From: Frankia nepalensis
Lineage (GTDB): Bacteria; Actinomycetota; Actinomycetes; Frankiales; Frankiaceae
Assembly: GCF_016786325.1 (NCBI RefSeq)
Contig: NZ_JADWYU010000097.1
Coordinates: forward strand, 90,684-154,683
DNA: 64,000 nt
Reading direction: 5' to 3'
Position 1 is the stretch's first letter. Each line of letters starts with the position of its first letter. Under the pieces are notes generated by a model that was not told where the DNA came from, searched no databases, and saw only the letters and a list, made by a program, of their open reading frames with translations. Positions 1 to 64,000 of the stretch are shown piece by piece. The position numbers were made by a program, and so were the translations under genes.

Positions 1-18
1 GCCGGACTCAGGTCCGGC
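1..18. terminator. Hairpin at window start, possible terminator
   Basis: GCCGGAC (1-7) and GTCCGGC (12-18) are perfect inverted arms around a 4-nt loop. The hairpin lies just past the stop of the minus-strand GntR gene (stop at 50), so it could end that transcript. No T-run is visible, as is common in high-GC actinobacteria, and sequence to the left is missing. Confidence 0.4.
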
Positions 19-49
19 GGCCGGCCGACCCGTGGGCCGAGCCTGGCGG

Positions 50-976
50 TCAGCCGCCGAGCAGGTCGAGGACGACGTTGGACGACGACCTGTCCGTGGA
101 CTCGGCCAGGTGCCGGCGCCAGAGGGCCTCGGCGGCGTCCGGGTCGCCCCCTTCGATCAGTTCGACCAGGTGCCGGTGGACGTCCTGGTGCTCGGCCAGC
201 GATCCATGCCCGTCCGCGCTGACGGGCGACCAAGGGGTGTCGGGGCGCCCCTCGGCGGTCGGCTGGTGGTTGGCCGCGGTGTGCAGGATGTGGCGGAGCA
301 TGTTGTCGATCACCGTGAGCGTCTGGTTTCCGGCCAGCTCGACGAGCAGGTGGTGGAAACCGCTCAGCGACGCGCGCGGGTCCGTCGCCGCGCCCTCCTG
401 GATCGCGCCGCGGCCGTCGATCGCCGTCGCGGACTCGGCCAGCGCCGCACGCAGCCGGCCCAGGACCGGCTGCGCCGGCGACTCGGCCAGCATGCGCACC
501 GCCGGCGTCTCCAGCGCCGCCCGCGCGTGCTGGACATCGCCGACCGTGGTGTGCCGGTGCTCGAGGACGAGGCCGGCGTAGCGGGCGGCGACGTGGCCGT
601 CCGGACGGTGCACCCGGGCGCCGCCGTGGGCGCCGCGGCGCACCGAGATGAGCGCCTCGGACTCCAGCACCCGGAACGCCTCGCGCAGCGTCGGCCGGGA
701 CACGCCGAACTGCTCCATGAGCACGGCCTCCGGCGGCAGCGCGTCGCCTTCGACCAGCTCGCCCCGCACGATCTGTCGGCGCAGGTGGGCCGCGACGAGC
801 TCGGCGGTCTTGGGCACCCGGACATGCCGCCCGACGCGCCCGTCGTCGAGGAGGGCCGACGGCGCGGGGCGGACCGGGCTGCCGGCGCCCATCGGGCCGC
901 CCACCCGGGTCATGCGGACCGAATGGGCGGTCCGCCGGGCCGTATCGAGGTTCGTGGCCGACTGCAGTAACGCCAT
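50..976 (-). CDS. FadR/GntR-family transcriptional regulator with FCD domain
   Basis: The 308-aa product is a DNA-binding regulator of the FadR subfamily. After a 40-residue variable N-terminus comes a winged helix (VSRPTLREAFRVLES, preceded by LVEGDALPPE), then an all-helical FCD ligand domain whose metal/ligand histidines probably include those in SGFHHLL and EHQDVHRHL. Such proteins usually repress genes for organic-acid, fatty-acid or amino-acid metabolism and release DNA on binding a carboxylate or acyl-CoA. I chose ATG at 976 because GGGAG lies 8 nt upstream; the open frame continues to 1123 without a comparable ribosome site. It is monocistronic, and the neighbouring thioesterase is on the same strand upstream. 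The ligand and targets cannot be read from the sequence. Confidence 0.85.
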   Translation of the reverse strand: MALLQSATNLDTARRTAHSVRMTRVGGPMGAGSPVRPAPSALLDDGRVGRHVRVPKTAELVAAHLRRQIVRGELVEGDALPPEAVLMEQFGVSRPTLREAFRVLESEALISVRRGAHGGARVHRPDGHVAARYAGLVLEHRHTTVGDVQHARAALETPAVRMLAESPAQPVLGRLRAALAESATAIDGRGAIQEGAATDPRASLSGFHHLLVELAGNQTLTVIDNMLRHILHTAANHQPTAEGRPDTPWSPVSADGHGSLAEHQDVHRHLVELIEGGDPDAAEALWRRHLAESTDRSSSNVVLDLLGG

Positions 977-1141
977 GACGTCGTCTCCCTGTGGGTGGCG
1001 GCGGCCTGCCGCCAGGCCGCTGGAGGTCGCTGTCGCGACCGCGCCGAGTCTTACAGGGTGTTCTGTAGCCGCTTGATTACGGGTGGAGGAATACCACGGT
1101 GTGATACGAAGAATGTAACACACTGTGAAGATGCCTGATTA

Positions 1142-1157
1142 CTATCCGCATGGATAG
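1142..1157. promoter_or_regulatory. Inverted repeat upstream of the GntR gene, possible operator
   Basis: CTATCC and GGATAG are perfect 6-bp arms separated by GCAT in the 247-nt spacer upstream of the GntR gene. A second, weaker GTGTG...CACAC symmetry lies at 1099-1123 in the same AT-richer stretch. GntR regulators commonly autoregulate from such sites, but no match to a named consensus is claimed. Confidence 0.35.
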
Positions 1158-1223
1158 CTGGCGTACGGATGATCGTTGCGCACGGGCTCGGCGGTCGGCG
1201 CGCGGCGCTGGTGACCTGCGGTT

Positions 1224-2612
1224 TTAGGGCAGCGGCCGGCGCTGGGTGGTTCGGGCGACGGTCCCCCGCGCGAGCACGCTCGGTGGCGCGTCGACCTGGC
1301 CGAGCTCCACGTCGACCACGGCCAGTCGTCGCCCGACATGTCGGACCGAGGCGACGACCGTCATGTCCTCGTCGAGCGGCAGTGAGCGCACGACCGACAG
1401 GTCCAGCGTCTGCAGGTGCGCGGTGTTGCCGGTCGGCAGCCGGCGGGTGAGCGCGACGCTGATCGCCGCGTCGACGAGCGCGCAGCTGGCCGCGGCGTGT
1501 ACCCGCCCGAGCCGGTTCGCCAGCCACGCCGGCGGCGGCATCCGCAGCACCAGTCGGTCATCGTCGTGCTCGGCGGCGGCCGCCAGCGCGCCCAGCAGGG
1601 GGTGCGGCGGCGGCGCGTGGTTGACCAGCCCGTCCGGCATCTCGTCGACCGGTTCGCCCGCCGTGTCCCGTGGCGGCTCACCGACGGCGCCGACGGTGTA
1701 GTCGAGGCCGACGGCGTCGCTGGGCATGGCCGCCGGGGAGAAGACCGCGCAGACGGCCGAGGCGACCGCCAGCCTGCGCCCGTCGTCGGTGCTGATCGTC
1801 GCGGTCGCGCGCCGCAGGCCCGTGTCGGGCTCCTCCGCGTCGGCGTCGTAGGCCTGGGCCTCGGCCCGCAGCCGGACGGGCGGCCGCCGCCCCCGGGCGG
1901 CGGCCCGGTCGGGGCTGAACATCGACAGCGGCCCGAGTGGGCCTCGCTTGACGTCCGGGTCGGCCCAGCCGCCGGTGGGGCCGTGGGTGCGCAGCTGCAG
2001 GGCGGCCGTCACGGTCAGGTCGCCGGAACGCGGGCTGGTACTGGTGGCGGCGCCGAGCGCGATCTCGGCGAGCGCGACGACCGCCGCCGTGCCCAGCCGT
2101 GGGCCGGGGGCGGGGCCGGTGAGCCAGGCCGGGACGGTCATCGTGACGGTGGCGAGCCCTTCGGCCGCCGTCCGCACCCGGGCGCCCACCGCGTCCGCGA
2201 ACGGGCTGCCCACCGGCGTGCCGCCCTCGTCTTCGGGGGAAGGGCCGGGCTCGGAGTCGAAATCGGGCTGGCCGGCCGCGGCATCGGGCTGGCTGGCCGC
2301 GGCCACCGCGGCGCGCCTGGGCCTGGTGGCCGCGGCTGGGGCGCCCGTGTCGTTCGCGGGCGCGGCGTCGTTCGCGGGCGCGGCGCTCCCGCCCGGCGGG
2401 CTGGCCGGCGGCTTGGGGAAGCTGCGCGGCCAGGCGCTCAGCCGCCGCAGGCCCTCCAGCCGCGCGGCGCCACCGGCGAGGGTGAGGTCGGGCGGGGTGT
2501 CGTCGGCGGGTTTCGTGGCATCCTCGGGCCCGGCCGGGCGCTCCGCCTCAGCGGTGGCCGGCGGCTTGGGCGCCTCGTCCTCGGGCAGGATGTCCACCTC
2601 GTCCCCGATCAT
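1224..2612 (-). CDS. Double hot-dog acyl-CoA thioesterase-like protein with long disordered N-terminus
   Basis: The protein is about 462 aa. The first 150 residues are Pro/Ala-rich and probably disordered, including repeated APANDAAPANDTGAPAA. Two PaaI-like hot-dog modules follow, around residues 160-310 and 330-462. The second has the typical HAAASCALVDAAISVAL helix and a PLDEDMTVVASV strand. PaaI-type thioesterases hydrolyse acyl-CoA thioesters in the cytoplasm; the substrate is unknown. Start choice is uncertain: ATG 2612 gives MIGDEVDI, ATG 2651 adds 13 residues, and neither has a strong ribosome site. A CRP/FNR-like site lies just upstream at 2663-2678. Confidence 0.65.
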   Translation of the reverse strand: MIGDEVDILPEDEAPKPPATAEAERPAGPEDATKPADDTPPDLTLAGGAARLEGLRRLSAWPRSFPKPPASPPGGSAAPANDAAPANDTGAPAAATRPRRAAVAAASQPDAAAGQPDFDSEPGPSPEDEGGTPVGSPFADAVGARVRTAAEGLATVTMTVPAWLTGPAPGPRLGTAAVVALAEIALGAATSTSPRSGDLTVTAALQLRTHGPTGGWADPDVKRGPLGPLSMFSPDRAAARGRRPPVRLRAEAQAYDADAEEPDTGLRRATATISTDDGRRLAVASAVCAVFSPAAMPSDAVGLDYTVGAVGEPPRDTAGEPVDEMPDGLVNHAPPPHPLLGALAAAAEHDDDRLVLRMPPPAWLANRLGRVHAAASCALVDAAISVALTRRLPTGNTAHLQTLDLSVVRSLPLDEDMTVVASVRHVGRRLAVVDVELGQVDAPPSVLARGTVARTTQRRPLP

Positions 2613-2662
2613 GCGCTTCTGTCTAGCAGGATCCGGGGAATTGCTGTGCATCTGCCCAGATC

Positions 2663-2705
2663 CGTGACGTGGATCACGCTGGACATTCCGGAGTTCGTGC
2701 TCCGG
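2663..2705. promoter_or_regulatory. CRP/FNR-like palindrome plus second inverted repeat
   Basis: CGTGA-N6-TCACG at 2663-2678 keeps the GTGA-N6-TCAC core of CRP/FNR-family sites. A second perfect palindrome, CCGGAG-N6-CTCCGG, lies at 2688-2705. Both sit 12-95 nt upstream of the possible thioesterase starts (2612 or 2651), where a regulator would act. Binding is inferred from motif similarity only. Confidence 0.4.
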
Positions 2706-2768
2706 ATGACCGTCTCGGGCCTTATAGAGCGAAATGCCACAAATGCGGGTTCGGGCTGCCGAACGCGC

Positions 2769-2801
2769 GGAGCCGGCGCCCTGAGGCAGGGCGCCGGCTC
2801 C
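2769..2801. terminator. Strong 14-bp GC hairpin, terminator of ahpCD
   Basis: A perfect 14-bp stem (2769-2782 with 2788-2801) encloses the loop GAGGC. It lies about 190 nt beyond the ahpD stop and upstream of the thioesterase gene, so it most likely separates the ahpC-ahpD transcript from that gene. There is no U-tract, which is usual in these GC-rich genomes. Confidence 0.6.
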
Positions 2802-2993
2802 GTTCCGTAACGCTCCTGTCACGTTTCGGCCGTGGCCGCGGGAAGCGGCCGGCTCGCGCCGACCGGGATGCCGAGCGTCCCGCCGTGACCGGGCGACCGT
2901 CGGCCGGTCCGGACGGCCGTCCCGGACGGGCACGCCGGCCAGGCCGGCTGGTGCCGGCCAGGCTGGCTGATCCAGGACGACCGCTCACGGGCC

Positions 2994-3533
2994 TCAGACC
3001 GTGGCCGGGATGAGCTCCTCGGACTCGAGGGTGACGGCGACGGCGTGCACGACCGAGGCGATCCGGATCGCGTCCTGGATGACCTCGCGGGACACCTCCC
3101 GGCCGCGCAGCTCGTGCTCGTGCGCCTGCAGGCAGCGGCCGCAGCCGTTGACGGCGGACGCCGCGAGCGACCACAGCTCGAAGTCGACCTTCTCGACGCC
3201 CGGGTTGGCGATCGCGTTCATCCGCAGCCCGGCGCGCATCCGGTCGTACTCCGCGTCCTCCAGCAGGTGCAGGGAGCGGTAGTAGATGTTGTTCATCGCC
3301 ATCAGCGCCGCGGCGGTCTTGGCCGCGCGGTAGGCCTGCGCCGACAGGTGCGCGCGGGCCTCGGGCTCCAGCTCGGCGATCGCCGCGCGGCCGCGGCTGG
3401 CCAGCGCCGCGGTGAGGACGGTGCCCCACAGCTGCTGCTCGGTCAGGTGGGACTGGCTCGTCACCGAACCCAGGTTCAGCCGCAGGTCCTTGGCGTACTC
3501 GGGCAGCGCGGCCCGCAACGCCTCGACGGACAT
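2994..3533 (-). CDS. ahpD: Alkyl hydroperoxidase AhpD
   Basis: This 179-aa protein matches AhpD in length and in its active site: Cys131-Gly-Arg-Cys134 with His138 three residues later ([13 protein letters not shown]) and an upstream Glu (VDFELWSLA). AhpD is a trimeric CMD-fold protein with weak peroxidase activity that also passes electrons from the lipoyl enzymes dihydrolipoamide succinyltransferase and dehydrogenase to AhpC. It is translationally coupled to ahpC: the ahpC TGA and the ahpD ATG share one base (TGATG around 3533). All catalytic residues are present. Expression is expected to be peroxide-induced through the divergent OxyR. Confidence 0.95.
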
Positions 3534-4108
3534 CAGACGCCCACCTCCACCTTCTCCTGCGAGACGATCTTGCCGCCGACGCTGAGGGTGCCCTGGCCCT
3601 TCTGCCAGTTGCAGGGGCACAGCTCGTCGGTCTGCAGCGCGTCGAGCACCCGCAGGACCTCGTTCGGGTTCCGGCCGACGCTGCCGGCGGTGACCATCGT
3701 GAACTGGATCACGCCGTCCGGGTCGATGATGAAGGTGGCCCGCTGCGCGACGCCGTCGTCGCCGAGGACGCCGGCGGCGGCGGTGAGCTCCTTCTTGATG
3801 TCGGCGATCATCGGGAACGGCAGGTCCCGCAGGTCCTCGTGGTTCTGGCGCCACGCGAGGTGCACGAACTCGCTGTCGGTGGAGACGCCGAGTACCTGGG
3901 CGTCGCGGTCGGCGAACTCGTCGTTGAGCCGGCCGAAGGCGGCGATCTCGGTGGGGCAGACGAAGGTGAAGTCCTTCGGCCAGAAGAAGACGACGCGCCA
4001 CTGGCCCGGGCGGCTGGCGGAGGTCTCCTGGACGAACGCCGTGTCGGGGTTGTTGCCCACGACGGCGGTCAGGTCGTAGGTGGGGAAGGCGTCACCAACG
4101 GTAAGCAC
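3533..4108 (-). CDS. ahpC: Alkyl hydroperoxide reductase C (peroxiredoxin)
   Basis: The 191-aa typical two-Cys peroxiredoxin reduces hydrogen peroxide, organic peroxides and probably peroxynitrite in the cytosol. The peroxidatic Cys51 is in FTFVCPTE, and a resolving-type CPC (Cys164 and Cys166) lies in DELCPCNW, as in mycobacterial AhpC, which uses three cysteines. Start is GTG at 4108 with a GAGGAC-like ribosome site about 10 nt upstream. No AhpF gene is present; ahpD overlaps the stop and supplies electrons instead, the actinobacterial arrangement. The gene is divergent from oxyR across a 346-nt spacer that carries tandem repeats. Confidence 0.96.
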
Positions 4109-4216
4109 GGTGGCTGTTGTCCTCTCGTCCTGTCACGGTGATCTCGGGGCGCCGCGTGCTCGCCCGGCGCGTCGCGGAGCCGGTCCGGGACGCCGGCTCC
4201 GCGACGCGGGGCTGCC

Positions 4217-4318
4217 TGCTCGACGCGCTGTGGTGCTCGACGCGCTGCGGTGCTGGGTGCGCTGGGGTGCTCGAAACGCTGGTGTGCTCGAAACGCCGTG
4301 GTGCTCGGACGGCTGGGC
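4217..4318. repeat. Six tandem 17-nt repeats in the ahpC-oxyR spacer
   Basis: Six consecutive units start at 4217, 4234, 4251, 4268, 4285 and 4302, each exactly 17 nt, with rough consensus TGCTCGAMRCGCTGNGG. Units 1-2 are nearly identical, as are units 4-5; units 3 and 6 are more diverged. The array begins about 110 nt upstream of ahpC and ends about 135 nt upstream of oxyR. There are no spacers between units, so it is not a CRISPR array. Confidence 0.85.
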
Positions 4319-4441
4319 GCGGCCCCGGTCGGCCGGTTGGGGTCCGCGCCCGGGTGGGCTGTCGATCCAGCCGACCGGGGCCGTGCGCCCACTGTGCCGT
4401 GCACGGACTCAAAAGAGAAATCGAAAGATTCCGCAGGATTG

Positions 4442-4456
4442 ATAGAGTCTTGCTAT
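4442..4456. promoter_or_regulatory. OxyR-type operator ATAG-N7-CTAT overlapping the oxyR start
   Basis: ATAG at 4442-4445 and CTAT at 4453-4456 have the exact spacing of the classical OxyR half-operator. The site overlaps the first bases of the oxyR start codon at 4455. It fits autorepression of oxyR and redox-dependent activation of the divergent ahpC, although the ahpC start lies 330 nt away. Confidence 0.6.
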
Positions 4457-5390
4457 GGCTATGCCGCAGCCCACGCTGGCCCAGCTGCGCGCCCTCGTGG
4501 GTGTCGCCGAGCACGGCCACTTCGGCCGCGCCGCCGCGGCGCTGCACGTCAGCCAGCCGACGCTGTCGAGCGCGGTCGCCGCCCTGGAGAAGACGATGGG
4601 CGTCCAGCTCGTCGAGCGGACCACGCGGCGGGTCCTGCTCACCCCGCTTGGCGACGAGATCGCCCGGCGGGCCCGCGGCGTGCTCACCGCCGTCGACGAC
4701 CTCGTGACGGTCGCGCTACGCGCCCAGGTCCCGCTCACCGGCGACATCACGCTGGGCGTCATCCCGACCATCGCGCCCTACCTGTTGCCCCGGCTGATGC
4801 CGAAGCTACGCGTCCGGCGGCCGGACCTGCGGGTGGCGCTGCGGGAGGACCAGACGGCCGACCTGCTCGCCGACCTGCGCGCCGGCGCGGTCGACGTGGC
4901 GCTGCTGGCGCTGCCGACCGACGAGCCGGGGCTCGCCGAGATCCCGGTCTACGACGAGGACTTCGTGCTGGTCATCCCGGACAGCCACCCGCTGTCCGGG
5001 GGCGCCTCCGTCCCGGTCGCCGCGCTCGGCGGCCAGGAGGTGCTGCTGCTCGAGGACGGCCACTGCTTCCGGACGCAGGCGCTGGACGTCTGCCGGGAGG
5101 CGGGCGCCCGGGAACGCTCCGCGCTGCGGGCCGCGAGCCTGTCCACGCTGGTACAGATGGTCGCCAACGAGCTCGGCGTCACGCTGCTGCCCGCCTCCGC
5201 GGTGGCCGTCGAGGTGGGGGAGGGGCGCGGGCTCGGCGTGGCCACCTTCCGCGCTCCGCCACCCCGCCGCCGCGTCGGCCTCGTCTACCGCGAGACCTCG
5301 GCCCGCGCCCGTGACTGGGCCCTGCTGGCCGCCGACATCCGCGGTTCGCTGCCCGAGACGGGACTGCGCCTCACCCCGGCCGCCGGCTGA
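4455..5390 (+). CDS. oxyR: Hydrogen-peroxide-sensing LysR regulator OxyR
   Basis: The 311-aa protein has a LysR helix-turn-helix at residues 8-66 (HFGRAAAALHVSQPTLSSAV) and a periplasmic-binding-like sensor domain. The redox motif GHCFRTQALDVC carries Cys204 and Cys213 with the same spacing as the E. coli OxyR pair Cys199/Cys208, so a disulfide switch is expected. It is divergent from ahpC-ahpD, its textbook targets. Start could be ATG 4455 or ATG 4461; an ATAG-N7-CTAT site overlaps the first, and no clear ribosome site precedes either. That raises the possibility of leaderless translation or of the second ATG being used. Confidence 0.93.
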   Translation: MAMPQPTLAQLRALVGVAEHGHFGRAAAALHVSQPTLSSAVAALEKTMGVQLVERTTRRVLLTPLGDEIARRARGVLTAVDDLVTVALRAQVPLTGDITLGVIPTIAPYLLPRLMPKLRVRRPDLRVALREDQTADLLADLRAGAVDVALLALPTDEPGLAEIPVYDEDFVLVIPDSHPLSGGASVPVAALGGQEVLLLEDGHCFRTQALDVCREAGARERSALRAASLSTLVQMVANELGVTLLPASAVAVEVGEGRGLGVATFRAPPPRRRVGLVYRETSARARDWALLAADIRGSLPETGLRLTPAAG

Positions 5391-5867
5391 CGACGCCCGC
5401 GGCGCCCGGAACGGCGTGGCGACGGACCACAGTCACCGCGCTGGGACAGCTGGTCGCCCGTCGCCCGTCGTCGGACCGGCAGGTGGCGGCCTGCGGGTTG
5501 GCCGGCCTGGCGCCGGTACCGGTGCCGGTCGGGGCATGCTCCACGAGCCGCGACGCGGGCGGTCTATCCGGGCGGACCGTCCCGCCAGGCCGGGTGACCC
5601 GCGCTGGCCACCACCGGGCCGGGCGGCGGAGTGGAGTTCTGCCAGGTCACCGGCCCGGCCGTCCGCGCCACGCCAGTTTCGTTGCTGCGAAGAAATACGC
5701 GCCACAATGACGGTCCGGGCGGCGGTCGTGTGGCTGGTTGTGCTCCCCGAGGCCCGTCTCGTGACTGACGGTTGTGGTGGCGCTTGCTACCGCCGATTCG
5801 CTGCGTGAGTGGACTGACCGTCAGCTGACCGTCGGCGGCCTTTGCCCCTCTGCCGCGCGCGAACCGC

Positions 5868-5896
5868 TTGACGGGCGGTTGTCCGTACGCCATATT
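5868..5896 (+). promoter_or_regulatory. Putative sigma-70-type promoter upstream of the RHS gene
   Basis: TTGACG (5868-5873) is followed by exactly 17 nt and CATATT (5891-5896). It sits in the 796-nt spacer between oxyR and the RHS gene, about 290 nt before the RHS start, and implies a long leader. Apart from this and the hairpin at 6046-6067, I see no gene or RNA in 5391-6186. Confidence 0.4.
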
Positions 5897-6045
5897 TGGC
5901 TCCGCTGTAGATACTCTCGCCATCCGTTGGGCATGCCTAGGTCGTGTTGACCAGGCCCTGGGTGGCTTCACCGGGCACGCCGACGTGTCCGGGGCGCAGT
6001 CTCCTCTCCTTTGGGAAGTCCTCTTTCCTCCACCGCCCTCTCGAC

Positions 6046-6067
6046 GCGTGAGGCTTTAGCCTCGCGC
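6046..6067 (+). terminator. Stem-loop in the RHS leader
   Basis: GCGTGAGGC and GCCTCGCGC pair over 9 bp with one G-U wobble around a TTTA loop. A pyrimidine-rich leader lies before it and a run of six T follows about 30 nt later, some 85 nt before the RHS ATG. It may be an attenuator or just an mRNA structure. Confidence 0.3.
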
Positions 6068-6186
6068 GCTCTGAGGGCGGTTCTGGCTGGTTTGGGACCT
6101 CCTTTTTTCACCGACGTCGCGGCGTGCCGCTATTGGCGCGCCGGTTCTGGTCCTGTGTTTTCCTTTGACCTGCGCGGAGCCACAAC

Positions 6187-9100
6187 ATGACTCGCCGGTT
6201 CCTGCCCGTGCGCCGTTCCCTGTCCTTTGGCCGGAAGATGTGGCGGCGCCATGCCCGGGTGCGTCGGGTGGCGTTGCTGCTGGTGCCGGCGTTGCTGGTG
6301 TCAGGCGTCGTGGTGCTGGTGGTGGACCGGGTGACCGATCCGGATCTGGTGCCGATCTCGGAGCAGAACCCGTTTCGGGACGTGAAGCTGCCGGAGTCCT
6401 CGAACGGGACGGCTGAGGGCTTGGAGCAGCTGGTGCCGGCGGAGGTGACGTCACGGGACGCGGCGCCGGATGTGGCGGAGGTGATGGCACGGGTTCCCGC
6501 GATGGAGGGGGCGGTGCCGGCGTCGCCGGAGGAGAAGCCGCGGGAGGTGGTGTATCCGACGGGTGCGGACGCTCCGGTGGGGGAGGTGATCCTGCCGGAG
6601 GTGCCGGCGGGTGCGGAGTTGCCGTTGGAGGAGGACCTGGCGGCGGGGGTGCGGGAGCCGGATGGGGTGCAGCCGGGCCGGGTGGAGGTTCAGGCGGCAC
6701 GGACGGACAACGCGTCGGTGTTCCGGAACCCGGACGGCACGTATTCGACGGAGGTGTCGACGGAGCCGGTGCGGTTTCAGGACGAGCAGGGCCGGTGGGT
6801 GGAGGTGGACACCGGGCTCGAGGAACAGAGCGGCGGCGGGTTCGAGGCGAAGTCGGTGGCGGCGCCGGTGGAGATCGCCGCGGCGGCGGACGACGCGGAG
6901 TTGGCCCGGATCGAGCTGGGCGATGGGCTGTCGGCCGGGTTCGCGTTGGAGGGTGCGGCGGCGTCGGACGGTGTGGCCGACGGGGAGTCGGTGACGTTCG
7001 CCGAGGTACGGGAGCAGGCGGATCTGGAGCTGTCGGCGTCGGCGTCGGGACTCAAGGAGGTCATCGTTCTGCAGTCGGCGGATGCGCCGACGAGCTGGAC
7101 GTTCCCGCTGGCCCTTGAGGGGTTGACGGCGGGTCTGGACCGGCAGGGGCGGGTGGTGCTGTCGGATGGTTCGGGTGCGGTGGTCGCGGTGGTTCCGCGG
7201 GGGTGGATGGAGGATTCGTCGCCGGGCCGGGCGACGTCGGAGGGTGTGACGTACAGCCTGGTGGAGGCTGAGGGCACGGGTCAGCCGGCGTTGCGGGTGG
7301 ATCTCGACGCGGAGTGGTTGGGGGCGCCGGAGCGGGTGTTTCCGGTGCGGGTGGACCCGACGGTGACGCCGGTGGCGGCGGGTGCTGATGACACGTGGGT
7401 GTCGTCGGCGACGCCGGGTACTGCGCAGGGGTCGGATGGGTCGTTGCGGGTGGGGCTGCAGGGCACGGGGGATGAGAACCGGGCCTATGTCCACTTCCCG
7501 AACAACTCGGCGTTGCAGAACGCGAACATTCTGTCGGCGCAGGTGTCGTTGTACAACACGGCGTCGCATGACGCGTGCACGGCGCATCCGGTGTCGCTGT
7601 ATCAGGTGACGCAGCAGTGGAACGGCACCACGCTGACCTGGCCTGGCGCGTCGATCAGTGGTGAGGTCGCGCAGAGCACGTTCTCCCATCAGAGCGGCAA
7701 CGGGGGCTGCCCGGCCGGGTGGGAGACGTTCAGTGACTCGCGATTGACGGAGCTGGTGGAGGACTGGAACGACGGTACGGCGGCCAATCATGGTCTGTCG
7801 GTGCGGGCGTCGTCGTGGGACGCGACGCATTACAAGGAGTTCGCGTCGCAGAACTGTGCCTGCACGGCGCCGGGGACGGCGGGGGACTACCGGCCGAAGA
7901 TGAACATCACCTGGTCGCCGTATGACGCCGTCTACTCGTGGCCGACGGGCTCGCCGGTGTGGGAACAGGCGTTGACCGCGACGCAGCCAGGAAAGATCAA
8001 GGTTCGGATCACGAACCGCGGCAAGTTCACGTGGCCGGCGAACGGTAGTTACAAGTTGTCGTATCACGTGTATGACGCCACCGGGACCACTGAACTCGTC
8101 GCGCAGGGGTTTCAGACGAACCTGCCCGTGGCGGTGGGCCGTGGGCAGTCGGTGGATGTTCTCGCGACGGTGACGCCGCCGCCGGCGGGTAGTTACATCG
8201 TGAAGTTCGACATGCAGGACACCGCGGCGGGCGGGGCGTTCTTCTCGACGCACGGCATCTCGATGCTGCCGGTGGCGCTGGTCGCGCCGCCGGCGGGCGG
8301 GGTGCAGGTGACGACGTCGACGCCGGCGGACGCGGAGCGGGTCGAGACCCTGCGCCCGGTGCTGTCGCTGACCGGGAACCAGTCCGGTCTGACGTACGAG
8401 TTCCAGATCTGCTCGAACCCGGACGCGGCGAGTGGCTTCTGCAAGTCGTCGGGCGGCTTCATCTCCAGCTCGTCGTGGCAGGTGCCGGCGGATGAGATGA
8501 GCTGGGGGTATCCGTACTACTGGCGTGGCCGGGTGAAGTCCGGCGGCACGACGAGCGCTTGGACCCCACCGTCGAAGATCTATGCGCAGGTCCCCTCACC
8601 GCCGACGAGCGCGCATTTCGGCGGCGACCCGTATGTACCGGCGGAGGACTCGGTGTCGCCGCTGATCAGGAACTATGCGTCGTCGACGACGGATATCTCG
8701 GTGGCCGGGGTGGGGCCGGCGCTGGGGCTGACCCGGACCTACAACAGCCTCAACTCGTCGGTGGGGATGTTTGGTACTGGGTGGTCGTCGCAGTGGGACA
8801 TGGGCGTCCGGGTCGACGATGCCGGTGAGGGCAACCTGGTGGTGCGGTATCCGGACGGGCGGGACAGCCGGTTCGGGCGGAACTGGGACGGCACGTTCAC
8901 GCCGCAGGACGGCTACTACTCGCTGATGCAGGCGCCGAGCCCGCAGGTCGCGTCGTTCACCGGGGCGAACCACACGTCGTCGCTCGGCACCGCGGATACG
9001 GGTGAGTCGTGGCAGGTGCTGGCCGGGACGTGGGGAATCAACGGGAACAACGCCTACCTGGTCTCGGGCTCATCGGCGTCGGCGGTGATGCCGGCGCCGT

Positions 9101-12100
9101 CGGACGGGCTGATCCGGTTCACGGCGCCGGTGGCGCAGGACTATCTCGGGGTCGCGTTCCGGGTGCAGGACGCGAACAACATGTGGATCCTGCATGTCCA
9201 GCCCTCAAGCAACTCGCTGATCCTGGCCAAGCGGGTCGGCGGCGTCGGGACCCAGATCGCGACGTTCAGCGGCGCGTGCTGCGCGGCGACCGACACCTAC
9301 GCGGTGCGGATGGCCGGTTCCGACCTGACGGTCTATCGCAATGACCGGGTGGTCGGGTCGGTGACGGACGCGCAGTTCTCGACCGCGACGAAGGCGGGCC
9401 TGTTCGCGCTGAGCACGGGTTCGGGGCGGATCGGGTCGGTCACGATTCTCGACGACCAGCACCGCGACAGCTTCACCCGCGCCGACTCGTCCACCCTTCT
9501 CGGGGCGACGGACACCGGCGAGAAGTGGCAGACGCAGCCGCTGCCGGGGCTGGGCAACGGGACCTGGGGCATCTCCGGTAACGCGGCCTACCTGGCGACC
9601 GCGTCCGGGAACCGCAACATGGCCACGGTGTCGGCCGCCGCCGACGGCCAGTTCTCGTTCAAGATGCCGGTGGCACAGGCCGGTCTGGGGCTGGTGTTCC
9701 GGTATGCGGACCCGAACAACTACTGGCGGGTGGTGGCCCAGCCGTCGGCGGGGACGTGGCAGCTGGTCAAGCGGGTCGGCGGGGTCGAGACCGTGGTGGC
9801 CACGTCGAGCGGCGGGCTGTGCTGCACGGCGTCGGACACGATGACGGTCGTCACCAACGGGCCGAACATCTACGTCCAGCGCAATGGTTCCCAGATCCTG
9901 TCGACGAACGACCCGGCGGTGTTCTACGGGAGCCGGGCGGGCCCGTTCGCGGAGGCGACCGGCTCGGGGAGGATCGACGACTTCACCGCCACCGCCGCGG
10001 TGACGCTGACGGAGAAGTCCGGGGACGCGTACACCTTCCGGTCCGACGGCCGGCTCGCGAAGATCACCGACCCTGCCGGCCTGCAGTTGGAGCTGAACCA
10101 CAACAGCAACGCGCAGCTGACGTCGGTGGTGAACCTGACGACGCTGCGGACGCTGTCGTTCACCTGGACCGGCACCCACGTCACGAGCGTGTCCACGCAG
10201 AGCGTCGCCGCCCATTCCGGCCCGCTGACGTGGACCTACGCCTACGACGGCGACAAGATCACCTCGGTTGCCGGCCCGCACACGACCAGCCCGACGGAAT
10301 ATGACTACGCGTTCAACGGCAAGCTCGGGGCAATCACGCTGCCCGAGGGCAACGTCGACACGATCATCGGCTACAACCTCGATGGCACCGTGCAGTGGCG
10401 CGAGGACGGGCTTGGCAACCGCACCGAGTACGAGGTGCTGGCGACCAGCCCGAACACGATCGTCCGGGTGACCGACCCGCGCGACCACGAGACCGAGCAC
10501 GAGTACCGCGACGGCCAGCTGGTCGCGCAGCGGGACAACATCGGAAGCCGGCAGTTCGTCTACAACGACCGCGGCTTCCCGTACCAGGTCATCGACGAGA
10601 ACGGCAACATCGTCCAGACCGAGACCGACACCCGCGGCAACGTGATCGCCCGTTCGCAGGCCCGCGCCTATTACGGCGGCACGCTGTTCGTCAACACCGA
10701 GTACTACAACTACTACCTCGGCGCACCCGGCGACCCGCGCAACGACCTGGTCACGGTCCACCGGGACGCCCGCTCCGCGTCGCCGTCGGACAACACCTAC
10801 GCGACCTTCTACGGCTACAACAGCTTCGGGCACATGACGGCGCGGACGAGCCCGGCCGTCGCCGGCTTCCCCGGTGGCCGGACCGAGACATGGATCTACT
10901 CCACCGGCGCCGAGGCGGCGGTGGCCGGCGGCGGCACGATCCCGCGTGGCCTGGAGATCTCGCACACCGACACCCGCGGCAAGACGGACACCTCCGGCTA
11001 CGACGCCAAGGGCGACCTGCGCCGGGACCAGGACCCGGCCGGCCTGGTGCACGAGTACACCTATGACGAGATCGGCCGCGAGGTCACGTCGAAGGAGATC
11101 TCCGACACCTTCCCCGCCGGGCTGACCACCACTACCGCGTACACCAAGCTCGGCCTGGCCGCGCAGGTCACCGAGCCGGGCGTCACCAACCTGGTCACGT
11201 CGGTGGTGCACACCCCGGTCACCACCAACACCTACGACGCCAACGGCAACCTGACCCAGGTCACCGTGTCGGACGCCACCGGCGGGGACACCGCCCGCAC
11301 GACGTCCTACACCTATGACGACGCCGACCGGGAGACCTACAAGACCGTCGGCGCTGGCAGCTTCCCCTGGGCGACCTACGCGACGACCTACGACCCGAAC
11401 GGCAACGTAGCGACGACGACCGACCCGAACGGCACGGTCACCTCGTACACATATACGGCGCACAACCAGCTGGCGACCACGACGCTCGAGGACTTCGTCG
11501 ACGACCCGGTCGCCGGCAGCAGCCCTCGGGACGTGGTGCTGGAGTCACGGGCCTACGACCCGGCCGACCGGCTCGCGTCGGTCACCGATGCCGAGGGACG
11601 CGCCGTCCGCTACCAGTACTGGCTGGACGGCCTGGTGTTCCGGGAGATCCATGAGGGCTACCGGCCCCCGGACCTCGTCAACGGGGTCCTGTCCGGCCCC
11701 GCCGCCCGCGACATCATCCTCGCCGAGCACGTCTACGACGGCGCCGGCAACGAGATCACCGAGATCACCGACGGCGGGCTGCTCAAGACCTCGACCGAGT
11801 ACGACGCCGCCGGCCGGCCGACCGCCACCATCGTCGACCCGCAGGGCGTCGCCCGCCGGACCGACCTCACCTACGACGGCGGCGACAACGTCACCGCCAC
11901 CGAGCTGTCCGCCGCCGGCACGACGACGACCGAACGCGTCGAGTACACCTTCGACGACGTCTCCCGGCCGACGTCGACCACCGTGTTCGGCAACGGGGTC
12001 GAACGGTTCACCGAGGCGATGACCTACGACCAGCGCGGCGAGATGACCAGCAGGGTCGACCCCCGCGGCTATGTGTCGGGCGGGCCGCCCAACTCGGCCT

Positions 12101-15100
12101 ACGTGACCGACCACGTCAGCGACGCGGCCGGCAACCCGGCCCAGGCGATCCGCCCGTCGGTGCTGGTCGAGGAGAACGGCGCCGCGGCGACGTCGGACCG
12201 GCCGTCGGAGGAGGTCGGTTACAACACGTTCGGCGAGGTCACCCATGTGCGGGACGCCCGCAACCAGGTGACGGTCACCGCCTACGACCACCTGGGCCGG
12301 GTCACGCAGAAGACCTACCCGTCGTACACGCCGCCCGGCGGCGGCAGCGCGATCGTGCCCACCGAGTCGTGGAACTACGACGACAACGGCAACCCGACCA
12401 CTCACGTCGACACGCGCGGCAAGACGACCACCACCGTCTACGACAAGCGTGACCGGGTCGTCGCCGTCACCGACCCCCAGCTGGCCGGCGCGCCGGCGGC
12501 GGGTGTCACCCGGAAGGTCTACGACGACGTGGACAACCTGGTCTCGGAGGTCGACCAGGAGGACGGCTGGACGTTCTACGCCTACGACGACCTCGACCGG
12601 GTCTGGGCGACGACCGTCACCGAGCAGTGGCTGACCCAGACCTTCACGACCTACACCGTCTACAACGACGCCGACGACATCGTCCGGGTCCTCCTGCCCG
12701 CCAACGTCGCCACCGGCGCGTCGACGACGTCGACCTACAACGGCGCCGGTGACCGGATCGCCGTCCAGGACGAGCTCGGCAAGACCACCACCTACACCTA
12801 CGACCTCGCAGGCCGGGTCACGTCGGTCACCGACCCGCTGGGCCGGGAGACCCGCACCACCTACGACCGCGCCGGGCGCAAGACCACCGTCGCCGAGTAC
12901 TCACCCACCGACGTCCTGCTGCGCAGTACGTCGACCGGCTACGACGCGGCCGGCAACGTCGTCTCCGAGACCGACGCGAACGGCCACGCCGCGAGCGCGA
13001 CCTTCGACGCCCTCAACCAGCGGCGCACGATCGTCATCCCGATCGCGTCGGGCACGAGCGTCACCACGTCGGTCGGCTACGACCTGGCGGGCAACGCGAC
13101 CCGGGTCACCGACGGCCGGGGCAACGCGACCATCACGACCTACAACTCGCTGAGCCTGGTCGAGAAGATCATCGAGCCGTCCACGACCGCCCACCCGAAC
13201 CTGGCGGACCGGACCTGGACCACCACATACGACGCTGGCAGCCTGCCCGTCTCCGTCGTCGCCCCTGGCGGCGTCACCCGCACCTCCACCTATGACGCCC
13301 TCGGCCGGCTGACCGCCGAGTCTGGCAGCGGGGTGAGCACCCCCTCGGCGTCGCGGACGCTGGCCTACGACCTGGTCGGCCAGCTCGTCGCAGCTGACTT
13401 CCCGGGCGGGACGCAGTCGTTCACCTACAACGACCGCGGCCTGATCACCGGCGCCTCCGGCCCCGGCGGGACGAGCAGCTTCACCTACGACTCCACCGGC
13501 CGGATGAGCGGGCGCACCGACCCGGGCAGCTCGTCGACGTTCACCTACACGCCGCGCGGCGAACTGGCGACGGTGACCGGCACGGTCACCGGCGGTACTC
13601 GCACCCTCGGCTACGACGACGCCGGCCAGATCACCTCCGTCACCTACTCCGGCGCGACCCGGACGTTCGGCTACGACGACCTCGGCCGCACCATCTCCGA
13701 CACCCTCACCGGCCCCGGCGGCACCGTGCTGCGCGGCCAGTCCTACACCTACGACAACAACGACAACCGCCTGTCCACCACCCTCGGCCCCCTCGGGGTC
13801 GCCGGAGCCGGCACCCAGACCTACACCTACGACTGGGCCGACCGCCTCACCTCCTGGACCGACCAGGCCAACGTCACCACCACCTACGGCTGGGACGCGG
13901 CCGGCAACCGCACCTCCGAGAACGCGGCCGTCTCGACCTTCGACCAGCGCAACCGGCTGCTCTCGGACGGCACGTCGACCTACACCTACACGGCGCGCGG
14001 CACGCTGGCCACCACGACCGAGGGCTCCACGGTCACCACCACCAGCTTCGACGCCTTCGGCCGGCTGCTCGGCGACAACGAGGGTGGCACCCTCCAGACC
14101 TACACCTATGACGGGCTCGACCGGCTCGCCACCCGCGACAGCGCCCCCTTCACCTACGCCGGCCTCGAGAAGGAACCCGCCACCGACTGGAATTCGGCGT
14201 TCTCCCGCGACCCCGACGGCGACCTGGTCGCCATCGGCACGTCGTCCGGGAACTGGGCCACCGTCACCGATACCCACGGCGACCTCGTCGCGGCCTTCAC
14301 CACCGCGGGTGTCCTCACCGACAGCCGCAGCTACACCCCCTTCGGCGAGCCCGTCGTCGCCGGGAACCCGAACCTGCACATCGGCTACCAGGGCAGCTGG
14401 ACCGACCCCGACACCGACAAGGTCAACGCCCAGGCCCGCTGGTACACCCCCGACACCGGCACCTTCATCAGCCGCGACCCCGCGAACCTGCCCATCACCG
14501 GCACCGCCGCGTCCAACCGCTACACCTACGCCGCCGCCAACCCCCTCGCCTACAACGACCCCACCGGCTTCTGGTCCATCATCTCGGCCGTAAAAAAGGC
14601 CACCAAGGCGGTGACGCAGCGGTCCGCGGAGGTGGCCAGGGCCAGAAACGCCGGGCTGAGCCTGGAGGCGCAGCGGCAGATCGCCCAGATGGGCGAGGCC
14701 AGGTTCTGGGCCGGGGTCAGGGCGTCCCTCGCCGGGGTCAAGCCGGCCCCCCCGCCCCGCCCGGACCTGAGCGGCGCGGCGAACCGGCAGATCGCCCAGA
14801 TGGGGCAGAAGAACTTCTGGGACGGCGTGCGCGCGGCCCTCGCCTTCCAGGCAGCGGCCAAGAAGGCCGCGGCGGACAAGGCCGCCCGCGACAAGGCTGC
14901 GCGCGACAAGGCTGCCCGGGAGAAGGCTGCCCGTGAGAAGGCCGCCGCGGAGAAGGCAGCGGCCGAGAAGGCGAAGAAGAAATGCGGGCGGTTCGACTTC
15001 GGGTGCAAGGCGAAACAAGCCGTCAGCTCGGTGAAGGACAAGGCAAAGCAAGCCGTCACTTCCGTCAAGAAGAATGTTCAGACCGCGGGTAACTGGGTCG

Positions 15101-16044
15101 CGAAGAACAAGCTCGTGTCACTGTGCGCGAACTTCGCGCCCGGTTCGGTCGGCGCGGCCTGCGGCGGTGCCCAGGCTCTTGGCCACCTGGTCAACGGCCG
15201 TTACAAGGAAGCCGCCCTGTCCGCGGGCGGAGCCGTACTCGCCGGCGTCGGGGGAGGCGCCGCCAGAGGCGCTGTCGGCGGCGGCCTCTCCAAACTCGTC
15301 GCCAAGGGCTGTAAGAACAGCTTCACACCGGACACACCGGTCCTCCTCGCCGACGGCACATCCAAACCCATCGCCGACATCGACGTCGGCGATCGGGTCC
15401 TGGCCACCGACCCGGTGACCGGTCGCACCGAGCCCCACACCGTCACCAACCTCATCATCGGCCGCGGCGCCAAGATCCTCATCGACCTTGAGATCCAGAC
15501 CGACCGAGGCCCCGCGACCCTCACCGCGACTCACAATCATCCCTTCTGGGAAGCCGACGACCAGACCTGGACCGATGCCGAAGACCTAGATGCCGGCGAC
15601 ACCCTCCGCCAGCCCGACGGCACCACGGTCACGATCACTGGTACCGTCACCAGACACCAGACACAGGCCGTCTATAACCTCACCGTCGCCGACCTCCACA
15701 CCTACTACGTCCTCGTTGGCAAAAACCCTGTACTCGTCCACAACTGTAAAAAGAATCAAGGGGTTTACGAGTTCGCCGATCAGTGGAATCCGGGAAGCAC
15801 TTATGTCGGAAAAACGAGCGATTTTGACAAGCGACTCCAGCATCATATCGACACTGGAAGACTCCGGAGCCGGGCGGATGCCAAGTGTACTCACGTGTGC
15901 GGAAACGATGATGATCTGTTTGTCGCCGAGCACCTTCGGATCCAAGAACTGCGCGGCCAGGGCGTTCAACTTTCAAACCAGAGGGCTTCGCCCGGAAAGA
16001 AGATTTTGGAGCAAAGAGGCTTCCAGCAGTTGCGGCTCTGGTAG
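6187..16044 (+). CDS. Giant secreted RHS/YD-repeat polymorphic toxin with HINT domain and GIY-YIG nuclease tip
   Basis: A 3285-aa protein. Residues 27-50 form a membrane or signal segment after a basic N-terminus. Approximate domains: 400-580 DNRLRE-like beta domain (TWVSSA...YRPKMNITW); 600-700 immunoglobulin-like; 805-900 start of the RHS shell (DUF6531-like), interrupted at about 930-1270 by two LamG-like copies that each contain WGI and KRVGGV; 1280-2730 many YD repeats; 2735-2800 RHS core (ARWYTPDTGTFISRDP); 2897-2935 Lys/Ala repeats; 3042-3187 pretoxin HINT with first Cys3042, T3115-x-x-H3118 and terminal His3185-Asn3186-Cys3187; 3190-3285 GIY-YIG-type nuclease (Gly3192-Val-Tyr, Tyr3206-Val-Gly, Arg3216, Glu3248, Asn3264). 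The YD shell is expected to encapsulate the toxin, and HINT autoproteolysis would free the nuclease. ATG 6187 follows a CGGAG ribosome site. Cell-contact delivery is inferred. Confidence 0.9.
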   Translation: MTRRFLPVRRSLSFGRKMWRRHARVRRVALLLVPALLVSGVVVLVVDRVTDPDLVPISEQNPFRDVKLPESSNGTAEGLEQLVPAEVTSRDAAPDVAEVMARVPAMEGAVPASPEEKPREVVYPTGADAPVGEVILPEVPAGAELPLEEDLAAGVREPDGVQPGRVEVQAARTDNASVFRNPDGTYSTEVSTEPVRFQDEQGRWVEVDTGLEEQSGGGFEAKSVAAPVEIAAAADDAELARIELGDGLSAGFALEGAAASDGVADGESVTFAEVREQADLELSASASGLKEVIVLQSADAPTSWTFPLALEGLTAGLDRQGRVVLSDGSGAVVAVVPRGWMEDSSPGRATSEGVTYSLVEAEGTGQPALRVDLDAEWLGAPERVFPVRVDPTVTPVAAGADDTWVSSATPGTAQGSDGSLRVGLQGTGDENRAYVHFPNNSALQNANILSAQVSLYNTASHDACTAHPVSLYQVTQQWNGTTLTWPGASISGEVAQSTFSHQSGNGGCPAGWETFSDSRLTELVEDWNDGTAANHGLSVRASSWDATHYKEFASQNCACTAPGTAGDYRPKMNITWSPYDAVYSWPTGSPVWEQALTATQPGKIKVRITNRGKFTWPANGSYKLSYHVYDATGTTELVAQGFQTNLPVAVGRGQSVDVLATVTPPPAGSYIVKFDMQDTAAGGAFFSTHGISMLPVALVAPPAGGVQVTTSTPADAERVETLRPVLSLTGNQSGLTYEFQICSNPDAASGFCKSSGGFISSSSWQVPADEMSWGYPYYWRGRVKSGGTTSAWTPPSKIYAQVPSPPTSAHFGGDPYVPAEDSVSPLIRNYASSTTDISVAGVGPALGLTRTYNSLNSSVGMFGTGWSSQWDMGVRVDDAGEGNLVVRYPDGRDSRFGRNWDGTFTPQDGYYSLMQAPSPQVASFTGANHTSSLGTADTGESWQVLAGTWGINGNNAYLVSGSSASAVMPAPSDGLIRFTAPVAQDYLGVAFRVQDANNMWILHVQPSSNSLILAKRVGGVGTQIATFSGACCAATDTYAVRMAGSDLTVYRNDRVVGSVTDAQFSTATKAGLFALSTGSGRIGSVTILDDQHRDSFTRADSSTLLGATDTGEKWQTQPLPGLGNGTWGISGNAAYLATASGNRNMATVSAAADGQFSFKMPVAQAGLGLVFRYADPNNYWRVVAQPSAGTWQLVKRVGGVETVVATSSGGLCCTASDTMTVVTNGPNIYVQRNGSQILSTNDPAVFYGSRAGPFAEATGSGRIDDFTATAAVTLTEKSGDAYTFRSDGRLAKITDPAGLQLELNHNSNAQLTSVVNLTTLRTLSFTWTGTHVTSVSTQSVAAHSGPLTWTYAYDGDKITSVAGPHTTSPTEYDYAFNGKLGAITLPEGNVDTIIGYNLDGTVQWREDGLGNRTEYEVLATSPNTIVRVTDPRDHETEHEYRDGQLVAQRDNIGSRQFVYNDRGFPYQVIDENGNIVQTETDTRGNVIARSQARAYYGGTLFVNTEYYNYYLGAPGDPRNDLVTVHRDARSASPSDNTYATFYGYNSFGHMTARTSPAVAGFPGGRTETWIYSTGAEAAVAGGGTIPRGLEISHTDTRGKTDTSGYDAKGDLRRDQDPAGLVHEYTYDEIGREVTSKEISDTFPAGLTTTTAYTKLGLAAQVTEPGVTNLVTSVVHTPVTTNTYDANGNLTQVTVSDATGGDTARTTSYTYDDADRETYKTVGAGSFPWATYATTYDPNGNVATTTDPNGTVTSYTYTAHNQLATTTLEDFVDDPVAGSSPRDVVLESRAYDPADRLASVTDAEGRAVRYQYWLDGLVFREIHEGYRPPDLVNGVLSGPAARDIILAEHVYDGAGNEITEITDGGLLKTSTEYDAAGRPTATIVDPQGVARRTDLTYDGGDNVTATELSAAGTTTTERVEYTFDDVSRPTSTTVFGNGVERFTEAMTYDQRGEMTSRVDPRGYVSGGPPNSAYVTDHVSDAAGNPAQAIRPSVLVEENGAAATSDRPSEEVGYNTFGEVTHVRDARNQVTVTAYDHLGRVTQKTYPSYTPPGGGSAIVPTESWNYDDNGNPTTHVDTRGKTTTTVYDKRDRVVAVTDPQLAGAPAAGVTRKVYDDVDNLVSEVDQEDGWTFYAYDDLDRVWATTVTEQWLTQTFTTYTVYNDADDIVRVLLPANVATGASTTSTYNGAGDRIAVQDELGKTTTYTYDLAGRVTSVTDPLGRETRTTYDRAGRKTTVAEYSPTDVLLRSTSTGYDAAGNVVSETDANGHAASATFDALNQRRTIVIPIASGTSVTTSVGYDLAGNATRVTDGRGNATITTYNSLSLVEKIIEPSTTAHPNLADRTWTTTYDAGSLPVSVVAPGGVTRTSTYDALGRLTAESGSGVSTPSASRTLAYDLVGQLVAADFPGGTQSFTYNDRGLITGASGPGGTSSFTYDSTGRMSGRTDPGSSSTFTYTPRGELATVTGTVTGGTRTLGYDDAGQITSVTYSGATRTFGYDDLGRTISDTLTGPGGTVLRGQSYTYDNNDNRLSTTLGPLGVAGAGTQTYTYDWADRLTSWTDQANVTTTYGWDAAGNRTSENAAVSTFDQRNRLLSDGTSTYTYTARGTLATTTEGSTVTTTSFDAFGRLLGDNEGGTLQTYTYDGLDRLATRDSAPFTYAGLEKEPATDWNSAFSRDPDGDLVAIGTSSGNWATVTDTHGDLVAAFTTAGVLTDSRSYTPFGEPVVAGNPNLHIGYQGSWTDPDTDKVNAQARWYTPDTGTFISRDPANLPITGTAASNRYTYAAANPLAYNDPTGFWSIISAVKKATKAVTQRSAEVARARNAGLSLEAQRQIAQMGEARFWAGVRASLAGVKPAPPPRPDLSGAANRQIAQMGQKNFWDGVRAALAFQAAAKKAAADKAARDKAARDKAAREKAAREKAAAEKAAAEKAKKKCGRFDFGCKAKQAVSSVKDKAKQAVTSVKKNVQTAGNWVAKNKLVSLCANFAPGSVGAACGGAQALGHLVNGRYKEAALSAGGAVLAGVGGGAARGAVGGGLSKLVAKGCKNSFTPDTPVLLADGTSKPIADIDVGDRVLATDPVTGRTEPHTVTNLIIGRGAKILIDLEIQTDRGPATLTATHNHPFWEADDQTWTDAEDLDAGDTLRQPDGTTVTITGTVTRHQTQAVYNLTVADLHTYYVLVGKNPVLVHNCKKNQGVYEFADQWNPGSTYVGKTSDFDKRLQHHIDTGRLRSRADAKCTHVCGNDDDLFVAEHLRIQELRGQGVQLSNQRASPGKKILEQRGFQQLRLW
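14875..14964 (+). repeat. 15-nt in-frame tandem repeat encoding a Lys/Ala/Arg helix
   Basis: Six 15-nt units (starting at 14875, 14890, 14905, 14920, 14935 and 14950) plus a partial seventh encode DKAAR/EKAAR/EKAAA. The product is a highly charged helical linker between the RHS core and the pretoxin module. Just before it, a 25-residue motif containing RQIAQMG is also duplicated (about 14670 and 14785). Confidence 0.85.
15748..16044 (+). other. Variable toxin tip of the RHS protein: GIY-YIG nuclease domain
   Basis: The last 98 residues follow directly after the HINT terminal HNC. GVYEF, TYVGKTSDFDKRLQHH, VAEHLRIQ and LSNQR supply the Gly-x-Tyr, Tyr-x-Gly, Arg, Glu and Asn landmarks of GIY-YIG endonucleases in the right order. 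By eye this stretch is much less GC-rich and uses more A/T-ending codons than the YD-repeat body, as expected for an exchangeable toxin cassette. The target could be DNA or RNA. Confidence 0.7.
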
Positions 16045-16055
16045 GGAGAATTTTT

Positions 16056-16508
16056 GTGGTCAATTTCTGGCGGATAGTTGGATCGAGTGAGCTTCGAGAC
16101 GCGAGTGATGTCGATAGTGCGTTGGAGAAGCTCTCGGGGCGGCTCGCTGTGCTTGGCCCAGAAGAGCTAGTTCGGTTTTCGGAGAAGTTGCGTGAGGCGC
16201 TGTATCGCCTGGATAGAAGGGGGTTGGCGGAGATACCCGTCAATGTCCGAGGGATGACATTCCCTCAGACGGACGACCAGTTTTTGTATGCGCGGTGTGC
16301 CTGCATTCTTGCGGGTGAGGATGTTTACGATGCGACGCTGCGATTCAATGATGAATTTGCGCGGTTCGCGACCCCGTTCGTCCAGAGGGCTGAGAGGCTT
16401 CTTTATCTACCGTCAGAGGCCTACGAGAAGATAGTTGGGAGAAAAATGGAGTCCGGGAGCGGGTTTCCGATCGACTCCGGGTCGAACGTGCAAGGTTGGC
16501 TCGACTAA
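16056..16508 (+). CDS. DUF4240-like putative immunity protein
   Basis: The 150-aa cytosolic protein resembles DUF4240 proteins: an N-terminal NFWRIV helix, a middle that reads LGPEELVRFSEKLREALYRL, then DDQFLYARCACILAGEDVYDATL and a C-terminal LLYLPSEAYEKIVG. DUF4240 genes are found next to polymorphic toxins, and this one starts 11 nt after the RHS stop. Its ribosome site (AGGGAG) partly overlaps the toxin stop codon, so the two are translationally coupled. Start is GTG 16056. Like the toxin tip, it is AT-richer than the rest of the window. The likely role is to bind and block the GIY-YIG tip in the producing cell and its kin. Family assignment is from pattern memory; the immunity role is by position. 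Confidence 0.65.
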   Translation: MVNFWRIVGSSELRDASDVDSALEKLSGRLAVLGPEELVRFSEKLREALYRLDRRGLAEIPVNVRGMTFPQTDDQFLYARCACILAGEDVYDATLRFNDEFARFATPFVQRAERLLYLPSEAYEKIVGRKMESGSGFPIDSGSNVQGWLD

Positions 16509-17102
16509 GATCCGCGAGAGCCATTTCGATCGGCTTTGTGGCAGCCGTGTCTTCTGTCTGCCAGCAGGCTGGACCTACCAAAATTGACCAGTTGACTGTG
16601 GGTGGGAACACTGTCGCGGGGACACGCTATCTCGAACAGGTCATCGCCGACCTGAAGATACAGTGTTCTGCATCTGCCCAATGGCTGGTACTGGTGAAAT
16701 TTCGCTGCCCTTTTTGACGCCGCGCGCACCCGCTGGGGCACGGGCGGCCACGAGCGGCGAGCTTGAGACGTTGCGCTGATCAGAGATCGCGTGGGAGCTG
16801 GCAGACAAAGCGGGACCGATCACATAAAGACTGTCGAAACGACTTGTGGGTCGAGGTTCAGAGCTCAGTGCTGCCGGGATACTTCTTGTCCGGTTCGGCT
16901 AAGGGCATCGGTTCGCTAGGTCGAGGCGGACGCGACCGGCGCCGCCTATCGGTCTGTTAGCCGATTTGCAGAGGTGATCGTTTCTTCGTAGGCTTGTGAA
17001 ACCAGAGAGTTCTTCGGGGAACCTGGGGGCCTCCATTCGATTCTTGCCGTGAACGAAAGGCCAGGTCTTGCGGTAAGTTTTGCGGTTAAATCGGCCGTGG
17101 AC
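16509..17102. other. Decayed AT-richer spacer behind the toxin-immunity pair
   Basis: About 590 nt without a convincing gene. The longest plus-strand reading frame (16496-16717, with GNTVAGTRYLEQVIADLKIQ) and a 65-codon frame at 16763-16960 have no recognisable family, no good ribosome sites and unbalanced composition. The lower GC matches the toxin tip. It may hold remnants of displaced toxin or immunity cassettes, but no homology can be shown by reading. Confidence 0.45.
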
Positions 17103-17984
17103 CTATCGGAGGAGGTCCTCGACGTCTTCGGTGGTGGTGGCGGTGCTGGCGTGGCGTAGCCAGTGGCTGAGCTGGTCGAGGTCGGTGCAGGCCATGATTC
17201 TCTCGCGGAGTGTGTCGGTCACGGGCAGGCCGCGTGCCTCCAGGACTGTCAGCACCGCTCTCGCCTCGCCCCGGGCCTCGCCTCGGGCTTCGGCGCGGGC
17301 GTCGATCTCGTTGTATCGCTCGTTGTGGTACCGCCGGCCGAGAGCCGTGGTCATCAGGAACGCCTCCCATCGTGCCCGGGCGGCCGCGGGCAGGCTGCCC
17401 GCGGTCTCATCATCGTAAAAGATCTTCACATCTGGTTCCAGCGCGTTCAGTGCGGCCAGCAGCGCTGGGAACATCGCGTCGATGGCGGCGTCGTCGAGAT
17501 GGCACATGGCCGAGAGCAGCACCCGCGCGGGCCGGGTCACCGCCAGCCGCTCGTCGACGATCAGCGGCACGTCCGCGGGGGTGAAGAACCAGGGCCGCAG
17601 CCACGCGCCGCTGCGGGTGTCGAGGGCGATCTGCTCGCGGTACCACTTGGCCACCGTCGCGTCGGGGACGAAGACCACCAGCGAGGCCTTGACCCGGAAC
17701 TCGGACTCCATCTGGCCGATGTACAGCTTCCAGGTGCCCAGCTTGTCCGGATCCCGGCGGCGCTGGTTCTCGTAGACGGTGGCGCGGGTGGGCTTGTCGT
17801 CCGGCCCGCACAGCAGCACCATCGCGTCGGCCTGGTAGGTGCGCGTGCGGACGTTCGGGTCGTGGAGCCTGGCGTGCTCGAAGGCCGGCGCGTCGTCGCC
17901 GAGCAACTCGGTCTGGACCCAGTCGGGCAGGGACGGATCGAGCCGGATCAGCTCGATCGGCGTCTCGTGGGCACTGGAGGGCAT
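17103..17984 (-). CDS. Rpn/YhgA-like PD-(D/E)XK nuclease family protein
   Basis: The 293-aa protein looks like an Rpn-type (recombination-promoting nuclease, putative transposase) member. QADAMVLL and RATVYENQ...GTWKLYIGQM resemble the core Asp and the Glu-x-Gln strand of the PD-(D/E)XK fold. Its C-terminus has the hallmark EARGEARGEARAVLTVLEARGLPV tail and a TDLDQLSHWLRHA helix. Related proteins are amplified in filamentous actinobacteria and cyanobacteria; the enterobacterial RpnA has DNA-nicking activity, but the role here is unknown. Start is ATG 17984. It stands alone between the RHS locus and a convergently oriented spacer. Confidence 0.65.
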   Translation of the reverse strand: MPSSAHETPIELIRLDPSLPDWVQTELLGDDAPAFEHARLHDPNVRTRTYQADAMVLLCGPDDKPTRATVYENQRRRDPDKLGTWKLYIGQMESEFRVKASLVVFVPDATVAKWYREQIALDTRSGAWLRPWFFTPADVPLIVDERLAVTRPARVLLSAMCHLDDAAIDAMFPALLAALNALEPDVKIFYDDETAGSLPAAARARWEAFLMTTALGRRYHNERYNEIDARAEARGEARGEARAVLTVLEARGLPVTDTLRERIMACTDLDQLSHWLRHASTATTTEDVEDLLR

Positions 17985-18071
17985 GCCCGAGATGATGCCT
18001 GTCGGGTCCGACAGTCCTAATTCGGGCGATTCGCCCCCCGGTCTCCTGCCAGCTTGACAGCCGTCGGCTGA

Positions 18072-19343
18072 TCAGACCGGATGTCGCCGGCCTTCGCCAC
18101 TGGGCGGCGGGGCGGTGACGGAGCACTGCCAGCGGGGGCCGAGGGTGACCGTGAAGGCGGTGGGCTCGGCGTGGTCGACCTGGAGGGTGACGTGGTCGAT
18201 GTGCCAGCGGTCGCGCAGCAGCAGGCGGGCGGTGTCCTGGACGCGGTGGCAGTCGCCGGCCTCGTCGACCAGCAGATGCGCCGACAGGGCGGGCATGCCG
18301 GAGGTGACCTCCCAGACGTGCAGGTCGTGCACGTCGGTGACCTCGTCGATGGCGGCGAGCGCCTGGCCGATCTCGGCGGGGTCGATGCCGACCGGGGCCG
18401 CCTCCATGATGACCCGGCCGGTGTCGCGGATCAGGCCGACGCCGGCGCGGATCATCAGGGCGGCCACGACCAGCGCGGCCAGCGGGTCGGCGCGGGTGAA
18501 GCCGGTGAGCAGGATGACGGCGCCGGCGAGCGCCGTCGCGATGAACGCGAACAGGTCCGTGAGCACATGCTGGAAGGCGCCCTCGACGTTCAGGCTGCGC
18601 CGGTCGGCGCGGGCGAGCAGCGCCGTCGCGGCGATGTTGACGACGATGCCGGCGAGCGCCGTGACCAGCACCGGGAAGCCGGCCACCTCGGGCGGGTGGG
18701 CAAGTCGCTGGCCGGCCTCGATGGCGAGCACCACGGCGAACGCCAGCAGCGTGAAGCCGTTCGCCTGGGCCGAGAGGATCTCGACCCGGCGCCAGCCGTA
18801 GGTCAGCCGCCCGCCGGCCGGCCGGGCGGCCAGCCGCATCGCGACCAGCGCCAGCGCGAGCGCGGCGGCGTCGGTGAGCATGTGCGCGGCGTCCGACAGC
18901 AGCGCGACCGAGCCGACCAGCAGGCCGATGACGACCTCGACGACCATGAAGCCGCCGATCAGCGCCAGCGCCGCCCACAGCAGCCGGGCGTCCGCTGACG
19001 CCGACGGCCGGTGCTGGTGCCCGCCGTGCCCGTGCCTGTGCACATGCCCATGTCCGCCGGTCCCGTGCTCGTCGTGCTGAGGCACATGGTCGCCGGCGTG
19101 GCCGTGCTCATCGGTATGGCCGTGCTCATCGGCATGGTCATGCCCATCGGCATGGCTGTGCACGTCCGCCGTGCCGGGCCGCGGCGCGTGGCCGACGTGG
19201 GCGCGCGCCGCCGCCTGGGCGCCGCGGCCGGGCATCCGGTTGTGATCGACGGCCGCGGACGTGGACTCGCCTGGCGCGCAAGCGTCGTCCGGCCGCCTGC
19301 CGCCGCCTCCAGCGGGGCCGCCTCCGTCGGCGTCGTGGCCCAT
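18072..19343 (-). CDS. Cation diffusion facilitator (zinc/cobalt/cadmium efflux), ZitB/CzcD type
   Basis: The roughly 423-aa membrane protein exports divalent cations, probably zinc, in exchange for protons. A His-rich cytosolic N-terminus with repeated HADEHGH-type motifs precedes six transmembrane helices. Helix II carries LLSDAAHMLTDAAAL and helix V FQHVLTDLFAF, giving the His/Asp tetrahedral transport site of zinc-type CDFs. The C-terminal cytoplasmic domain (VHDLHVWEVTSG) binds regulatory metal. Start is ATG 19343 (AGGCGAC upstream); the frame stays open to 19628 with a Cys-rich peptide but no good start. A candidate Zur box lies about 120 nt upstream, consistent with the ZitB exporter that Zur activates in Streptomyces. 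Confidence 0.9.
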   Translation of the reverse strand: MGHDADGGGPAGGGGRRPDDACAPGESTSAAVDHNRMPGRGAQAAARAHVGHAPRPGTADVHSHADGHDHADEHGHTDEHGHAGDHVPQHDEHGTGGHGHVHRHGHGGHQHRPSASADARLLWAALALIGGFMVVEVVIGLLVGSVALLSDAAHMLTDAAALALALVAMRLAARPAGGRLTYGWRRVEILSAQANGFTLLAFAVVLAIEAGQRLAHPPEVAGFPVLVTALAGIVVNIAATALLARADRRSLNVEGAFQHVLTDLFAFIATALAGAVILLTGFTRADPLAALVVAALMIRAGVGLIRDTGRVIMEAAPVGIDPAEIGQALAAIDEVTDVHDLHVWEVTSGMPALSAHLLVDEAGDCHRVQDTARLLLRDRWHIDHVTLQVDHAEPTAFTVTLGPRWQCSVTAPPPSGEGRRHPV

Positions 19344-19461
19344 GCCTGTCGCCTGATCTCTGACGCCGCTCACCGAGGCGCCGACCCGGCTGGGCCGCGG
19401 CCCGTCGACGGGTAAACCGTGATTCCCGCAACACCCGGACGAATTGAAGCCGCAGCGGTTT

Positions 19462-19476
19462 CCGAAATCATTTCCA
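19462..19476 (-). promoter_or_regulatory. Candidate Zur box upstream of the CDF exporter
   Basis: On the minus strand this reads TGGAAATGATTTCGG; its core GAAAT-C-ATTTC (19464-19474, plus strand) is a perfect 5-1-5 palindrome containing AAATCATTT, the centre of the actinobacterial Zur box. It is about 120 nt from the exporter start. The outer bases deviate from consensus, so this is a motif-level prediction. Confidence 0.45.
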
Positions 19477-19782
19477 GTGCATTCGGGCCGATATTCGCGG
19501 GCATGGTTGTCACAGTACGCCGGGCCCGGCCGTCGGTCGGGTGTTCGGATCGCCCGTCGCTCATCGTGATGTCGCGTCCGGGGAGGTGGAGGAAGCCGGC
19601 TGGCGTACCCCTCCGGCGGGCGAATCATGCCTGGAACGTAAGCGTAGCGTCGCGATCACGGGTGGTGAGTTGTGGTGCAGTCACCGGGTGTCATCGGCGA
19701 TCTGGCCGATGAGGAGCTGAATGGGCGGTTCGCCGCGGTCAGGACATGCCGTCGTAACGGCGGCGACGTAGCGTCGGTGGCC

Positions 19783-22521
19783 ATGAGCGGCCCGCTGATT
19801 CCCGCAGTCGGCGTCGAGGAGGAGTTTCACATCCTCGATCTGGCGACGCGCCAGCTTGTGCCTCGGGCCGAGGAGATCCTTGAGGTGCTGCCAGCCGGCG
19901 ACCGCTTCACCGGGGAGCTGCTGAAGTCCGTCGTCGAGACCAACAGCGCCCCCACCCGTGACCTTGCCGCGCTGCGCGCCGACCTCGTCGACTCGCGCCG
20001 GCAGCTGGCCGCCGCCGCCGAATCGCTCGGCCTGGGACCGGTGGCCGCCGGCACGGTGCCGATCGTCGACCCGGCGACGCTCGAGATCAGCCGCGACCCG
20101 CGTTACCTGCAGATGACCGAGGAGTACCAGATCCTCGCCCGCGAACAGGTGATCTGCGGGGCGCACGTGCACGTCGACGTCGCCGACCGCGACGCCGCGA
20201 TGGCGGTTATCGGGTACATCTCGCCCTGGCTGCCGCTCATGCTGGCGCTCTCGGCGAGCTCGCCGTACTGGATGGGCGCCGACAGCGGCTACGCCAGCAT
20301 GCGCACCATGGTCTGGCAGCGCTGGCCCACCGCGGGCGTCGCCGCCGCGTTTCCGACCGCCTCCGAGTACGACCAGCTGGTCACGGACCTGGTCAAGTCA
20401 GGAGTCATCAGCGACCCGGGCATGGTCTACTTCGACATCCGCCCGTCGGCGCACCTGCCCACCGTCGAGCTGCGGGTCTGCGACGCCTGCCCGGACGTCG
20501 ACACGGTGGTCCTCATCGCGGGCCTGTTCCGCGGCCTGGTCGGCCACGCCGTCGACCAGATCGATGCCGGCCGGCAGGCGCCCGTCCCACGGCCCGAGCT
20601 GCTGCGCGCCGCGACCTGGCGGGCGGCCCGCTCCGGCCTGGAGGGCGACCTGGTAGAGCTGACCGGCGGCGGCGCCGGCCCGGTGCCCGCCGACGAGCTG
20701 CTCGACCGGCTGCTCACCGAGATCCGGCCGTGGCTGGAGAAGGCAGGGGACTGGGAGCTGCTGTCCGGGCTGGCCGAGCAGGCCGTCCGCCGGGGCAGCG
20801 CCGCCGCCGCCGAGCGGCGTGCGTTCCGCCGGCGCGGCCTGCTCACCGACGTCGCGGATCTACTGCTCGCGCGCACCCGGGTCGCCGACCCCGGCTCCGA
20901 CGCGGCGCCGTCCGCCGGGGCGACGGTGGAGGCACCGGCGGACTCGGCGGGGCTCGCCAGGGCGGACCGGATCGCGCCGACGCTGCTCGCCGGTTACCAG
21001 GCCAGCGCCGACTTCCGGCCGGACGGTTTCGACGAGGTCCTCGACGGGCGGGGCGCGGTCCGCGCGCCCTACCGGGCGATGCTGCGGACCCTGGAACGGC
21101 TCGGCCCGGACGTGCTGGCCGAGCAGGCCGCCGCGCGCCGCGCCGAGCAGGTCGCCGCCGGGATGGTGTTCCGGGTGACCGGCGAGACCGAGAGCCGGCC
21201 CATGCCGTTCGACCTGGTCCCCCGGATCGTGGCGGCGGCCGACTGGGCGACGATCGGCGAGGGGCTCTCGCAGCGCACGCGGGCCCTGGAGGCGTTCCTG
21301 CGCGATGTCTACTCCGACCGGTACGCCATCGCCGACAAGATCGTGCCCGAGTGGGCCGTCGCCGAGTCGCCCGGGCTGCGCCACTGGGGGCGCGTGGTGC
21401 CCGCCGGCGCGATCCGGGCCACCGTCTGCGGCATCGACCTGGTCCGGGACCGCGACGGCCGGTGGCTGGTGCTCGAGGACAACCTGCGCGTCCCGTCGGG
21501 GGCGGGCTACGCGGTCGCCGCCCGGCGGCTCACCCGTTCCGCCCTGCCCGAGCTCGCGCCACCGCCAGGCATCCTCGGCCTCGACGGCGTGCCGGCGCTG
21601 CTACGCTCCGCGCTGGTCGCGGCCGCGCCGCCGGCCGCCCACGACCGCCGGGGCGGGCCGGCCCTGGCCCTGCTGACCAGCGGGCCCATCGACTCGGCCT
21701 ACTTCGAGCACGAGCTGCTCGCCAGCCAGATGGGCGTCCCGCTGCTGGAGCCGGGCCAGCTTGTCGTCGACGGCGACGCCGTCGCGTACCTCGACCCGGC
21801 CGGCGGCGGGCCGCGCCGCATCGACGTGCTGTACCGGCGGATCGACGACGACGACCTGTTCGCCGCCACCGGCGCCGATGGCGGCCCGCTCGGCCCTGCC
21901 CTGTTCGGCGCGCTGGCCGCCGGCACCGTCAGCCTCGCCAACGCCCCCGGCAACGGCGTCGCCGACGACAAAGTGATCTACGCCTACGTCAACCGGATGA
22001 TCACCTACTACCTGGGCGAGCAGCCGCTGCTCGAGGACGTCCCCACCTACATCTGCGGCGACCCGGAGCAGCTCGACCACGTGCTGCGCCACCTCGACCA
22101 GCTGGTGCTCAAGCCGATCGACGGCTACGGCGGCGCCGACGTGCTCATCGGCCCCTACGCCGAGCCGCATGAGCTGACGGGTGCCCGTGAGCGGCTGCTC
22201 GCCGAGCCGCGTCGCTGGATCGGCCAGGAGATGGTCGCCCTGTCCACCCATCCGACCTGGGCGGGCGACCCCGAGGACCCGGACGGCGGCCCGGCCACGC
22301 CGGTGTCCGCGAACGGGGGGATGAACGGCGCTGGGCCGGCGGGAGGCGCTGGGCCGAGCCGCCTGGAGCCGCGGGCCGTCGACCTGCGGGCGTTCGTCTA
22401 CCAGGGGGAGCGCACGGTCGTCGCGCCGGCGGCGCTGTCCCGGGTCGCGCCGGCCGGCAGCCTCGTCGTCAACTCCTCGCGCGGCGGCGGCTGCAAGGAC
22501 ACCTGGCTGCTGCGCGGATGA
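19783..22521 (+). CDS. GCS2-type carboxylate-amine ligase fused to a circularly permuted ATP-grasp
   Basis: About 912 aa with two catalytic parts. Residues 1-370 are a YbdK/EgtA-like glutamate-cysteine ligase domain (GVEEEFHILDLATRQL, TNSAPT, HVHVDVADRD, FDIRPSAHLPTVELRVCD). Residues 410-912 are a CP-ATP-grasp type 2 (LVLEDNLRVPSGAGYAV, YVNRMITYYLG, VLKPIDGYGGADVLIGPY). Both make amide bonds through acyl-phosphates, so the protein probably joins two carboxylates and amines in sequence. ATG 19783 starts at MSGPLIP; GTG 19672 would add 37 residues. It heads a same-strand group with an AsnB-type amidotransferase, an S9 peptidase and a GNAT. It contains a Gly-rich insertion near 22,300. Confidence 0.85.
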   Translation: MSGPLIPAVGVEEEFHILDLATRQLVPRAEEILEVLPAGDRFTGELLKSVVETNSAPTRDLAALRADLVDSRRQLAAAAESLGLGPVAAGTVPIVDPATLEISRDPRYLQMTEEYQILAREQVICGAHVHVDVADRDAAMAVIGYISPWLPLMLALSASSPYWMGADSGYASMRTMVWQRWPTAGVAAAFPTASEYDQLVTDLVKSGVISDPGMVYFDIRPSAHLPTVELRVCDACPDVDTVVLIAGLFRGLVGHAVDQIDAGRQAPVPRPELLRAATWRAARSGLEGDLVELTGGGAGPVPADELLDRLLTEIRPWLEKAGDWELLSGLAEQAVRRGSAAAAERRAFRRRGLLTDVADLLLARTRVADPGSDAAPSAGATVEAPADSAGLARADRIAPTLLAGYQASADFRPDGFDEVLDGRGAVRAPYRAMLRTLERLGPDVLAEQAAARRAEQVAAGMVFRVTGETESRPMPFDLVPRIVAAADWATIGEGLSQRTRALEAFLRDVYSDRYAIADKIVPEWAVAESPGLRHWGRVVPAGAIRATVCGIDLVRDRDGRWLVLEDNLRVPSGAGYAVAARRLTRSALPELAPPPGILGLDGVPALLRSALVAAAPPAAHDRRGGPALALLTSGPIDSAYFEHELLASQMGVPLLEPGQLVVDGDAVAYLDPAGGGPRRIDVLYRRIDDDDLFAATGADGGPLGPALFGALAAGTVSLANAPGNGVADDKVIYAYVNRMITYYLGEQPLLEDVPTYICGDPEQLDHVLRHLDQLVLKPIDGYGGADVLIGPYAEPHELTGARERLLAEPRRWIGQEMVALSTHPTWAGDPEDPDGGPATPVSANGGMNGAGPAGGAGPSRLEPRAVDLRAFVYQGERTVVAPAALSRVAPAGSLVVNSSRGGGCKDTWLLRG

Positions 22522-22674
22522 CCGGGCCCTCGCCGCCGGCCGTTTCACCATTAGTCCGGAGTTTTCAGATCACGGGGGCGATGGAAAAGGCTCAGTGAGC
22601 CAGTGCGCAACCACCCCGCGGCGGGATCACCAGCCGCGGCCTGCCTGGCCCAGCCCGAGGCGATGGGAGCGGAC

Positions 22675-24456
22675 ATGTGCGGGTTGAGCGGAGAACTACG
22701 GCTCGACGGGCGGCCGGCCGACGTCGCGGCGGTCGCCCGGATGACCGCCGCGATGGAGCGGCGCGGGCCGGACGGCGTCGGCGTCCTCGCGGCCGGGCCG
22801 GTCGCGCTCGGCCACCGCCGCCTGAAGATCATCGATCTGTCGGAGCGGGCGGCGCAGCCGATGGCCGACGCCGAGCTCGGCCTGACCGTCGTGTTCAACG
22901 GCTGCATCTACAACTACCGCGAGCTGCGCGACGAGCTCACCGCCGCCGGCTACCGCTTCTTCTCGACGTCTGACACCGAGGTCGTGCTCAAGGCGTTCCA
23001 CCGCTGGGGTCCTCGCTGCGTCGACCACTTCGCGGGCATGTTCGCGTTCGCGGTCCACGAGCGCGACACCGGCCGGCTGGTGCTCGCCCGCGACCGGCTC
23101 GGCATCAAGCCGCTCTACGTCACCGCCGACGCCCACCGGATCCGGTTCGCCTCCACCTTGCCGGCGCTGCTCGCCGGCGGAGGGGTGGACACCGACATCG
23201 ACCCGGTCGCGTTCCACCACTACCTGTCATTCCACGCGGTCGTGCCGCCGCCGCACACGATCCTGCGCGGCGTGCGCAAGCTCCCGCAGGCCACCATCCG
23301 GGTGATCGACCCGGACGGCACCAGCAGGGACGAGGTCTACTGGCGGCCCGCGTTCACCCGTGGCCCGGAGCACGCCGGCTGGACGGCGGCCGACTGGCGC
23401 GACGCCGTCGCCGAGCGGCTGCGCGTCGCCGTGCGCCGGCGGATGGTCGCCGACGTGCCGGTCGGCGTGCTGCTGTCCGGCGGGCTCGACTCGAGCATGA
23501 TCGTGGCGCTGCTCGCCGAGGCCGGCCAGGCGGACCTGGCGACCTTCAGCGTCGGGTTCGAGGCGGCGGGCGGCGAGTCCGGCGACGAGTTCCACTACTC
23601 CGACATCGTCGCCAAGCAGTTCGCCACCGACCACCACCAGATCCTGATTCCCAGCGACGCGCTGCCGCGGGCCGTCGACGCGGCCGTCGCGGCGATGAGC
23701 GAGCCGATGGTCAGCCACGACTGCGTCGCGTTCTACCTGCTCTCCCAGGAGGTCAGCCGGCACGTCAAGGTCGTGCAGTCCGGCCAGGGCGCCGACGAGG
23801 TGTTCGCCGGCTACTCCTGGTACCCGCCGCTCGCCGGCACGCGCCGGGACCAGGCCGTCGACGCGTACCTGCGGGTGTTCGCCGACCGTTCCCACACCGA
23901 CCTCGCCGCGATCGTCGCCCCCAGCCACCTGATCGAGGCGGACGCGAGCCGCCACCTGGTCGCCGAGCACTTCGGCGCGCCCGGGGCCGAGACGGCCGTC
24001 GACGCGGCGCTGCGGATCGACTCCCTGATCATGCTGGTCGACGACCCGGTGAAGCGGGTCGACAACATGACGATGGCCGCCGGGCTGGAGGCACGCACCC
24101 CGTTCCTCGACCATGAGCTGGTGGAGCTCGCCGCCGCCTGCCCGCCCGAGCTCAAGCTCGCCGCCGGTGGCAAGGGCGTGCTCAAGGACATCAGTCGCGC
24201 GCTGCTGCCCGCCGAGGTCATCGACCGGCCGAAGGGCTACTTCCCGGTGCCGGCCATCCGCCACCTGTCCGGCCCGCTCCTCGACCGGGTCGCGTCCGCC
24301 CTCACGGACCCGGCGGCGCGCGCCCGGGGGCTGTTCCGTGCACAGTGGGTTGAGGCGATGCTCGCGGCTCCGAACGACAACCGGACCAACCTCGGCGCGA
24401 ACGCCCTGTGGCAGGCGGCATTGCTGGAGATGTGGCTGCAGGCGCAGGGAGTGTGA
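22675..24456 (+). CDS. AsnB-type amidotransferase, N-acetylglutaminylglutamine amidotransferase-like
   Basis: A 593-aa class II glutamine amidotransferase. Cys2 of MCGLSGEL is the glutaminase nucleophile, and residues 1-210 form the Ntn domain (RRGPDGVGV, NGCIYNYRELR). The synthetase half has the PP-loop LLSGGLDSSMIVALL and GQGADEVFAGYSWYP, where Asp activates the carboxylate. The length and the long insert around FHYSDIVAKQFATDHHQ fit the NAGGN amidotransferase subgroup better than asparagine synthetase. Start is ATG 22675 with a GGGAGC ribosome site; the nucleophilic Cys must follow Met, which fixes it. It probably amidates the C-terminus of a dipeptide made by the upstream ligase; the S9 peptidase gene follows 3 nt later. 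Confidence 0.85.
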   Translation: MCGLSGELRLDGRPADVAAVARMTAAMERRGPDGVGVLAAGPVALGHRRLKIIDLSERAAQPMADAELGLTVVFNGCIYNYRELRDELTAAGYRFFSTSDTEVVLKAFHRWGPRCVDHFAGMFAFAVHERDTGRLVLARDRLGIKPLYVTADAHRIRFASTLPALLAGGGVDTDIDPVAFHHYLSFHAVVPPPHTILRGVRKLPQATIRVIDPDGTSRDEVYWRPAFTRGPEHAGWTAADWRDAVAERLRVAVRRRMVADVPVGVLLSGGLDSSMIVALLAEAGQADLATFSVGFEAAGGESGDEFHYSDIVAKQFATDHHQILIPSDALPRAVDAAVAAMSEPMVSHDCVAFYLLSQEVSRHVKVVQSGQGADEVFAGYSWYPPLAGTRRDQAVDAYLRVFADRSHTDLAAIVAPSHLIEADASRHLVAEHFGAPGAETAVDAALRIDSLIMLVDDPVKRVDNMTMAAGLEARTPFLDHELVELAAACPPELKLAAGGKGVLKDISRALLPAEVIDRPKGYFPVPAIRHLSGPLLDRVASALTDPAARARGLFRAQWVEAMLAAPNDNRTNLGANALWQAALLEMWLQAQGV

Positions 24457-24459
24457 GGG

Positions 24460-26748
24460 TTGCAGGACGACCTGTTCCCGCCGTCGGTGCCCGTTCAGGC
24501 GGGCCCGGTGGACGCCGGCCTGGTCGGCGACGAGCCGGCCCGGCCGATGTGGGGCCGCGCCGAGGCGGCCGGACTTCGGACCGCCGGGGCCGAGACGGCC
24601 CGCGGCGCGCCGCCGTGGACGGGGCCGGGAGACGACCCGTTCGTCGTGCCGGGCGTGTGGGCGCCGAGCCTCGGTCCCGGCGGGTCGCTGGCCTTCGTCA
24701 GCGACCGTGACGGCGCTCCCGCGCCCTGGGCGTGGGAACCCGCCGGACAGGCCGGCCGGGGCTGGGTCCAGGAGCGCGTCGACGCCGGGCCGGGCTTCGC
24801 GCGCGCCGTCTCCTGGTCGCCGGACGGAGCCTGGCTCGCGGTCGAGGTCGCCCCCGGCGGCGGCGAGCTGCACGAGGTGCGGGTGGTCCGCCGTGGCCGG
24901 CCGGGCTGGCGCCGCCTCGCCGGCGGACCCGCCGGCGCCGCGTCCGCCGTGTCCGCTGAGGCCGGGTCCGCCGAGGTAGCGACCGCTGGGACGGAGGCCG
25001 TTCGGACAGAAGCCTCTGGGACGGAGGCGTCCGGGGCCGCCGGCCTGGCCGGGCGGCGCGCGGGCACGTCCGCGGCGCTCGGGCCGTGGACACCCGGCGG
25101 TGACCGGCTGGTGGTCTGCGAGTCGCTCGCCTCCGGGCACACCGAGGCGCTGCTCGTCGACCCCGCGACCGGCGGCCGCGAGCGGGTGGCGACCGGCGTC
25201 GCGCTCGTCGTGTGCGACGCGCGCGCCCGGCGGGACGGCGCCGGGTACCTGCTCCTCGTGCGCACGGGCTCCCGCGGCCGCCGCCGCCTGCTGCTCGTCG
25301 ACACGGCGGCGAGCACCTCGGTGCCGGTCCTCGCCGGCGAGGCGACCGTCGCGGCCGGGCGCTTCGGTCCCGGGGGGACGTCCCTGCTCGTGACGACGAA
25401 CGCCGGCCGGGATCGGGTGGCGCTGTTCCGGCTGCCGCTCGCCGAGCCCGCGCGGGCCGGCGACCCCATCGTGCCGCGCACCCGCCAGGAACCAGTGCCG
25501 CTCGTCGGTCGGGAGTTGGTGCCGCTCGCCGGCCGTGACGACGCCGACCTCGAGTTCTGCGCGGTGATGCCGGGAAAAAGATCGGCCGTGCTCGGCTGGA
25601 ACGCGGCCGGGCGCACCGAGCTCTCGCTGCTCGACCTGGACAGCGGCTTCGCCTCGCCGCTGCCGGCGCCGCCGCGCCCGGTGGCGACCGCCCTGCTGGT
25701 CGTCCCGTCCGGGGAGATCCTGCTCGCCCTGGCGGGCCCCGGGGTTCGTGGCGAGCTGTGGACCCTGGATCCGGCGGCCCCCGACGGCTACCGGCTGGTC
25801 GTCGCCGCGTCGCCGCGGCCCGGCGCCGTCCCGCCCGCGCCGCCGCGGCCCGGCGCCGTCCTGCCCGCGCAGCGGGCTACCACGGAAGGGGCCGCCGCGG
25901 TCCTCGGGGCGCCCGCGGCGGTGACCTTCCCGGGGCACGGCGGGCTGGAGCTGTCCGGCTGGCTGCACCTGCCGGCGGGCCGGACCGGTCCCGGGCCGGC
26001 GTTCATCTATCTGCATGGCGGGCCCGAGTCGCAGGAGCGGCCCGGTTACCAGCCGCTGCTGGCGGCGCTCGCCGCCCGCGGGGTCGCGGTGCTCGCCCCG
26101 AACGTGCGCGGTTCCACCGGCTACGGGCAGGCCTTCGAGCGGGCCGACGACCTGGCCGGCCGGTTCGACGCGATCGCCGACGTGGCCGCCTGCCACGCCT
26201 TCCTCGTCGCGGCCGGGGTGGCGGACCCGGCGCGGGTGGGCGTCGGCGGCCGTTCCTACGGCGGCTATCTCACGCTCGCCGCCCTGGTCACCTACCCAGA
26301 GCTGTTCGGCGCCGGCGTCGACATCTGCGGGATGGCCGACCTGGAGACGTTCTACGCCGACACCGAGCCGTGGATCGCCGCGTCGGCGGTCAGCAAGTAC
26401 GGTCATCCGGCCACCGACCGTGCCCTGCTGCGGGACCTGTCGCCCCTGCACCGGACGGATGCGCTGGCGGCGCCGCTGCTCGTCGTCCACGGCGCGAACG
26501 ACACCAACGTGGGTGTCCGCGAGGCGGTCCAGGTCGTCGCGGCGGCCCGCGCCCGCGGAGTCGAGTGCCGGTTCCTGCTGTTCGAGGGCGAGGGCCACGA
26601 ACTGGCTGTCGATGCCAACGTCGCCCGCTTCGTCCGCGAGACCGCCGACTGGCTGGCGGGGCGGCTGGTCCTCGCCGACGCGCCCGCGGCCGTCGAGGGG
26701 GCGTCGTCTGGCGGGGAGGCCGACATCGCCGGGCTCCGGATCGGGTAA
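24460..26748 (+). CDS. S9 family (prolyl oligopeptidase/acylaminoacyl) peptidase
   Basis: A 762-aa cytosolic serine peptidase. The N-terminal half is a beta-propeller-like filter (SLAFVSDRDG, SWSPDGAWLAVEV). The C-terminal alpha/beta hydrolase domain, from about residue 490, has the oxyanion HGGPES, nucleophile GGRSYGGYL, Asp in HGANDTNV and His in EGEGHELAV. It starts at TTG 24460, 3 nt after the amidotransferase stop, so it is almost certainly co-transcribed. Family members remove N-blocked or small peptides; here it would suit turnover or proof-reading of a capped peptide. Two low-complexity Ala/Pro inserts, one a 30-bp exact tandem duplication, sit in loops. Confidence 0.85.
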   Translation: MQDDLFPPSVPVQAGPVDAGLVGDEPARPMWGRAEAAGLRTAGAETARGAPPWTGPGDDPFVVPGVWAPSLGPGGSLAFVSDRDGAPAPWAWEPAGQAGRGWVQERVDAGPGFARAVSWSPDGAWLAVEVAPGGGELHEVRVVRRGRPGWRRLAGGPAGAASAVSAEAGSAEVATAGTEAVRTEASGTEASGAAGLAGRRAGTSAALGPWTPGGDRLVVCESLASGHTEALLVDPATGGRERVATGVALVVCDARARRDGAGYLLLVRTGSRGRRRLLLVDTAASTSVPVLAGEATVAAGRFGPGGTSLLVTTNAGRDRVALFRLPLAEPARAGDPIVPRTRQEPVPLVGRELVPLAGRDDADLEFCAVMPGKRSAVLGWNAAGRTELSLLDLDSGFASPLPAPPRPVATALLVVPSGEILLALAGPGVRGELWTLDPAAPDGYRLVVAASPRPGAVPPAPPRPGAVLPAQRATTEGAAAVLGAPAAVTFPGHGGLELSGWLHLPAGRTGPGPAFIYLHGGPESQERPGYQPLLAALAARGVAVLAPNVRGSTGYGQAFERADDLAGRFDAIADVAACHAFLVAAGVADPARVGVGGRSYGGYLTLAALVTYPELFGAGVDICGMADLETFYADTEPWIAASAVSKYGHPATDRALLRDLSPLHRTDALAAPLLVVHGANDTNVGVREAVQVVAAARARGVECRFLLFEGEGHELAVDANVARFVRETADWLAGRLVLADAPAAVEGASSGGEADIAGLRIG
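25811..25870 (+). repeat. 30-bp in-frame tandem duplication
   Basis: Units 25811-25840 and 25841-25870 differ at a single base and encode PRPGAVPPAP/PRPGAVLPAQ in the S9 peptidase between the propeller and the hydrolase domain. The near-identity implies a recent slippage event. Confidence 0.9.
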
Positions 26749-26778
26749 TCACGCCCCGCGACTGACACAATACGACTT

Positions 26779-27204
26779 GTGAAAATCGCGGAACTGGGCG
26801 CGGATGGGACCGAGCAGGCGTACGACGCCATGCGTCAGCTGCGCCCGCACCTGACCTCGGCCGGATTCGTCAGACTCGTCAACGAGGTGCAGCGCCCGCA
26901 GGGCTACCGGCTCGTCGCCTCCTGGGACGCCCTGTCCGGGCGGGTGGTCGCCGCGGCCGGCTTCAGGGTGCAGCACATGCTGGCGCACGGCCCGGTGCTC
27001 CAGGTCGACGACCTGTCCACCATCCCCGCGGCCCGCGGCCAAGGCCATGCCTCCCGCCTGCTTGCCTGGCTCGAGCGGGAGGCCCGCTTCCTGGGCTGCG
27101 CCCAGCTCCACCTGACCGCCGGCACCCATCGCTACGACGCTCATCGCCTCTACCTGCGTCATGGCTTCGCCATCCGCTCGTTCCAGCTGTCCCGGCAGCT
27201 GTGA
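26779..27204 (+). CDS. GNAT-family N-acetyltransferase
   Basis: A 141-aa single-domain GNAT. The acetyl-CoA pyrophosphate loop is in STIPAARGQGHASRLLAWLEREA (Arg/Gln-Gly-x-Gly), preceded by the beta-4 strand VLQVDDLS; the C-terminal RLYLRHGFAI is the usual closing motif. It transfers acetyl from acetyl-CoA to an amine, which in this context may be the free amino end of a small peptide. It starts at GTG 26779, 30 nt after the S9 peptidase stop on the same strand, so it is probably the last gene of the four-gene unit. A GC hairpin follows. No clear ribosome site precedes the GTG. Confidence 0.85.
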   Translation: MKIAELGADGTEQAYDAMRQLRPHLTSAGFVRLVNEVQRPQGYRLVASWDALSGRVVAAAGFRVQHMLAHGPVLQVDDLSTIPAARGQGHASRLLAWLEREARFLGCAQLHLTAGTHRYDAHRLYLRHGFAIRSFQLSRQL

Positions 27205-27205
27205 G

Positions 27206-27231
27206 CCGGCCGCGCCGGGGCGGGCGGCCGG
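27206..27231. terminator. GC hairpin after the GNAT gene
   Basis: CCGGCCGC (27206-27213) and GCGGCCGG (27224-27231) pair perfectly with a 10-nt loop, beginning one base after the GNAT stop codon. It is a plausible end of the four-gene unit. Confidence 0.5.
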
Positions 27232-27468
27232 AATCCGATGGCCCGCCCGGGTCAAACGCGGCCCGGTCGGCCGGGCCTGGGCCGACAATGCGAGGGACGG
27301 TGGCGGCCTACTCCCGGACGGCGGAGCCGGACGGCCCGCGACGCGGGCGACGCGGCAGGCGGCTAGGCCGCCTGAACTGACGTCGCATCAGATGATCATT
27401 GTCCTCGTGGGACTCCAGTTCCGGGCTAACAGTAGGTCCCCGGAATCATGCGCCGTTCCGTTCCCTGA

Positions 27469-27497
27469 TTGACCATCAGATTCAGCGCGGATACCTT
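27469..27497 (+). promoter_or_regulatory. Putative promoter of the ABC transporter operon
   Basis: TTGACC (27469-27474), a 17-nt gap and TACCTT (27492-27497) resemble a housekeeping promoter about 115 nt before the lipoprotein start. The rest of the 380-nt spacer 27232-27613 holds no gene that I can support. Confidence 0.4.
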
Positions 27498-27613
27498 CCC
27501 GACCACAGGGCTCGCGGGTGGGCTCCGGTGGGCGGCGGACTCGCTTCGCCGACCCGTCGGTGACGGTCCGGCCGCGCCGCGGTACCGGTGTTCCACCTCA
27601 TGAAGGACGTGTC

Positions 27614-29023
27614 ATGGACAGATCATCCCGATTACGGCGGCTCGGTGTCCTCGCCGTGGTGGCCGTCCTGGCCGCCGCCTGTGGCTCGGGCGACCGCGGC
27701 GCGAATCCTGACGGGGGAGGCGGCGGCCAGGCGACCACCTCCGCGCCGGCCGCGGCGGCCTTCGGGGACCTGCCGAGCCCGTGCGGCGGCGGTGACGCCA
27801 AGGGCGCCACGGACCAGGGGGTCACCGACACCAGCATCACCATCGCCTACGGGGACGACCGCGGCTTCACCGGCAGCCCCGGCCTCTCGCACGAGATCGG
27901 CGACGCGGTCAAGGCGATGATCGGTTGGTGCAACGAACAGGGTGGGATCAACGGTCGCGAGATCGTCGGTGACTTCTACGACGCCAAGATCACCGAGACC
28001 AACAACGTGATGACCGAGGCCTGCGGATCCGCCTTCATGCTGGTCGGCCAGGGGTGGGCGTTCGACTCGACCGGCGAGCAGACCCGGGTGGCCTGCAATC
28101 TGGTGTCGGTCCAGACCTACTCGGTGAGCCCGGAGTTCGCCAACGGCCCGATGCAGTACCAGGCCGTGCCCAACCCGGCGGACGAGACCGTCGGCGCGTT
28201 CTTCGCCCAGTTCGCCAAGCTGCATCCCGACAAGATCAAAAAGGCCGCCCAGTACACCACCACGCTCGCCACCGAGAACTACTCGACCAGGCGTGGCGTG
28301 GAGGCCGCCAGGCCGTTCGGCTGGGAATGGCTGCCCTGTACGCAGACCGTCAACTACTTCGGCGAGCCGGACTACAAGCCGTTCATGCAGAAGCTGAAGG
28401 ACTGCGGGGCGGAGGTGGTCTGGTTCACCCTCTCGGCCGGCCCGCAGCTGTACAACGCGCTGCAGGCCGCCAACCAGGTCGACTTCCATCCGATCTGGCT
28501 GACGGAGACCAACAACTACGTCAGGGGCTTCGCCGAGTTCAACTCCAACGGCCTCGCGGACAACGTCTACGTCCGCACGGCCTATGTCCCGATGGAGCAG
28601 GCCGACCGGGTCCCGGCGGTGAAGCAGTACATCGAGATCGTCGAGGCCGACGGTGGCGACACCAGCCAGCTGGGGATGCAGGCGACCTCGTCGTTCCTGC
28701 TGTGGGCGACGGCAGCGAAGAAGTGCGGGTCGACGCTGACGCGGCAGTGCATGGTCAACGAGCTGTCGAAGGTCACGGAGTGGACGGGCGGCGGCCTGCA
28801 CGCGGCGACCAACCCCGGGGAGAACCATGGCCCGGAATGCGGCATGCTGCTGCGCATGAAGGGAACCGAGTACGTCCAGGAGTTCCCGGAGAAGGTTGGC
28901 GAGTTCGACTGCTCGCCGAGCTACACCGTGAAGCTTCCGGATGACTTCGTGACCGTGGAGCTGACCGCCGACCGGATTTCCACGAACTACCTGACGGACA
29001 AGGTCATCAAGCCGCAGGCCTAG
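27614..29023 (+). CDS. Branched-chain amino-acid-type ABC substrate-binding lipoprotein
   Basis: A 469-aa type I periplasmic-binding protein (Peripla_BP_6/Leu-Ile-Val class) anchored outside the membrane. The signal peptide ends in a lipobox, LAAAC (Cys about 22), and a Gly/Ala linker follows. The binding core starts at VTDTSITIAYGDD. The ligand could be amino acids, amides, urea or aromatic acids; binding residues cannot be assigned by reading. ATG 27614 has AAGGA 7 nt upstream. It is the first gene of a five-gene import operon; a long hairpin between it and the permease may lower downstream expression. Confidence 0.9.
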   Translation: MDRSSRLRRLGVLAVVAVLAAACGSGDRGANPDGGGGGQATTSAPAAAAFGDLPSPCGGGDAKGATDQGVTDTSITIAYGDDRGFTGSPGLSHEIGDAVKAMIGWCNEQGGINGREIVGDFYDAKITETNNVMTEACGSAFMLVGQGWAFDSTGEQTRVACNLVSVQTYSVSPEFANGPMQYQAVPNPADETVGAFFAQFAKLHPDKIKKAAQYTTTLATENYSTRRGVEAARPFGWEWLPCTQTVNYFGEPDYKPFMQKLKDCGAEVVWFTLSAGPQLYNALQAANQVDFHPIWLTETNNYVRGFAEFNSNGLADNVYVRTAYVPMEQADRVPAVKQYIEIVEADGGDTSQLGMQATSSFLLWATAAKKCGSTLTRQCMVNELSKVTEWTGGGLHAATNPGENHGPECGMLLRMKGTEYVQEFPEKVGEFDCSPSYTVKLPDDFVTVELTADRISTNYLTDKVIKPQA

Positions 29024-29040
29024 GCACGGTTGTCACCCGG

Positions 29041-29108
29041 CCTCCCGGACCGCCGGCCCGCCTTTTCGGCGAAGCCGATGTGACGAAATCCGTCGCCGGT
29101 CCGGGAGG
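29041..29108 (+). promoter_or_regulatory. Large stem-loop between binding-protein and permease genes
   Basis: CCTCCCGGACC (29041-29051) pairs with GGTCCGGGAGG (29098-29108). A small nested hairpin (TCGGC-GAA-GCCGA) lies near 29066-29078. Intercistronic structures at this place in importer operons often protect the binding-protein mRNA or attenuate the permease genes. Confidence 0.5.
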
Positions 29109-29318
29109 AGCCCGTCCACCGCCCCCTCTGACCCACGGCGCGGCGGACGGGCTGGACCCGGACCCGCGCGGCCGGTGGGTTTCACCAGGCCCGCACCCAG
29201 GATCCGCGCGATCAGGCAGGCCACCACTGGGCCTTTTCCAGCGCGCGAGGGCCGAGCCCTCGTACCCCCGGCGCGGGGGCGACGGAGAAGGACCACTCGA
29301 GAACGGGTTGGCTCCGCA

Positions 29319-31679
29319 GTGGACCAGTTTCTGCAGTACACGATTCTCGGCCTGGTGCTGGGCGGGATCTACGGAATCGCCGCCTCGGGCCTGGTCCTGA
29401 CGTGCACCACGTCCGGTGTCTTCAACTTCGGCCATGGCTCGATCGCGATGCTGTCGGCGTTCCTCTACTGGCAGGTCCGGTTCGACTGGAACTGGCCCAC
29501 CCCGGTCGCGCTCGTGGCTGTGCTCGGCGTGTTCGCGCCCGCCTTCGGCGCGCTGCTGCACATCACGATCATGCGAGGCCTCCGGGAGACCACGGAGATC
29601 ACCAGAATCACGGTGACCGTCGCGCTGACCGTCGGCGCGCTCGCCCTGGCGAACTGGATCTGGGACCCGACCGTCCCCCGCCGGTTCGACTACTTCTTCG
29701 GCGGCACCAACCAGGTCAAGATCTTCGGCAGCCGGATCACCTATCACGAGCTGCTCGCGCTCGCCGCGGCGGTGCTGATCGCGGTCGGGCTGCGCTTCTT
29801 CTTCTACCGGACCCGCACCGGCGTCGGCATGCGCGCGGTCGTCGACGACCCGCCGCTGCTGCAGCTCACCGGCGGCCGCCCGGAGCGGCTGGCCACGCTG
29901 TCCTGGGCGCTCGGCGCGATGCTCGCGGCGCTCGCCGGCATCCTCATCACGCCGATCCTGGGCGGCGCGCTCGACCCGAACGCGCTGACGCTGCTCGTCA
30001 TCGACGCGTTCGCCGCCGCCGTGTTCGGCCGGCTGCGCAGCGTGCCGCTGACGTTCCTCGGCGCGGTCGTGCTCGGGCTGGCGAACAACTACGTGCTCGC
30101 GTACTTCCCGAGCGAGCGGTGGACGTGGACGTCGAACTTCCGGATCTCGCTGCCGATGATCCTGCTCTTCGTCGTGCTGCTGGTGCTGCCGCAGGACCGG
30201 CTGCGCGGCGGCACGATCACCAGGGCCAGGGAGCGGTTCCGGGTGCCGACGATGCGCTCGGCCGTGGTCTGGGCGGTCATCCTGGTCGTCGGGATGTTCC
30301 TCCTGCGGGAGATCATGGCGCCGGCGGTCGTCAACACGATGGTCATCGGGATGACCTTCGCGGTCATCGCGCTGTCGCTCGTCCCGTTGACCGGCTACGC
30401 GGGGGAGATCAACCTGGCCCCGGTGTCCTTCGGCGCGATCGGCACGATCATCGCTTACCACTACGGCGTCACCGGCAGCGGCGTGGACACCCGGATGACG
30501 GTCTGGGGCCTGCTGCTCGCCGCCGCGGTGTGCGCGGTGGTGGGCGCGCTCGTCGCGCTTCCGGCGCTGCGCCTGCGCGGCCTCTACCTGGCCCTGGCCA
30601 CCATGGCGTTCGGCGTGTTCGTCTCGACGATGGTCGTGGCCGACACCGTCCCCCGGGTGCTGCCACTGCTGCACGTCGAGTTCTCGATCTTCCCGAACGG
30701 AACGCTCAACGTCCCGCGGCCCAGGCTGGGCCCGATCGACCTCGCCGACGGCGGCACGTTCCTGATGGTCATCACCGTCCTGTTCGCCGTGCTCGGCGTG
30801 CTGATGGTCGCGCTGCGGCGCAGCGGCTACGGGCACCGACTGGTCGCGCTGAAGGACAGCCCCGCGGCCTGCGCCACGCTGGGGCAGAACCCGGTCCGCC
30901 TCAAGCTGTCGGTGTTCATGCTCTCGGCCGCGATCGCGGGTCTCGGCGGCGCGCTGATGTCGGCCGCGATGGTGTCCGTCAACCCCGACCGCTTCGTCAT
31001 CTTCGTCAGCCTCGGGCTGGTCATGACGGTGGTCGTCGCCGGCATCGGCTACGTCAGCGGGGCGTTCGCCGGCGGCCTGCTCGCCGGAGTGGGCTTCGTG
31101 GCCCTGCAGAACATGTTCGACAAGGTTGGCACCGACCATGCCAGCCTGAGTTCCCTGTTCTCGTTCCTCAGCCAGTTCTCGACCGTGCTGCCCGCGTTGA
31201 TCGGTATCGGGCTGGCCCGCAACCCGACCGGCTTCGTCGACGACATCATCAGGGCCTTCGAGGTGTTCCGGCGCGCCCGGGTCATGCTGGCCGCCGGGCT
31301 GGCCCTGCAGGCCGCCATCTACCTGCTCGCCTACACCGACACGTTCAGCAACTGGTGGTTCGTCGCGCTCACCGTGCTGTTGTGGGGGATCTGGCCGCGT
31401 ATCACCCCGCTGGTGTCGGACCGGTTGGCCCCGGCGGTCAGGGCCCGGCGCGCCGGCGCGGGCGCCCTTCCGGCCGGCCCGGCAGACGGCCCGGCCGAGG
31501 TGCCCCTCGAGCTCGTCGGCGTGGACGTCCCCCTCACGGACGAGCACCGGAGGGTGCTCGACCGCGCGCTGGGCCTGCCCGAGACCGCGGCTTTGCCCGG
31601 CGACCTGGCCGCTGTGCCCGGAAGGGTGACCCCGTCGGCCGGGATCCCGCCGGCCGGGACGCTGGTACCCGCGCCATGA
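29319..31679 (+). CDS. Fused LivH-LivM ABC transporter permease
   Basis: About 786 aa. The N-terminal half (residues 1-290) is LivH-like, starting FLQYTILGLVLGGIYGIAASG, with the coupling region near LRSVPLTFLGAVVLGLANNY. The second half (about 330-690) is LivM-like (MTFAVIALSLVPLTGYAGEINL; LYLALATMAFGVFV; the EAA-like GYGHRLVALKDSPAACATLG). The final 90 residues form an Ala/Pro-rich cytosolic tail. One polypeptide thus supplies both membrane subunits of the channel, a fusion known in actinobacteria. Start GTG 29319 gives VDQFLQYT; the ribosome site is weak. It is followed 21 nt later by the LivG ATPase. Confidence 0.85.
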   Translation: MDQFLQYTILGLVLGGIYGIAASGLVLTCTTSGVFNFGHGSIAMLSAFLYWQVRFDWNWPTPVALVAVLGVFAPAFGALLHITIMRGLRETTEITRITVTVALTVGALALANWIWDPTVPRRFDYFFGGTNQVKIFGSRITYHELLALAAAVLIAVGLRFFFYRTRTGVGMRAVVDDPPLLQLTGGRPERLATLSWALGAMLAALAGILITPILGGALDPNALTLLVIDAFAAAVFGRLRSVPLTFLGAVVLGLANNYVLAYFPSERWTWTSNFRISLPMILLFVVLLVLPQDRLRGGTITRARERFRVPTMRSAVVWAVILVVGMFLLREIMAPAVVNTMVIGMTFAVIALSLVPLTGYAGEINLAPVSFGAIGTIIAYHYGVTGSGVDTRMTVWGLLLAAAVCAVVGALVALPALRLRGLYLALATMAFGVFVSTMVVADTVPRVLPLLHVEFSIFPNGTLNVPRPRLGPIDLADGGTFLMVITVLFAVLGVLMVALRRSGYGHRLVALKDSPAACATLGQNPVRLKLSVFMLSAAIAGLGGALMSAAMVSVNPDRFVIFVSLGLVMTVVVAGIGYVSGAFAGGLLAGVGFVALQNMFDKVGTDHASLSSLFSFLSQFSTVLPALIGIGLARNPTGFVDDIIRAFEVFRRARVMLAAGLALQAAIYLLAYTDTFSNWWFVALTVLLWGIWPRITPLVSDRLAPAVRARRAGAGALPAGPADGPAEVPLELVGVDVPLTDEHRRVLDRALGLPETAALPGDLAAVPGRVTPSAGIPPAGTLVPAP

Positions 31680-31700
31680 CTCCCACCCTGGAGGCACGCC

Positions 31701-32483
31701 ATGGCCTTGCTTGAAACCGACTCCATCGCGGTCAGGTTCGGCGGCAACGTCGCTCTCGACGACGTGTCCATCTCCGTCGCGGCCGGCCGGGTGACCGGGC
31801 TGATAGGCCCGAACGGCGCCGGCAAGACCACCCTCTTCAACATTGTCACCGGCCTGCTGGCCCCGACCCGAGGGCGGGTACTCGTGGACGGTGCGGACAT
31901 AACCCGCCTGCCGCCCTACAAACGGGCGCACCGCGGGCTCGCCCGCACGTTCCAGCGCCTCGAACCGTTCGTGTCGCTCTCCGTCCGCGACAACGTCCGG
32001 GTCGCGGGCCAGATCCGCGACACGTGGCGCCGCCGAGGCTCCCTGGGGATCGGCAAGGCCGACCCCAGGGGCCGTGGTCGCCTCGACCTCGACCGGGAGA
32101 CGGACCGGGTCCTCGAGCTGGTCGGCCTCACCGACGTCGCCGACCGGGACGTCGCCGAGCTGCCGACGGGCCAGGCACGCCTGGTCGAGCTGGGCCGGGC
32201 GCTGATGACCAGGCCCGGGGTGCTGTTGCTGGACGAGCCGGCCTCAGGCCAGACCGAGCAGGAGACCGAGGCGTTCGGGCGGCTGCTGCGCCGGCTCGCC
32301 CAGGAGGACGGCATCGCGGTCTGCCTCGTCGAGCACGACGTCGGCCTGGTCATGGACGTGTGCGCCATGATCTATGTGCTCGACTACGGCAGGGTCATCG
32401 CGGCGGGGCCGCCCGACGTGATCCGGGCCGATCCGGCCGTCATCGACGCCTATCTGGGCTCCGCCGAAGAGGGCGCCGCGTGA
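31701..32483 (+). CDS. livG: LivG-type ABC transporter ATP-binding protein
   Basis: A 260-aa ATPase that drives import with LivF. Walker A GPNGAGKT lies at residues 36-43, Walker B GVLLLDEPASG and the H-loop VEHDV are intact. The LSGGQ signature is replaced by LPTGQ (AELPTGQARLVELGRAL), a variant seen in actinobacterial LivG proteins. A Liv-specific ARTFQRLEPF and a long helical insert (31990-32100) are present. ATG 31701 has GGAGG 9 nt upstream. It overlaps livF by four bases. Confidence 0.92.
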   Translation: MALLETDSIAVRFGGNVALDDVSISVAAGRVTGLIGPNGAGKTTLFNIVTGLLAPTRGRVLVDGADITRLPPYKRAHRGLARTFQRLEPFVSLSVRDNVRVAGQIRDTWRRRGSLGIGKADPRGRGRLDLDRETDRVLELVGLTDVADRDVAELPTGQARLVELGRALMTRPGVLLLDEPASGQTEQETEAFGRLLRRLAQEDGIAVCLVEHDVGLVMDVCAMIYVLDYGRVIAAGPPDVIRADPAVIDAYLGSAEEGAA

Positions 32484-33301
32484 GCACCGACATGGCCGCC
32501 ACCGCGGCTGCCGGCCCGGTACCCGGCAAAGGCGCCGGCATCGAGCCGCCGCTGCTGGAACTGGCCGGCGTCCGCGCCGGGTACGGCCCGATCGAGGTCC
32601 TGCACGGGGTCGACCTCGCGGTGCCGGCCGGTTCCGTCGTCGCCCTGCTTGGCCCGAACGGCGCCGGCAAGACCACCACGCTGAACGTCTGCTGCGGCCT
32701 GCAGCGGCCGTCGAGCGGCGAGCTCCGGCTCGCCGGCCGGTCCGTCACCGGGGCCTCGGCGGAGACGCTGGCGCGGCTCGGAGTGTGCACGATCCCGGAG
32801 CGGCGGGGCATCTTCCCGAACCTCACCGTCCGCGAGAACCTGTGGATGATGACTCAGGCCCGTTCCTGGCCACGGGGTAAACAGGCCCGTTCCTGGTCAC
32901 GGGGTGCACAGGCCCAGCCTGGCGTCTCCCTGCGGGACGTCGAGGAAATCGCGTACGCGCGCTTCCCGGTGCTCGGTGAGCGGCGTGGGCAGCTGGCCGG
33001 CACCCTGTCCGGTGGCCAGCAGCAGATGCTGGCGCTGACCAGGGCCCTCGGAACCGACCCGGCGGTGCTGCTGCTGGACGAGCTGTCGATGGGGCTCGCC
33101 CCGCGGGTCGTCCGCGAGCTGTACGAGATCGTCGGCCGGCTGGCGGCCGAGGGCATGTCGATTCTCATCGTGGAGCAGTTCGCCCGCACGGTTCTGCCGA
33201 TCGCCGACCAGGTGGCCCTCATGCTCCATGGCCGGATCGTGAACGTGGGTGCACCGTCGGAGGTGGAGGAGCATCTCTCCGCCGCGTATCTGGGAGCGTG
33301 A
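32480..33301 (+). CDS. livF: LivF-type ABC transporter ATP-binding protein with a duplicated insert
   Basis: A 273-aa ATPase with Walker A GPNGAGKT, signature LSGGQQQM, Walker B AVLLLDELSMGL and H-loop VEQF, all intact. GTG 32480 overlaps the livG stop (GTGA), so the two are translationally coupled. The family is usually about 235 aa; the excess is an N-terminal Ala/Gly extension and an insert after LTVRENLWMM, where QARSWPRGK is repeated as QARSWSRGA. This insert is a 27-bp tandem duplication in the helical subdomain that contacts the permease. No effect on ATP-binding residues is expected. Confidence 0.92.
   Translation: MSTDMAATAAAGPVPGKGAGIEPPLLELAGVRAGYGPIEVLHGVDLAVPAGSVVALLGPNGAGKTTTLNVCCGLQRPSSGELRLAGRSVTGASAETLARLGVCTIPERRGIFPNLTVRENLWMMTQARSWPRGKQARSWSRGAQAQPGVSLRDVEEIAYARFPVLGERRGQLAGTLSGGQQQMLALTRALGTDPAVLLLDELSMGLAPRVVRELYEIVGRLAAEGMSILIVEQFARTVLPIADQVALMLHGRIVNVGAPSEVEEHLSAAYLGA
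32855..32908 (+). repeat. 27-bp in-frame tandem duplication in livF
   Basis: Units 32855-32881 and 32882-32908 differ at about four bases; a partial third unit (CAGGCCC) follows at 32909. They encode QARSWPRGK and QARSWSRGA. Confidence 0.9.
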
Positions 33302-33308
33302 CAGCGCA

Positions 33309-33752
33309 ATGGAACAAGGCCGGGTCGACCAGTTCAAGGCAGAGGTGTCCAGCCTGAAGATACGGACTCAGGACGCGCGGCGGGACGGCGTCCTGCAGAT
33401 CGTGGGCATCGTGCTCATGGTCTTAGGCATCGTCGTCGTGCTGGTGACCTACGAGTCCTCCCGCAACATGAGCGATCCCCGGGACATCCAGTCACAGATC
33501 ATCCTGGCCATCGGGTTCCTCGCGGTCACGGGTGCCGGTGGAGCGCTTTTCCTGTATGCGTCCCTGGCGAAGTTCCTGCGGTTCTGGCTGCTGCGGCAGG
33601 TCTACGAGTCGCGCAGCCAGGTCGACCAGGTGGTGGCCGCGTTCCAGCCGCGGCCGGAGCCGGAGCCCGCGCCCGCCGCGCCCGCTTCGGCGGCGGTGGA
33701 GCCGGCGGCCGGGGCACAGCCGCAGGTCGGCGCCTCCGCCGGCCTCGGCTGA
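33309..33752 (+). CDS. Small two-helix membrane protein of the Liv-type operon
   Basis: The 147-aa product is of no family I recognise. A short cytosolic helix (VDQFKAEVSSLKIRTQDARRD) leads to two transmembrane segments, VLQIVGIVLMVLGIVVVLVTY and IILAIGFLAVTGAGGALFLYA, joined by a polar loop. A Pro/Ala-rich tail follows (PRPEPEPAPAAP). ATG 33309 uses GGGAGCG that overlaps the end of livF, so it is translationally coupled to the transporter and may modulate or scaffold it. Function is not known. Confidence 0.75.
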   Translation: MEQGRVDQFKAEVSSLKIRTQDARRDGVLQIVGIVLMVLGIVVVLVTYESSRNMSDPRDIQSQIILAIGFLAVTGAGGALFLYASLAKFLRFWLLRQVYESRSQVDQVVAAFQPRPEPEPAPAAPASAAVEPAAGAQPQVGASAGLG

Positions 33753-33818
33753 GCCCGGCCGGCTGCCCCCGTCCTCGTCCGGCGGCGCGCATGCCGGCCG
33801 CCGGGCGTCGAGCCGGTG

Positions 33819-33847
33819 AGCCGGGGCGGCGGGTGGCCGCCCGGGCT
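33819..33847. terminator. Bidirectional terminator between convergent genes
   Basis: A 12-bp stem with one mismatch (33819-33830 with 33836-33847) around GGGTG lies between the Liv-type operon and the convergent amidohydrolase gene. It could end both transcripts. Confidence 0.5.
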
Positions 33848-33945
33848 CGCGCCGGGCCGGGTCCCGCTTCTCGCGGGCGGCTGGCGCCCGGTCCCGCGGC
33901 CGGGGCCCCGCCTTCCGGCCGCCGGCCGGGTCTCGGCGCCGCGGC

Positions 33946-35136
33946 TCAGGCCGGGCGGGGAGTGGCCAGGGAACGGGCGTTGTCGCGCAGGACGAGGCGG
34001 CGGTCGGCGGGAGACAGCGGCTTGGCCTCGGGCAGGTAGTCGAGCGGCTGGGGCAGGGCCTCGATGTGCGGCCAGTCCGAGCCGAAGATCACCCGGTCGG
34101 CGCCGACCCACTCGACGACGGCGGTCAGGTCGTCCTCCCAGAACGGGTTGATCCAGACGTGCCGCCGGAAGATCTCGACCGGGTCCTCCCTGAACCAGCC
34201 GGGCAGCTTGCGGGCCTGCGAGCGCAGCTTGCGGAAAAGGTCGGGGAGGAACTCCGCGCCGTTCTCGACCGAGGCGACCCGCAGGTTCGGGTACTTCGCG
34301 AAATGGTTCGCGAGCACCATCGACAGCAGGTAGTCGTGCACCGCCTTCTCGATCGCGAAGCTCTTGATGGTCGGCCCGTAGCTCGCGCCGGAGAAGCTGA
34401 AGCTGTGGCCGTCGTCGGCGTACCCGTCGGAGGAGGCCCCGCTGTCGCCGGCGTGCACGACCAGCGCCAGGCCGGACTCGTTCAGCCGGGCCCAGAACGG
34501 GGCGAACATCGGGTCGAACGGGTTGCGCCGGCCGAGCACCGTCGTGGGCGCCCCGGCGCGCATGACGATCATGCGCGCGCCCGCGTCGATCGCCCACTCC
34601 AGCTCCTCGACCGCCCAGTCGACGTCGGCGAGCGACAGGTAGGGCGCCGAGATGATCCGGTCCTGGTAGTCGAGGGTCCAGTCCTCCGCCAGCCAGCGGT
34701 TGAACGCCCGGAAGGTCTTGCACACCGCCACCGGGTCGTGCCTGAGCGGCTCCTCGTAGATCATCCCGAGCGTCGGGAACAGGAAGCAGCCCTCGAGCCC
34801 CTGCTCGTCGAGGACCCGCAGGCGGGCCGCTGGGTCGTGATACTCGGGGCGGATCGGCTCGCTGTCGCGGATCAGGTCGAGCGGGTTGACCTTGTCGGGG
34901 TTGCCGCGGAAATACGAGGCCAGGCAGCCGGGCTTGGAAATCGGGTCGAACGTCGCGTTGGATACCGCCCGGCTGACGCGCCCGCCTAATACGTGGTACT
35001 GCCGGCCGTTGATCGTCGCCCACTGCACACAGCGCGGCCCGTCCCGCGGGTCGAGATGCCGGGTGAAGGCGTCGACCGCCTCGTAGTAGTGGTTGTCCGC
35101 GTCCCACACCGGGTGCTCAAGCTCGTCCACACCCAA
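33946..35136 (-). CDS. COG2159 amidohydrolase (TIM-barrel metal-dependent hydrolase)
   Basis: About 396 aa. A DADNHYYE motif at the N-terminus replaces the usual HxH strand, and later LVVHAGDSG and VIFGSDWPH supply His and Asp metal ligands. The family includes aminocarboxymuconate-semialdehyde decarboxylase relatives acting on carboxylates or CoA-linked ring-opened products. In actinomycetes many copies sit in steroid and aromatic catabolic loci. TTG 35136 is the longest start, but GTG 35130 (VDELEHPVW) is as likely. A KstR-type 14-mer ends a few bases upstream (35141-35154), hinting at a leaderless message under TetR-type repression. The convergent neighbour is the Liv-type operon. Confidence 0.85.
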   Translation of the reverse strand: MGVDELEHPVWDADNHYYEAVDAFTRHLDPRDGPRCVQWATINGRQYHVLGGRVSRAVSNATFDPISKPGCLASYFRGNPDKVNPLDLIRDSEPIRPEYHDPAARLRVLDEQGLEGCFLFPTLGMIYEEPLRHDPVAVCKTFRAFNRWLAEDWTLDYQDRIISAPYLSLADVDWAVEELEWAIDAGARMIVMRAGAPTTVLGRRNPFDPMFAPFWARLNESGLALVVHAGDSGASSDGYADDGHSFSFSGASYGPTIKSFAIEKAVHDYLLSMVLANHFAKYPNLRVASVENGAEFLPDLFRKLRSQARKLPGWFREDPVEIFRRHVWINPFWEDDLTAVVEWVGADRVIFGSDWPHIEALPQPLDYLPEAKPLSPADRRLVLRDNARSLATPRPA

Positions 35137-35140
35137 ATCG

Positions 35141-35154
35141 TAGAACGTGTTCTA
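35141..35154. promoter_or_regulatory. KstR-type operator upstream of the amidohydrolase
   Basis: TAGAACGTGTTCTA has perfect 6-bp arms around GT and fits the KstR consensus TnnAACnnGTTnnA exactly. It lies 5-11 nt upstream of the amidohydrolase start, ideal for repression. KstR is the TetR repressor of sterol catabolism in mycobacteria and rhodococci; no kstR gene is in the window. Confidence 0.7.
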
Positions 35155-35290
35155 GTAGTGGTGCTTGCCTTCTCCGTGCCCGAACCCGCTCGACGCGCTG
35201 GCCGGTGGTCCTGGACCGCGGTTCGACGAACCATGCGGCCGGTTCCGCTCGAATCCCGGCGCGCCGCCGTCGGTCAAGCCCCGGCGGCGG

Positions 35291-35803
35291 TCAGGTGCCA
35301 CGGGTGCGGGTGAGGGCGAGTTCGCCGGCGCGGACCCGATCGAGGTTGGTGCCGACCGCCTCGACGACATACGGCAGCGAGGCGGTCAGCTCGGCGGCGG
35401 ACTCCTCGTAGTCGGCCAGACCGGGGACGCCCGCGGCGGCGAGCAGCGCCAGCGGGTCGGCGAGCCGCTCGCGCAGCCAGCCGAGCGGCTCCGCGACGAT
35501 GGCTTCGTCGAAGACCCGGTCGCCGGGCTCGTTGTCGGCCATGGTCGGGTGGTGGTGCATCCGGTCCTTGCTGCCCGGCCCGCGCTCGATCGACTCGAAC
35601 AGGTCGACACGCAGCAGCGCGGTGTCGACGACGAGCTTCTGGGCCGCGTAGATCGAGCCGCGCCACGGCTGCGGCTCGACGAGCCGCAGTTCGACGCGCA
35701 CCCCCCGCTCGGCCCCCTCCTGCCCCGGGATCGGATCCGGGTCGATGAAGTACATGTCCCGGACGGTCACCGCCAGCCGGTCGAAACAGAAGACGCTGAG
35801 CAT
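35291..35803 (-). CDS. Conserved-looking hypothetical protein between KstR-linked genes
   Basis: The 170-aa product is unrecognised. It has a compact, well-balanced sequence (MLSVFCFDRLAVTVRDMYF; SIYAAQKLVVDTALLRVDLF; KDRMHHHPTMADNEPGDRVF) and no signal or membrane segment. The HHHP motif could bind metal. ATG 35803 follows an excellent GGAAGGG ribosome site. It sits 158 nt downstream of the enoyl-CoA hydratase and upstream of the amidohydrolase, all on the minus strand. It may therefore be a catabolic accessory, but no function is claimed. Confidence 0.75.
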   Translation of the reverse strand: MLSVFCFDRLAVTVRDMYFIDPDPIPGQEGAERGVRVELRLVEPQPWRGSIYAAQKLVVDTALLRVDLFESIERGPGSKDRMHHHPTMADNEPGDRVFDEAIVAEPLGWLRERLADPLALLAAAGVPGLADYEESAAELTASLPYVVEAVGTNLDRVRAGELALTRTRGT

Positions 35804-35961
35804 CGGTCACCCTTCCGACGTTCGCCCGACGACCGCGCGCCGCGCGCCGGGGACCGGGCTCCGTGGCCCGCGCCCGTGCCGCGGGGCGTCGCTCCCTCAG
35901 CGTCGCCCGTCCGCCGGCCAAAGTCGACCGGCTGCGCCGATCCGGCCCGCGCCGCGCCAGG

Positions 35962-36777
35962 TCAGGTCCCGGTGAAGACGGGCTCGCGCTTCTCCAGGAA
36001 GGCCACCGGGCCCTCGACCGCGTCCCCGGAGCGCATGACGGCGTTGCCGTACCGCTCCTCGATCGGCCAGGCCTCCGCCTCGGGCAGGCACTCGGTGTCG
36101 CGCAGCGTCGCGAGGATGGCCTTCACCGCCAGCGGGCCGTTGCGGGCGATCCGGTCGGCGATCTCGCGAGCCTTCGCCAGTGCCTGCCCGTCCGGCACCA
36201 CGTGGTTGACCAGTCCCAGCTCGTGGGCGCGGCGCGCGGGCAGGTCCTCGCCGGTCAGCAGCATCTCGGCGGCGACCGCGTAGCCGATCTGCCGGCGCAG
36301 CCGCACCGCCGACCCGGCCAGCGGGAACAGCCCACGCTGCACCTCGGTCACGCCGAACACGGCGCTCTCCCCGGCGACCCGGATGTCGGTGCCCTGCAGG
36401 ATCTCGGTGCCGCCGGCGCGGGCGAACCCCTCCGCGGCCAGGATGATCGGCTTGGCCGGTCGGCGCTTCTTCAGGAACGCCTTCAGCGTGATGCTCGGGT
36501 CGTCCTGCAGTCGGCTGATCCACTCGTTGTCGCGCACGCCGGCGCGCAGCCGGCCGATCTCGGCCAGGTCCATCCCGGCGCAGAACGTCGGGCCCTTCCC
36601 GGTCAGGATGCCGACCCGCAGCGAGTCGTCCTCGTCGAGGCGGCCCCAGGCGTCGTAGAGGCGGCAGAGCACCTCCGCGTTCGTCGCGTTGCGCTTCTCG
36701 GGCCGGTTCAGTGTCACGGTCAGCACCGGCCCGTCGGCCTCGACCAGCACCAACGGCTCCGCCCCGGACTCGCCCAC
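35962..36777 (-). CDS. Enoyl-CoA hydratase/isomerase (crotonase) family protein
   Basis: A 271-aa crotonase-fold enzyme. Oxyanion-hole residues lie in TFCAGMDLAE and ARAGGTEILQGTD. Glu in AGGTE and Glu in FGVTEVQRGLFP match the two catalytic glutamates of hydratases, so hydration of an enoyl-CoA in beta-oxidation is likely. I prefer GTG 36777 because GGAGGAGGG lies 7 nt upstream; ATG 36795 would add six residues. A KstR-type 14-mer (36804-36817) is just upstream, pointing to steroid or isoprenoid side-chain breakdown. It is the first gene of a minus-strand trio. Confidence 0.9.
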   Translation of the reverse strand: MGESGAEPLVLVEADGPVLTVTLNRPEKRNATNAEVLCRLYDAWGRLDEDDSLRVGILTGKGPTFCAGMDLAEIGRLRAGVRDNEWISRLQDDPSITLKAFLKKRRPAKPIILAAEGFARAGGTEILQGTDIRVAGESAVFGVTEVQRGLFPLAGSAVRLRRQIGYAVAAEMLLTGEDLPARRAHELGLVNHVVPDGQALAKAREIADRIARNGPLAVKAILATLRDTECLPEAEAWPIEERYGNAVMRSGDAVEGPVAFLEKREPVFTGT

Positions 36778-36803
36778 GCGCCCTCCTCCAGCCATCACCC
36801 AAC

Positions 36804-36817
36804 TAGAACGTGTTCCA
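36804..36817. promoter_or_regulatory. KstR-type operator upstream of the enoyl-CoA hydratase
   Basis: TAGAACGTGTTCCA matches TnnAACnnGTTnnA and differs from the site at 35141 by one base. It lies 27 nt before the preferred GTG start of the hydratase. Both sites are also followed by the shared string TTGGGTG in the minus-strand reading direction. Confidence 0.65.
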
Positions 36818-36926
36818 CCGGCTGGTTCCGGACGATATGCCACCCCTGCCCCGCCCACAAGTCGCCCCGGCCATGGCCGCGCCAGGGCGGGAGGGCTGCC
36901 AGACAGGGAGGGTGGGGACCGCCCGA

Positions 36927-37697
36927 TCAGGCAACGGGTGGCTGGGCGGCGGTGTGGTCGGCGTCGGTGTGGTCGACGGTGGCGAACCAGCGGACCCAGC
37001 GGCGCTGGCCGGGGGTTTCGACGGCGCGGGGGCGGTAGTGGCGGCGGGTCCAGGCAACCGCGTCGTCGGCCGGGTGGCCGGCGAGGATCGCCATGCAGGC
37101 GATGACCGTGCCGGTGCGGCCGTTGCCGCCGCCGCAGGCGACCTCGACGCGCCGCCCGGCCCGGGCGAGCTCATAGGTCTGTGTGATGGCCTTCGCCGCC
37201 GTCTGGGCGTCACGAGGGGTGCGGAAGTCCGGCCAGTCGAGCCACAGCATGTCCCAGCGGACCTCCTGGATCGGCAGCCGGCCTCCCGCCGGATCCAGGG
37301 TGCCCGCCCGATCGGCGGCAGGGTCCCCTCCGGACCGGCGGAGCCCTGGGTTCCAGCCGGATCGGCGGAGCCCGGGGTCCCTGTCGGATCGGCGAAGCCG
37401 ATCTGGGAGATCTGCTGGAAGCTCTGCGGGGAGGTCTGCTGGAAGGTCGGCGATCGCGGAAGTCGGGACGCCGATCTGGGAGGTCGGCGATCCAGGAGGA
37501 ACTCCCGGCTCCGCCGTGCCGCGCCGCGCGGCACCGCGCCGCGGCAGCCCGCGTGACCTGCCAAGATAGAGCCCGAACTCCGGTGTCGAACCGTCTGGCA
37601 GCCCCTCCCGTCGCCCGCGCCCTCGAACCAGGGTCCCATCAGGCAGCTGGATCGCTCCGCTCAGTGGTGCACTCACACTCGTAGTGTGCACGGTCAC
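36927..37697 (-). CDS. Protein-tyrosine/dual-specificity phosphatase-like protein with repeat insert
   Basis: About 256 aa from GTG 37697 (TTG 37742 and GTG 37691 are alternatives). The phosphatase loop CGGGNGRT holds Cys188 and Arg194, and the WPD general-acid motif is present as DWPDF (Asp157), so it should be active. Histidine before the Cys is replaced by Ala. An insert of about 85 residues (LPADLPAELPADLPD; repeated RRSxxxPGL) splits the N-terminal GAIQLPDGTLV region from the catalytic half and is built from 24- and 27-bp DNA repeats. Substrate unknown; it is a single gene divergent from the aldo/keto reductase. Confidence 0.75.
   Translation of the reverse strand: MTVHTTSVSAPLSGAIQLPDGTLVRGRGRREGLPDGSTPEFGLYLGRSRGLPRRGAARRGTAEPGVPPGSPTSQIGVPTSAIADLPADLPAELPADLPDRLRRSDRDPGLRRSGWNPGLRRSGGDPAADRAGTLDPAGGRLPIQEVRWDMLWLDWPDFRTPRDAQTAAKAITQTYELARAGRRVEVACGGGNGRTGTVIACMAILAGHPADDAVAWTRRHYRPRAVETPGQRRWVRWFATVDHTDADHTAAQPPVA
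37330..37410 (-). repeat. Three 27-bp tandem repeats in the phosphatase gene
   Basis: Units 37330-37356, 37357-37383 and 37384-37410 share the core CGGAYCGGCGRAGCC and encode RRSxxxPGL-type nonapeptides on the minus strand. A second pair of about 24 nt sharing TCTGCTGGAAG follows near 37411-37455. Confidence 0.85.
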
Positions 37698-37891
37698 CAC
37701 CGACCGCCATCGCTCGGCCGGTAAGTCTTGAGATAACCGCAAAACTGTCGCCTCATGTAATTAATTGATTTCGTCGGGCGGCTTGGGGGAGCGGCCGGCG
37801 GATGGCCCTACCGCGTGCGTCGCGGCGGCCAGGCGCGCGCGCATTGGAGGGTCGGGGCGCGCGGGGCGGCGTGTTGGCGTTGACTAAGAGC

Positions 37892-38899
37892 ATGCGGTAT
37901 GTGACCGGGCCGGTGGCCGAGCTCGCGGGTGGGAAGAAGATCTCGAAGATCGGGCTGGGGACCTGGCAGTTCGGCTCGAAGGAGTGGGGATACGGCCAGG
38001 ACTACGCCGAGAAGGAGGCTCCCCGGCTGGTCGGGCGGGCGCTCGAGCTCGGGATCACGCTGATCGACACGGCCGAGATCTACGCCTTCGGGCGCAGCGA
38101 GCGGATCGTCGGGGAGGCGCTGCGCGCGGCCGGGCCGGCCGCCGAGGGCGCGTTCGTCGCGACGAAGATCCTCCCTGTCCTGCCGGTGGCGCCCATGGTG
38201 GAGCAGCGCGGCGTGGCCAGCGCGCGTCGGCTCGGCGTCCGGCGGATCGACCTGTACCAGGTTCACCAGCCCAACCCGCTGATCAAGGACGGCACGACGA
38301 TGGCCGGCATGCGCGGGCTGCGCGAGGTCGGGCTGGTCGAGGCGGTCGGCGTCTCGAACTACTCGCTCGCCCGCTGGCAGGACGCGGAGGCGGCGCTCGG
38401 CGCGCCGGTGCTGTCCAACCAGGTCGAGTACAGCCTGCTGCGCCGTTCGCCCGACGAGGCGCTGATCCCGTACGCGGAGCGCGCCGCCAGGCTGGTGATC
38501 GCCTACAGCCCGCTCGCCCAGGGACTGCTCTCCGGCCGCTACGACGTGACGAACCGGCCGGAGGCCGGGATCGTCCGGACGAGAAGCCCGCTGTTCCTGA
38601 CCGAAAACCTGGCCCGGCTCACGCCGCTGCTGGACGTGCTGCGCGAGGTGGCCGCGGCGCACGACGCGACCTGCGCGCAGATCGCGCTCGCCTGGGCGAT
38701 CCACCGGCCATGCGTCGTCGCGATCCCCGGGGCGTCCAGCGTCGCCCAGCTGGAGGCGAACGCGGCCGCCGCCGAGATCGACCTCACCGACGACCAGTAC
38801 ACCGCGCTGACCGACGCGGCCACGAAGTTCGTCCCGCTGACCGGCGCGTCCGCCTGGGCCGCCGTCGCCGCCGAGCGGCTCCCGTTCCGGATCCGCTGA
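37892..38899 (+). CDS. Aldo/keto reductase
   Basis: A 335-aa NADPH-dependent TIM-barrel oxidoreductase. The tetrad is visible: Asp and Tyr in DTAEIYAFGRSE, Lys in FVATKI and His in YQVHQPN. The cofactor site follows in IPGASSVAQLEANAAA. It belongs to the AKR11/YajO-like group of short-chain carbonyl reductases; substrate unknown. ATG 37892 (MRYVTGPVAEL) is preferred over upstream in-frame codons because homologous sequence starts there and TAAGAG precedes it. An AT-rich stretch at 37757-37775 in the 194-nt spacer may hold its promoter. A 27-bp duplication covers its stop codon. Confidence 0.9.
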   Translation: MRYVTGPVAELAGGKKISKIGLGTWQFGSKEWGYGQDYAEKEAPRLVGRALELGITLIDTAEIYAFGRSERIVGEALRAAGPAAEGAFVATKILPVLPVAPMVEQRGVASARRLGVRRIDLYQVHQPNPLIKDGTTMAGMRGLREVGLVEAVGVSNYSLARWQDAEAALGAPVLSNQVEYSLLRRSPDEALIPYAERAARLVIAYSPLAQGLLSGRYDVTNRPEAGIVRTRSPLFLTENLARLTPLLDVLREVAAAHDATCAQIALAWAIHRPCVVAIPGASSVAQLEANAAAAEIDLTDDQYTALTDAATKFVPLTGASAWAAVAAERLPFRIR

Positions 38900-38942
38900 C
38901 CCGGGCGGGCGTTCGGGATCCGCTGACCCGGCCGGGCCAGGT
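38889..38942. repeat. 27-bp tandem duplication across the aldo/keto reductase stop codon
   Basis: GGATCCGCTGACCCGG occurs at 38889-38904 and 38916-38931, a 27-nt period. The first copy contains the functional TGA (38897-38899); the second repeats it after the gene and ends at the stop of the convergent gene. Confidence 0.85.
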
Positions 38943-39496
38943 CAGCCGGACTGCTCGGGCTCCTCAGGGTCCCAGACCAGGTGGAAGGGCGGCCGGACGC
39001 CGGTGGAGTGGTGCACGGCGGCTTCCAGGGCCTTGCGGACCCGCTCCTGCGGAGGGAGGTCGCCGCTGCCGTGCAGCGAGCCGCAGGCGAAGTCCTCGCC
39101 TGAGCCCACCGCCAGGTAGTCGTCGACGCTGCGGCCGATCTGGAAGTCCGAGTCGATCTGGTAGAGGTGGCCCTGGATGCCGACCAGGAAGCACCCGCCG
39201 CTCTCGTTGCCGGACTCGTTGCGGGCGTAGCCGCCGTCGCGCAGGCAGTCGCGGACCGCGGCGACGAAGTCCGTCGCCATGAACCGGTCGAGGTCCCAGG
39301 TGTGCGGCACCGGCGGCAGAAGGCTGTAGCGCAGTAACTGGCCCATCCGGAACGAACTGGTGAACCCCATGATGTACGGGCCGTTACGGAAGACCTTGGT
39401 GTCGGCCCGGACGGTGATGGCCCATCCCGCCACGCCCGCGCTGTCGCCGCCGATCACGACCCGCCCGTTCTGCTCCACCCCGACGATGCAGGTCAC
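38942..39496 (-). CDS. HslV/proteasome-like Ntn-hydrolase family protein
   Basis: A 184-aa protein resembling proteasome beta/HslV Ntn-hydrolases. With GTG 39496 the product begins Met-Thr-Cys-Ile-Val, and Met removal would expose Thr1, the catalytic nucleophile; VVIGGDSAGVAG and VRADTKVF match the conserved strands with Asp17- and Lys33-type residues. The later part (YLAVGSGEDFACGSL) fits the GSG turn of the fold. No HslU ATPase is nearby, and many such actinobacterial proteins are of unknown substrate. It begins 19 nt after the fdhD stop on the same strand, so the two probably form an operon. Confidence 0.75.
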   Translation of the reverse strand: MTCIVGVEQNGRVVIGGDSAGVAGWAITVRADTKVFRNGPYIMGFTSSFRMGQLLRYSLLPPVPHTWDLDRFMATDFVAAVRDCLRDGGYARNESGNESGGCFLVGIQGHLYQIDSDFQIGRSVDDYLAVGSGEDFACGSLHGSGDLPPQERVRKALEAAVHHSTGVRPPFHLVWDPEEPEQSG

Positions 39497-39515
39497 GGAG
39501 GCGGACTCTATCGGC

Positions 39516-40505
39516 TCACGTCGCCGGATGTCCTGGCATTTCGGCGCCCCCGGCGACCCCACGCGCGGCGTCGCCAGGCGCCGTGTCGTCGCCAGGCGCG
39601 GTGTCGTCGGGAGACGCTGTGTCGCCAGGCGACGCCGGGCCGGCGCCCTCGGCGCCGGCGGCCGGGCCGCCGGTGTCGACGAGCACCCGGTGGGCGCCGG
39701 TGTAGACGTTCATCGAGTCGCCTCGCAGGAAGCCGACCAGCGTCATCCCGCTGTCCGCCGCCAGCTCGACGGCCAGCGCCGATGGCGCCGACACGGCGGC
39801 GAGCATCGGGATGCCGGCGAGCAGCGCCTTCTGGACCAGCTCGAACGACGCCCGGCCGCTGACCAGCAGCACCCGGCCGCGCAGCGGCAGCAGGCCGTCG
39901 CGGGCCGCGGCGCCGACGACCTTGTCGACGGCGTTGTGCCGGCCGACGTCCTCCCGGACGAGCTCGATCCGCCCGGCGGCGTCGGCGAGCGCGGCGGCGT
40001 GCAGCCCGCCGGTGGTAGCGAACAGCCGCTGGGCACGGCGCAGCGCGGTCGGCAGCCTGGCGAGCACCGCCGCCGGGACCCGCAGGGGGTCGTCGGAGAC
40101 CCGGTAGCGGGCACGCATCGTGATCGCGTCGATGCTCGTCTTGCCGCACAGGCCGCACGAGCTGGTCGTGTAGAACGACCGGGCCGCCGCGGCCAGGTCC
40201 GGCTCCGGCACCGCCGCGTCCAGCGCCAGGTCGAGCACGTTGTAGGTCTGGCGGCCCTCGTCGTCGGTCCCGGCGCAGTACCGCATCGACCGGACGTCGC
40301 CGGACGCGCCGATCAGCCCCTCGCCGACGAGGAAGCCGACCGCGAGGTCCATGTCGTCGCCCGGGGTGCGCATGGTGACCGCGAGCGGCCGGCCGTGTAC
40401 CCGGATCTCCAGCGGCTCCTCGCCGACGACGGTGTCCACCTGGACGGCGGGCGGCGCGCCTACCGTCACCCGCACCACCCGCCGCCGCGTGCTCGCTCGT
40501 CCCAT
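39516..40505 (-). CDS. fdhD: Formate dehydrogenase accessory sulfurtransferase FdhD
   Basis: A 329-aa FdhD. The essential loop is Cys117-Gly-Leu-Cys120 in TTSSCGLCGK, and the conserved core includes GDDMDLAVGFLVGEG, REDVGRHNAVDK and VSGRASFELVQKA. FdhD moves sulfur from a cysteine desulfurase to the molybdenum cofactor of formate dehydrogenase before insertion. The formate dehydrogenase itself is not in the window. The last 45 residues are a Pro/Asp/Thr-rich tail (repeated PGDTA/PDDTA) built from 18-nt DNA repeats and are dispensable-looking. ATG 40505 is preceded by a G-rich ribosome site. Confidence 0.95.
   Translation of the reverse strand: MGRASTRRRVVRVTVGAPPAVQVDTVVGEEPLEIRVHGRPLAVTMRTPGDDMDLAVGFLVGEGLIGASGDVRSMRYCAGTDDEGRQTYNVLDLALDAAVPEPDLAAAARSFYTTSSCGLCGKTSIDAITMRARYRVSDDPLRVPAAVLARLPTALRRAQRLFATTGGLHAAALADAAGRIELVREDVGRHNAVDKVVGAAARDGLLPLRGRVLLVSGRASFELVQKALLAGIPMLAAVSAPSALAVELAADSGMTLVGFLRGDSMNVYTGAHRVLVDTGGPAAGAEGAGPASPGDTASPDDTAPGDDTAPGDAARGVAGGAEMPGHPAT
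39570..39623 (-). repeat. 18-nt tandem repeats in the fdhD 3' end
   Basis: Units 39570-39587, 39588-39605 and 39606-39623 follow the pattern GTCGCCAGGCGCSGTGTC, with the third more diverged and a partial fourth behind it. They encode the Asp/Thr/Ala/Pro tail of FdhD. Confidence 0.85.
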
Positions 40506-40731
40506 GCCCCCCACTGTCCACCAGCCCTCGACGGGAGCCCAGGGGCCGGCACGGGCGGATCCCCACCGACCGCCCCGCCCCCACGGCGGCCCGCTGAGCC
40601 GGCCCGGGCCGGACAGCCGCCGAGGCCGACAACGGACCGACGCGCCGGGGTCATGTGGCCTGGGCGGGTCCGATCGTGAGCATCGCGATTGCGCGGCGAT
40701 CGGGACGCCGCCGCGTGCGACACTGCGCAGC

Positions 40732-42216
40732 GTGGCCATCACCGGCTCCCGACGCCCCGAGCTCCCGGCGGATCCGCCGGTGGGGCTCGGCGCGGGCCAC
40801 GCCTCGCTGCGCCACCGGCTCGTGGCCGGCGACCCGACGGCGCTCGCCGACGGCTACGCCCGCTTCGGCGACCGACTGCTCTCGATCGCCGCCGTCACCC
40901 ACGCCCCGGCCGCCGCGGCCGCGATCGTGCGGGCGGTGCTGGTCGGGCTGTGGGAGCACCCGCTGCGTTACCCGGCCGACGACGGCGAGCTCGCCGAGTC
41001 GCTGGCCGCCGTGACCAGTCGGCTCGCCGCCGAACCGCCGCCGTCGGTGGCCGGCCCCACGACCGACCCGCGTCATCGGGCCCGCCCCACCGGCCCGCTC
41101 GCGAGCCCCACCGGTGGCGAACCCGCCGACCCGCGGGCCGCGCTGCTGTCGGTCGCGCTCGCCCATCGCCCGGCCGTCGCCGCCGCGCCGCCGTGCGCCA
41201 CCGGGTTCGCCGCGTGGACGGCCGCCGTCGACCGGGTGCTCGCCGAGCTGACCGCCGCGGGCTGGGACCGGCCCACCGGCCGGGACGGGCGCTGCGCGCG
41301 CGAGGTGGTCGCCCGCCTGGCGGGGCTGGACGCGGCGGTCGCCACCGCGATCGGGATCCCGGTCGCGGCCAGCCTGGCGCGCGCCGTCTCCGACACGCCG
41401 GCCCAGGGCATCGTCCGCGCGGCCGCCCGCCGCGCGGACGGCGCGGTCGGGGCACCCGAGACCGGCCGGGACACCGGGGCGGTGCCGGGCGGCCGCGCCG
41501 CGCGGCCGGGCGCCCCGGCGCCGGACCGGCCGGCGGCGTACTGGCCGGCCGTGTTCTGGCCGCCGGTCTTCTGGCCGCCCGTGCTGCTCTGGCGCACCTG
41601 GCACGAGGGCGCGCGCGGGCTGTGCGCCTGGCTCGCGGGGCGGGAGCCGGAGAGCGCGCGCCTCCCGGTCGACGCGCTCGGCTGGACGGCGCCGGTCGAG
41701 GACCATCTCACCAGCCGGATGCTCGGCACCTGGCTGGACGGCGGCGCGCTCGCGGACGTGGCCGGGGTTCGGCTGCCCGCGCTCGAGCCGGCCGAGCTGC
41801 GGGCGGTGACGGGGCTGGCGCTGGGCCGGGTACGCGCGGCCGCCGGCGTGACCGGTGGCGTGCTCGCGCTGACGTTGACCAGCGCCATCGCCCGGGACGG
41901 CGCCGGCCCGCCGGGCGGCGCGCTGGACCGCGGCCTGGCGCCGGGCACCGCGGCCCTCGGCCAGCGGGCGCCGAGCGGCGACGCCGTCGTGGCCCGCTGG
42001 CTGGTCGGCCCCGGCCGGGAGCCAGCGGCCGCGCCCGACCGGGCCGCGGACCCGCCGGTGGTGGCCGAGGTGTGCCTCGACGTGGTCGACTTCTGCCTGC
42101 TGGCCGCCGGTCGGCGCACTCCGGCCGAGACCGCCGCGCTCGCCGTCACCGTCGCCGGCGACCCGGCGGCGAGCCGCGCGCTGATCGCCGGCGCCGCTGG
42201 CGTCCTGCCGGCCTGA
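40732..42216 (+). CDS. Degenerate sigma-region-2/MDMPI (maleylpyruvate isomerase-like) mosaic protein
   Basis: About 494 aa from GTG 40732. Residues 15-95 resemble ECF sigma region 2 (RLVAGDPTALADGYARFGDRLLSIA...VGLWEHPLRYP) but lack obvious promoter-binding basic residues, and no region 4 follows. Residues 155-240 look like an MDMPI/DinB mycothiol-dependent domain (GFAAWTAAVDRVLAEL...REVVARLAGLDAAV), and the C-terminus (DFCLLAAGRRTPAETAALAV) fits the MDMPI C-terminal domain. A Trp/Pro stretch repeating FWPPV lies between. It may be a former regulator turned scaffold or a thiol-related sensor; function is unknown. Confidence 0.6.
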   Translation: MAITGSRRPELPADPPVGLGAGHASLRHRLVAGDPTALADGYARFGDRLLSIAAVTHAPAAAAAIVRAVLVGLWEHPLRYPADDGELAESLAAVTSRLAAEPPPSVAGPTTDPRHRARPTGPLASPTGGEPADPRAALLSVALAHRPAVAAAPPCATGFAAWTAAVDRVLAELTAAGWDRPTGRDGRCAREVVARLAGLDAAVATAIGIPVAASLARAVSDTPAQGIVRAAARRADGAVGAPETGRDTGAVPGGRAARPGAPAPDRPAAYWPAVFWPPVFWPPVLLWRTWHEGARGLCAWLAGREPESARLPVDALGWTAPVEDHLTSRMLGTWLDGGALADVAGVRLPALEPAELRAVTGLALGRVRAAAGVTGGVLALTLTSAIARDGAGPPGGALDRGLAPGTAALGQRAPSGDAVVARWLVGPGREPAAAPDRAADPPVVAEVCLDVVDFCLLAAGRRTPAETAALAVTVAGDPAASRALIAGAAGVLPA

Positions 42217-42426
42217 TGGCACGTGCCGGGCCGGCAGGGGGCAGACTTGGTGTCGGTAACCGCCGGCGCGAGGCTGGCCTCGTGACCTGGCCACCGGCCG
42301 CGCGGCGTCGCCGCCGGCGGGCCGGCGGCCTTGTCGGCTGACTGACCCCGGCTGGCGACACGGTCGCCCGGAACGGTAAGAACCCTGATCAGTGACGTAC
42401 GCGGTTCGGTGGGAAGGGCATTCGCT

Positions 42427-43206
42427 ATGGGTATGAAGCGGTTCATGTCTCGGCTCGGCGTGGGAGGCGCCGAGGTGGAGACCGTCCTGGACCGCGACCA
42501 GACGTGGCCGGGTGCCGTCGTCACCGGTACGACGACGGTGACCGGCGGCAAGGTCGAGCAGCAGATCGAGAAGATCCTGGTAGCGCTCGAGGCGACGGTC
42601 GAGGTCGAGTACGACGACTCCACCTACTACGAGAAGGTCGCCTTCGGCACCCAGGAGATCGGCGGCAACCTGCTCGTCCACCCGGGCCAGCAGGTCAGCG
42701 GTCGCTTCGAGCTGCCCGTGCCGTGGCAGACCCCGGTCACCGACGTCGGCGGCTGGCACCTCAAGGGCATGCAGGTCGGCGTGCGCACCACGCTGTCCAT
42801 CCCCGGCGCCCTCGACCCGGGCGATCTGGACCCGATCTCGGTGCACCCGCTGCCGATCCAGGAGGCGGTGCTCGCGGCGCTCGGCGACCTCGGCTTCCGT
42901 TTCATCTCGGCCGACGTCGAGAAGGGCCACGTCGGTGGCTCGAACCTGCCCTTCTACCAGGAGATCGAGCTGAAGGCGTCCGGCGAGTACGCCAGCCGGA
43001 TCAACCAGCTGGAGGTCACCTACCTGGTCGACGACCGCGGCATGGACGTCGTCCTCGAGGCCGACCGCCGCGGCGGGCTGCTGCACTCCGGCGGCGACGC
43101 GCTCAGCCGCTTCCGCGTCGGGTTCGACGACACCGACCGTGGCCATCTGGCCCGTCTGCTCCACGAGCAGCTGCAGGCGCTCGGCGCCCGCCGCGGCTGG
43201 TTCTAG
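42427..43206 (+). CDS. spo0M: Sporulation-control protein Spo0M (arrestin-like)
   Basis: A 259-aa SpoOM-family protein: MKRFMSRLGVGGAEVETVLD, TGTTTVTGGKVEQQIEKILVALE and GQQVSGRFELPVPWQTPVT are diagnostic. Spo0M has an arrestin-like beta-sandwich and, in Bacillus, negatively affects sporulation and cell-cycle control; in actinomycetes its role is little studied. The C-terminal part (DVVLEADRRGGLL...GFDDTDRG) is also conserved. ATG 42427 has GGGAAGG 11 nt upstream; the frame opens further upstream at GTG 42409. It ends 9 nt from a convergent gene. Confidence 0.9.
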   Translation: MGMKRFMSRLGVGGAEVETVLDRDQTWPGAVVTGTTTVTGGKVEQQIEKILVALEATVEVEYDDSTYYEKVAFGTQEIGGNLLVHPGQQVSGRFELPVPWQTPVTDVGGWHLKGMQVGVRTTLSIPGALDPGDLDPISVHPLPIQEAVLAALGDLGFRFISADVEKGHVGGSNLPFYQEIELKASGEYASRINQLEVTYLVDDRGMDVVLEADRRGGLLHSGGDALSRFRVGFDDTDRGHLARLLHEQLQALGARRGWF

Positions 43207-43215
43207 ACCTCCCCG

Positions 43216-43914
43216 TCAGCCCTCGTCGCGGCCGGCGGCGAGGGCGGCGGCGTCCAGCTCCCCGCCGGCGACCGGCATCGCGACCGCCCGGACGACAGCA
43301 TCGGCCGGCCGCGGCCGGCGGTCCCCGCGCGCCCGGTAGATCTCGGCGGGCACCATCGGCCGGGCGGCGGCCGCGTCGGCGAGCTCCCGCCAGCCCGGCT
43401 CGTCCCCCGAGTAGGCGAGCTCCGCCAGCCGGCACACCCGCAGCGCGTAGGTCAGCGGCTCGACCCGCGACACCGCGTCGGCGACCCCGTAGTGCGCGGC
43501 GTAAAGGGCGTTCCAGGCGCGCTGGGCGTGTTCCTCGCGCCGGCCGTCGTCACCCAGCCAGCCAAGCCCCCGCGCTTCCAGCACGGCCTGTACGCGCCGG
43601 CTGGCCGCCGGGCCGAGCTCCGTGGCCGGCTCCCCGGCGAGCAACTGGGCGAGCGGGCCGTGCGCGGCCGAGACGTCGGCGAGCACCGCCAGGTCGAGCG
43701 CCGCGTACCAGCGGGTGGCGCTCGCCGGGTCGGCGAGCCGGCCACCGATCTCGGTGAGCCTGGCCCGCCCGGGCGAGGTCCGCGCCCTGGAGTCGGCGAG
43801 GAAGAACCGTCGGCCCACGGCGGGGCGCTCCGGCGGGCGCGCCTCGTCGGACGGGGACGCGCCGTTCCTATGCTCGGGGTCTTCCTGACGCGCGCAACCG
43901 CGATCGTCGGGCAT
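43216..43914 (-). CDS. Hypothetical alpha-helical protein
   Basis: The 232-aa protein belongs to no family I can name. It is soluble and mainly helical, with a run of amphipathic Ala-rich helices (DPASATRWYAALDLAVLADVSA; EEHAQRAWNALYAAHYGVADAV). The pattern could be a TPR-like or all-alpha scaffold. ATG 43914 follows AGGTGG. It is convergent with spo0M with only 9 nt between the stops. Codon use is typical of the window. Confidence 0.65.
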   Translation of the reverse strand: MPDDRGCARQEDPEHRNGASPSDEARPPERPAVGRRFFLADSRARTSPGRARLTEIGGRLADPASATRWYAALDLAVLADVSAAHGPLAQLLAGEPATELGPAASRRVQAVLEARGLGWLGDDGRREEHAQRAWNALYAAHYGVADAVSRVEPLTYALRVCRLAELAYSGDEPGWRELADAAAARPMVPAEIYRARGDRRPRPADAVVRAVAMPVAGGELDAAALAAGRDEG

Positions 43915-44186
43915 GCGACCACCTATGTGTCCCAGGGGCGGCACCCGGCGGCCCCTGCCCAGCGGGTGTTCCGGTCTCGCGTCCGTCCACCGGCGCTCGT
44001 GCCCTGGCCTCGATCCCGCCGGCCCGGCCGGTACGGGAGATCGTAGTGCTCGCCCGTGACCAGCCAGGACATCCCGTGCTGTCCGCTGCCCGACAGCTCC
44101 GGCCGTACCGCGCGAACCGGGCGGTGCCGCCGGCTCGGCACGGTCATGACCATCACGTCTCGCCTCCGGGCTGTTCGGCGGCTCGG

Positions 44187-45071
44187 CTATTCGGCCGGGC
44201 TGTAGCGGACCGTGACGTCACCCGAGCTGGAGCGGGCCACGATCCGGTGGGCCGACGTCGGGTCGGTGCGGACTTCGATCGAGTCCTCGCCCGACGAGGT
44301 GTGGGCCGTCACGTTGTAGGCGGTCGGGCCGTCGGGGACACCGACGCGCACGTTGCCGGAGGACGTCGTCGCCTCCACGTCGTCGGGCACCACCAGCAGG
44401 CTCACGTTCACGTCGCCGGACGACGAGTGCGCGTACACCGACGCCGCGTCGACCCGGGAGGCCCGCACGTTCCCCGACGAGGTCGTCAGCCGGACCGAGC
44501 CGGTGCCGCCGGAGCTCGACACGTCACCGGACGAGGTGTGCAGGTCCAGCGGGCCGCGCACGTCGTTCGCGCGGATGTCGCCGGAGCTGGAGCGCGCGAC
44601 GACCGTCACGCCCGGCGGGACGGACAGGCGCAGCGTCGACTCGCAGGCGAGCAGGAAGGCCCAGTCACAGTCGGCGCGGACCCGGGCCGTGGTGCCGTCG
44701 ACCCGCAGCTGAAGCCTCGGCGGCTCGATGGTCCCGGACAGCCGCGCGTCCACGACCGCCGGGCCCGTGGCGACGCCGCTCACGTAGAGGTCGCCGTTCG
44801 ACGTGATCAGCTCCACCCGGGTGACCGACGCCGGCAGGGCGACGCGCTGGTCGCCCCGCTCCTGGCCGGTGGTCAGCTTGAGGGCCTGCGTGCCGGCGAC
44901 GGCGGCGAGCCCCAGGGCGAGCAGCGCGCCGAGGGCGAGCAGCGCGCCGCGGGCGCCGCGGTGCCCGCCCGCGGGTGGCCGTCCGGCCGGCGGGCCGCCG
45001 CCGGGCGGGCCGTCGGCCGCCACCGCGGTGGGCGGCGGCTGCGTGGCCGTCGCGGCGAGGCGCTCGCTCAT
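44187..45071 (-). CDS. DUF4097 beta-solenoid membrane-anchored protein
   Basis: About 294 aa. A proline-rich cytosolic N-terminus is followed by a transmembrane helix (ALLALGALLALGLAAVAG) and an extracytoplasmic DUF4097 domain. That domain has seven or eight repeats of about 20 residues carrying SSSGDV, TSSGNV or similar turns, typical of a right-handed beta solenoid. ATG 45071 has GGGAG 9 nt upstream; ATG 45179 would add a repetitive NPAEPA segment and overlap the kinase stop. It is downstream of a NarL-type kinase and probably co-transcribed, so it may sense or shield the cell envelope. DUF4097 function is unknown. Confidence 0.85.
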   Translation of the reverse strand: MSERLAATATQPPPTAVAADGPPGGGPPAGRPPAGGHRGARGALLALGALLALGLAAVAGTQALKLTTGQERGDQRVALPASVTRVELITSNGDLYVSGVATGPAVVDARLSGTIEPPRLQLRVDGTTARVRADCDWAFLLACESTLRLSVPPGVTVVARSSSGDIRANDVRGPLDLHTSSGDVSSSGGTGSVRLTTSSGNVRASRVDAASVYAHSSSGDVNVSLLVVPDDVEATTSSGNVRVGVPDGPTAYNVTAHTSSGEDSIEVRTDPTSAHRIVARSSSGDVTVRYSPAE

Positions 45072-45166
45072 CGCGTGGTCTCCCTCGGCGGGCTCGGCGG
45101 ACTCGGCGGGCTCGGCGGGGTTGGCGGGCTCGGCGGGGTTGGCCGCGGGACGGCCGGGAGACGGCG

Positions 45167-46495
45167 TCAGTTCTGGCATGGCAGGTCCATTCGCAGCGTC
45201 GTGCCCGTGCCTGGGGCGGAGCGCACCGAGAAGGCGCCGTCGACGGCGAGCGCCCGGTCGCGCAGCCCGGTGAGCCCGGAACCCGTGTCCTCGGCCGCGC
45301 CGCCGCGGCCGTCGTCGCTGACCTCCACCTCCAGCCGGTCGCCGGACCGGCGCGCGACGATCCGCGCCGCGGTGGCGTCGGCGTGCCGGGCGACGTTGGT
45401 CAGCGCCTCGGCGACGAAGAAGTACGCGACCGCCTCGACCTCCGCCGTCGGCCGCGGCGTCACCTCCACCTGGAGGGTCACCGGCACGGGGCAGCGGGCG
45501 GCGAGCCCGGCGAGCGCCGCGTCCAGGCCCCGGTCGGTGAGCACCGCGGGGTGCAGGCCGCGAGCGAGGTCGCGCAGCTCGACGAGGGCTCGCTTGGTCT
45601 CGGCGTGTGCCTCGGCGACCAGGTCGCGGGCCCCTCCCGGGTCGTCGGCGAACCGCTCCTGGGCGCGGCCGAGCGTCATCGCCACGCCCACCAGCCGCTG
45701 TTGGGCGCCGTCGTGCAGGTCACGCTCGATCCGGCGGCGTTCCGCGGCGGCCGCGGTGACCATGCCGGCGCGGCTGGTCTCCAGCGCCGCCACCCGCTGG
45801 GTGAGCGCCGCGGTGGGGCTGGGGGACAGCAGCTTGCGGGCGGTGGCGAGCTGCAGGGCGGCCAGGCCCCTGGCGACCCACGGCGCGGCGAGCAGCGCCG
45901 CCACCCCGACGACGGCGTGCGTGGCGACGGAGCCGCCGTAGCCGAGGTCGAGCCCGACCAGCCGGTCGGCACGGCCCAGCGCCGGCGCGTAGGCCGGGAA
46001 CAGGACGAACGCCAGCCCGCCGCCCCACAGCGTGGCGACGATCCACCCACCGATCCAGCCGACCAGCGGCAGCACGAACAGGGCGTACACACCCTCCAGC
46101 CAGCTGCCGCCGGACCGCAGCCGGGCCCACATCCTGGCCCAGGCCCGCCCGAGGCGGCCGCTGCCCAGGTGCCCGGGCACCGGCACCGGGCGCAGCCGCA
46201 GCTCGTCACCCAGGAAGGCGGCGAACCGCCAGGACTCGAACTGGGCGTACCTGCGGGCGAGCGTGAGCCCCACCCACAGCAGCGGCAGGCTGACCGGGAT
46301 GAAGAACAGCGACGCCCCGCCGCCGACCGCGAACGCGAACACCGTCGCGAAGCTCACGGTGCCGAGCACCGTCGTCTGCGCCGCGAACACGGTCGCGAGC
46401 CAGGACCGCCGCGAATAGGTCGCCCGCAGCCCCGCCCAGAGCGCCCGCGCGGCGCGCGCCTTCAGAGCGAGGCCGCCGGGTGCCAGGCTGGTCAT
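45167..46495 (-). CDS. NarL-type sensor histidine kinase (no adjacent response regulator)
   Basis: About 442 aa. Four to five hydrophobic segments (residues 33-80, 138-175, 190-207) form a membrane sensor. The HisKA_3 dimerisation helix ERRRIERDLHDGAQQRL carries phospho-acceptor His261. A HATPase domain follows with AEALTNVARHADA (N box), VSDDGRGG (G1) and GSGLTGLRDRALAV (G2). The family usually pairs with a LuxR-type response regulator, but none is adjacent, so its partner must lie elsewhere. ATG 46495 is preferred; the frame continues to GTG 46714 with a repetitive 73-residue extension. The downstream gene is the DUF4097 protein. Confidence 0.88.
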   Translation of the reverse strand: MTSLAPGGLALKARAARALWAGLRATYSRRSWLATVFAAQTTVLGTVSFATVFAFAVGGGASLFFIPVSLPLLWVGLTLARRYAQFESWRFAAFLGDELRLRPVPVPGHLGSGRLGRAWARMWARLRSGGSWLEGVYALFVLPLVGWIGGWIVATLWGGGLAFVLFPAYAPALGRADRLVGLDLGYGGSVATHAVVGVAALLAAPWVARGLAALQLATARKLLSPSPTAALTQRVAALETSRAGMVTAAAAERRRIERDLHDGAQQRLVGVAMTLGRAQERFADDPGGARDLVAEAHAETKRALVELRDLARGLHPAVLTDRGLDAALAGLAARCPVPVTLQVEVTPRPTAEVEAVAYFFVAEALTNVARHADATAARIVARRSGDRLEVEVSDDGRGGAAEDTGSGLTGLRDRALAVDGAFSVRSAPGTGTTLRMDLPCQN

Positions 46496-46949
46496 CGAGA
46501 CCACCGGCCGGGCCCGGCCGGCCCCTCCGGCCGCGGGTCCTCGTGCGCGCGTCGCGGCGCCCGCCGGAGCGGCCGCCGCGTCGTCCCGCCGTCCCGTCTC
46601 GTCGAGTCCCGCCGAGTCACCACGTCCCGCCGCCTCACCGTGTGTCACCGTCTCGCCGTGTGTCGCCGACGCGCCTCGGCGCGCCGCCCGCCCCGCTGTC
46701 CGGGACGTCGTCACGACCGTAGATCAGCGACCGGCGACGCACGACCGCGCAGACCCGCCATTGCGACCTGGGGAAAACCTCACCCCCGTTCCGGCGGCGC
46801 GCCGCAGGGACGGCCGGGGGCGGGCCGCCGGACGGGATCGGCTGCCGGTGGGGCCGGGCGCTGGTACGAACGAGGAAGGATCGCGAGGGTGGAGGGCGCG
46901 TCATGGCTGTCGGCGTCGGTCGGGCGGGTAGCGGCGGCGGAGCCGGCGC

Positions 46950-49376
46950 ATGAGTGACGGACGGGCCGCGTTAGCCGGCGTGCGGGTGCTCGAGGCGTCG
47001 GCGACCAGGGCGGGCCGGGTCGCCGGGATGCTGCTGGCTGACCTGGGGGCGGACGTGGCGCGGGCCGTGCTGCCCGCGTCTGGCGACGGGGCGGACGCCT
47101 CGACCCTGGCCGAGGAGCCGGACGAGGCCGGCCTGCCCGGCGCGCTGTGGTCGGACCGGGGCAAGCGCGTCGCGCGGATGAGCCGCGACGACGTGGCGCG
47201 GCTCGCGGGCGGCGCGGACGTCCTGCTCGTCGACCAGACTCCCGCCCGGCTGGCCGCGCTCGGCCTGGACGCCGCGAGCCTGGCCCATCCGGGGCTGTGC
47301 CACGTCTGGCTGCCGCCCTACGGCGAGCACGGGCCGTGGCGCGAGGTCGCCGAGGATCCGCTGCTGCTCGCCGGCCTCGGCGGGGTCGCCGCGCGCAATC
47401 CGGCGACCTGGGACTGCCCGGTCGCGCCGGTCACCGCGACGACCACCCACCTGCACGGCGCGCTCGGCGCCGCGGCGGCCGTCGCCGCGCTCGTCGGGCG
47501 CCGCCGCGACGGCGGGCGCGGCCACGCCGTCACGGTCAGCGGCCTGCACGCCGCGGCCGCCCAGCTCGGCATGATGACCCAGGTCGGCCACGACCAGCCG
47601 GTGATCAGGGGATCCCGGACCGGGAAGGGCGTGCCGTTCTGGCGGATCTACCAGACGGGCGACGGCCGCTGGCTCTACCTCGCGGCGCTCGTCCCGGAGA
47701 TCTTCTTCCGCGCGCTCGACGCGATGGACCGGATGGACGTCCTGGTGCTGCCCGGCGTCGACGGCGACTGGAACAAGATCCAGGTCTACGACGTGGGCGG
47801 GCGGCTCGTGGCCGACGAGCTGGAGATCGAGTTCCGCAAGCGGCCGCTGGCCGAGTGGCTGGACCTGTTCGCCGCCGCCGACGTGCCGTGCGCGCCGATC
47901 GCGACCCGCGCCGAGTGGGCCGTCCGCGACATCGTCGAGGCCAACCGGGCGCTCGTGCGCCGCGACCACCCGACGCTCGGCCCGGTCACCATGCCCGGCT
48001 TCCCGGTCCATCTGACCCGCGCTCCCGCCGCCCCGGGTGGCTTCCCGGTGGCCGAGGACCTCCCGCCAGGCGGGGAGATCTGGCCCGACACCCCGGCGCG
48101 GGCCGTCGTCCCGCCCGCCGCCCGGCAGGACGGCGGCCGGTCGCTGCCGCTCACCGGCCTGCGCGTCGTCGACCTGTCGTCCTACCTGGCCGGGCCGCTG
48201 ATCGGCGAGCTGCTCGCCGACTGGGGCGCCGACGTCGTCAAGGTCGAGCCGCCGGACGGCGACCCGTTCCGGGTCTTCCCGATGTCGGTGCTGGTCGCGA
48301 GCCAGCACAAGCGCGCCCTCGCGCTCGACGTCGCCGCGCCCGGCGGCGCCGACGTGCTGCTGCGGCTGCTGCGGGACGCGGACCTGTTCGTCGAGAACAT
48401 GCGCCCCGGCCGGATGGAGAAGCTGGGCCTGGCCGCCGAGCGGGTGCTGGCGGCGAACCCGGACCTGGTGCGCTGCAGCGTCTCCGCCTACGGGCACGCC
48501 AGCGAGTACGCCGACGCTCCCGGCTTCGACCCGGTCTTCCAGGCGCTGTCGGGGCTCGCCGACGCGCAGGGCGGCGCCGGCGACCCGGTGCTCACCCCGA
48601 TCCCGCTCAACGACACCGGGACCGGCGTGCTGGGGGCGTTGGCGGCGTTGGCGGCGCTGTATGCCCGCGACCGGGACGGTGCTGGCGACCGGCTCTACCT
48701 GTCACTCGCCAACACGGCGACCTACCTGCAGTCGCCCGAGTTCACCGAGTACGCGGGGCGGCCGCGGCCGCCCTGCGGGGGCACGGACCATCCGGGCCCG
48801 AGCGCCGGACATCGCTACTACCGCTGCGCCGACGGCTGGCTCGGCGTGGCCGCGGTGACCGAGTCACGGGTCGCCGACCTGCTCGCCGCCCTGGGGCTGG
48901 ACCCGCCGGCCACCGCCCCGCCGGCTGACACCGCCCCGCCGGCCGACACCGCGGCCGACCCGGTGGCCGACGCCGTCGCGGCGGCGCTGGCCGGGCGCGC
49001 GGTGCGCGACGCCGCGGCGGCGCTCGCGGCCCGGGGGATTCCCGCCGTCCCAGCCATCCTGGGTGACGACCATGTCACCGACCCGCACCTGGTCGCCAAC
49101 GGCTTCACCCATGTCATCGCGGACCCGCGCTACGGCCGCTTCGACGTCGTCCACCGCTACGGCGCCTGGCGGCACGGCGCCGGCCGGCCGCCCGCCCGGG
49201 TCGTGCTCGTCGGCCATGACACCCGCCAGGTCCTCGCCGAGGCGGGCTACCCGGCCGACGAGGTCGAGGCGCTGCTGACCGCCAGGGTCGTCACGGACAT
49301 CGACCTGCGGGACGTCCCGGACGGGACTCCCTACGGCCCGCCCGCCCCGCCGGCGGCCCGCCGCGCCGGTGGCTGA
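46950..49376 (+). CDS. Tandem two-domain CaiB/BaiF (family III) CoA-transferase
   Basis: An 808-aa protein with two family III CoA-transferase units of about 390 residues. The first (VRVLEASATRAGRVAGMLLADLGADVARA) has lost the usual catalytic context: EDPLLLAGLGG replaces the canonical GFD-containing motif. The second (LRVVDLSSYLAGPLIGELLADWGADVVKVEPP) keeps the catalytic Asp in PGFDPVFQALSG. Such enzymes move CoA between carboxylates via an aspartyl-CoA thioester and normally act as interlocked dimers, so the fusion may be a pseudo-dimer with one active site. ATG 46950 follows GGAG. The 235-454-nt spacer before it holds nothing recognisable. Confidence 0.85.
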   Translation: MSDGRAALAGVRVLEASATRAGRVAGMLLADLGADVARAVLPASGDGADASTLAEEPDEAGLPGALWSDRGKRVARMSRDDVARLAGGADVLLVDQTPARLAALGLDAASLAHPGLCHVWLPPYGEHGPWREVAEDPLLLAGLGGVAARNPATWDCPVAPVTATTTHLHGALGAAAAVAALVGRRRDGGRGHAVTVSGLHAAAAQLGMMTQVGHDQPVIRGSRTGKGVPFWRIYQTGDGRWLYLAALVPEIFFRALDAMDRMDVLVLPGVDGDWNKIQVYDVGGRLVADELEIEFRKRPLAEWLDLFAAADVPCAPIATRAEWAVRDIVEANRALVRRDHPTLGPVTMPGFPVHLTRAPAAPGGFPVAEDLPPGGEIWPDTPARAVVPPAARQDGGRSLPLTGLRVVDLSSYLAGPLIGELLADWGADVVKVEPPDGDPFRVFPMSVLVASQHKRALALDVAAPGGADVLLRLLRDADLFVENMRPGRMEKLGLAAERVLAANPDLVRCSVSAYGHASEYADAPGFDPVFQALSGLADAQGGAGDPVLTPIPLNDTGTGVLGALAALAALYARDRDGAGDRLYLSLANTATYLQSPEFTEYAGRPRPPCGGTDHPGPSAGHRYYRCADGWLGVAAVTESRVADLLAALGLDPPATAPPADTAPPADTAADPVADAVAAALAGRAVRDAAAALAARGIPAVPAILGDDHVTDPHLVANGFTHVIADPRYGRFDVVHRYGAWRHGAGRPPARVVLVGHDTRQVLAEAGYPADEVEALLTARVVTDIDLRDVPDGTPYGPPAPPAARRAGG

Positions 49377-49444
49377 CCGGCCGGGGAGCGGGGCCGTGGC
49401 CGCGAACCATCGGCCGCGCGCCGCCGCCGCGCCACGGAAAGGTC

Positions 49445-49885
49445 CTAGGCCGCCGGGTCCGGGGCGATGAACTCGATCCGGTTCCCGACCGGGTCGGCCA
49501 CGTAGAAATGCCGGTGACCAGGGAAGTCATGCGCCCAGGTCACCGCCGTCCCGGCGGCCGTGAGACGGGCGGCCAGGGCGTCCGGATCGTCCACGAGGAC
49601 CGCCGGGTGCGCCTTGGTCGCCGGGACGAAGTCGGCCGTGACTCCGACGTGGATCTCGATCCCGGCGCCGCGGAACCAGGCTCCGCCGCGGGCGGCCAGC
49701 GGCGCCGGCTTGGGCACCTCGGTCAGGCCGAGCAGGCCCACCCAGAACGCCCGGCAGGCGTCCTCTGTCTCCGGTGGGATCGCCAGCTGCAGGTGGTGCA
49801 GCCCGACGACGAGGGAGTGCCCAGGCGCGGCGGCGGCGTTGTCGGCGGCGGCACTGTCGCTGGCGGCGTTGTCGCTGGTCGTCAC
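49445..49885 (-). CDS. VOC superfamily (glyoxalase/bleomycin-resistance-like) protein
   Basis: A 146-aa VOC protein. Two beta-alpha-beta-beta-beta modules start at VVGLHHLQLAIPP and HPAVLVDDPDALAARL. His in GLHHLQLAI and Glu in GIEIHV or NRIEFIA are candidate metal ligands. Function may be lyase, dioxygenase or antibiotic binding; it cannot be told. The first 20 residues are an Ala/Asp/Asn-rich repeat (SDNAASDSAAADNAAA). GTG 49885 has only a weak ribosome site, so an internal start is possible. A perfect TATTGC-N5-GCAATA palindrome lies about 90 nt upstream. Confidence 0.8.
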   Translation of the reverse strand: MTTSDNAASDSAAADNAAAAPGHSLVVGLHHLQLAIPPETEDACRAFWVGLLGLTEVPKPAPLAARGGAWFRGAGIEIHVGVTADFVPATKAHPAVLVDDPDALAARLTAAGTAVTWAHDFPGHRHFYVADPVGNRIEFIAPDPAA

Positions 49886-49970
49886 GACAGGAGCCTAGAG
49901 CCCATCCGACAGCTCGACCCCCGCCCTGTCGCTGCCCCGGGCGCGCGAGCCTCCGCTTCCGCCGGTCGTC

Positions 49971-49987
49971 TATTGCTACATGCAATA
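49971..49987. promoter_or_regulatory. Perfect 17-bp palindrome upstream of the VOC gene
   Basis: TATTGC and GCAATA flank TACAT. The AT-rich palindrome stands out in high-GC DNA, 86 nt before the VOC start and about 100 nt after the XRE-cupin stop, and has the TTGC-N5-GCAA form used by MarR-like regulators. The binding protein is unknown. Confidence 0.5.
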
Positions 49988-50090
49988 ACCGTCGCGGACT
50001 GAAGCGCTGACAGGCCGCCCAGCGCGATTTCCTCCGATCGTCGCGGCGCCGACTCGGCCGGCACCCGGAACACGCGCGGGGAGCCGGCGG

Positions 50091-50807
50091 TCAGTGCGGG
50101 CGGCCCCGGGGGACGGCGGCGGACATGACCAGGATCCGGGCCGTCTCGGCGCCGACCGAGCGCCACCGGTGCGGCGTCGTCGCCGGGTACCACATGCTGT
50201 CGCCCACGGAGAGCCGCTCGCCGCGCCCGCCGTCGAGCTCGACGGCGACCTCACCGGCCAGCAGGTAGACGAACTCCTCGCCGTCGTGCTCGAAGAAGTC
50301 GCCGAGGAAGGCGCCGGGCTCGGCGGTGACCTCCTGCGCCTGGATGATCTTTCCGGGCGCGCCGACCAGGACCCGCGCGACGGCGGCGTCGGGGCGGTCC
50401 TCGATCCCGGTGCCCGCCGCCGCGCCCGCCCGGGTGATGACGACGTCGGACTGGTCGGAGGGCAGCAGGTCCTGCGGCGAGAGCTCGAGCGCGTTCGCGA
50501 TCCGGTACAGCGTCTGGATGCTGGGGTTGTTGCGGCCGTTCTCCAGCTGGCTCAGGTACGGCTGGCTCACGCCCGCCTTCTCGGCCAGCGCGGTCATCGG
50601 CATCCCGGCGCGACGCCGGGCCGCGCGGATCGCGACGCCGATCGCGCGCAGCGCCGGGCCCGCGGCCGGCTGGCCCGCGCCGGACGGCGCGCCGCCGGCG
50701 GCCGGCTGCCCGGCGGCCGGCGCTTCGGCCGATGGCGCCTCGGTGACGCGGGCCGGCGGCCTCGGGCCCGGGGGAGCGGGGTGTCGGGGGCTGGGGTGCG
50801 GCGGCAT
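50091..50807 (-). CDS. XRE-family regulator with C-terminal cupin sensor
   Basis: A 238-aa transcription factor. An Ala/Pro-rich N-terminus of about 45 residues precedes an HTH_3 domain (RAGMPMTALAEKAGVSQPYLSQLENGRNNPS). A cupin_2 domain follows (FFEHDGEEFVYLLAGEVAVELDGG...TPHRW) with metal-ligand His/Glu residues. This XRE-cupin architecture (PuuR/SutR-like) is typical of regulators of amine, amino-acid or sulfur metabolism. ATG 50807 has a very good GGGAGGAGG ribosome site. It is divergent from a 2OG-Fe(II) oxygenase across 318 nt, the probable target. Confidence 0.9.
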   Translation of the reverse strand: MPPHPSPRHPAPPGPRPPARVTEAPSAEAPAAGQPAAGGAPSGAGQPAAGPALRAIGVAIRAARRRAGMPMTALAEKAGVSQPYLSQLENGRNNPSIQTLYRIANALELSPQDLLPSDQSDVVITRAGAAAGTGIEDRPDAAVARVLVGAPGKIIQAQEVTAEPGAFLGDFFEHDGEEFVYLLAGEVAVELDGGRGERLSVGDSMWYPATTPHRWRSVGAETARILVMSAAVPRGRPH

Positions 50808-51071
50808 GGCACGCCTCCTCCCGCTAGTACCGATGATCTCGCGGCGTCGGTGGCCCGCGCCGGTCGGCATCCCGGCCGTCACCGGCAGGAGCACCGCGAT
50901 CGTGTCATGGCGCCGCCTCGCCGGGGCTCCGTTCCGGCGGGTCGCCGGCCACGCGAGGGCGTTCGTCGGAGCCGGCCTCGGTGGCCCCGACCCGCTCGCC
51001 TCCCGGGCGACCGTCCGCGCTGCCCGGTGTGCGACCGCTCACGTCTCGGGACGACGGATATCGCCCCTGCC

Positions 51072-51077
51072 TATATT
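51072..51077 (+). promoter_or_regulatory. Putative -10 element of the oxygenase gene
   Basis: TATATT is one of few AT-rich hexamers in the 318-nt divergent spacer 50808-51125 and lies 48 nt before the oxygenase ATG. No convincing -35 is present, which would fit activation by the adjacent XRE-cupin protein. I see nothing else in the spacer. Confidence 0.35.
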
Positions 51078-51125
51078 CGTCGTGGTCGACGCGCGACGTC
51101 CACCGGACGAGGGGAGGCGGGCCGA

Positions 51126-52187
51126 ATGCCCGAACTGGTCCCGAGAGTGGATGTCTCCGGCTGGCGGGACGGCGGCGCCGCCCGCCGCCGGGAGGTCGCG
51201 GCGGCCATCGACGACGGCTGCCGGCGGGTCGGCTTTCTCGAGATCGTCGGTCACGGCGTCGACCGGGCCGCCCTGGACGCGGCGCTCGTGGCCCTGGACG
51301 CCTTCTGGGCGCTGCCCGCCGACGTCAAGCTGCGCCAGGCCCCCGCCGACCTCATGACCAACCGGGGGTACAGCCCGCCGCGCGCGGAGTCGCTGGCCTA
51401 CAGCCTCGGCGTCGACGCCGGCCCGGACACCTTCGAGGCGTTCAACATCGGCCCGCAGGACTGGCCGGCCGGCGACCCGGTCTACGAGCGTGAGCGCCAC
51501 GGCGTGTTCGCCGCGAACCTGTGGCCGGCGGAGGTCCCGGCGCTGCGGCCGGCACTGACCGCCTACTTCGCCGCCGCGGCGGCGCTCGCCCGGCGGCTCA
51601 CCGAGATCTTCGCGGCCGCGCTCGGCCTGCCCGAGGGCTACTTCGCCCCCTTCACCGACCACTCCACCGACACCATGCGCTGCCTGAACTACCACGCGGC
51701 GGCCCGGCCCGACGGCGCGGCGGGGGAACCGGCCCGGATGGGCGCGCACACCGACTACGGCATCCTCACCGTCCTCTACGGCGACCGGACGCCGGGCCTG
51801 GAGATCGTCGGTCCGGACGGCGCCTGGCACCCGGTGGTGCCGGGTCCCGGCGGGCTGCTGGTCAACCTCGGTGACCTGCTGGCCCAGTGGACCAACGACC
51901 GCTGGCGCTCGACCGTGCACCGGGTGGTGCTGCCGGCGGCGGAGTCCGGCCGGGCGGCCCGCCGCCGCTCGATCGCGTTCTTCCACGACGGCAACTACGA
52001 CGCCGTAGTCGAATGCCTTCCCACCTGCGCGAGCGCGGACGACCCGCCCCGCTACCCGCCGGTCGTCGCCGGGCAGCATCTCGCCGCCAAGCTCGCCGCG
52101 CCGCGGCTGCTCAGGCCGACCACCGCGGCCTCGACCCTCGGTGACCGCGCGGCCGCGGTCACCGGCCGTCTCGACCAGTTCGACTAA
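51126..52187 (+). CDS. 2-oxoglutarate/Fe(II)-dependent oxygenase, isopenicillin-N-synthase-like
   Basis: A 353-aa double-stranded beta-helix oxygenase. The facial triad is His208 and Asp210 in MGAHTDYGIL and His265 in STVHRVVLP; RRRSIAFF contains the 2-oxoglutarate-binding Arg near residue 280. The N-terminal DIOX_N-like module (FLEIVGHGVD) is complete. The family hydroxylates small molecules, amino acids or, in plants, hormones; substrate is unknown here. ATG 51126 follows GGGGAGGCGG. The divergent XRE-cupin regulator suggests induction by the substrate. Confidence 0.9.
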   Translation: MPELVPRVDVSGWRDGGAARRREVAAAIDDGCRRVGFLEIVGHGVDRAALDAALVALDAFWALPADVKLRQAPADLMTNRGYSPPRAESLAYSLGVDAGPDTFEAFNIGPQDWPAGDPVYERERHGVFAANLWPAEVPALRPALTAYFAAAAALARRLTEIFAAALGLPEGYFAPFTDHSTDTMRCLNYHAAARPDGAAGEPARMGAHTDYGILTVLYGDRTPGLEIVGPDGAWHPVVPGPGGLLVNLGDLLAQWTNDRWRSTVHRVVLPAAESGRAARRRSIAFFHDGNYDAVVECLPTCASADDPPRYPPVVAGQHLAAKLAAPRLLRPTTAASTLGDRAAAVTGRLDQFD

Positions 52188-52469
52188 CACCCGCCAGCGG
52201 GCCTCCTGAGCAGGGCAACGGTCGGACGGAGGGGCAACGCCAAGGCACGGGGCCTGGGCAGGGGAAGGAGGTCGGGTGGGGCGCGCCCGGGCCGCGCCGG
52301 GCCGCTCAGCCGCGCCGGCTGACCGCGGAAAGTAGCCGGTCCCCGTAATGGGCGGTGGTGGCGGCGGGAATCGTCGTTCTTCTCGTGGCGGTTCGGGATC
52401 CTCGTAGCTAGTGTCCCGGATCACACGAGATGCCCGGCCCTGCCGGCGGCGCATCTGAGGAGGATCCGC

Positions 52470-53453
52470 ATGACCACTGTGGACAGTCGTCCGACGGTTC
52501 ACTTACCAGCCCGGGACATCCCGGTTCCCTCGTCCCTGAGCCCCGAGGCTCAGGCCATGCTGGCCATGCCCCGCCTGGAGATCTCCGGGTACCCGCCGCT
52601 GGCGGACAAGGACGCGTGGCGCGACCAGATCGCCCAGCGGAACGAGGCGCTGCTGGCGATGATGAGCGGTCGGCCGCCCGCCGCCGGCACCGAGGTCGAC
52701 GAGATCGAGGCCGACGGCGTCCGGGTCTACGTGATCACGCCGCCCGGCGTGCCCGACGACGGCCGGGTCTACCTGGACATCCACGGCGGCGCCCTGATCC
52801 TCGGCGGGGGCGAGGTCTGCCGGGCCATGGGGACTGGCACCGCGGCCCGGGTCGGCGCGCGCACCTGGGCCGTCGACTACCGGATGCCGCCCGACCACCC
52901 GTACCCGGCCCCGCTGGACGACTGCGTCACCGCCTACCGGGCGCTGCTGCGCGACCACGCCCCCGAGCAGATCATCGTGGGCGGCGCGTCCGCCGGCGGC
53001 AACCTGGCCGCGGCGCTCCTGCTGCGGGCGCGCGACGAGGGGCTGCCGCTGCCGGCCGCCGCCGTGCTCGCCACGCCCGAGGCCGACCTCACCGAGTCCG
53101 GTGACACCTTCCAGACCAACCTCGGCCTCGACCCGGTGCTCAGGGACAGCCTGATGCCGGCGAACCTGCTCTACGCCGCGGGCCACGACCTGGCCGACCC
53201 GTACGTGTCCCCGCTGTTCGGGGACTTCACCAAGGGCTTTCCGCCCACCATCCTCACCACCGGCACGCGCGACCTGTTCCTGTCCAACACGGTCCGGCTG
53301 CACCGCGCCCTGCGCGCGGCCGGCGTCCCCGCCGAGCTGCATGTCCTGGAGGCCGCCGGCCACGGTGGCTTCTTCGGCATGGCACCCGAGGACCGCGACC
53401 TCGACCGCGAGATCCGCCGCTTCGTGACCCTCCACTGGTCGGCCGCGGCCTGA
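52470..53453 (+). CDS. Alpha/beta hydrolase of the hormone-sensitive-lipase (acetyl esterase) family
   Basis: A 327-aa hydrolase. The HSL-type oxyanion motif is IHGGALILGG, the nucleophile is in GGASAGGNL, and the triad is completed by Asp in TTGTRDLFL and His in EAAGHGGFF. A cap-like N-terminus of about 75 residues precedes the core. It probably cleaves short-chain acyl esters in the cytoplasm. ATG 52470 has AGGAGGATC 9 nt upstream, among the strongest ribosome sites in the window. It stands alone between the oxygenase and a LuxR regulator. Confidence 0.92.
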   Translation: MTTVDSRPTVHLPARDIPVPSSLSPEAQAMLAMPRLEISGYPPLADKDAWRDQIAQRNEALLAMMSGRPPAAGTEVDEIEADGVRVYVITPPGVPDDGRVYLDIHGGALILGGGEVCRAMGTGTAARVGARTWAVDYRMPPDHPYPAPLDDCVTAYRALLRDHAPEQIIVGGASAGGNLAAALLLRARDEGLPLPAAAVLATPEADLTESGDTFQTNLGLDPVLRDSLMPANLLYAAGHDLADPYVSPLFGDFTKGFPPTILTTGTRDLFLSNTVRLHRALRAAGVPAELHVLEAAGHGGFFGMAPEDRDLDREIRRFVTLHWSAAA

Positions 53454-53565
53454 CCAGCCTGACCAGGCTGACCGCCGGTCCGGCTGGTGCCCCGTCGCGG
53501 TCCGAGCGGGCCTGGGCGGGGCGAGGGCATGGCGCGGAAGCCGGGTAGGTCCCTACGATCGCGGC

Positions 53566-55311
53566 GTGGCTGAGGTTGCCGGGGCGTGGGGAGCCGCCGA
53601 GGCCATGGGGGCGGCCGAGCTGGTGGACGCAGCGCGCGCCGCGATCGGCCGCGGCCAGTTCGCCGCGGCCGAGGAGGCCCTGCGGGGGTCGCTCCAACGG
53701 GCGGACGGCCCCGAGCCGCATCTGTTGCTGGGCCAGCTCGCCTACGCCGACGACCGGTTGGACGAGGCGCGGCGCGCCTGGGAGGCCGCCTTTCACGCCC
53801 TGCGGGCGGCGGGGGAGCTGACGGCGGCGGCCCGGGTCGCGATCGAGCTCGTGGACCTGTACGCGGGGATGCTCGGTCAGCGGGCCGTCGGGAACGGCTG
53901 GGCGGCGCGAGCGCGGCGGGTTCTGGAACAGGTGGGCCCGGCCGTGGAGTGGGGCTACCTGGAGCTCGCGCGCATGGCCTGCGACCGGCCCGACACCGAC
54001 GAGCTGCTCCGTAGCACCGAGCGCGCGCTGGCGATCGCGGCCGAGTTCGCCGACCAGGACCTGGAGGCGCGAGCGCTGGCGGACAGCGGGCTGGCGCTGG
54101 TCAGCCGCGGGCGGGCGCGGGAGGGGTTCGCGCGGCTGGACGAGGCGCTCGCGGCCATCACCGCCGGCGAGGTGCGGGACGTGGCCGTGATCGGGCGCAG
54201 CTTCTGCGCGCTGCTGGCGAGCTGCGACCGGGCCGGAGACGTCGCCCGGGCCGAGGAATGGATCCAGTTGATCCGGGCGACCATCCTGGACCGGACCGGC
54301 GGACGGCCGCGGGTGCTGCACACCCACTGCCGCGCCGCCTATGGCTCCGTGCTGTGCGGCGCCGGCCGCTGGGCTGAGGCCGAGGCCGCGATGCTGGAGG
54401 TGCTCAGGCCCGGCGGGGCGGGCAGCCACGGCCATCGGTCGGACACGGCGGCGGCGCTGGCGACGATGCGGGTCGCCCAGGGGAGGGTCGACGAGGCCGC
54501 GGCGCTGATCGCCCCCTGCCTCGACCGGGTCAGTGCCCGCGCCCCGGCCGCGGCCGTTCACCTCGCCCGCGACGAGGCCGACCTCGCGGCGGCCGTCGCC
54601 CGGCGTGGGCTGCGGGAACTGGTCGGCGACCGGGTACGCGGCGGCGAGCTGCTCGCCCTCCTGGTGGTGGCCGAGCTGCGCCGAGGCGACATGGTCGCCG
54701 CGGGCGACGCGGCCCGCCGGCTGGCCGAGGCAGCCGACGCCTCGGACAGCGAGGTGCTCGCCGCGCAGGCCGGGCTCGCCCGGGGCCGGGTGCTCGCGGC
54801 CGAGGGCGAGTTCGACGCGGCCGTCGCGGCGTTCGAGGCGGCCCAGGCCTGCCTGCGCGACCATGGCCGCCCGCTGGTCGCGGCGACCGCGAGCCTGGAG
54901 AGCGCGCTCGCGCACGCCGCCGCTGGGCGAAGGGTCGACGCCGCCGCCGACGCGGGGCTCGCGCTCGCCGTGTTCGAACGGCTCGGCGCCGCGCCGAGCC
55001 GGGACCGCGCGCTCGCGCTGCTGCGCGAGCTTGGTGTCGCCGGTCAGGCCGGCCGGCGCGCCGCGGCGGGGCCGGGCCGCGAGCCGGACGCCCTGCTCGG
55101 CGCCCTGACCGCGCGCGAACGCGAGGTGCTGGAGCTCGTCCGCCAGGGCCTGAGCAACACCGAGATCGGCGCTCGGCTGTTCATCGCGCCGAAGACCGTC
55201 GAGCACCACGTCGGCCGGATCCTCGGCAAGCTCGGCCTGCGCGGCCGAGCCGAGGCGGCCGCCTTCGCCACGGCCGCGCGCCACAGGTCTTCCGCCGATC
55301 CCCCCGCCTAG
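53566..55311 (+). CDS. LuxR-type regulator with N-terminal TPR-like helical repeats
   Basis: A 581-aa regulator without the NTPase domain of LAL/MalT proteins. About 500 residues are TPR-like helical hairpins (AIGRGQFAAAEEALRGSL; YADDRLDEARRAWEAAF; RWAEAEAAMLEVL). A C-terminal GerE/LuxR helix-turn-helix follows (LTAREREVLELVRQGLSNTEIGARLF, APKTVEHHVGRIL). The signal is unknown. GTG 53566 is the start; a ribosome site is not obvious. No response-regulator receiver domain is present, so it is not a direct partner for the NarL-type kinase at 45-46 kb by structure. Confidence 0.85.
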   Translation: MAEVAGAWGAAEAMGAAELVDAARAAIGRGQFAAAEEALRGSLQRADGPEPHLLLGQLAYADDRLDEARRAWEAAFHALRAAGELTAAARVAIELVDLYAGMLGQRAVGNGWAARARRVLEQVGPAVEWGYLELARMACDRPDTDELLRSTERALAIAAEFADQDLEARALADSGLALVSRGRAREGFARLDEALAAITAGEVRDVAVIGRSFCALLASCDRAGDVARAEEWIQLIRATILDRTGGRPRVLHTHCRAAYGSVLCGAGRWAEAEAAMLEVLRPGGAGSHGHRSDTAAALATMRVAQGRVDEAAALIAPCLDRVSARAPAAAVHLARDEADLAAAVARRGLRELVGDRVRGGELLALLVVAELRRGDMVAAGDAARRLAEAADASDSEVLAAQAGLARGRVLAAEGEFDAAVAAFEAAQACLRDHGRPLVAATASLESALAHAAAGRRVDAAADAGLALAVFERLGAAPSRDRALALLRELGVAGQAGRRAAAGPGREPDALLGALTAREREVLELVRQGLSNTEIGARLFIAPKTVEHHVGRILGKLGLRGRAEAAAFATAARHRSSADPPA

Positions 55312-55366
55312 GACGGCGGTGGCTCCCGCGCCTGCGGCGCGGCCATCGGCCATCGGCCATCGGCCG

Positions 55367-56089
55367 TCAGCCGAGGGCGAGGGCCTGTTCGTAGGCGGCG
55401 GCGAGTGCGCGCAGCTCGGCGCCGCCGTCGCCGTGGAACGACGAGCCGTGCATCAGGGCCAGGGTGGTGGGCTCGAGGTCGGCGAGCCCGCGCAGGGTCG
55501 GCACCAGCGTGGGCCCGCCGGACGTGCCCCTGAAGATCTTCTCGGCCGCCACTGCCGGGTCGACGACGCTGTCCTCGACCAGCGCCGGGCCTGCCCCGAT
55601 GTGGGTGAACAGGTCGCCGGCGAGCAGCGTGCCGGTGGTCTCGTCGTACCAGAGCCCGGCCTCCCAGTTGTGCGGCACGTGCGGCGTGGGCAGGAAACGC
55701 AGCCGGTGGCTGCCGGTGACGAGCACCTCGCCGGCGGCGAAGGCGCGCGGGGGCCGGTCCGCCAGGTCGTTGACGGAGAGCATGCAGGCCAGCTCACCGT
55801 GCGCGGCCTGGGCGTTCGGCGCCGCGGCCAGCCAGTGGTTGAGCGCGCCGCACTCGTCGGCCTCCACGTGGCCGAACCCCACCCAGCGCAGGCTGGCCGG
55901 CGCGACGAGCTTCCCGACGGCGGCCGACACCAGCGGGAACAGGCCCCGCATGCCCGTGTGGAACAGGAACGGCTCCTCGTCGCGGATCAGGAACTGGTTG
56001 AACGTGAACCCGGCCGGCGGCGCGACCTCGCCGATCCACGTCGAGAGGCGGAAGATGTCCGGCGCGATTTCGTCGATCTTCGTTTCCAC
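55367..56089 (-). CDS. Di-iron metallo-beta-lactamase-fold hydrolase (flavodiiron-like domain)
   Basis: A 240-aa stand-alone ODP-type MBL domain. His74-x-Glu76-x-Asp78 (FGHVEADECG) is the di-iron variant of the HxHxDH motif, found in flavodiiron proteins. Further ligands are in TPHVPHNWEAG, LLAGDLFTHIG and LALMHGSSF. No flavodoxin domain is attached, so it may use a separate reductase or act as an oxygen/NO-binding sensor-like enzyme. GTG 56089 has AAAGGAG 10 nt upstream, and two more copies of AGGAGACA lie further upstream because of a 13-nt duplication. Confidence 0.88.
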   Translation of the reverse strand: METKIDEIAPDIFRLSTWIGEVAPPAGFTFNQFLIRDEEPFLFHTGMRGLFPLVSAAVGKLVAPASLRWVGFGHVEADECGALNHWLAAAPNAQAAHGELACMLSVNDLADRPPRAFAAGEVLVTGSHRLRFLPTPHVPHNWEAGLWYDETTGTLLAGDLFTHIGAGPALVEDSVVDPAVAAEKIFRGTSGGPTLVPTLRGLADLEPTTLALMHGSSFHGDGGAELRALAAAYEQALALG

Positions 56090-56104
56090 GGCGTGAGACT
56101 CCTT

Positions 56105-56130
56105 TGTCTCCTGAGGGTGTCTCCTGAGGG
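56105..56130 (-). repeat. 13-nt direct repeat creating extra Shine-Dalgarno-like sequences
   Basis: TGTCTCCTGAGGG occurs twice in tandem (56105-56117 and 56118-56130), followed by a third TGTCTCC. On the minus strand each copy reads CCCTCAGGAGACA, an AGGAG motif with no start codon nearby, upstream of the true site of the MBL gene. Confidence 0.8.
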
Positions 56131-56357
56131 CTGTCTCCAAGCGGCGTCCGCTGGCTCGCCGCCCGCGGGCCCCGGCGGCACCGGCGGCACGCCATGCACG
56201 CGGGGTGGAACCACTGTCACACCCGCGGGACCCCAATGACGTCGGGGAGATCCCCCATTCACGCCCCCAGGGTCGGCGCTGGCGGTCGGGCACACGACAG
56301 GTGGCGGGCGGGCGCGGTGTGGCCGTGCTGGTGGCGGGGACCGCGGCGGCGAGGCCG

Positions 56358-58013
56358 TCAGGCGGCGGCGCGTGCCCTGACCGGGAGCGGGCGGTGGCCG
56401 GCGACCTGGTACAGGCGGGTGGGCTGGCCGACCTCCGCCAGGTCCGCCTCGGACAGGGTGCCCAGCTCCCGGCGCAGCCGGTCCAACTGGGCGGGAGTGG
56501 CCACGCCCGCCTCGGCCGCGGCGGCTCGGGCCGCGTCCAGCATCTCCAGCAGGGAGACGCCCAACGGCAGCACCGAACCGGGAACAGACCAGGGGTCGAC
56601 CGTGATGTCGACCAGCCCGGCGGCGGCGAGCAGGGCCGGCAACCGTGGGCCGATCATCGGATCGCCGCCGTGGACCCGGATCGTCATGGAGAGGACGTCG
56701 GCGAGTTCGGCGAGGGCGGGTACCGGCGCCAGCGTGGCGAGGGTGCTGAGGGTGAAGTAGCCGTCCTCGACGGCCACGGTCCCGCCGGGCCGGACCGCGG
56801 CCGCCATCGCGCGCAGCGCCGCCAGCGGATCGGTGAGGTGGCCGAGCAGGAAGCGGCAGTAGGCCAGGTCGAACTTCCCCCGGCCGGCCGGCAGCCCGCC
56901 GGCGTCCGCGCTCAGGAAGCCGATCGCGGCGCCGACGTCGGCCGCGTTGCGCCGGGCGACCCGAAGGGACGCCGGGTCGCCGTCGACGGCGACGACCCGG
57001 CCACCCGGGCGGATCCGGCTGGCCAGCAGGAGGCTGACCTGCCCGTGGCCGCAGCCCACGTCCAGGCAGCGCCAGCCGGGCCGGATCCCGAGCCGGGTCA
57101 GGAACGCGTCCGTGCTCGGTTCCAGTATCCGAGCCATCGTCGCCAGCCGGTGCGCGTCCGCCTGCCCGCCGTGCAGCGCGTAGCCCACGGCCGGGCGCAC
57201 CTGCCTGGCCGCCCCGGCCCGCGCGGCCTCGGGGTGTCCGGTCTCCGTAGGTCCGGCGCCGGCGTGCCCGGCGCCGGTATGCCCAGCGCCGACGGCCTCG
57301 GCGCGCGCGGCCTCCTCCGGGTCCCGCGCGGGTGTGGGCGCCGTGCCCGGTTCCGCGGCCGGTGCCTCGCTGGTGGCCGCCCGCGCCCGCGGGCCTGGCG
57401 GGGGACCGGGTGAAGCGGGCGCGGGCGGCGTCTGGGGAGCCGTCCCGGTGCCAGGCGCCGGCTCCTGGACGGTCGGCTGGACGGTCGGCGGCGAGAAGCG
57501 GTCGACGGTGATCGTGTCGACGTGCCCGAGGTCGACGTGGCGGCCGTGCCCACCGCCGGCCGAGGTGAGCCGGGATCGGGCCGAAGCCGGCGCGCTCTCG
57601 GCGCGCGGCGCCGTGCCGTCGCCCGGCCTGGCCCCGCCCGGGGCGGGCGGGCGCTGGGCCGGCTCGTGCGAGGGCAGGTGAGCGCCGGCCTGGTCGGCGA
57701 TCCTGGAGAACCAGGACCAGGCACGACCAGCGACCCGGTCGGCGCGCTGCGCCCAGTCACGGTGCGGATGCTCGGCGGGCGGGCGGGCCGGCATCTCCGA
57801 CTGGTGATGGTCAGGCTGGTGACGGCCGTCGTCCGGAGGATACGGGTCACGTCCGGCCGGGTCCGACCGGTCGGAGCCGTACGGGCCATGGCCGGCGGGC
57901 GGCCAGTCGCGGCGGCGCGTGGTCGTCGGCGCCTGGCCGGCCTCGGCGCCGGGGCCGACGTTCGGGTCGCGGCCCGCCTCCGTGTCGCGTTGGTGCGCCA
58001 TCCGCCCCGTCAC
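56358..58013 (-). CDS. Class I SAM-dependent methyltransferase with a long disordered N-terminus
   Basis: About 551 aa. Residues 1-270 are Pro/Ala/Gly/Arg-rich and probably disordered, with tandem HTGAGHAGAGPTETGH-like peptides. Residues 285-551 hold a Rossmann methyltransferase: motif I WRCLDVGCGHGQVSLLLA, motif II RVVAVDGDP, then LSADAGGLP and YCRFLLGHLTDPLAAL. The substrate is unknown, perhaps a small molecule; the N-terminus might tether it to a surface or complex. GTG 58013 or ATG 58001 are both possible starts. It lies downstream of the CoA ligase on the same strand, with a hairpin between. Confidence 0.8.
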   Translation of the reverse strand: MTGRMAHQRDTEAGRDPNVGPGAEAGQAPTTTRRRDWPPAGHGPYGSDRSDPAGRDPYPPDDGRHQPDHHQSEMPARPPAEHPHRDWAQRADRVAGRAWSWFSRIADQAGAHLPSHEPAQRPPAPGGARPGDGTAPRAESAPASARSRLTSAGGGHGRHVDLGHVDTITVDRFSPPTVQPTVQEPAPGTGTAPQTPPAPASPGPPPGPRARAATSEAPAAEPGTAPTPARDPEEAARAEAVGAGHTGAGHAGAGPTETGHPEAARAGAARQVRPAVGYALHGGQADAHRLATMARILEPSTDAFLTRLGIRPGWRCLDVGCGHGQVSLLLASRIRPGGRVVAVDGDPASLRVARRNAADVGAAIGFLSADAGGLPAGRGKFDLAYCRFLLGHLTDPLAALRAMAAAVRPGGTVAVEDGYFTLSTLATLAPVPALAELADVLSMTIRVHGGDPMIGPRLPALLAAAGLVDITVDPWSVPGSVLPLGVSLLEMLDAARAAAAEAGVATPAQLDRLRRELGTLSEADLAEVGQPTRLYQVAGHRPLPVRARAAA

Positions 58014-58164
58014 CCCCCCGAGCCCGGCCTCCCCATCGTGTGTGCCCGGCTCCCCGCCCGCTACTCGGCATCCACCCGAGCGGCGCGGCAGACCGGCGAT
58101 ACGCGGCGAATTCGGCCGGCTGACCGGTTGCCCCGGCGGCGGCGCCCGCCCTGCTGGCCGGACG

Positions 58165-58183
58165 CCGCCGCCGGAGGCGGCGG
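58165..58183. terminator. GC hairpin after the acyl-CoA ligase gene
   Basis: CCGCCGCC (58165-58172) pairs with GGCGGCGG (58176-58183) around GGA, starting about 20 nt beyond the ligase stop on the minus strand. Confidence 0.5.
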
Positions 58184-58203
58184 ACCCTCCCGAGGCGGGA
58201 CGG

Positions 58204-59835
58204 CTACCTGGGGGCGTAGGTGGCGGCGGCGCGGGCGCGCAGTTCGTAGCGGACGACCTTGCCGGTGGCGTTCAGCGGGAGGGAGTCGACGACCTCGACG
58301 TAGCGGGGCGCCTTGTAGTTGGCCATCCGGTCCCGGGCCCAGGCGATGATCTCGGCCGGGGTGGGGGCGGGCTGGCCGGCTCGGGGAATGACATAGGCCA
58401 TGCCGACCTCGCCGAGCCGGGCGTCCGGCACGCCGACCACCGCGACCTGGGCGATCGCGGGGTGCTCGGCCAGCATGCCCTCGATCTCCGCCGGGTAGGC
58501 GTTGAAGCCGCCGACGATGAACATGTCCTTCTTGCGGTCGGTGATGGCGATGTTGCCATCCTCGTCCATGATCCCGATGTCGCCGGTCCTGAGCCAGCCG
58601 TCCGCGTCGATGGTTTCGGCGGTCGCCTCCGGGTTGTCGAGGTACCCCCGCATGATGTTGAAGCCGCGGACGACGATCTCGCCGGGCTCACCGCGAGCCA
58701 CCTCGTCGCCGGCGTCGTCGACGACTAGTACCTCGACGCCGTCGAGCGCCCGGCCGGACGTCCTGGAGACCAGCTCCGGGTCGTCGGTGTGCCGGCACAT
58801 GGTGACGGTGCCGGTGGTCTCGGTCAGCCCGTAGCCGGTGACGACGGTCGCCAGCCCCACCTCGGCGCGCAGCCGGCGGACCAGCTCGACGGGCACGGGG
58901 GCCGCCCCGGTGACGGCGAGCCGCCACGTCGACAGGTCGTAGCCGGACAGGTCGCTGTTGAGGATGGTCTGGTACACGGCCGGCGGGCCGGGCAGCATGG
59001 TGATCTTCTCGTCGGAGACGAGGCGCATGACCGCGGGCACGTCGAACACCGGGTAGGGGATCAGGGTCGTTCCGACCAGCACGGTCGCGAGCAGCCCCGC
59101 CTTGAGCCCGGCGGTGTGGAAGAACGGGTAGACGAGCAGGTACCGGTCGCCGTGGCCGAGCCCGATGACCTGTGCCCAGGCGGTGTAGAGCCGGGTCGAC
59201 GGGCCGTGCGCGAGCATCGCGCCCTTCGGCTTCCCGGTGGTGCCGGAGGTGAAGATGATGTCGCTGAGGCTGTCGCTGGTCAGTGCCGCCACGCGGGCGG
59301 CGGTGGCGGCGGCGGGGACCGAGGCCGCGCGGGCGGCGAAGTCGCCCCAGGCCGCCGTGCCGGGGCTCGTCGGCCCGTCGAGCACGACGACGTCGCGCAG
59401 GTCCGGCAGGTCCGGTTCGGCGAGGATCGCCGCCGCGTAGTCCGTCTCAAGGAAGTCGGTGACGGTGAACAGGACCTTGGCGTGGATGGCGCGCAGGATG
59501 TCCGCGGCCTCGCCCGCCTTGAACCGGCTGTTGATCGGAGCGAGGACGCCGCCGGCCCGGTAGATCCCGAGCGCCGCGATCATCCAGCGGTAGCCGTTCG
59601 GCGCCCAGACCGAAACCTTGTCGCCTGCCTCGACGCCGCTGGCGACCAACGCGCGCGCGACCTCGTCGGCCGCGGCGGCGAGCTGGGCGAACGTGAGGCG
59701 GACGTCGCCGTCGACGACTGCCTCGTCGTCCGGCCACAGCCGCGCCGCCCGCTCCAGCGCGGCGGGGATCGTCGGGGGCACCGGTGGCACGTCGTCCTTG
59801 CCCAATCCGGTGCCTGGCTGGTCGGTGATGGTCAT
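58204..59835 (-). CDS. FadD3-like acyl-CoA synthetase (AMP-forming)
   Basis: A 543-aa ANL enzyme that activates a carboxylate with ATP and CoA. P-loop IIFTSGTTGKPKG, TVVTGYGLTETTGTV, the adenylate-binding WLRTGDIG, the hinge DRKKDMFI and the C-terminal Lys in LPLNATGKV are all intact. GGVLAPINSRFKAGEAADIL and PFFHTAGLKAGLLA closely resemble mycobacterial FadD3, the ligase for the steroid CD-ring propionate HIP, but other substrates are possible. ATG 59835 has GGAGCGGAG upstream. A TetR gene is directly upstream on the same strand, with a palindrome between. Confidence 0.88.
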   Translation of the reverse strand: MTITDQPGTGLGKDDVPPVPPTIPAALERAARLWPDDEAVVDGDVRLTFAQLAAAADEVARALVASGVEAGDKVSVWAPNGYRWMIAALGIYRAGGVLAPINSRFKAGEAADILRAIHAKVLFTVTDFLETDYAAAILAEPDLPDLRDVVVLDGPTSPGTAAWGDFAARAASVPAAATAARVAALTSDSLSDIIFTSGTTGKPKGAMLAHGPSTRLYTAWAQVIGLGHGDRYLLVYPFFHTAGLKAGLLATVLVGTTLIPYPVFDVPAVMRLVSDEKITMLPGPPAVYQTILNSDLSGYDLSTWRLAVTGAAPVPVELVRRLRAEVGLATVVTGYGLTETTGTVTMCRHTDDPELVSRTSGRALDGVEVLVVDDAGDEVARGEPGEIVVRGFNIMRGYLDNPEATAETIDADGWLRTGDIGIMDEDGNIAITDRKKDMFIVGGFNAYPAEIEGMLAEHPAIAQVAVVGVPDARLGEVGMAYVIPRAGQPAPTPAEIIAWARDRMANYKAPRYVEVVDSLPLNATGKVVRYELRARAAATYAPR

Positions 59836-59990
59836 CCGGCGCTCCGCTCCGTGCCGCCGGGCGGCCACGGAGGACGCGAGCACGGCTCGCGCCCGGCGCC
59901 CCCATTGGCTTTGTCGCGTTCGGGTCACATGCGGGCGGGAGCGGCCAGAGGCCTGCCTCCCGCGTCGCGGATCAGAAGAATATACGTTAT

Positions 59991-60008
59991 CCAATCGTTG
60001 GCCAATCG
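59991..60008. promoter_or_regulatory. Palindrome and direct repeat between TetR and ligase genes
   Basis: CCAA-TCG-TTGG (59991-60001) overlaps a perfect TTGGCCAA (59998-60005), and CCAATCG repeats at 59991 and 60002. The block lies about 155 nt upstream of the ligase and downstream of the TetR stop, in an AT-richer segment (TATACGTTAT just before). It is a likely operator for the adjacent TetR protein. Confidence 0.5.
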
Positions 60009-60084
60009 ATGCCGCCACGATCTTCTGATGATGACGGGGCGCGGCCCGCCGCGCCGCCCGATCGGCCGGATCCGCCGGGTTCGC

Positions 60085-60786
60085 TCAGGGGGCGAAGGCG
60101 GCCGAGACGGTGGACAGGAACACCTCGTCGGGCAGGCCAGCGCCGACGCCGGTGCCGGTGACCTCGGGATCCATCGCGTGGTAGGCGGTGACCATCGCGG
60201 AGTAGAGCCGGGCCAGGCACTCCGGGTCGCCGGCGCGCAGGGTGCCGTCCCGCTGACCGCGGGCGAACAGCTCCGCCTCCAGGGCGATCGCGGCGTCGTA
60301 GCCGCGGGCGACGTCCTCGCCGAACCCGGGCATGCCGGGCATGCCGGTGGCGGACATGATCTGGGTCGAGAGCCGGCCGAAGTCCGGGTAGCGGCGGTGG
60401 AAGTCGACCTGCATCCTGGCGAGCCGGGCCAGCAGCTGCGCCCCGGTGCCCTCGGCGGCCAGGCACTCGGTCATCTTCGCCATCAGCTCCGCGGTGCGCC
60501 GGCCCAGCACCGCCCGCAGCAGCTCTTCCTTGCTGTCGATGAAGAGGTAGAGCGCGCCGATCGAGAACTCACAGCGCTTGGCCACCTGCTGCAGGCTGGT
60601 GCCGCGGTAGCCCTGCCGGCCGAACAGCTCCTCGGCCGCGTCCAGGATCTGCTCCCGGCCCAGCCGGAGCCGCTCCTGGCGGCGGACCTCGCGCGGGCTG
60701 AGCGGCGCGGCGGCGGCCGCGCCCGCGCCGCTGCGGGCCGGCTGGGCGGCGTTCCAGGCGGCGCGGACTGGCGGCGCGGCCGGCAC
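60085..60786 (-). CDS. TetR-family transcriptional regulator
   Basis: About 233 aa from GTG 60786. The TetR helix-turn-helix is QILDAAEELFGRQGYRGTSLQQVAKRCEFSIGALYLFIDSKEELL, followed by an all-helical ligand domain. The start is uncertain: the frame runs to 60960, with a Pro/Ala-rich extension that would overlap the divergent DUF4349 gene on the other strand. The extension is more likely non-coding or partly so. It precedes the FadD3-like ligase on the same strand, so that gene is the obvious target, perhaps with an acyl-CoA as inducer. Confidence 0.8.
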   Translation of the reverse strand: MPAAPPVRAAWNAAQPARSGAGAAAAAPLSPREVRRQERLRLGREQILDAAEELFGRQGYRGTSLQQVAKRCEFSIGALYLFIDSKEELLRAVLGRRTAELMAKMTECLAAEGTGAQLLARLARMQVDFHRRYPDFGRLSTQIMSATGMPGMPGFGEDVARGYDAAIALEAELFARGQRDGTLRAGDPECLARLYSAMVTAYHAMDPEVTGTGVGAGLPDEVFLSTVSAAFAP

Positions 60787-60853
60787 CGCGGGCCGGACGA
60801 TCGAGCTTGGCGGGCGCCGGATACGGGTCACCCGTCGCGGTGCCTTCGCCGCG

Positions 60854-61957
60854 GTGCTCGTGCTCGTCGTGCTGGTCGTCGCCATCGCCGCGCTCGGCGG
60901 CAGCGGCGGCGGCGGTGATCGGGACAGCAGCGGGGCCGCCATCGAGCCGGCTCCGGCCATGATCGCGCCCGACAGCGCCTACGGCGACAAGGGCGGGGGC
61001 GCGCCAGGGACCGCCGACGGGGAAGTGAGCGCCGCGGCCGCTCCCACCTTCACGGCGGGTTCCTCCGGAAGCGACTCGAGCATCATGCCGCCGACGGTCC
61101 CCGGTTCCGGCGCCGTCCGGCCGGCCGGCGCCCAGCCCCGGATCGTGTGGACCGGGTCGATGAGCGTCGAGGTCCCGGACGGGACCGTCGAAAGCGCGAT
61201 CAACAAGATCCGGGTGGCGGCCGAGGGCCTCGGCGGCTACCTGGCGGAAAGCCAGGTCTCCGGCACCTCGGCGACGGACGACGACGACCGGCAGAGCGCG
61301 GCCATCACCCTGCGGGTGCCGTCCGGGAAGTTCACCAGCCTGCAGGACACCGTCGGCGGGGTCGGAGTCGTCAGCTCGTCGAACCTGACCTCTCAGGACG
61401 TCACCGGCGAGTACGTCGATCTCGAGGCGCGCAAGAGCGCGCTGGTCGCGTCGCGTTCGACCTTCCAGGAGCTGCTCACCAGGGCGGACACGATCGGCGA
61501 CGTTCTCAGCGTGCAGCGGGAGATCAGCTCCGTGCAGGCCCAGATCGAGCAGATCGAGGGGCAGCTCAAGGTGCTCGCCGACCAGAGCGACTACGCGACC
61601 CTGTCGATCAACCTCTACGAGAAGGGCGGCGAGCCCGAGAAGCCGGACGACGAGAACGGCTTCGTCGAGGCGTTCCGTGACGCCGGCCGCGACTTCGTCA
61701 ACGGCCTCGAGGACATCATCTCCGCGCTCGGCGGTCTCGCCCTGGTGCTGCTGGTCCTCGTCGTCGCCTACCTGCTCTACCGGCTGGCCCGCGTCGTACG
61801 CCGCCGCCGGTCGTCCCACCGGGCCGGCCCGCCCGGCGCCGCGGGCGGTCCGGATGGTCAGGGTGGTCCTGGCGGGGGTTCGCCGGCCCCGGCTGGCCCG
61901 GCCCCGGCCGACCCGGCGCCGGTCCCCGCGGACTCCTCGACGGGTTCCTCCAGCTGA
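60854..61957 (+). CDS. DUF4349 membrane protein
   Basis: About 367 aa from GTG 60854. A hydrophobic N-terminal segment (VLVLVVLVVAIAALGG) is followed by a Gly/Ser-rich linker and the DUF4349 domain: IVWTGSMSVEVPDGTVESAI, GYLAESQVSG, LRVPSGKFTSL, DVTGEYVDLEARKSAL and a coiled coil LSVQREISSVQAQIEQIEGQL. A C-terminal transmembrane helix (GGLALVLLVLVVAYLLYRLA) and a Pro-rich cytosolic tail end it. The frame is open upstream (GRRIRVTRRGAFAA), so the true start may lie earlier, inside the region where the TetR gene is also open. Envelope role; no specific function is known. Confidence 0.85.
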   Translation: MLVLVVLVVAIAALGGSGGGGDRDSSGAAIEPAPAMIAPDSAYGDKGGGAPGTADGEVSAAAAPTFTAGSSGSDSSIMPPTVPGSGAVRPAGAQPRIVWTGSMSVEVPDGTVESAINKIRVAAEGLGGYLAESQVSGTSATDDDDRQSAAITLRVPSGKFTSLQDTVGGVGVVSSSNLTSQDVTGEYVDLEARKSALVASRSTFQELLTRADTIGDVLSVQREISSVQAQIEQIEGQLKVLADQSDYATLSINLYEKGGEPEKPDDENGFVEAFRDAGRDFVNGLEDIISALGGLALVLLVLVVAYLLYRLARVVRRRRSSHRAGPPGAAGGPDGQGGPGGGSPAPAGPAPADPAPVPADSSTGSSS

Positions 61958-61959
61958 GC

Positions 61960-62017
61960 TGACGCCCGCCCGGGTTTCGGGCCGGCCGATCCCCGCCGGT
62001 CCGAAACCCGGGCGTCA
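61960..62017. terminator. Long bidirectional terminator
   Basis: The arms TGACGCCCG...CGGGTTTCGG (61960-61980) and CCGAAACCCGGGCGTCA (62001-62017) pair over 17 bases with a 4-nt bulge (CCCG). It sits directly after the DUF4349 stop and covers the stop codon of the convergent small frame. Confidence 0.65.
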
Positions 62018-62282
62018 GGAGGCCACGCGGACCGAGATCTCGGTGCTGCCCTTCAGATGAAGAAGGTCGCCCTGCTCGGGCGCGATCGGGAACGCCACGT
62101 CGGCGAACTCGAACGGGTCCCGGGGCTGGAACCCCGCGCGCCGTTCGGGCGGCGGGCCGCCGGCCTGGCGGTCGGCCGCCCGCCGCCAGGGCGCGGCCCC
62201 CTCGGTCCGGCTCCGTTCGATGACCTCGTGTACGAGCGGGTCGCGCGGCGGTCCCCTTGGTCGTCGACCACGGCAGGTCCAT
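62015..62282 (-). pseudogene. Small gene apparently interrupted by a one-base frameshift
   Basis: An ATG at 62282 opens MDLPWSTTKG, but that frame soon becomes nonsensical. Shifting by one base at CCCC (62253-62256; GGGG on the coding strand) gives a smooth continuation PPRDPLVHEVIERSRTEG, ending RRAGFQPRDPFEFADVAF and EISVRVAS at the stop 62015. The restored product would be about 88 aa. It may be a real frameshift, a sequencing error in the homopolymer, or a programmed shift. The family is not recognised. A perfect palindrome (62291-62302) lies 9 nt upstream of the ATG. Confidence 0.45.
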
Positions 62283-62290
62283 ATAAAGAT

Positions 62291-62302
62291 GTATCGCGAT
62301 AC
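62291..62302. promoter_or_regulatory. Perfect 12-bp palindrome GTATCGCGATAC in a divergent promoter
   Basis: GTATCGCGATAC lies 9 nt upstream of the small minus-strand gene and 100 nt upstream of the acyl-CoA dehydrogenase GTG, next to TATATAAAGAT. The position suits an operator controlling both; the regulator is not identified. Confidence 0.5.
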
Positions 62303-62402
62303 TACTCGCCGCGGCTGGCTGTCATGGCCTTCCGGCTCGTGCGGGCGGGACACGGCGTGGGTAGGAGCACGGCGTGCCGCTGTCGGGCGGCCGGGAGGCG
62401 AC

Positions 62403-64000
62403 GTGACACAGGTAGGAGAGCGCGCGGCGCGTGAGGTCGCCGAGGCGGCGCGGGAGTCCGAGTGGAGGCTTCCCTCGTTCGCCAAGGAACTGTTCCTCGG
62501 TCATTTCCGCCTTGACCTGATCTCGCCGCATCCGCGGCCGAGAGAGGACGACCGCCGCCGCGGGGAGGCCTTTCTGGCGCAGCTCGCGCTGTTCCTGCAG
62601 GAGGCGGTGGACCCGCTGCGCATCGAGCGGGAGGGGCGGCTGCCCGAGCAGGTGATCGACGGGCTGCGGCGCATCGGTGCCCTCGGCATGAAGATCCCCG
62701 AGGAGTACGGCGGGCTGGGGCTGACCACCGTCTACTACAACCGGGCCCTCGAACTGTGCGGCTCGTGGCATTCGAGCATTCCGACGCTGCTCTCGGCGCA
62801 CCAGTCGATCGGCGTCGCCGAGCCGGTCCTGCGGTTCGGCACCGAGGAACAGAAGCGCCGATACCTGCCGAAGGTCGCCGGCACGGAGATCAGCGCGTTC
62901 CTGCTGACCGAGCCCGACGTGGGCAGCGACCCGGCCAGGATGAGCAGCCAGGCCGTGCCGGTCGACGGTGGCGCCGCCTACGAGCTGACCGGCCGCAAGC
63001 TGTGGACCACCAACGGGGTGATCGCCGACCGGCTGGTGGTCATGGCGGTGGTGCCGCGCTCGGACGGCCATCGCGGTGGCATCACCTGTTTCATCGTCGA
63101 CGCGCACGCGCCCGGCGTCCGGGTCGAGCACCGCAACGAGTTCATGGGCCTGCGCGGCATCGAGAACGGGGTGACCAGCCTCGACCGGGTGCGGGTCCCG
63201 GCCGCCGACCGCCTCGGGCGTGAGGGTGAGGGGCTCCGCATCGCCCTGACCACGCTCAACACCGGCCGCCTCGCCCTGCCCGCGCTCTGCGCCGGTCACG
63301 CCAAGTACGCGCTGCGCATCGCCCGCCAGTGGTCCCAGGAGCGGGTCCAGTGGGGCAGGCCGATCGGCCAGCACGAAGCCGTCGCGCAGAAGATCGCGTT
63401 TCTGGCCGCGACGGCGTTCGGCCTGGAGGCGATCGTGGAGCTGTCCGGCCTGATGGCCGACGAGGGCCGGGGGGACATCCGGATCGAGGCGGCCCTGGCC
63501 AAGCTCTATGCCAGCGAGCTTGCCTGGCAGGCCGCCGACGACCTGCTCCAGATCCGCGGCGGCCGCGGCTACGAGACCGCCCAGTCCCTGGCCAACCGCG
63601 GTGAACGGCCGGTTCCGGTCGAGCAGATGCTGCGCGACCTGCGGATCAACCGGATCTTCGAGGGCTCCAGCGAGATCATGCGCCTGCTCATCGCGCGGGA
63701 GGCCGTGGACACCCACCTCACGGTGGCCGGCGACATCATCTCCCCGGACGCGTCGCTCGCGGCGAAGGCCCGTGCCGGCGCGCGGGCCGCCGCCTTCTAC
63801 AGCCGCTGGCTGCCCAGCCTCGCGGTCGGCGACGGGATGTCGCCGGGTTCGTTCCGCGAGTTCGGCCGCCTCGGCGCCCATCTGCGCTTCGTGGAGCGTT
63901 CGTCGCGCCGGCTGGCCCGGTCGACCTTCTACGGGATGGCGCGCTGGCAGGGCGGGCTGGAAAAGCGCCAGGCTTTCCTGGGCCGCCTCGTCGACATCGG
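62403..64000 (+). CDS. Acyl-CoA dehydrogenase (long FadE type), truncated by the window end
   Basis: The gene runs off the right edge after about 532 codons. From GTG 62403 (GGGAGG upstream) the product begins VTQVGERAARE, then LPSFAKELFLGHFRLDLI, characteristic of the long (about 600-aa or larger) acyl-CoA dehydrogenases. The FAD-binding loop is FLLTEPDVGSDPARM, and the substrate-side helix QSIGVAEPVLRFGTEEQKRRYLP is intact; QIRGGRGYETA and INRIFEGSSEIMRL are in the C-terminal helical domain. It oxidises an acyl-CoA to the enoyl-CoA with electrons to ETF. The substrate is unknown; its promoter region holds GTATCGCGATAC. Confidence 0.92.
   Translation, partial: MTQVGERAAREVAEAARESEWRLPSFAKELFLGHFRLDLISPHPRPREDDRRRGEAFLAQLALFLQEAVDPLRIEREGRLPEQVIDGLRRIGALGMKIPEEYGGLGLTTVYYNRALELCGSWHSSIPTLLSAHQSIGVAEPVLRFGTEEQKRRYLPKVAGTEISAFLLTEPDVGSDPARMSSQAVPVDGGAAYELTGRKLWTTNGVIADRLVVMAVVPRSDGHRGGITCFIVDAHAPGVRVEHRNEFMGLRGIENGVTSLDRVRVPAADRLGREGEGLRIALTTLNTGRLALPALCAGHAKYALRIARQWSQERVQWGRPIGQHEAVAQKIAFLAATAFGLEAIVELSGLMADEGRGDIRIEAALAKLYASELAWQAADDLLQIRGGRGYETAQSLANRGERPVPVEQMLRDLRINRIFEGSSEIMRLLIAREAVDTHLTVAGDIISPDASLAAKARAGARAAAFYSRWLPSLAVGDGMSPGSFREFGRLGAHLRFVERSSRRLARSTFYGMARWQGGLEKRQAFLGRLVDI

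Follow-up and report, generated by a model that had tools for sequence, protein, structure and literature searches.

A predicted KstR-type regulon in Pseudofrankia, with paired operators before an EchA19-like hydratase gene and an amidohydrolase gene

The closest described counterpart of the locus considered here is the KstR regulon of Mycobacterium tuberculosis and M. smegmatis (Rv3574), in which a 14-bp palindrome stands beside the starts of the controlled genes; the mycobacterial regulon includes echA19, fadE26, fadE27, fadD19, ltp3 and ltp4 (PMC1995591). The ligand reported for mycobacterial KstR is 3-hydroxycholest-5-en-26-oyl-CoA (PMC6678751). According to a comparison published in 2012, KstR arose in the common ancestor of Mycobacterium and Rhodococcus (PMC3388012), and later work has already reported KstR sites in Nocardioides (PMC7807495); no earlier description of a KstR-type regulon in Pseudofrankia was found in the open-access literature searched. 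A KstR protein and operators that are conserved across this genus of the Frankiaceae, a nodule-associated lineage, would thus widen the known range of the regulator.

The stretch of DNA analysed here (the window: 64 kb of contig G000:C111 of a 10.7-Mb source genome) contains two exact matches to TnnAACnnGTTnnA, the same sequence as that of published KstR sites such as ATTAGAACGTGTTCTAATTT and ATTAGAACGTGTTCCACCTG (PMC1995591). No others occur in the window, the expected number is 0.04, and none of 100 shuffles gave two. The first-pass annotation had placed each palindrome just before a start codon, and this is borne out by their distances of 8 and 10 nt (Table 1); like genes under KstR control, those of the hydratase and the amidohydrolase therefore have a 14-bp palindrome near their start. 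The same annotation had the two operators flanking a single island of three genes. The three genes do run on one strand (-), but operator 2 lies inside the trio, and the single island gives way to two units with one operator each. Since one operator heads the hydratase gene and the other the amidohydrolase gene, there are probably two promoters, the first serving the hydratase gene together with the gene of a 170-aa protein and the second serving the amidohydrolase gene alone.

Table 1. Features of the trio and its control regions (positions in the window)
Feature	Position	Strand	Details
EchA19-like enoyl-CoA hydratase, 277 aa	35962..36795	-	Pfam ECH_1
170-aa protein, no family placed	35291..35803	-	between hydratase and amidohydrolase
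Amidohydrolase_2 metal-dependent hydrolase	33946..35130 (GTG start 35130)	-	Pfam PF04909
KstR-type operator 1	36804..36817		TAGAACGTGTTCCA, TGGAACACGTTCTA in gene direction; 8 nt 5' of hydratase ATG
KstR-type operator 2	35141..35154		TAGAACGTGTTCTA; 10 nt 5' of amidohydrolase GTG
Possible -10 element TATCGT of hydratase promoter	36832..36837	-	overlaps invariant box ATCGTCCG
Proposed -10 element TACGAT	35137..35142	-	6 nt before amidohydrolase GTG; first two bases common to operator 2

Both operators are in place in all six Pseudofrankia congeners that hold the trio, and operator 1 precedes the hydratase gene in a seventh genome of the genus as well. Only one of the twelve congener sites deviates, namely the amidohydrolase operator of G002 (TAGAACGCATTCTA, with one core mismatch). 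Pairwise identity is 0.92 and 0.90 within the two 14-mers but falls to 0.45 and 0.47 over the 40 nt that precede them, and the distance from operator 2 to the GTG is exactly 10 nt wherever the amidohydrolase gene occurs (7/7, the six congeners and the source genome).

EchA19 (Rv3516; PDB 6wyi, 4f47) is the closest solved relative of the window hydratase, whose best PDB match is 6wyi (1.9e-77, full length) and which lies above the cut-off of NCBIfam PRK07799. Against the NCBIfam EchA19 equivalog model it reaches 339 bits, below the cut-off of 400. A second EchA19-like gene, found after ChsE4 in all eight Pseudofrankia genomes, is nearer to EchA19 at 397-398 bits, so that the window hydratase is probably a diverged EchA19 paralogue. 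In M. smegmatis, EchA19 is dispensable for sterol side-chain degradation (PMC6273163). Another hydratase of the source genome (L204, G000:C99:77326-78123) is 82% identical to that of the window, and has no operator, 170-aa gene or amidohydrolase homologue within 1.5 kb. Two genomes of the sister genus g2 carry an EchA19-like gene with TAGTACGTGTTCTA, one base off the palindrome, about 50-85 nt upstream (L197, 1427-1440; L198, 2358-2371). The amidohydrolase scores 89 bits against PF04909, for which the cut-off is 26.4, and matches the 'putative TIM-barrel metal-dependent hydrolase' 4dzi (9.4e-92), a close relative over the full length, whose entry name gives no substrate; to our knowledge, none is known for either protein.

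At the amidohydrolase gene, the layout operator-TA[CA]GAT-n6-GTG is kept in seven of seven genomes, which suggests that TA[CA]GAT serves as a -10 element and that the transcript is leaderless; a simple sigma-70 scan found no full promoter there. The published operator of the mycobacterial kstR gene likewise overlaps the -10 region (PMC1995591). Ahead of the hydratase gene, the box ATCGTCCG (36836-36829, - strand) lies 11-17 nt upstream of operator 1 and is invariant in 8/8 genomes; it is possibly part of a -10 element (TATCGT) or else a site for another protein.

Beyond the window, TnnAACnnGTTnnA occurs at 30 places genome-wide as compared with 15 for the control, a count that is weak by itself, and a stricter pattern, TRGAACNNGTTCYA, was therefore needed. 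The latter has 57 matches in the eight genomes against 8 for its reversed control, or 5-9 per Pseudofrankia genome, in comparison with the 16 and 31 motif instances published for the mycobacterial regulon. A KstR-like regulon, as proposed by the first-pass annotation, implies further sites near CoA-catabolic genes, and such sites were found at ChsE4/ChsE5, an acyl-CoA ligase, an aldehyde dehydrogenase/F420-type pair, short-chain dehydrogenases/reductases (SDRs) and a ChsH2/thiolase cluster. When targets are grouped by orthology, an F420-type luciferase-like oxidoreductase with an aldehyde dehydrogenase recurs in 8/8 genomes, in several of which only a few kb separate its site from kstR, and SDR genes stand behind a site in 8/8; the EchA19-like hydratase, the amidohydrolase and an acyl-CoA ligase are recurrent targets too, and others appear in fewer genomes. 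A site also heads a divergent pair of acyl-CoA dehydrogenase genes whose products match 4x28_A (2e-149, 500 bits) and 4x28_D (2e-87, 297 bits); 4x28 we take to be ChsE4-ChsE5 of M. tuberculosis. ChsE4 is present in all eight genomes, each time with an exact or one-mismatch site. In the source genome, two one-mismatch KstR sites at L045 (G000:C70, 6705-6718 and 6874-6887) separate a branched-chain-type ABC transporter and a ChsE-type dehydrogenase pair from a ChsH2-type protein and a thiolase. As in a KstR regulon, sites thus stand before genes of the sterol side-chain type, those of the ChsE4/ChsE5 and ChsH2/thiolase clusters.

A regulator to match these sites is available. The best PDB matches of the TetR protein encoded at G000:C222:4024-4683 are to M. 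tuberculosis KstR (107 bits, the next distinct protein scoring 70), and by these best-match scores it is a KstR orthologue. Orthologues with 79-89% identity are present in 7/7 other genomes of the genus, so that the kstR gene on which the first-pass proposal depended is found in all eight; a profile search of genome contigs built on the KstR alignment gave matches mainly within the same genus. Upstream of kstR, TAGAACAGGATCTA is invariant in 8/8 genomes and one base off the TAGAACnnGTTCTA palindrome, a near-site that fits self-repression as in mycobacteria. The mycobacterial and Pseudofrankia systems thus have in common a near-site ahead of kstR itself, and sites at genes of the EchA19, ChsE4/ChsE5 (FadE26/27) and ChsH2/thiolase types; they differ in that no HsaC was found in Pseudofrankia and in that the trio adds the 170-aa protein and the amidohydrolase. 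The conserved sites, the KstR orthologue and the occurrence of the same palindrome before ChsE4/ChsE5 and the other genes point to a KstR regulon of the sterol-side-chain type, and, judged by sequence comparison, it is a real KstR-type regulon of the ordinary kind. Very probably, the two palindromes are operators of the KstR encoded at G000:C222:4024-4683, which would repress the trio and other sets of acyl-CoA genes until released by an acyl-CoA.

We infer from sequence that KstR binds the sites, in which direction it acts, what serves as inducer and that the 170-aa gene is co-transcribed, and the following scheme is proposed. A KstR dimer would sit on each of the two palindromes. At the amidohydrolase gene it would cover the start of TA[CA]GAT, the -10 element of the leaderless promoter, and at the hydratase gene it would be placed downstream of the likely promoter and ahead of the start codon; with KstR in these positions, transcription would be blocked. 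A bulky acyl-CoA of the sterol-side-chain type, on building up, would bind KstR and cause its release, and all three genes of the trio would then be switched on. In the source genome, ChsE4/ChsE5, the acyl-CoA ligases, the aldehyde dehydrogenase/F420-type oxidoreductase, the SDRs and the ChsH2/thiolase cluster would be turned on together with them.

The sterol part of the first-pass proposal is supported only in part, in that enzymes of the side-chain type are there and the ring-cleavage dioxygenase HsaC is not. The HsaC search covered the source genome, the complete G001 and G002, the two-contig G006, and G005; the best score in these five Pseudofrankia genomes was 22 bits in the source genome and 32 in any congener, as compared with 485 for the Mycolicibacterium positive control. 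The BphC/HsaC family model TIGR03213 gave at best 49 bits in the source genome. G004 encodes a full-length BphC-type enzyme (235 bits; best PDB matches BphC and 2zi8, mycobacterial BphC/HsaC). Rieske proteins of the KshA-type family PF19298 are present, as distant KshA relatives only (103-125 bits, in a search run without a positive control). Because HsaC is absent and the KshA-like proteins are only distant, the full sterol pathway in its classical form is probably lacking. Most of the genus is thus unlikely to have a classical 9,10-seco pathway, and with HsaC missing, complete classical sterol catabolism is not supported.

This raises the question as to whether the KstR operators serve a substrate that is not a sterol, such as a branched isoprenoid, a hopanoid or a plant triterpenoid side chain, handled by enzymes of the sterol-side-chain type. 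Such a substrate, to which we give a little less than an even chance, can be reconciled with the KstR-operator explanation and rivals its sterol part only. It would account for the failure to find HsaC in G001, G002, G006, G005 and the source genome while ChsE4/ChsE5 are present, and KstR may, according to a review, respond to molecules other than cholestenoyl-CoA (PMC6678751). However, the ChsE4/ChsE5 homologues are near to the sterol enzymes in their scores, and the ring could open by another route than those searched for. A more tentative suggestion, possible but on balance doubtful, is that the KstR regulon has become uncoupled from sterol-ring breakdown and governs an acyl-CoA pathway for side chains only (of sterols, hopanoids or plant triterpenoids), to which the 170-aa protein and the amidohydrolase would contribute new steps. 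As a small natural regulon that lacks HsaC, the system would allow the inducer and the role of the side-chain enzymes to be studied apart from ring degradation.

The identity of the repressor can be questioned as well, as the palindromes might be operators of a different TetR regulator with the KstR recognition sequence, whether a paralogue of KstR or a local acyl-CoA repressor. The genus genomes encode dozens of other TetR regulators, many with a similar helix-turn-helix; two more in the source genome exceed the cut-off of PF17925, a C-terminal domain family that KstR also matches, and KstR paralogues have been found in more distant actinomycetes (PMC3388012). Yet among the TetR proteins listed, the KstR orthologue alone is kept at 79-89% in all genomes, its gene has the invariant near-copy of the site upstream, and in several genomes it is a few kb from the aldehyde dehydrogenase/F420-type site, which makes a different regulator improbable. 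Chance palindromes without function, of which some isolated and non-conserved genus-wide matches (for example L039, L128 and L151) may be instances, deserve next to no credence here and are rejected on the strength of the shuffles and of a position that 6-7 other genomes have kept although the flanking DNA has diverged.

The membership of the 170-aa protein, which the first-pass annotation had assigned to the regulon, is one by position: its gene is located between both operators in six congeners and, by this placement, belongs to the hydratase unit. It begins after a 158-nt gap behind the hydratase gene and has its own ribosome site, and its co-transcription we infer from this arrangement. 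Searches of Pfam, NCBIfam and PDB sequences with the protein returned no match, and a fold search with its predicted model, which is of moderate confidence (pLDDT 75), returned no solved fold. Further homologues, from the sister genus g2 and from three g10 genomes, have no KstR-type site nearby; the one core-pattern match near these relatives, TTCAACATGTTCAA, lies about 890 bp upstream in L170. Neither P0003 nor P0001 homologues were detectable beside them in the DNA covered, which extended 1.5 kb or less to each side. Lacking both a KstR-type site and these homologues, the g2 and g10 contexts are of no help in placing the protein. As a testable guess, the Pseudofrankia arrangement would link a family of 170-aa proteins to acyl-CoA catabolism.

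Around the trio, an ABC transporter of the branched-chain-amino-acid type adjoins it at 27518-33301, where no KstR-like site was found, in contrast to the similar transporter on C70 with its KstR-like sites, and a gene of the dual-specificity/protein-tyrosine phosphatase type lies upstream of the hydratase gene at 36927-37742. Farther away in the window, 6187-16044 encodes an RHS-repeat protein of 3285 aa that is of the polymorphic-toxin type and carries a pretoxin HINT domain close to its end.
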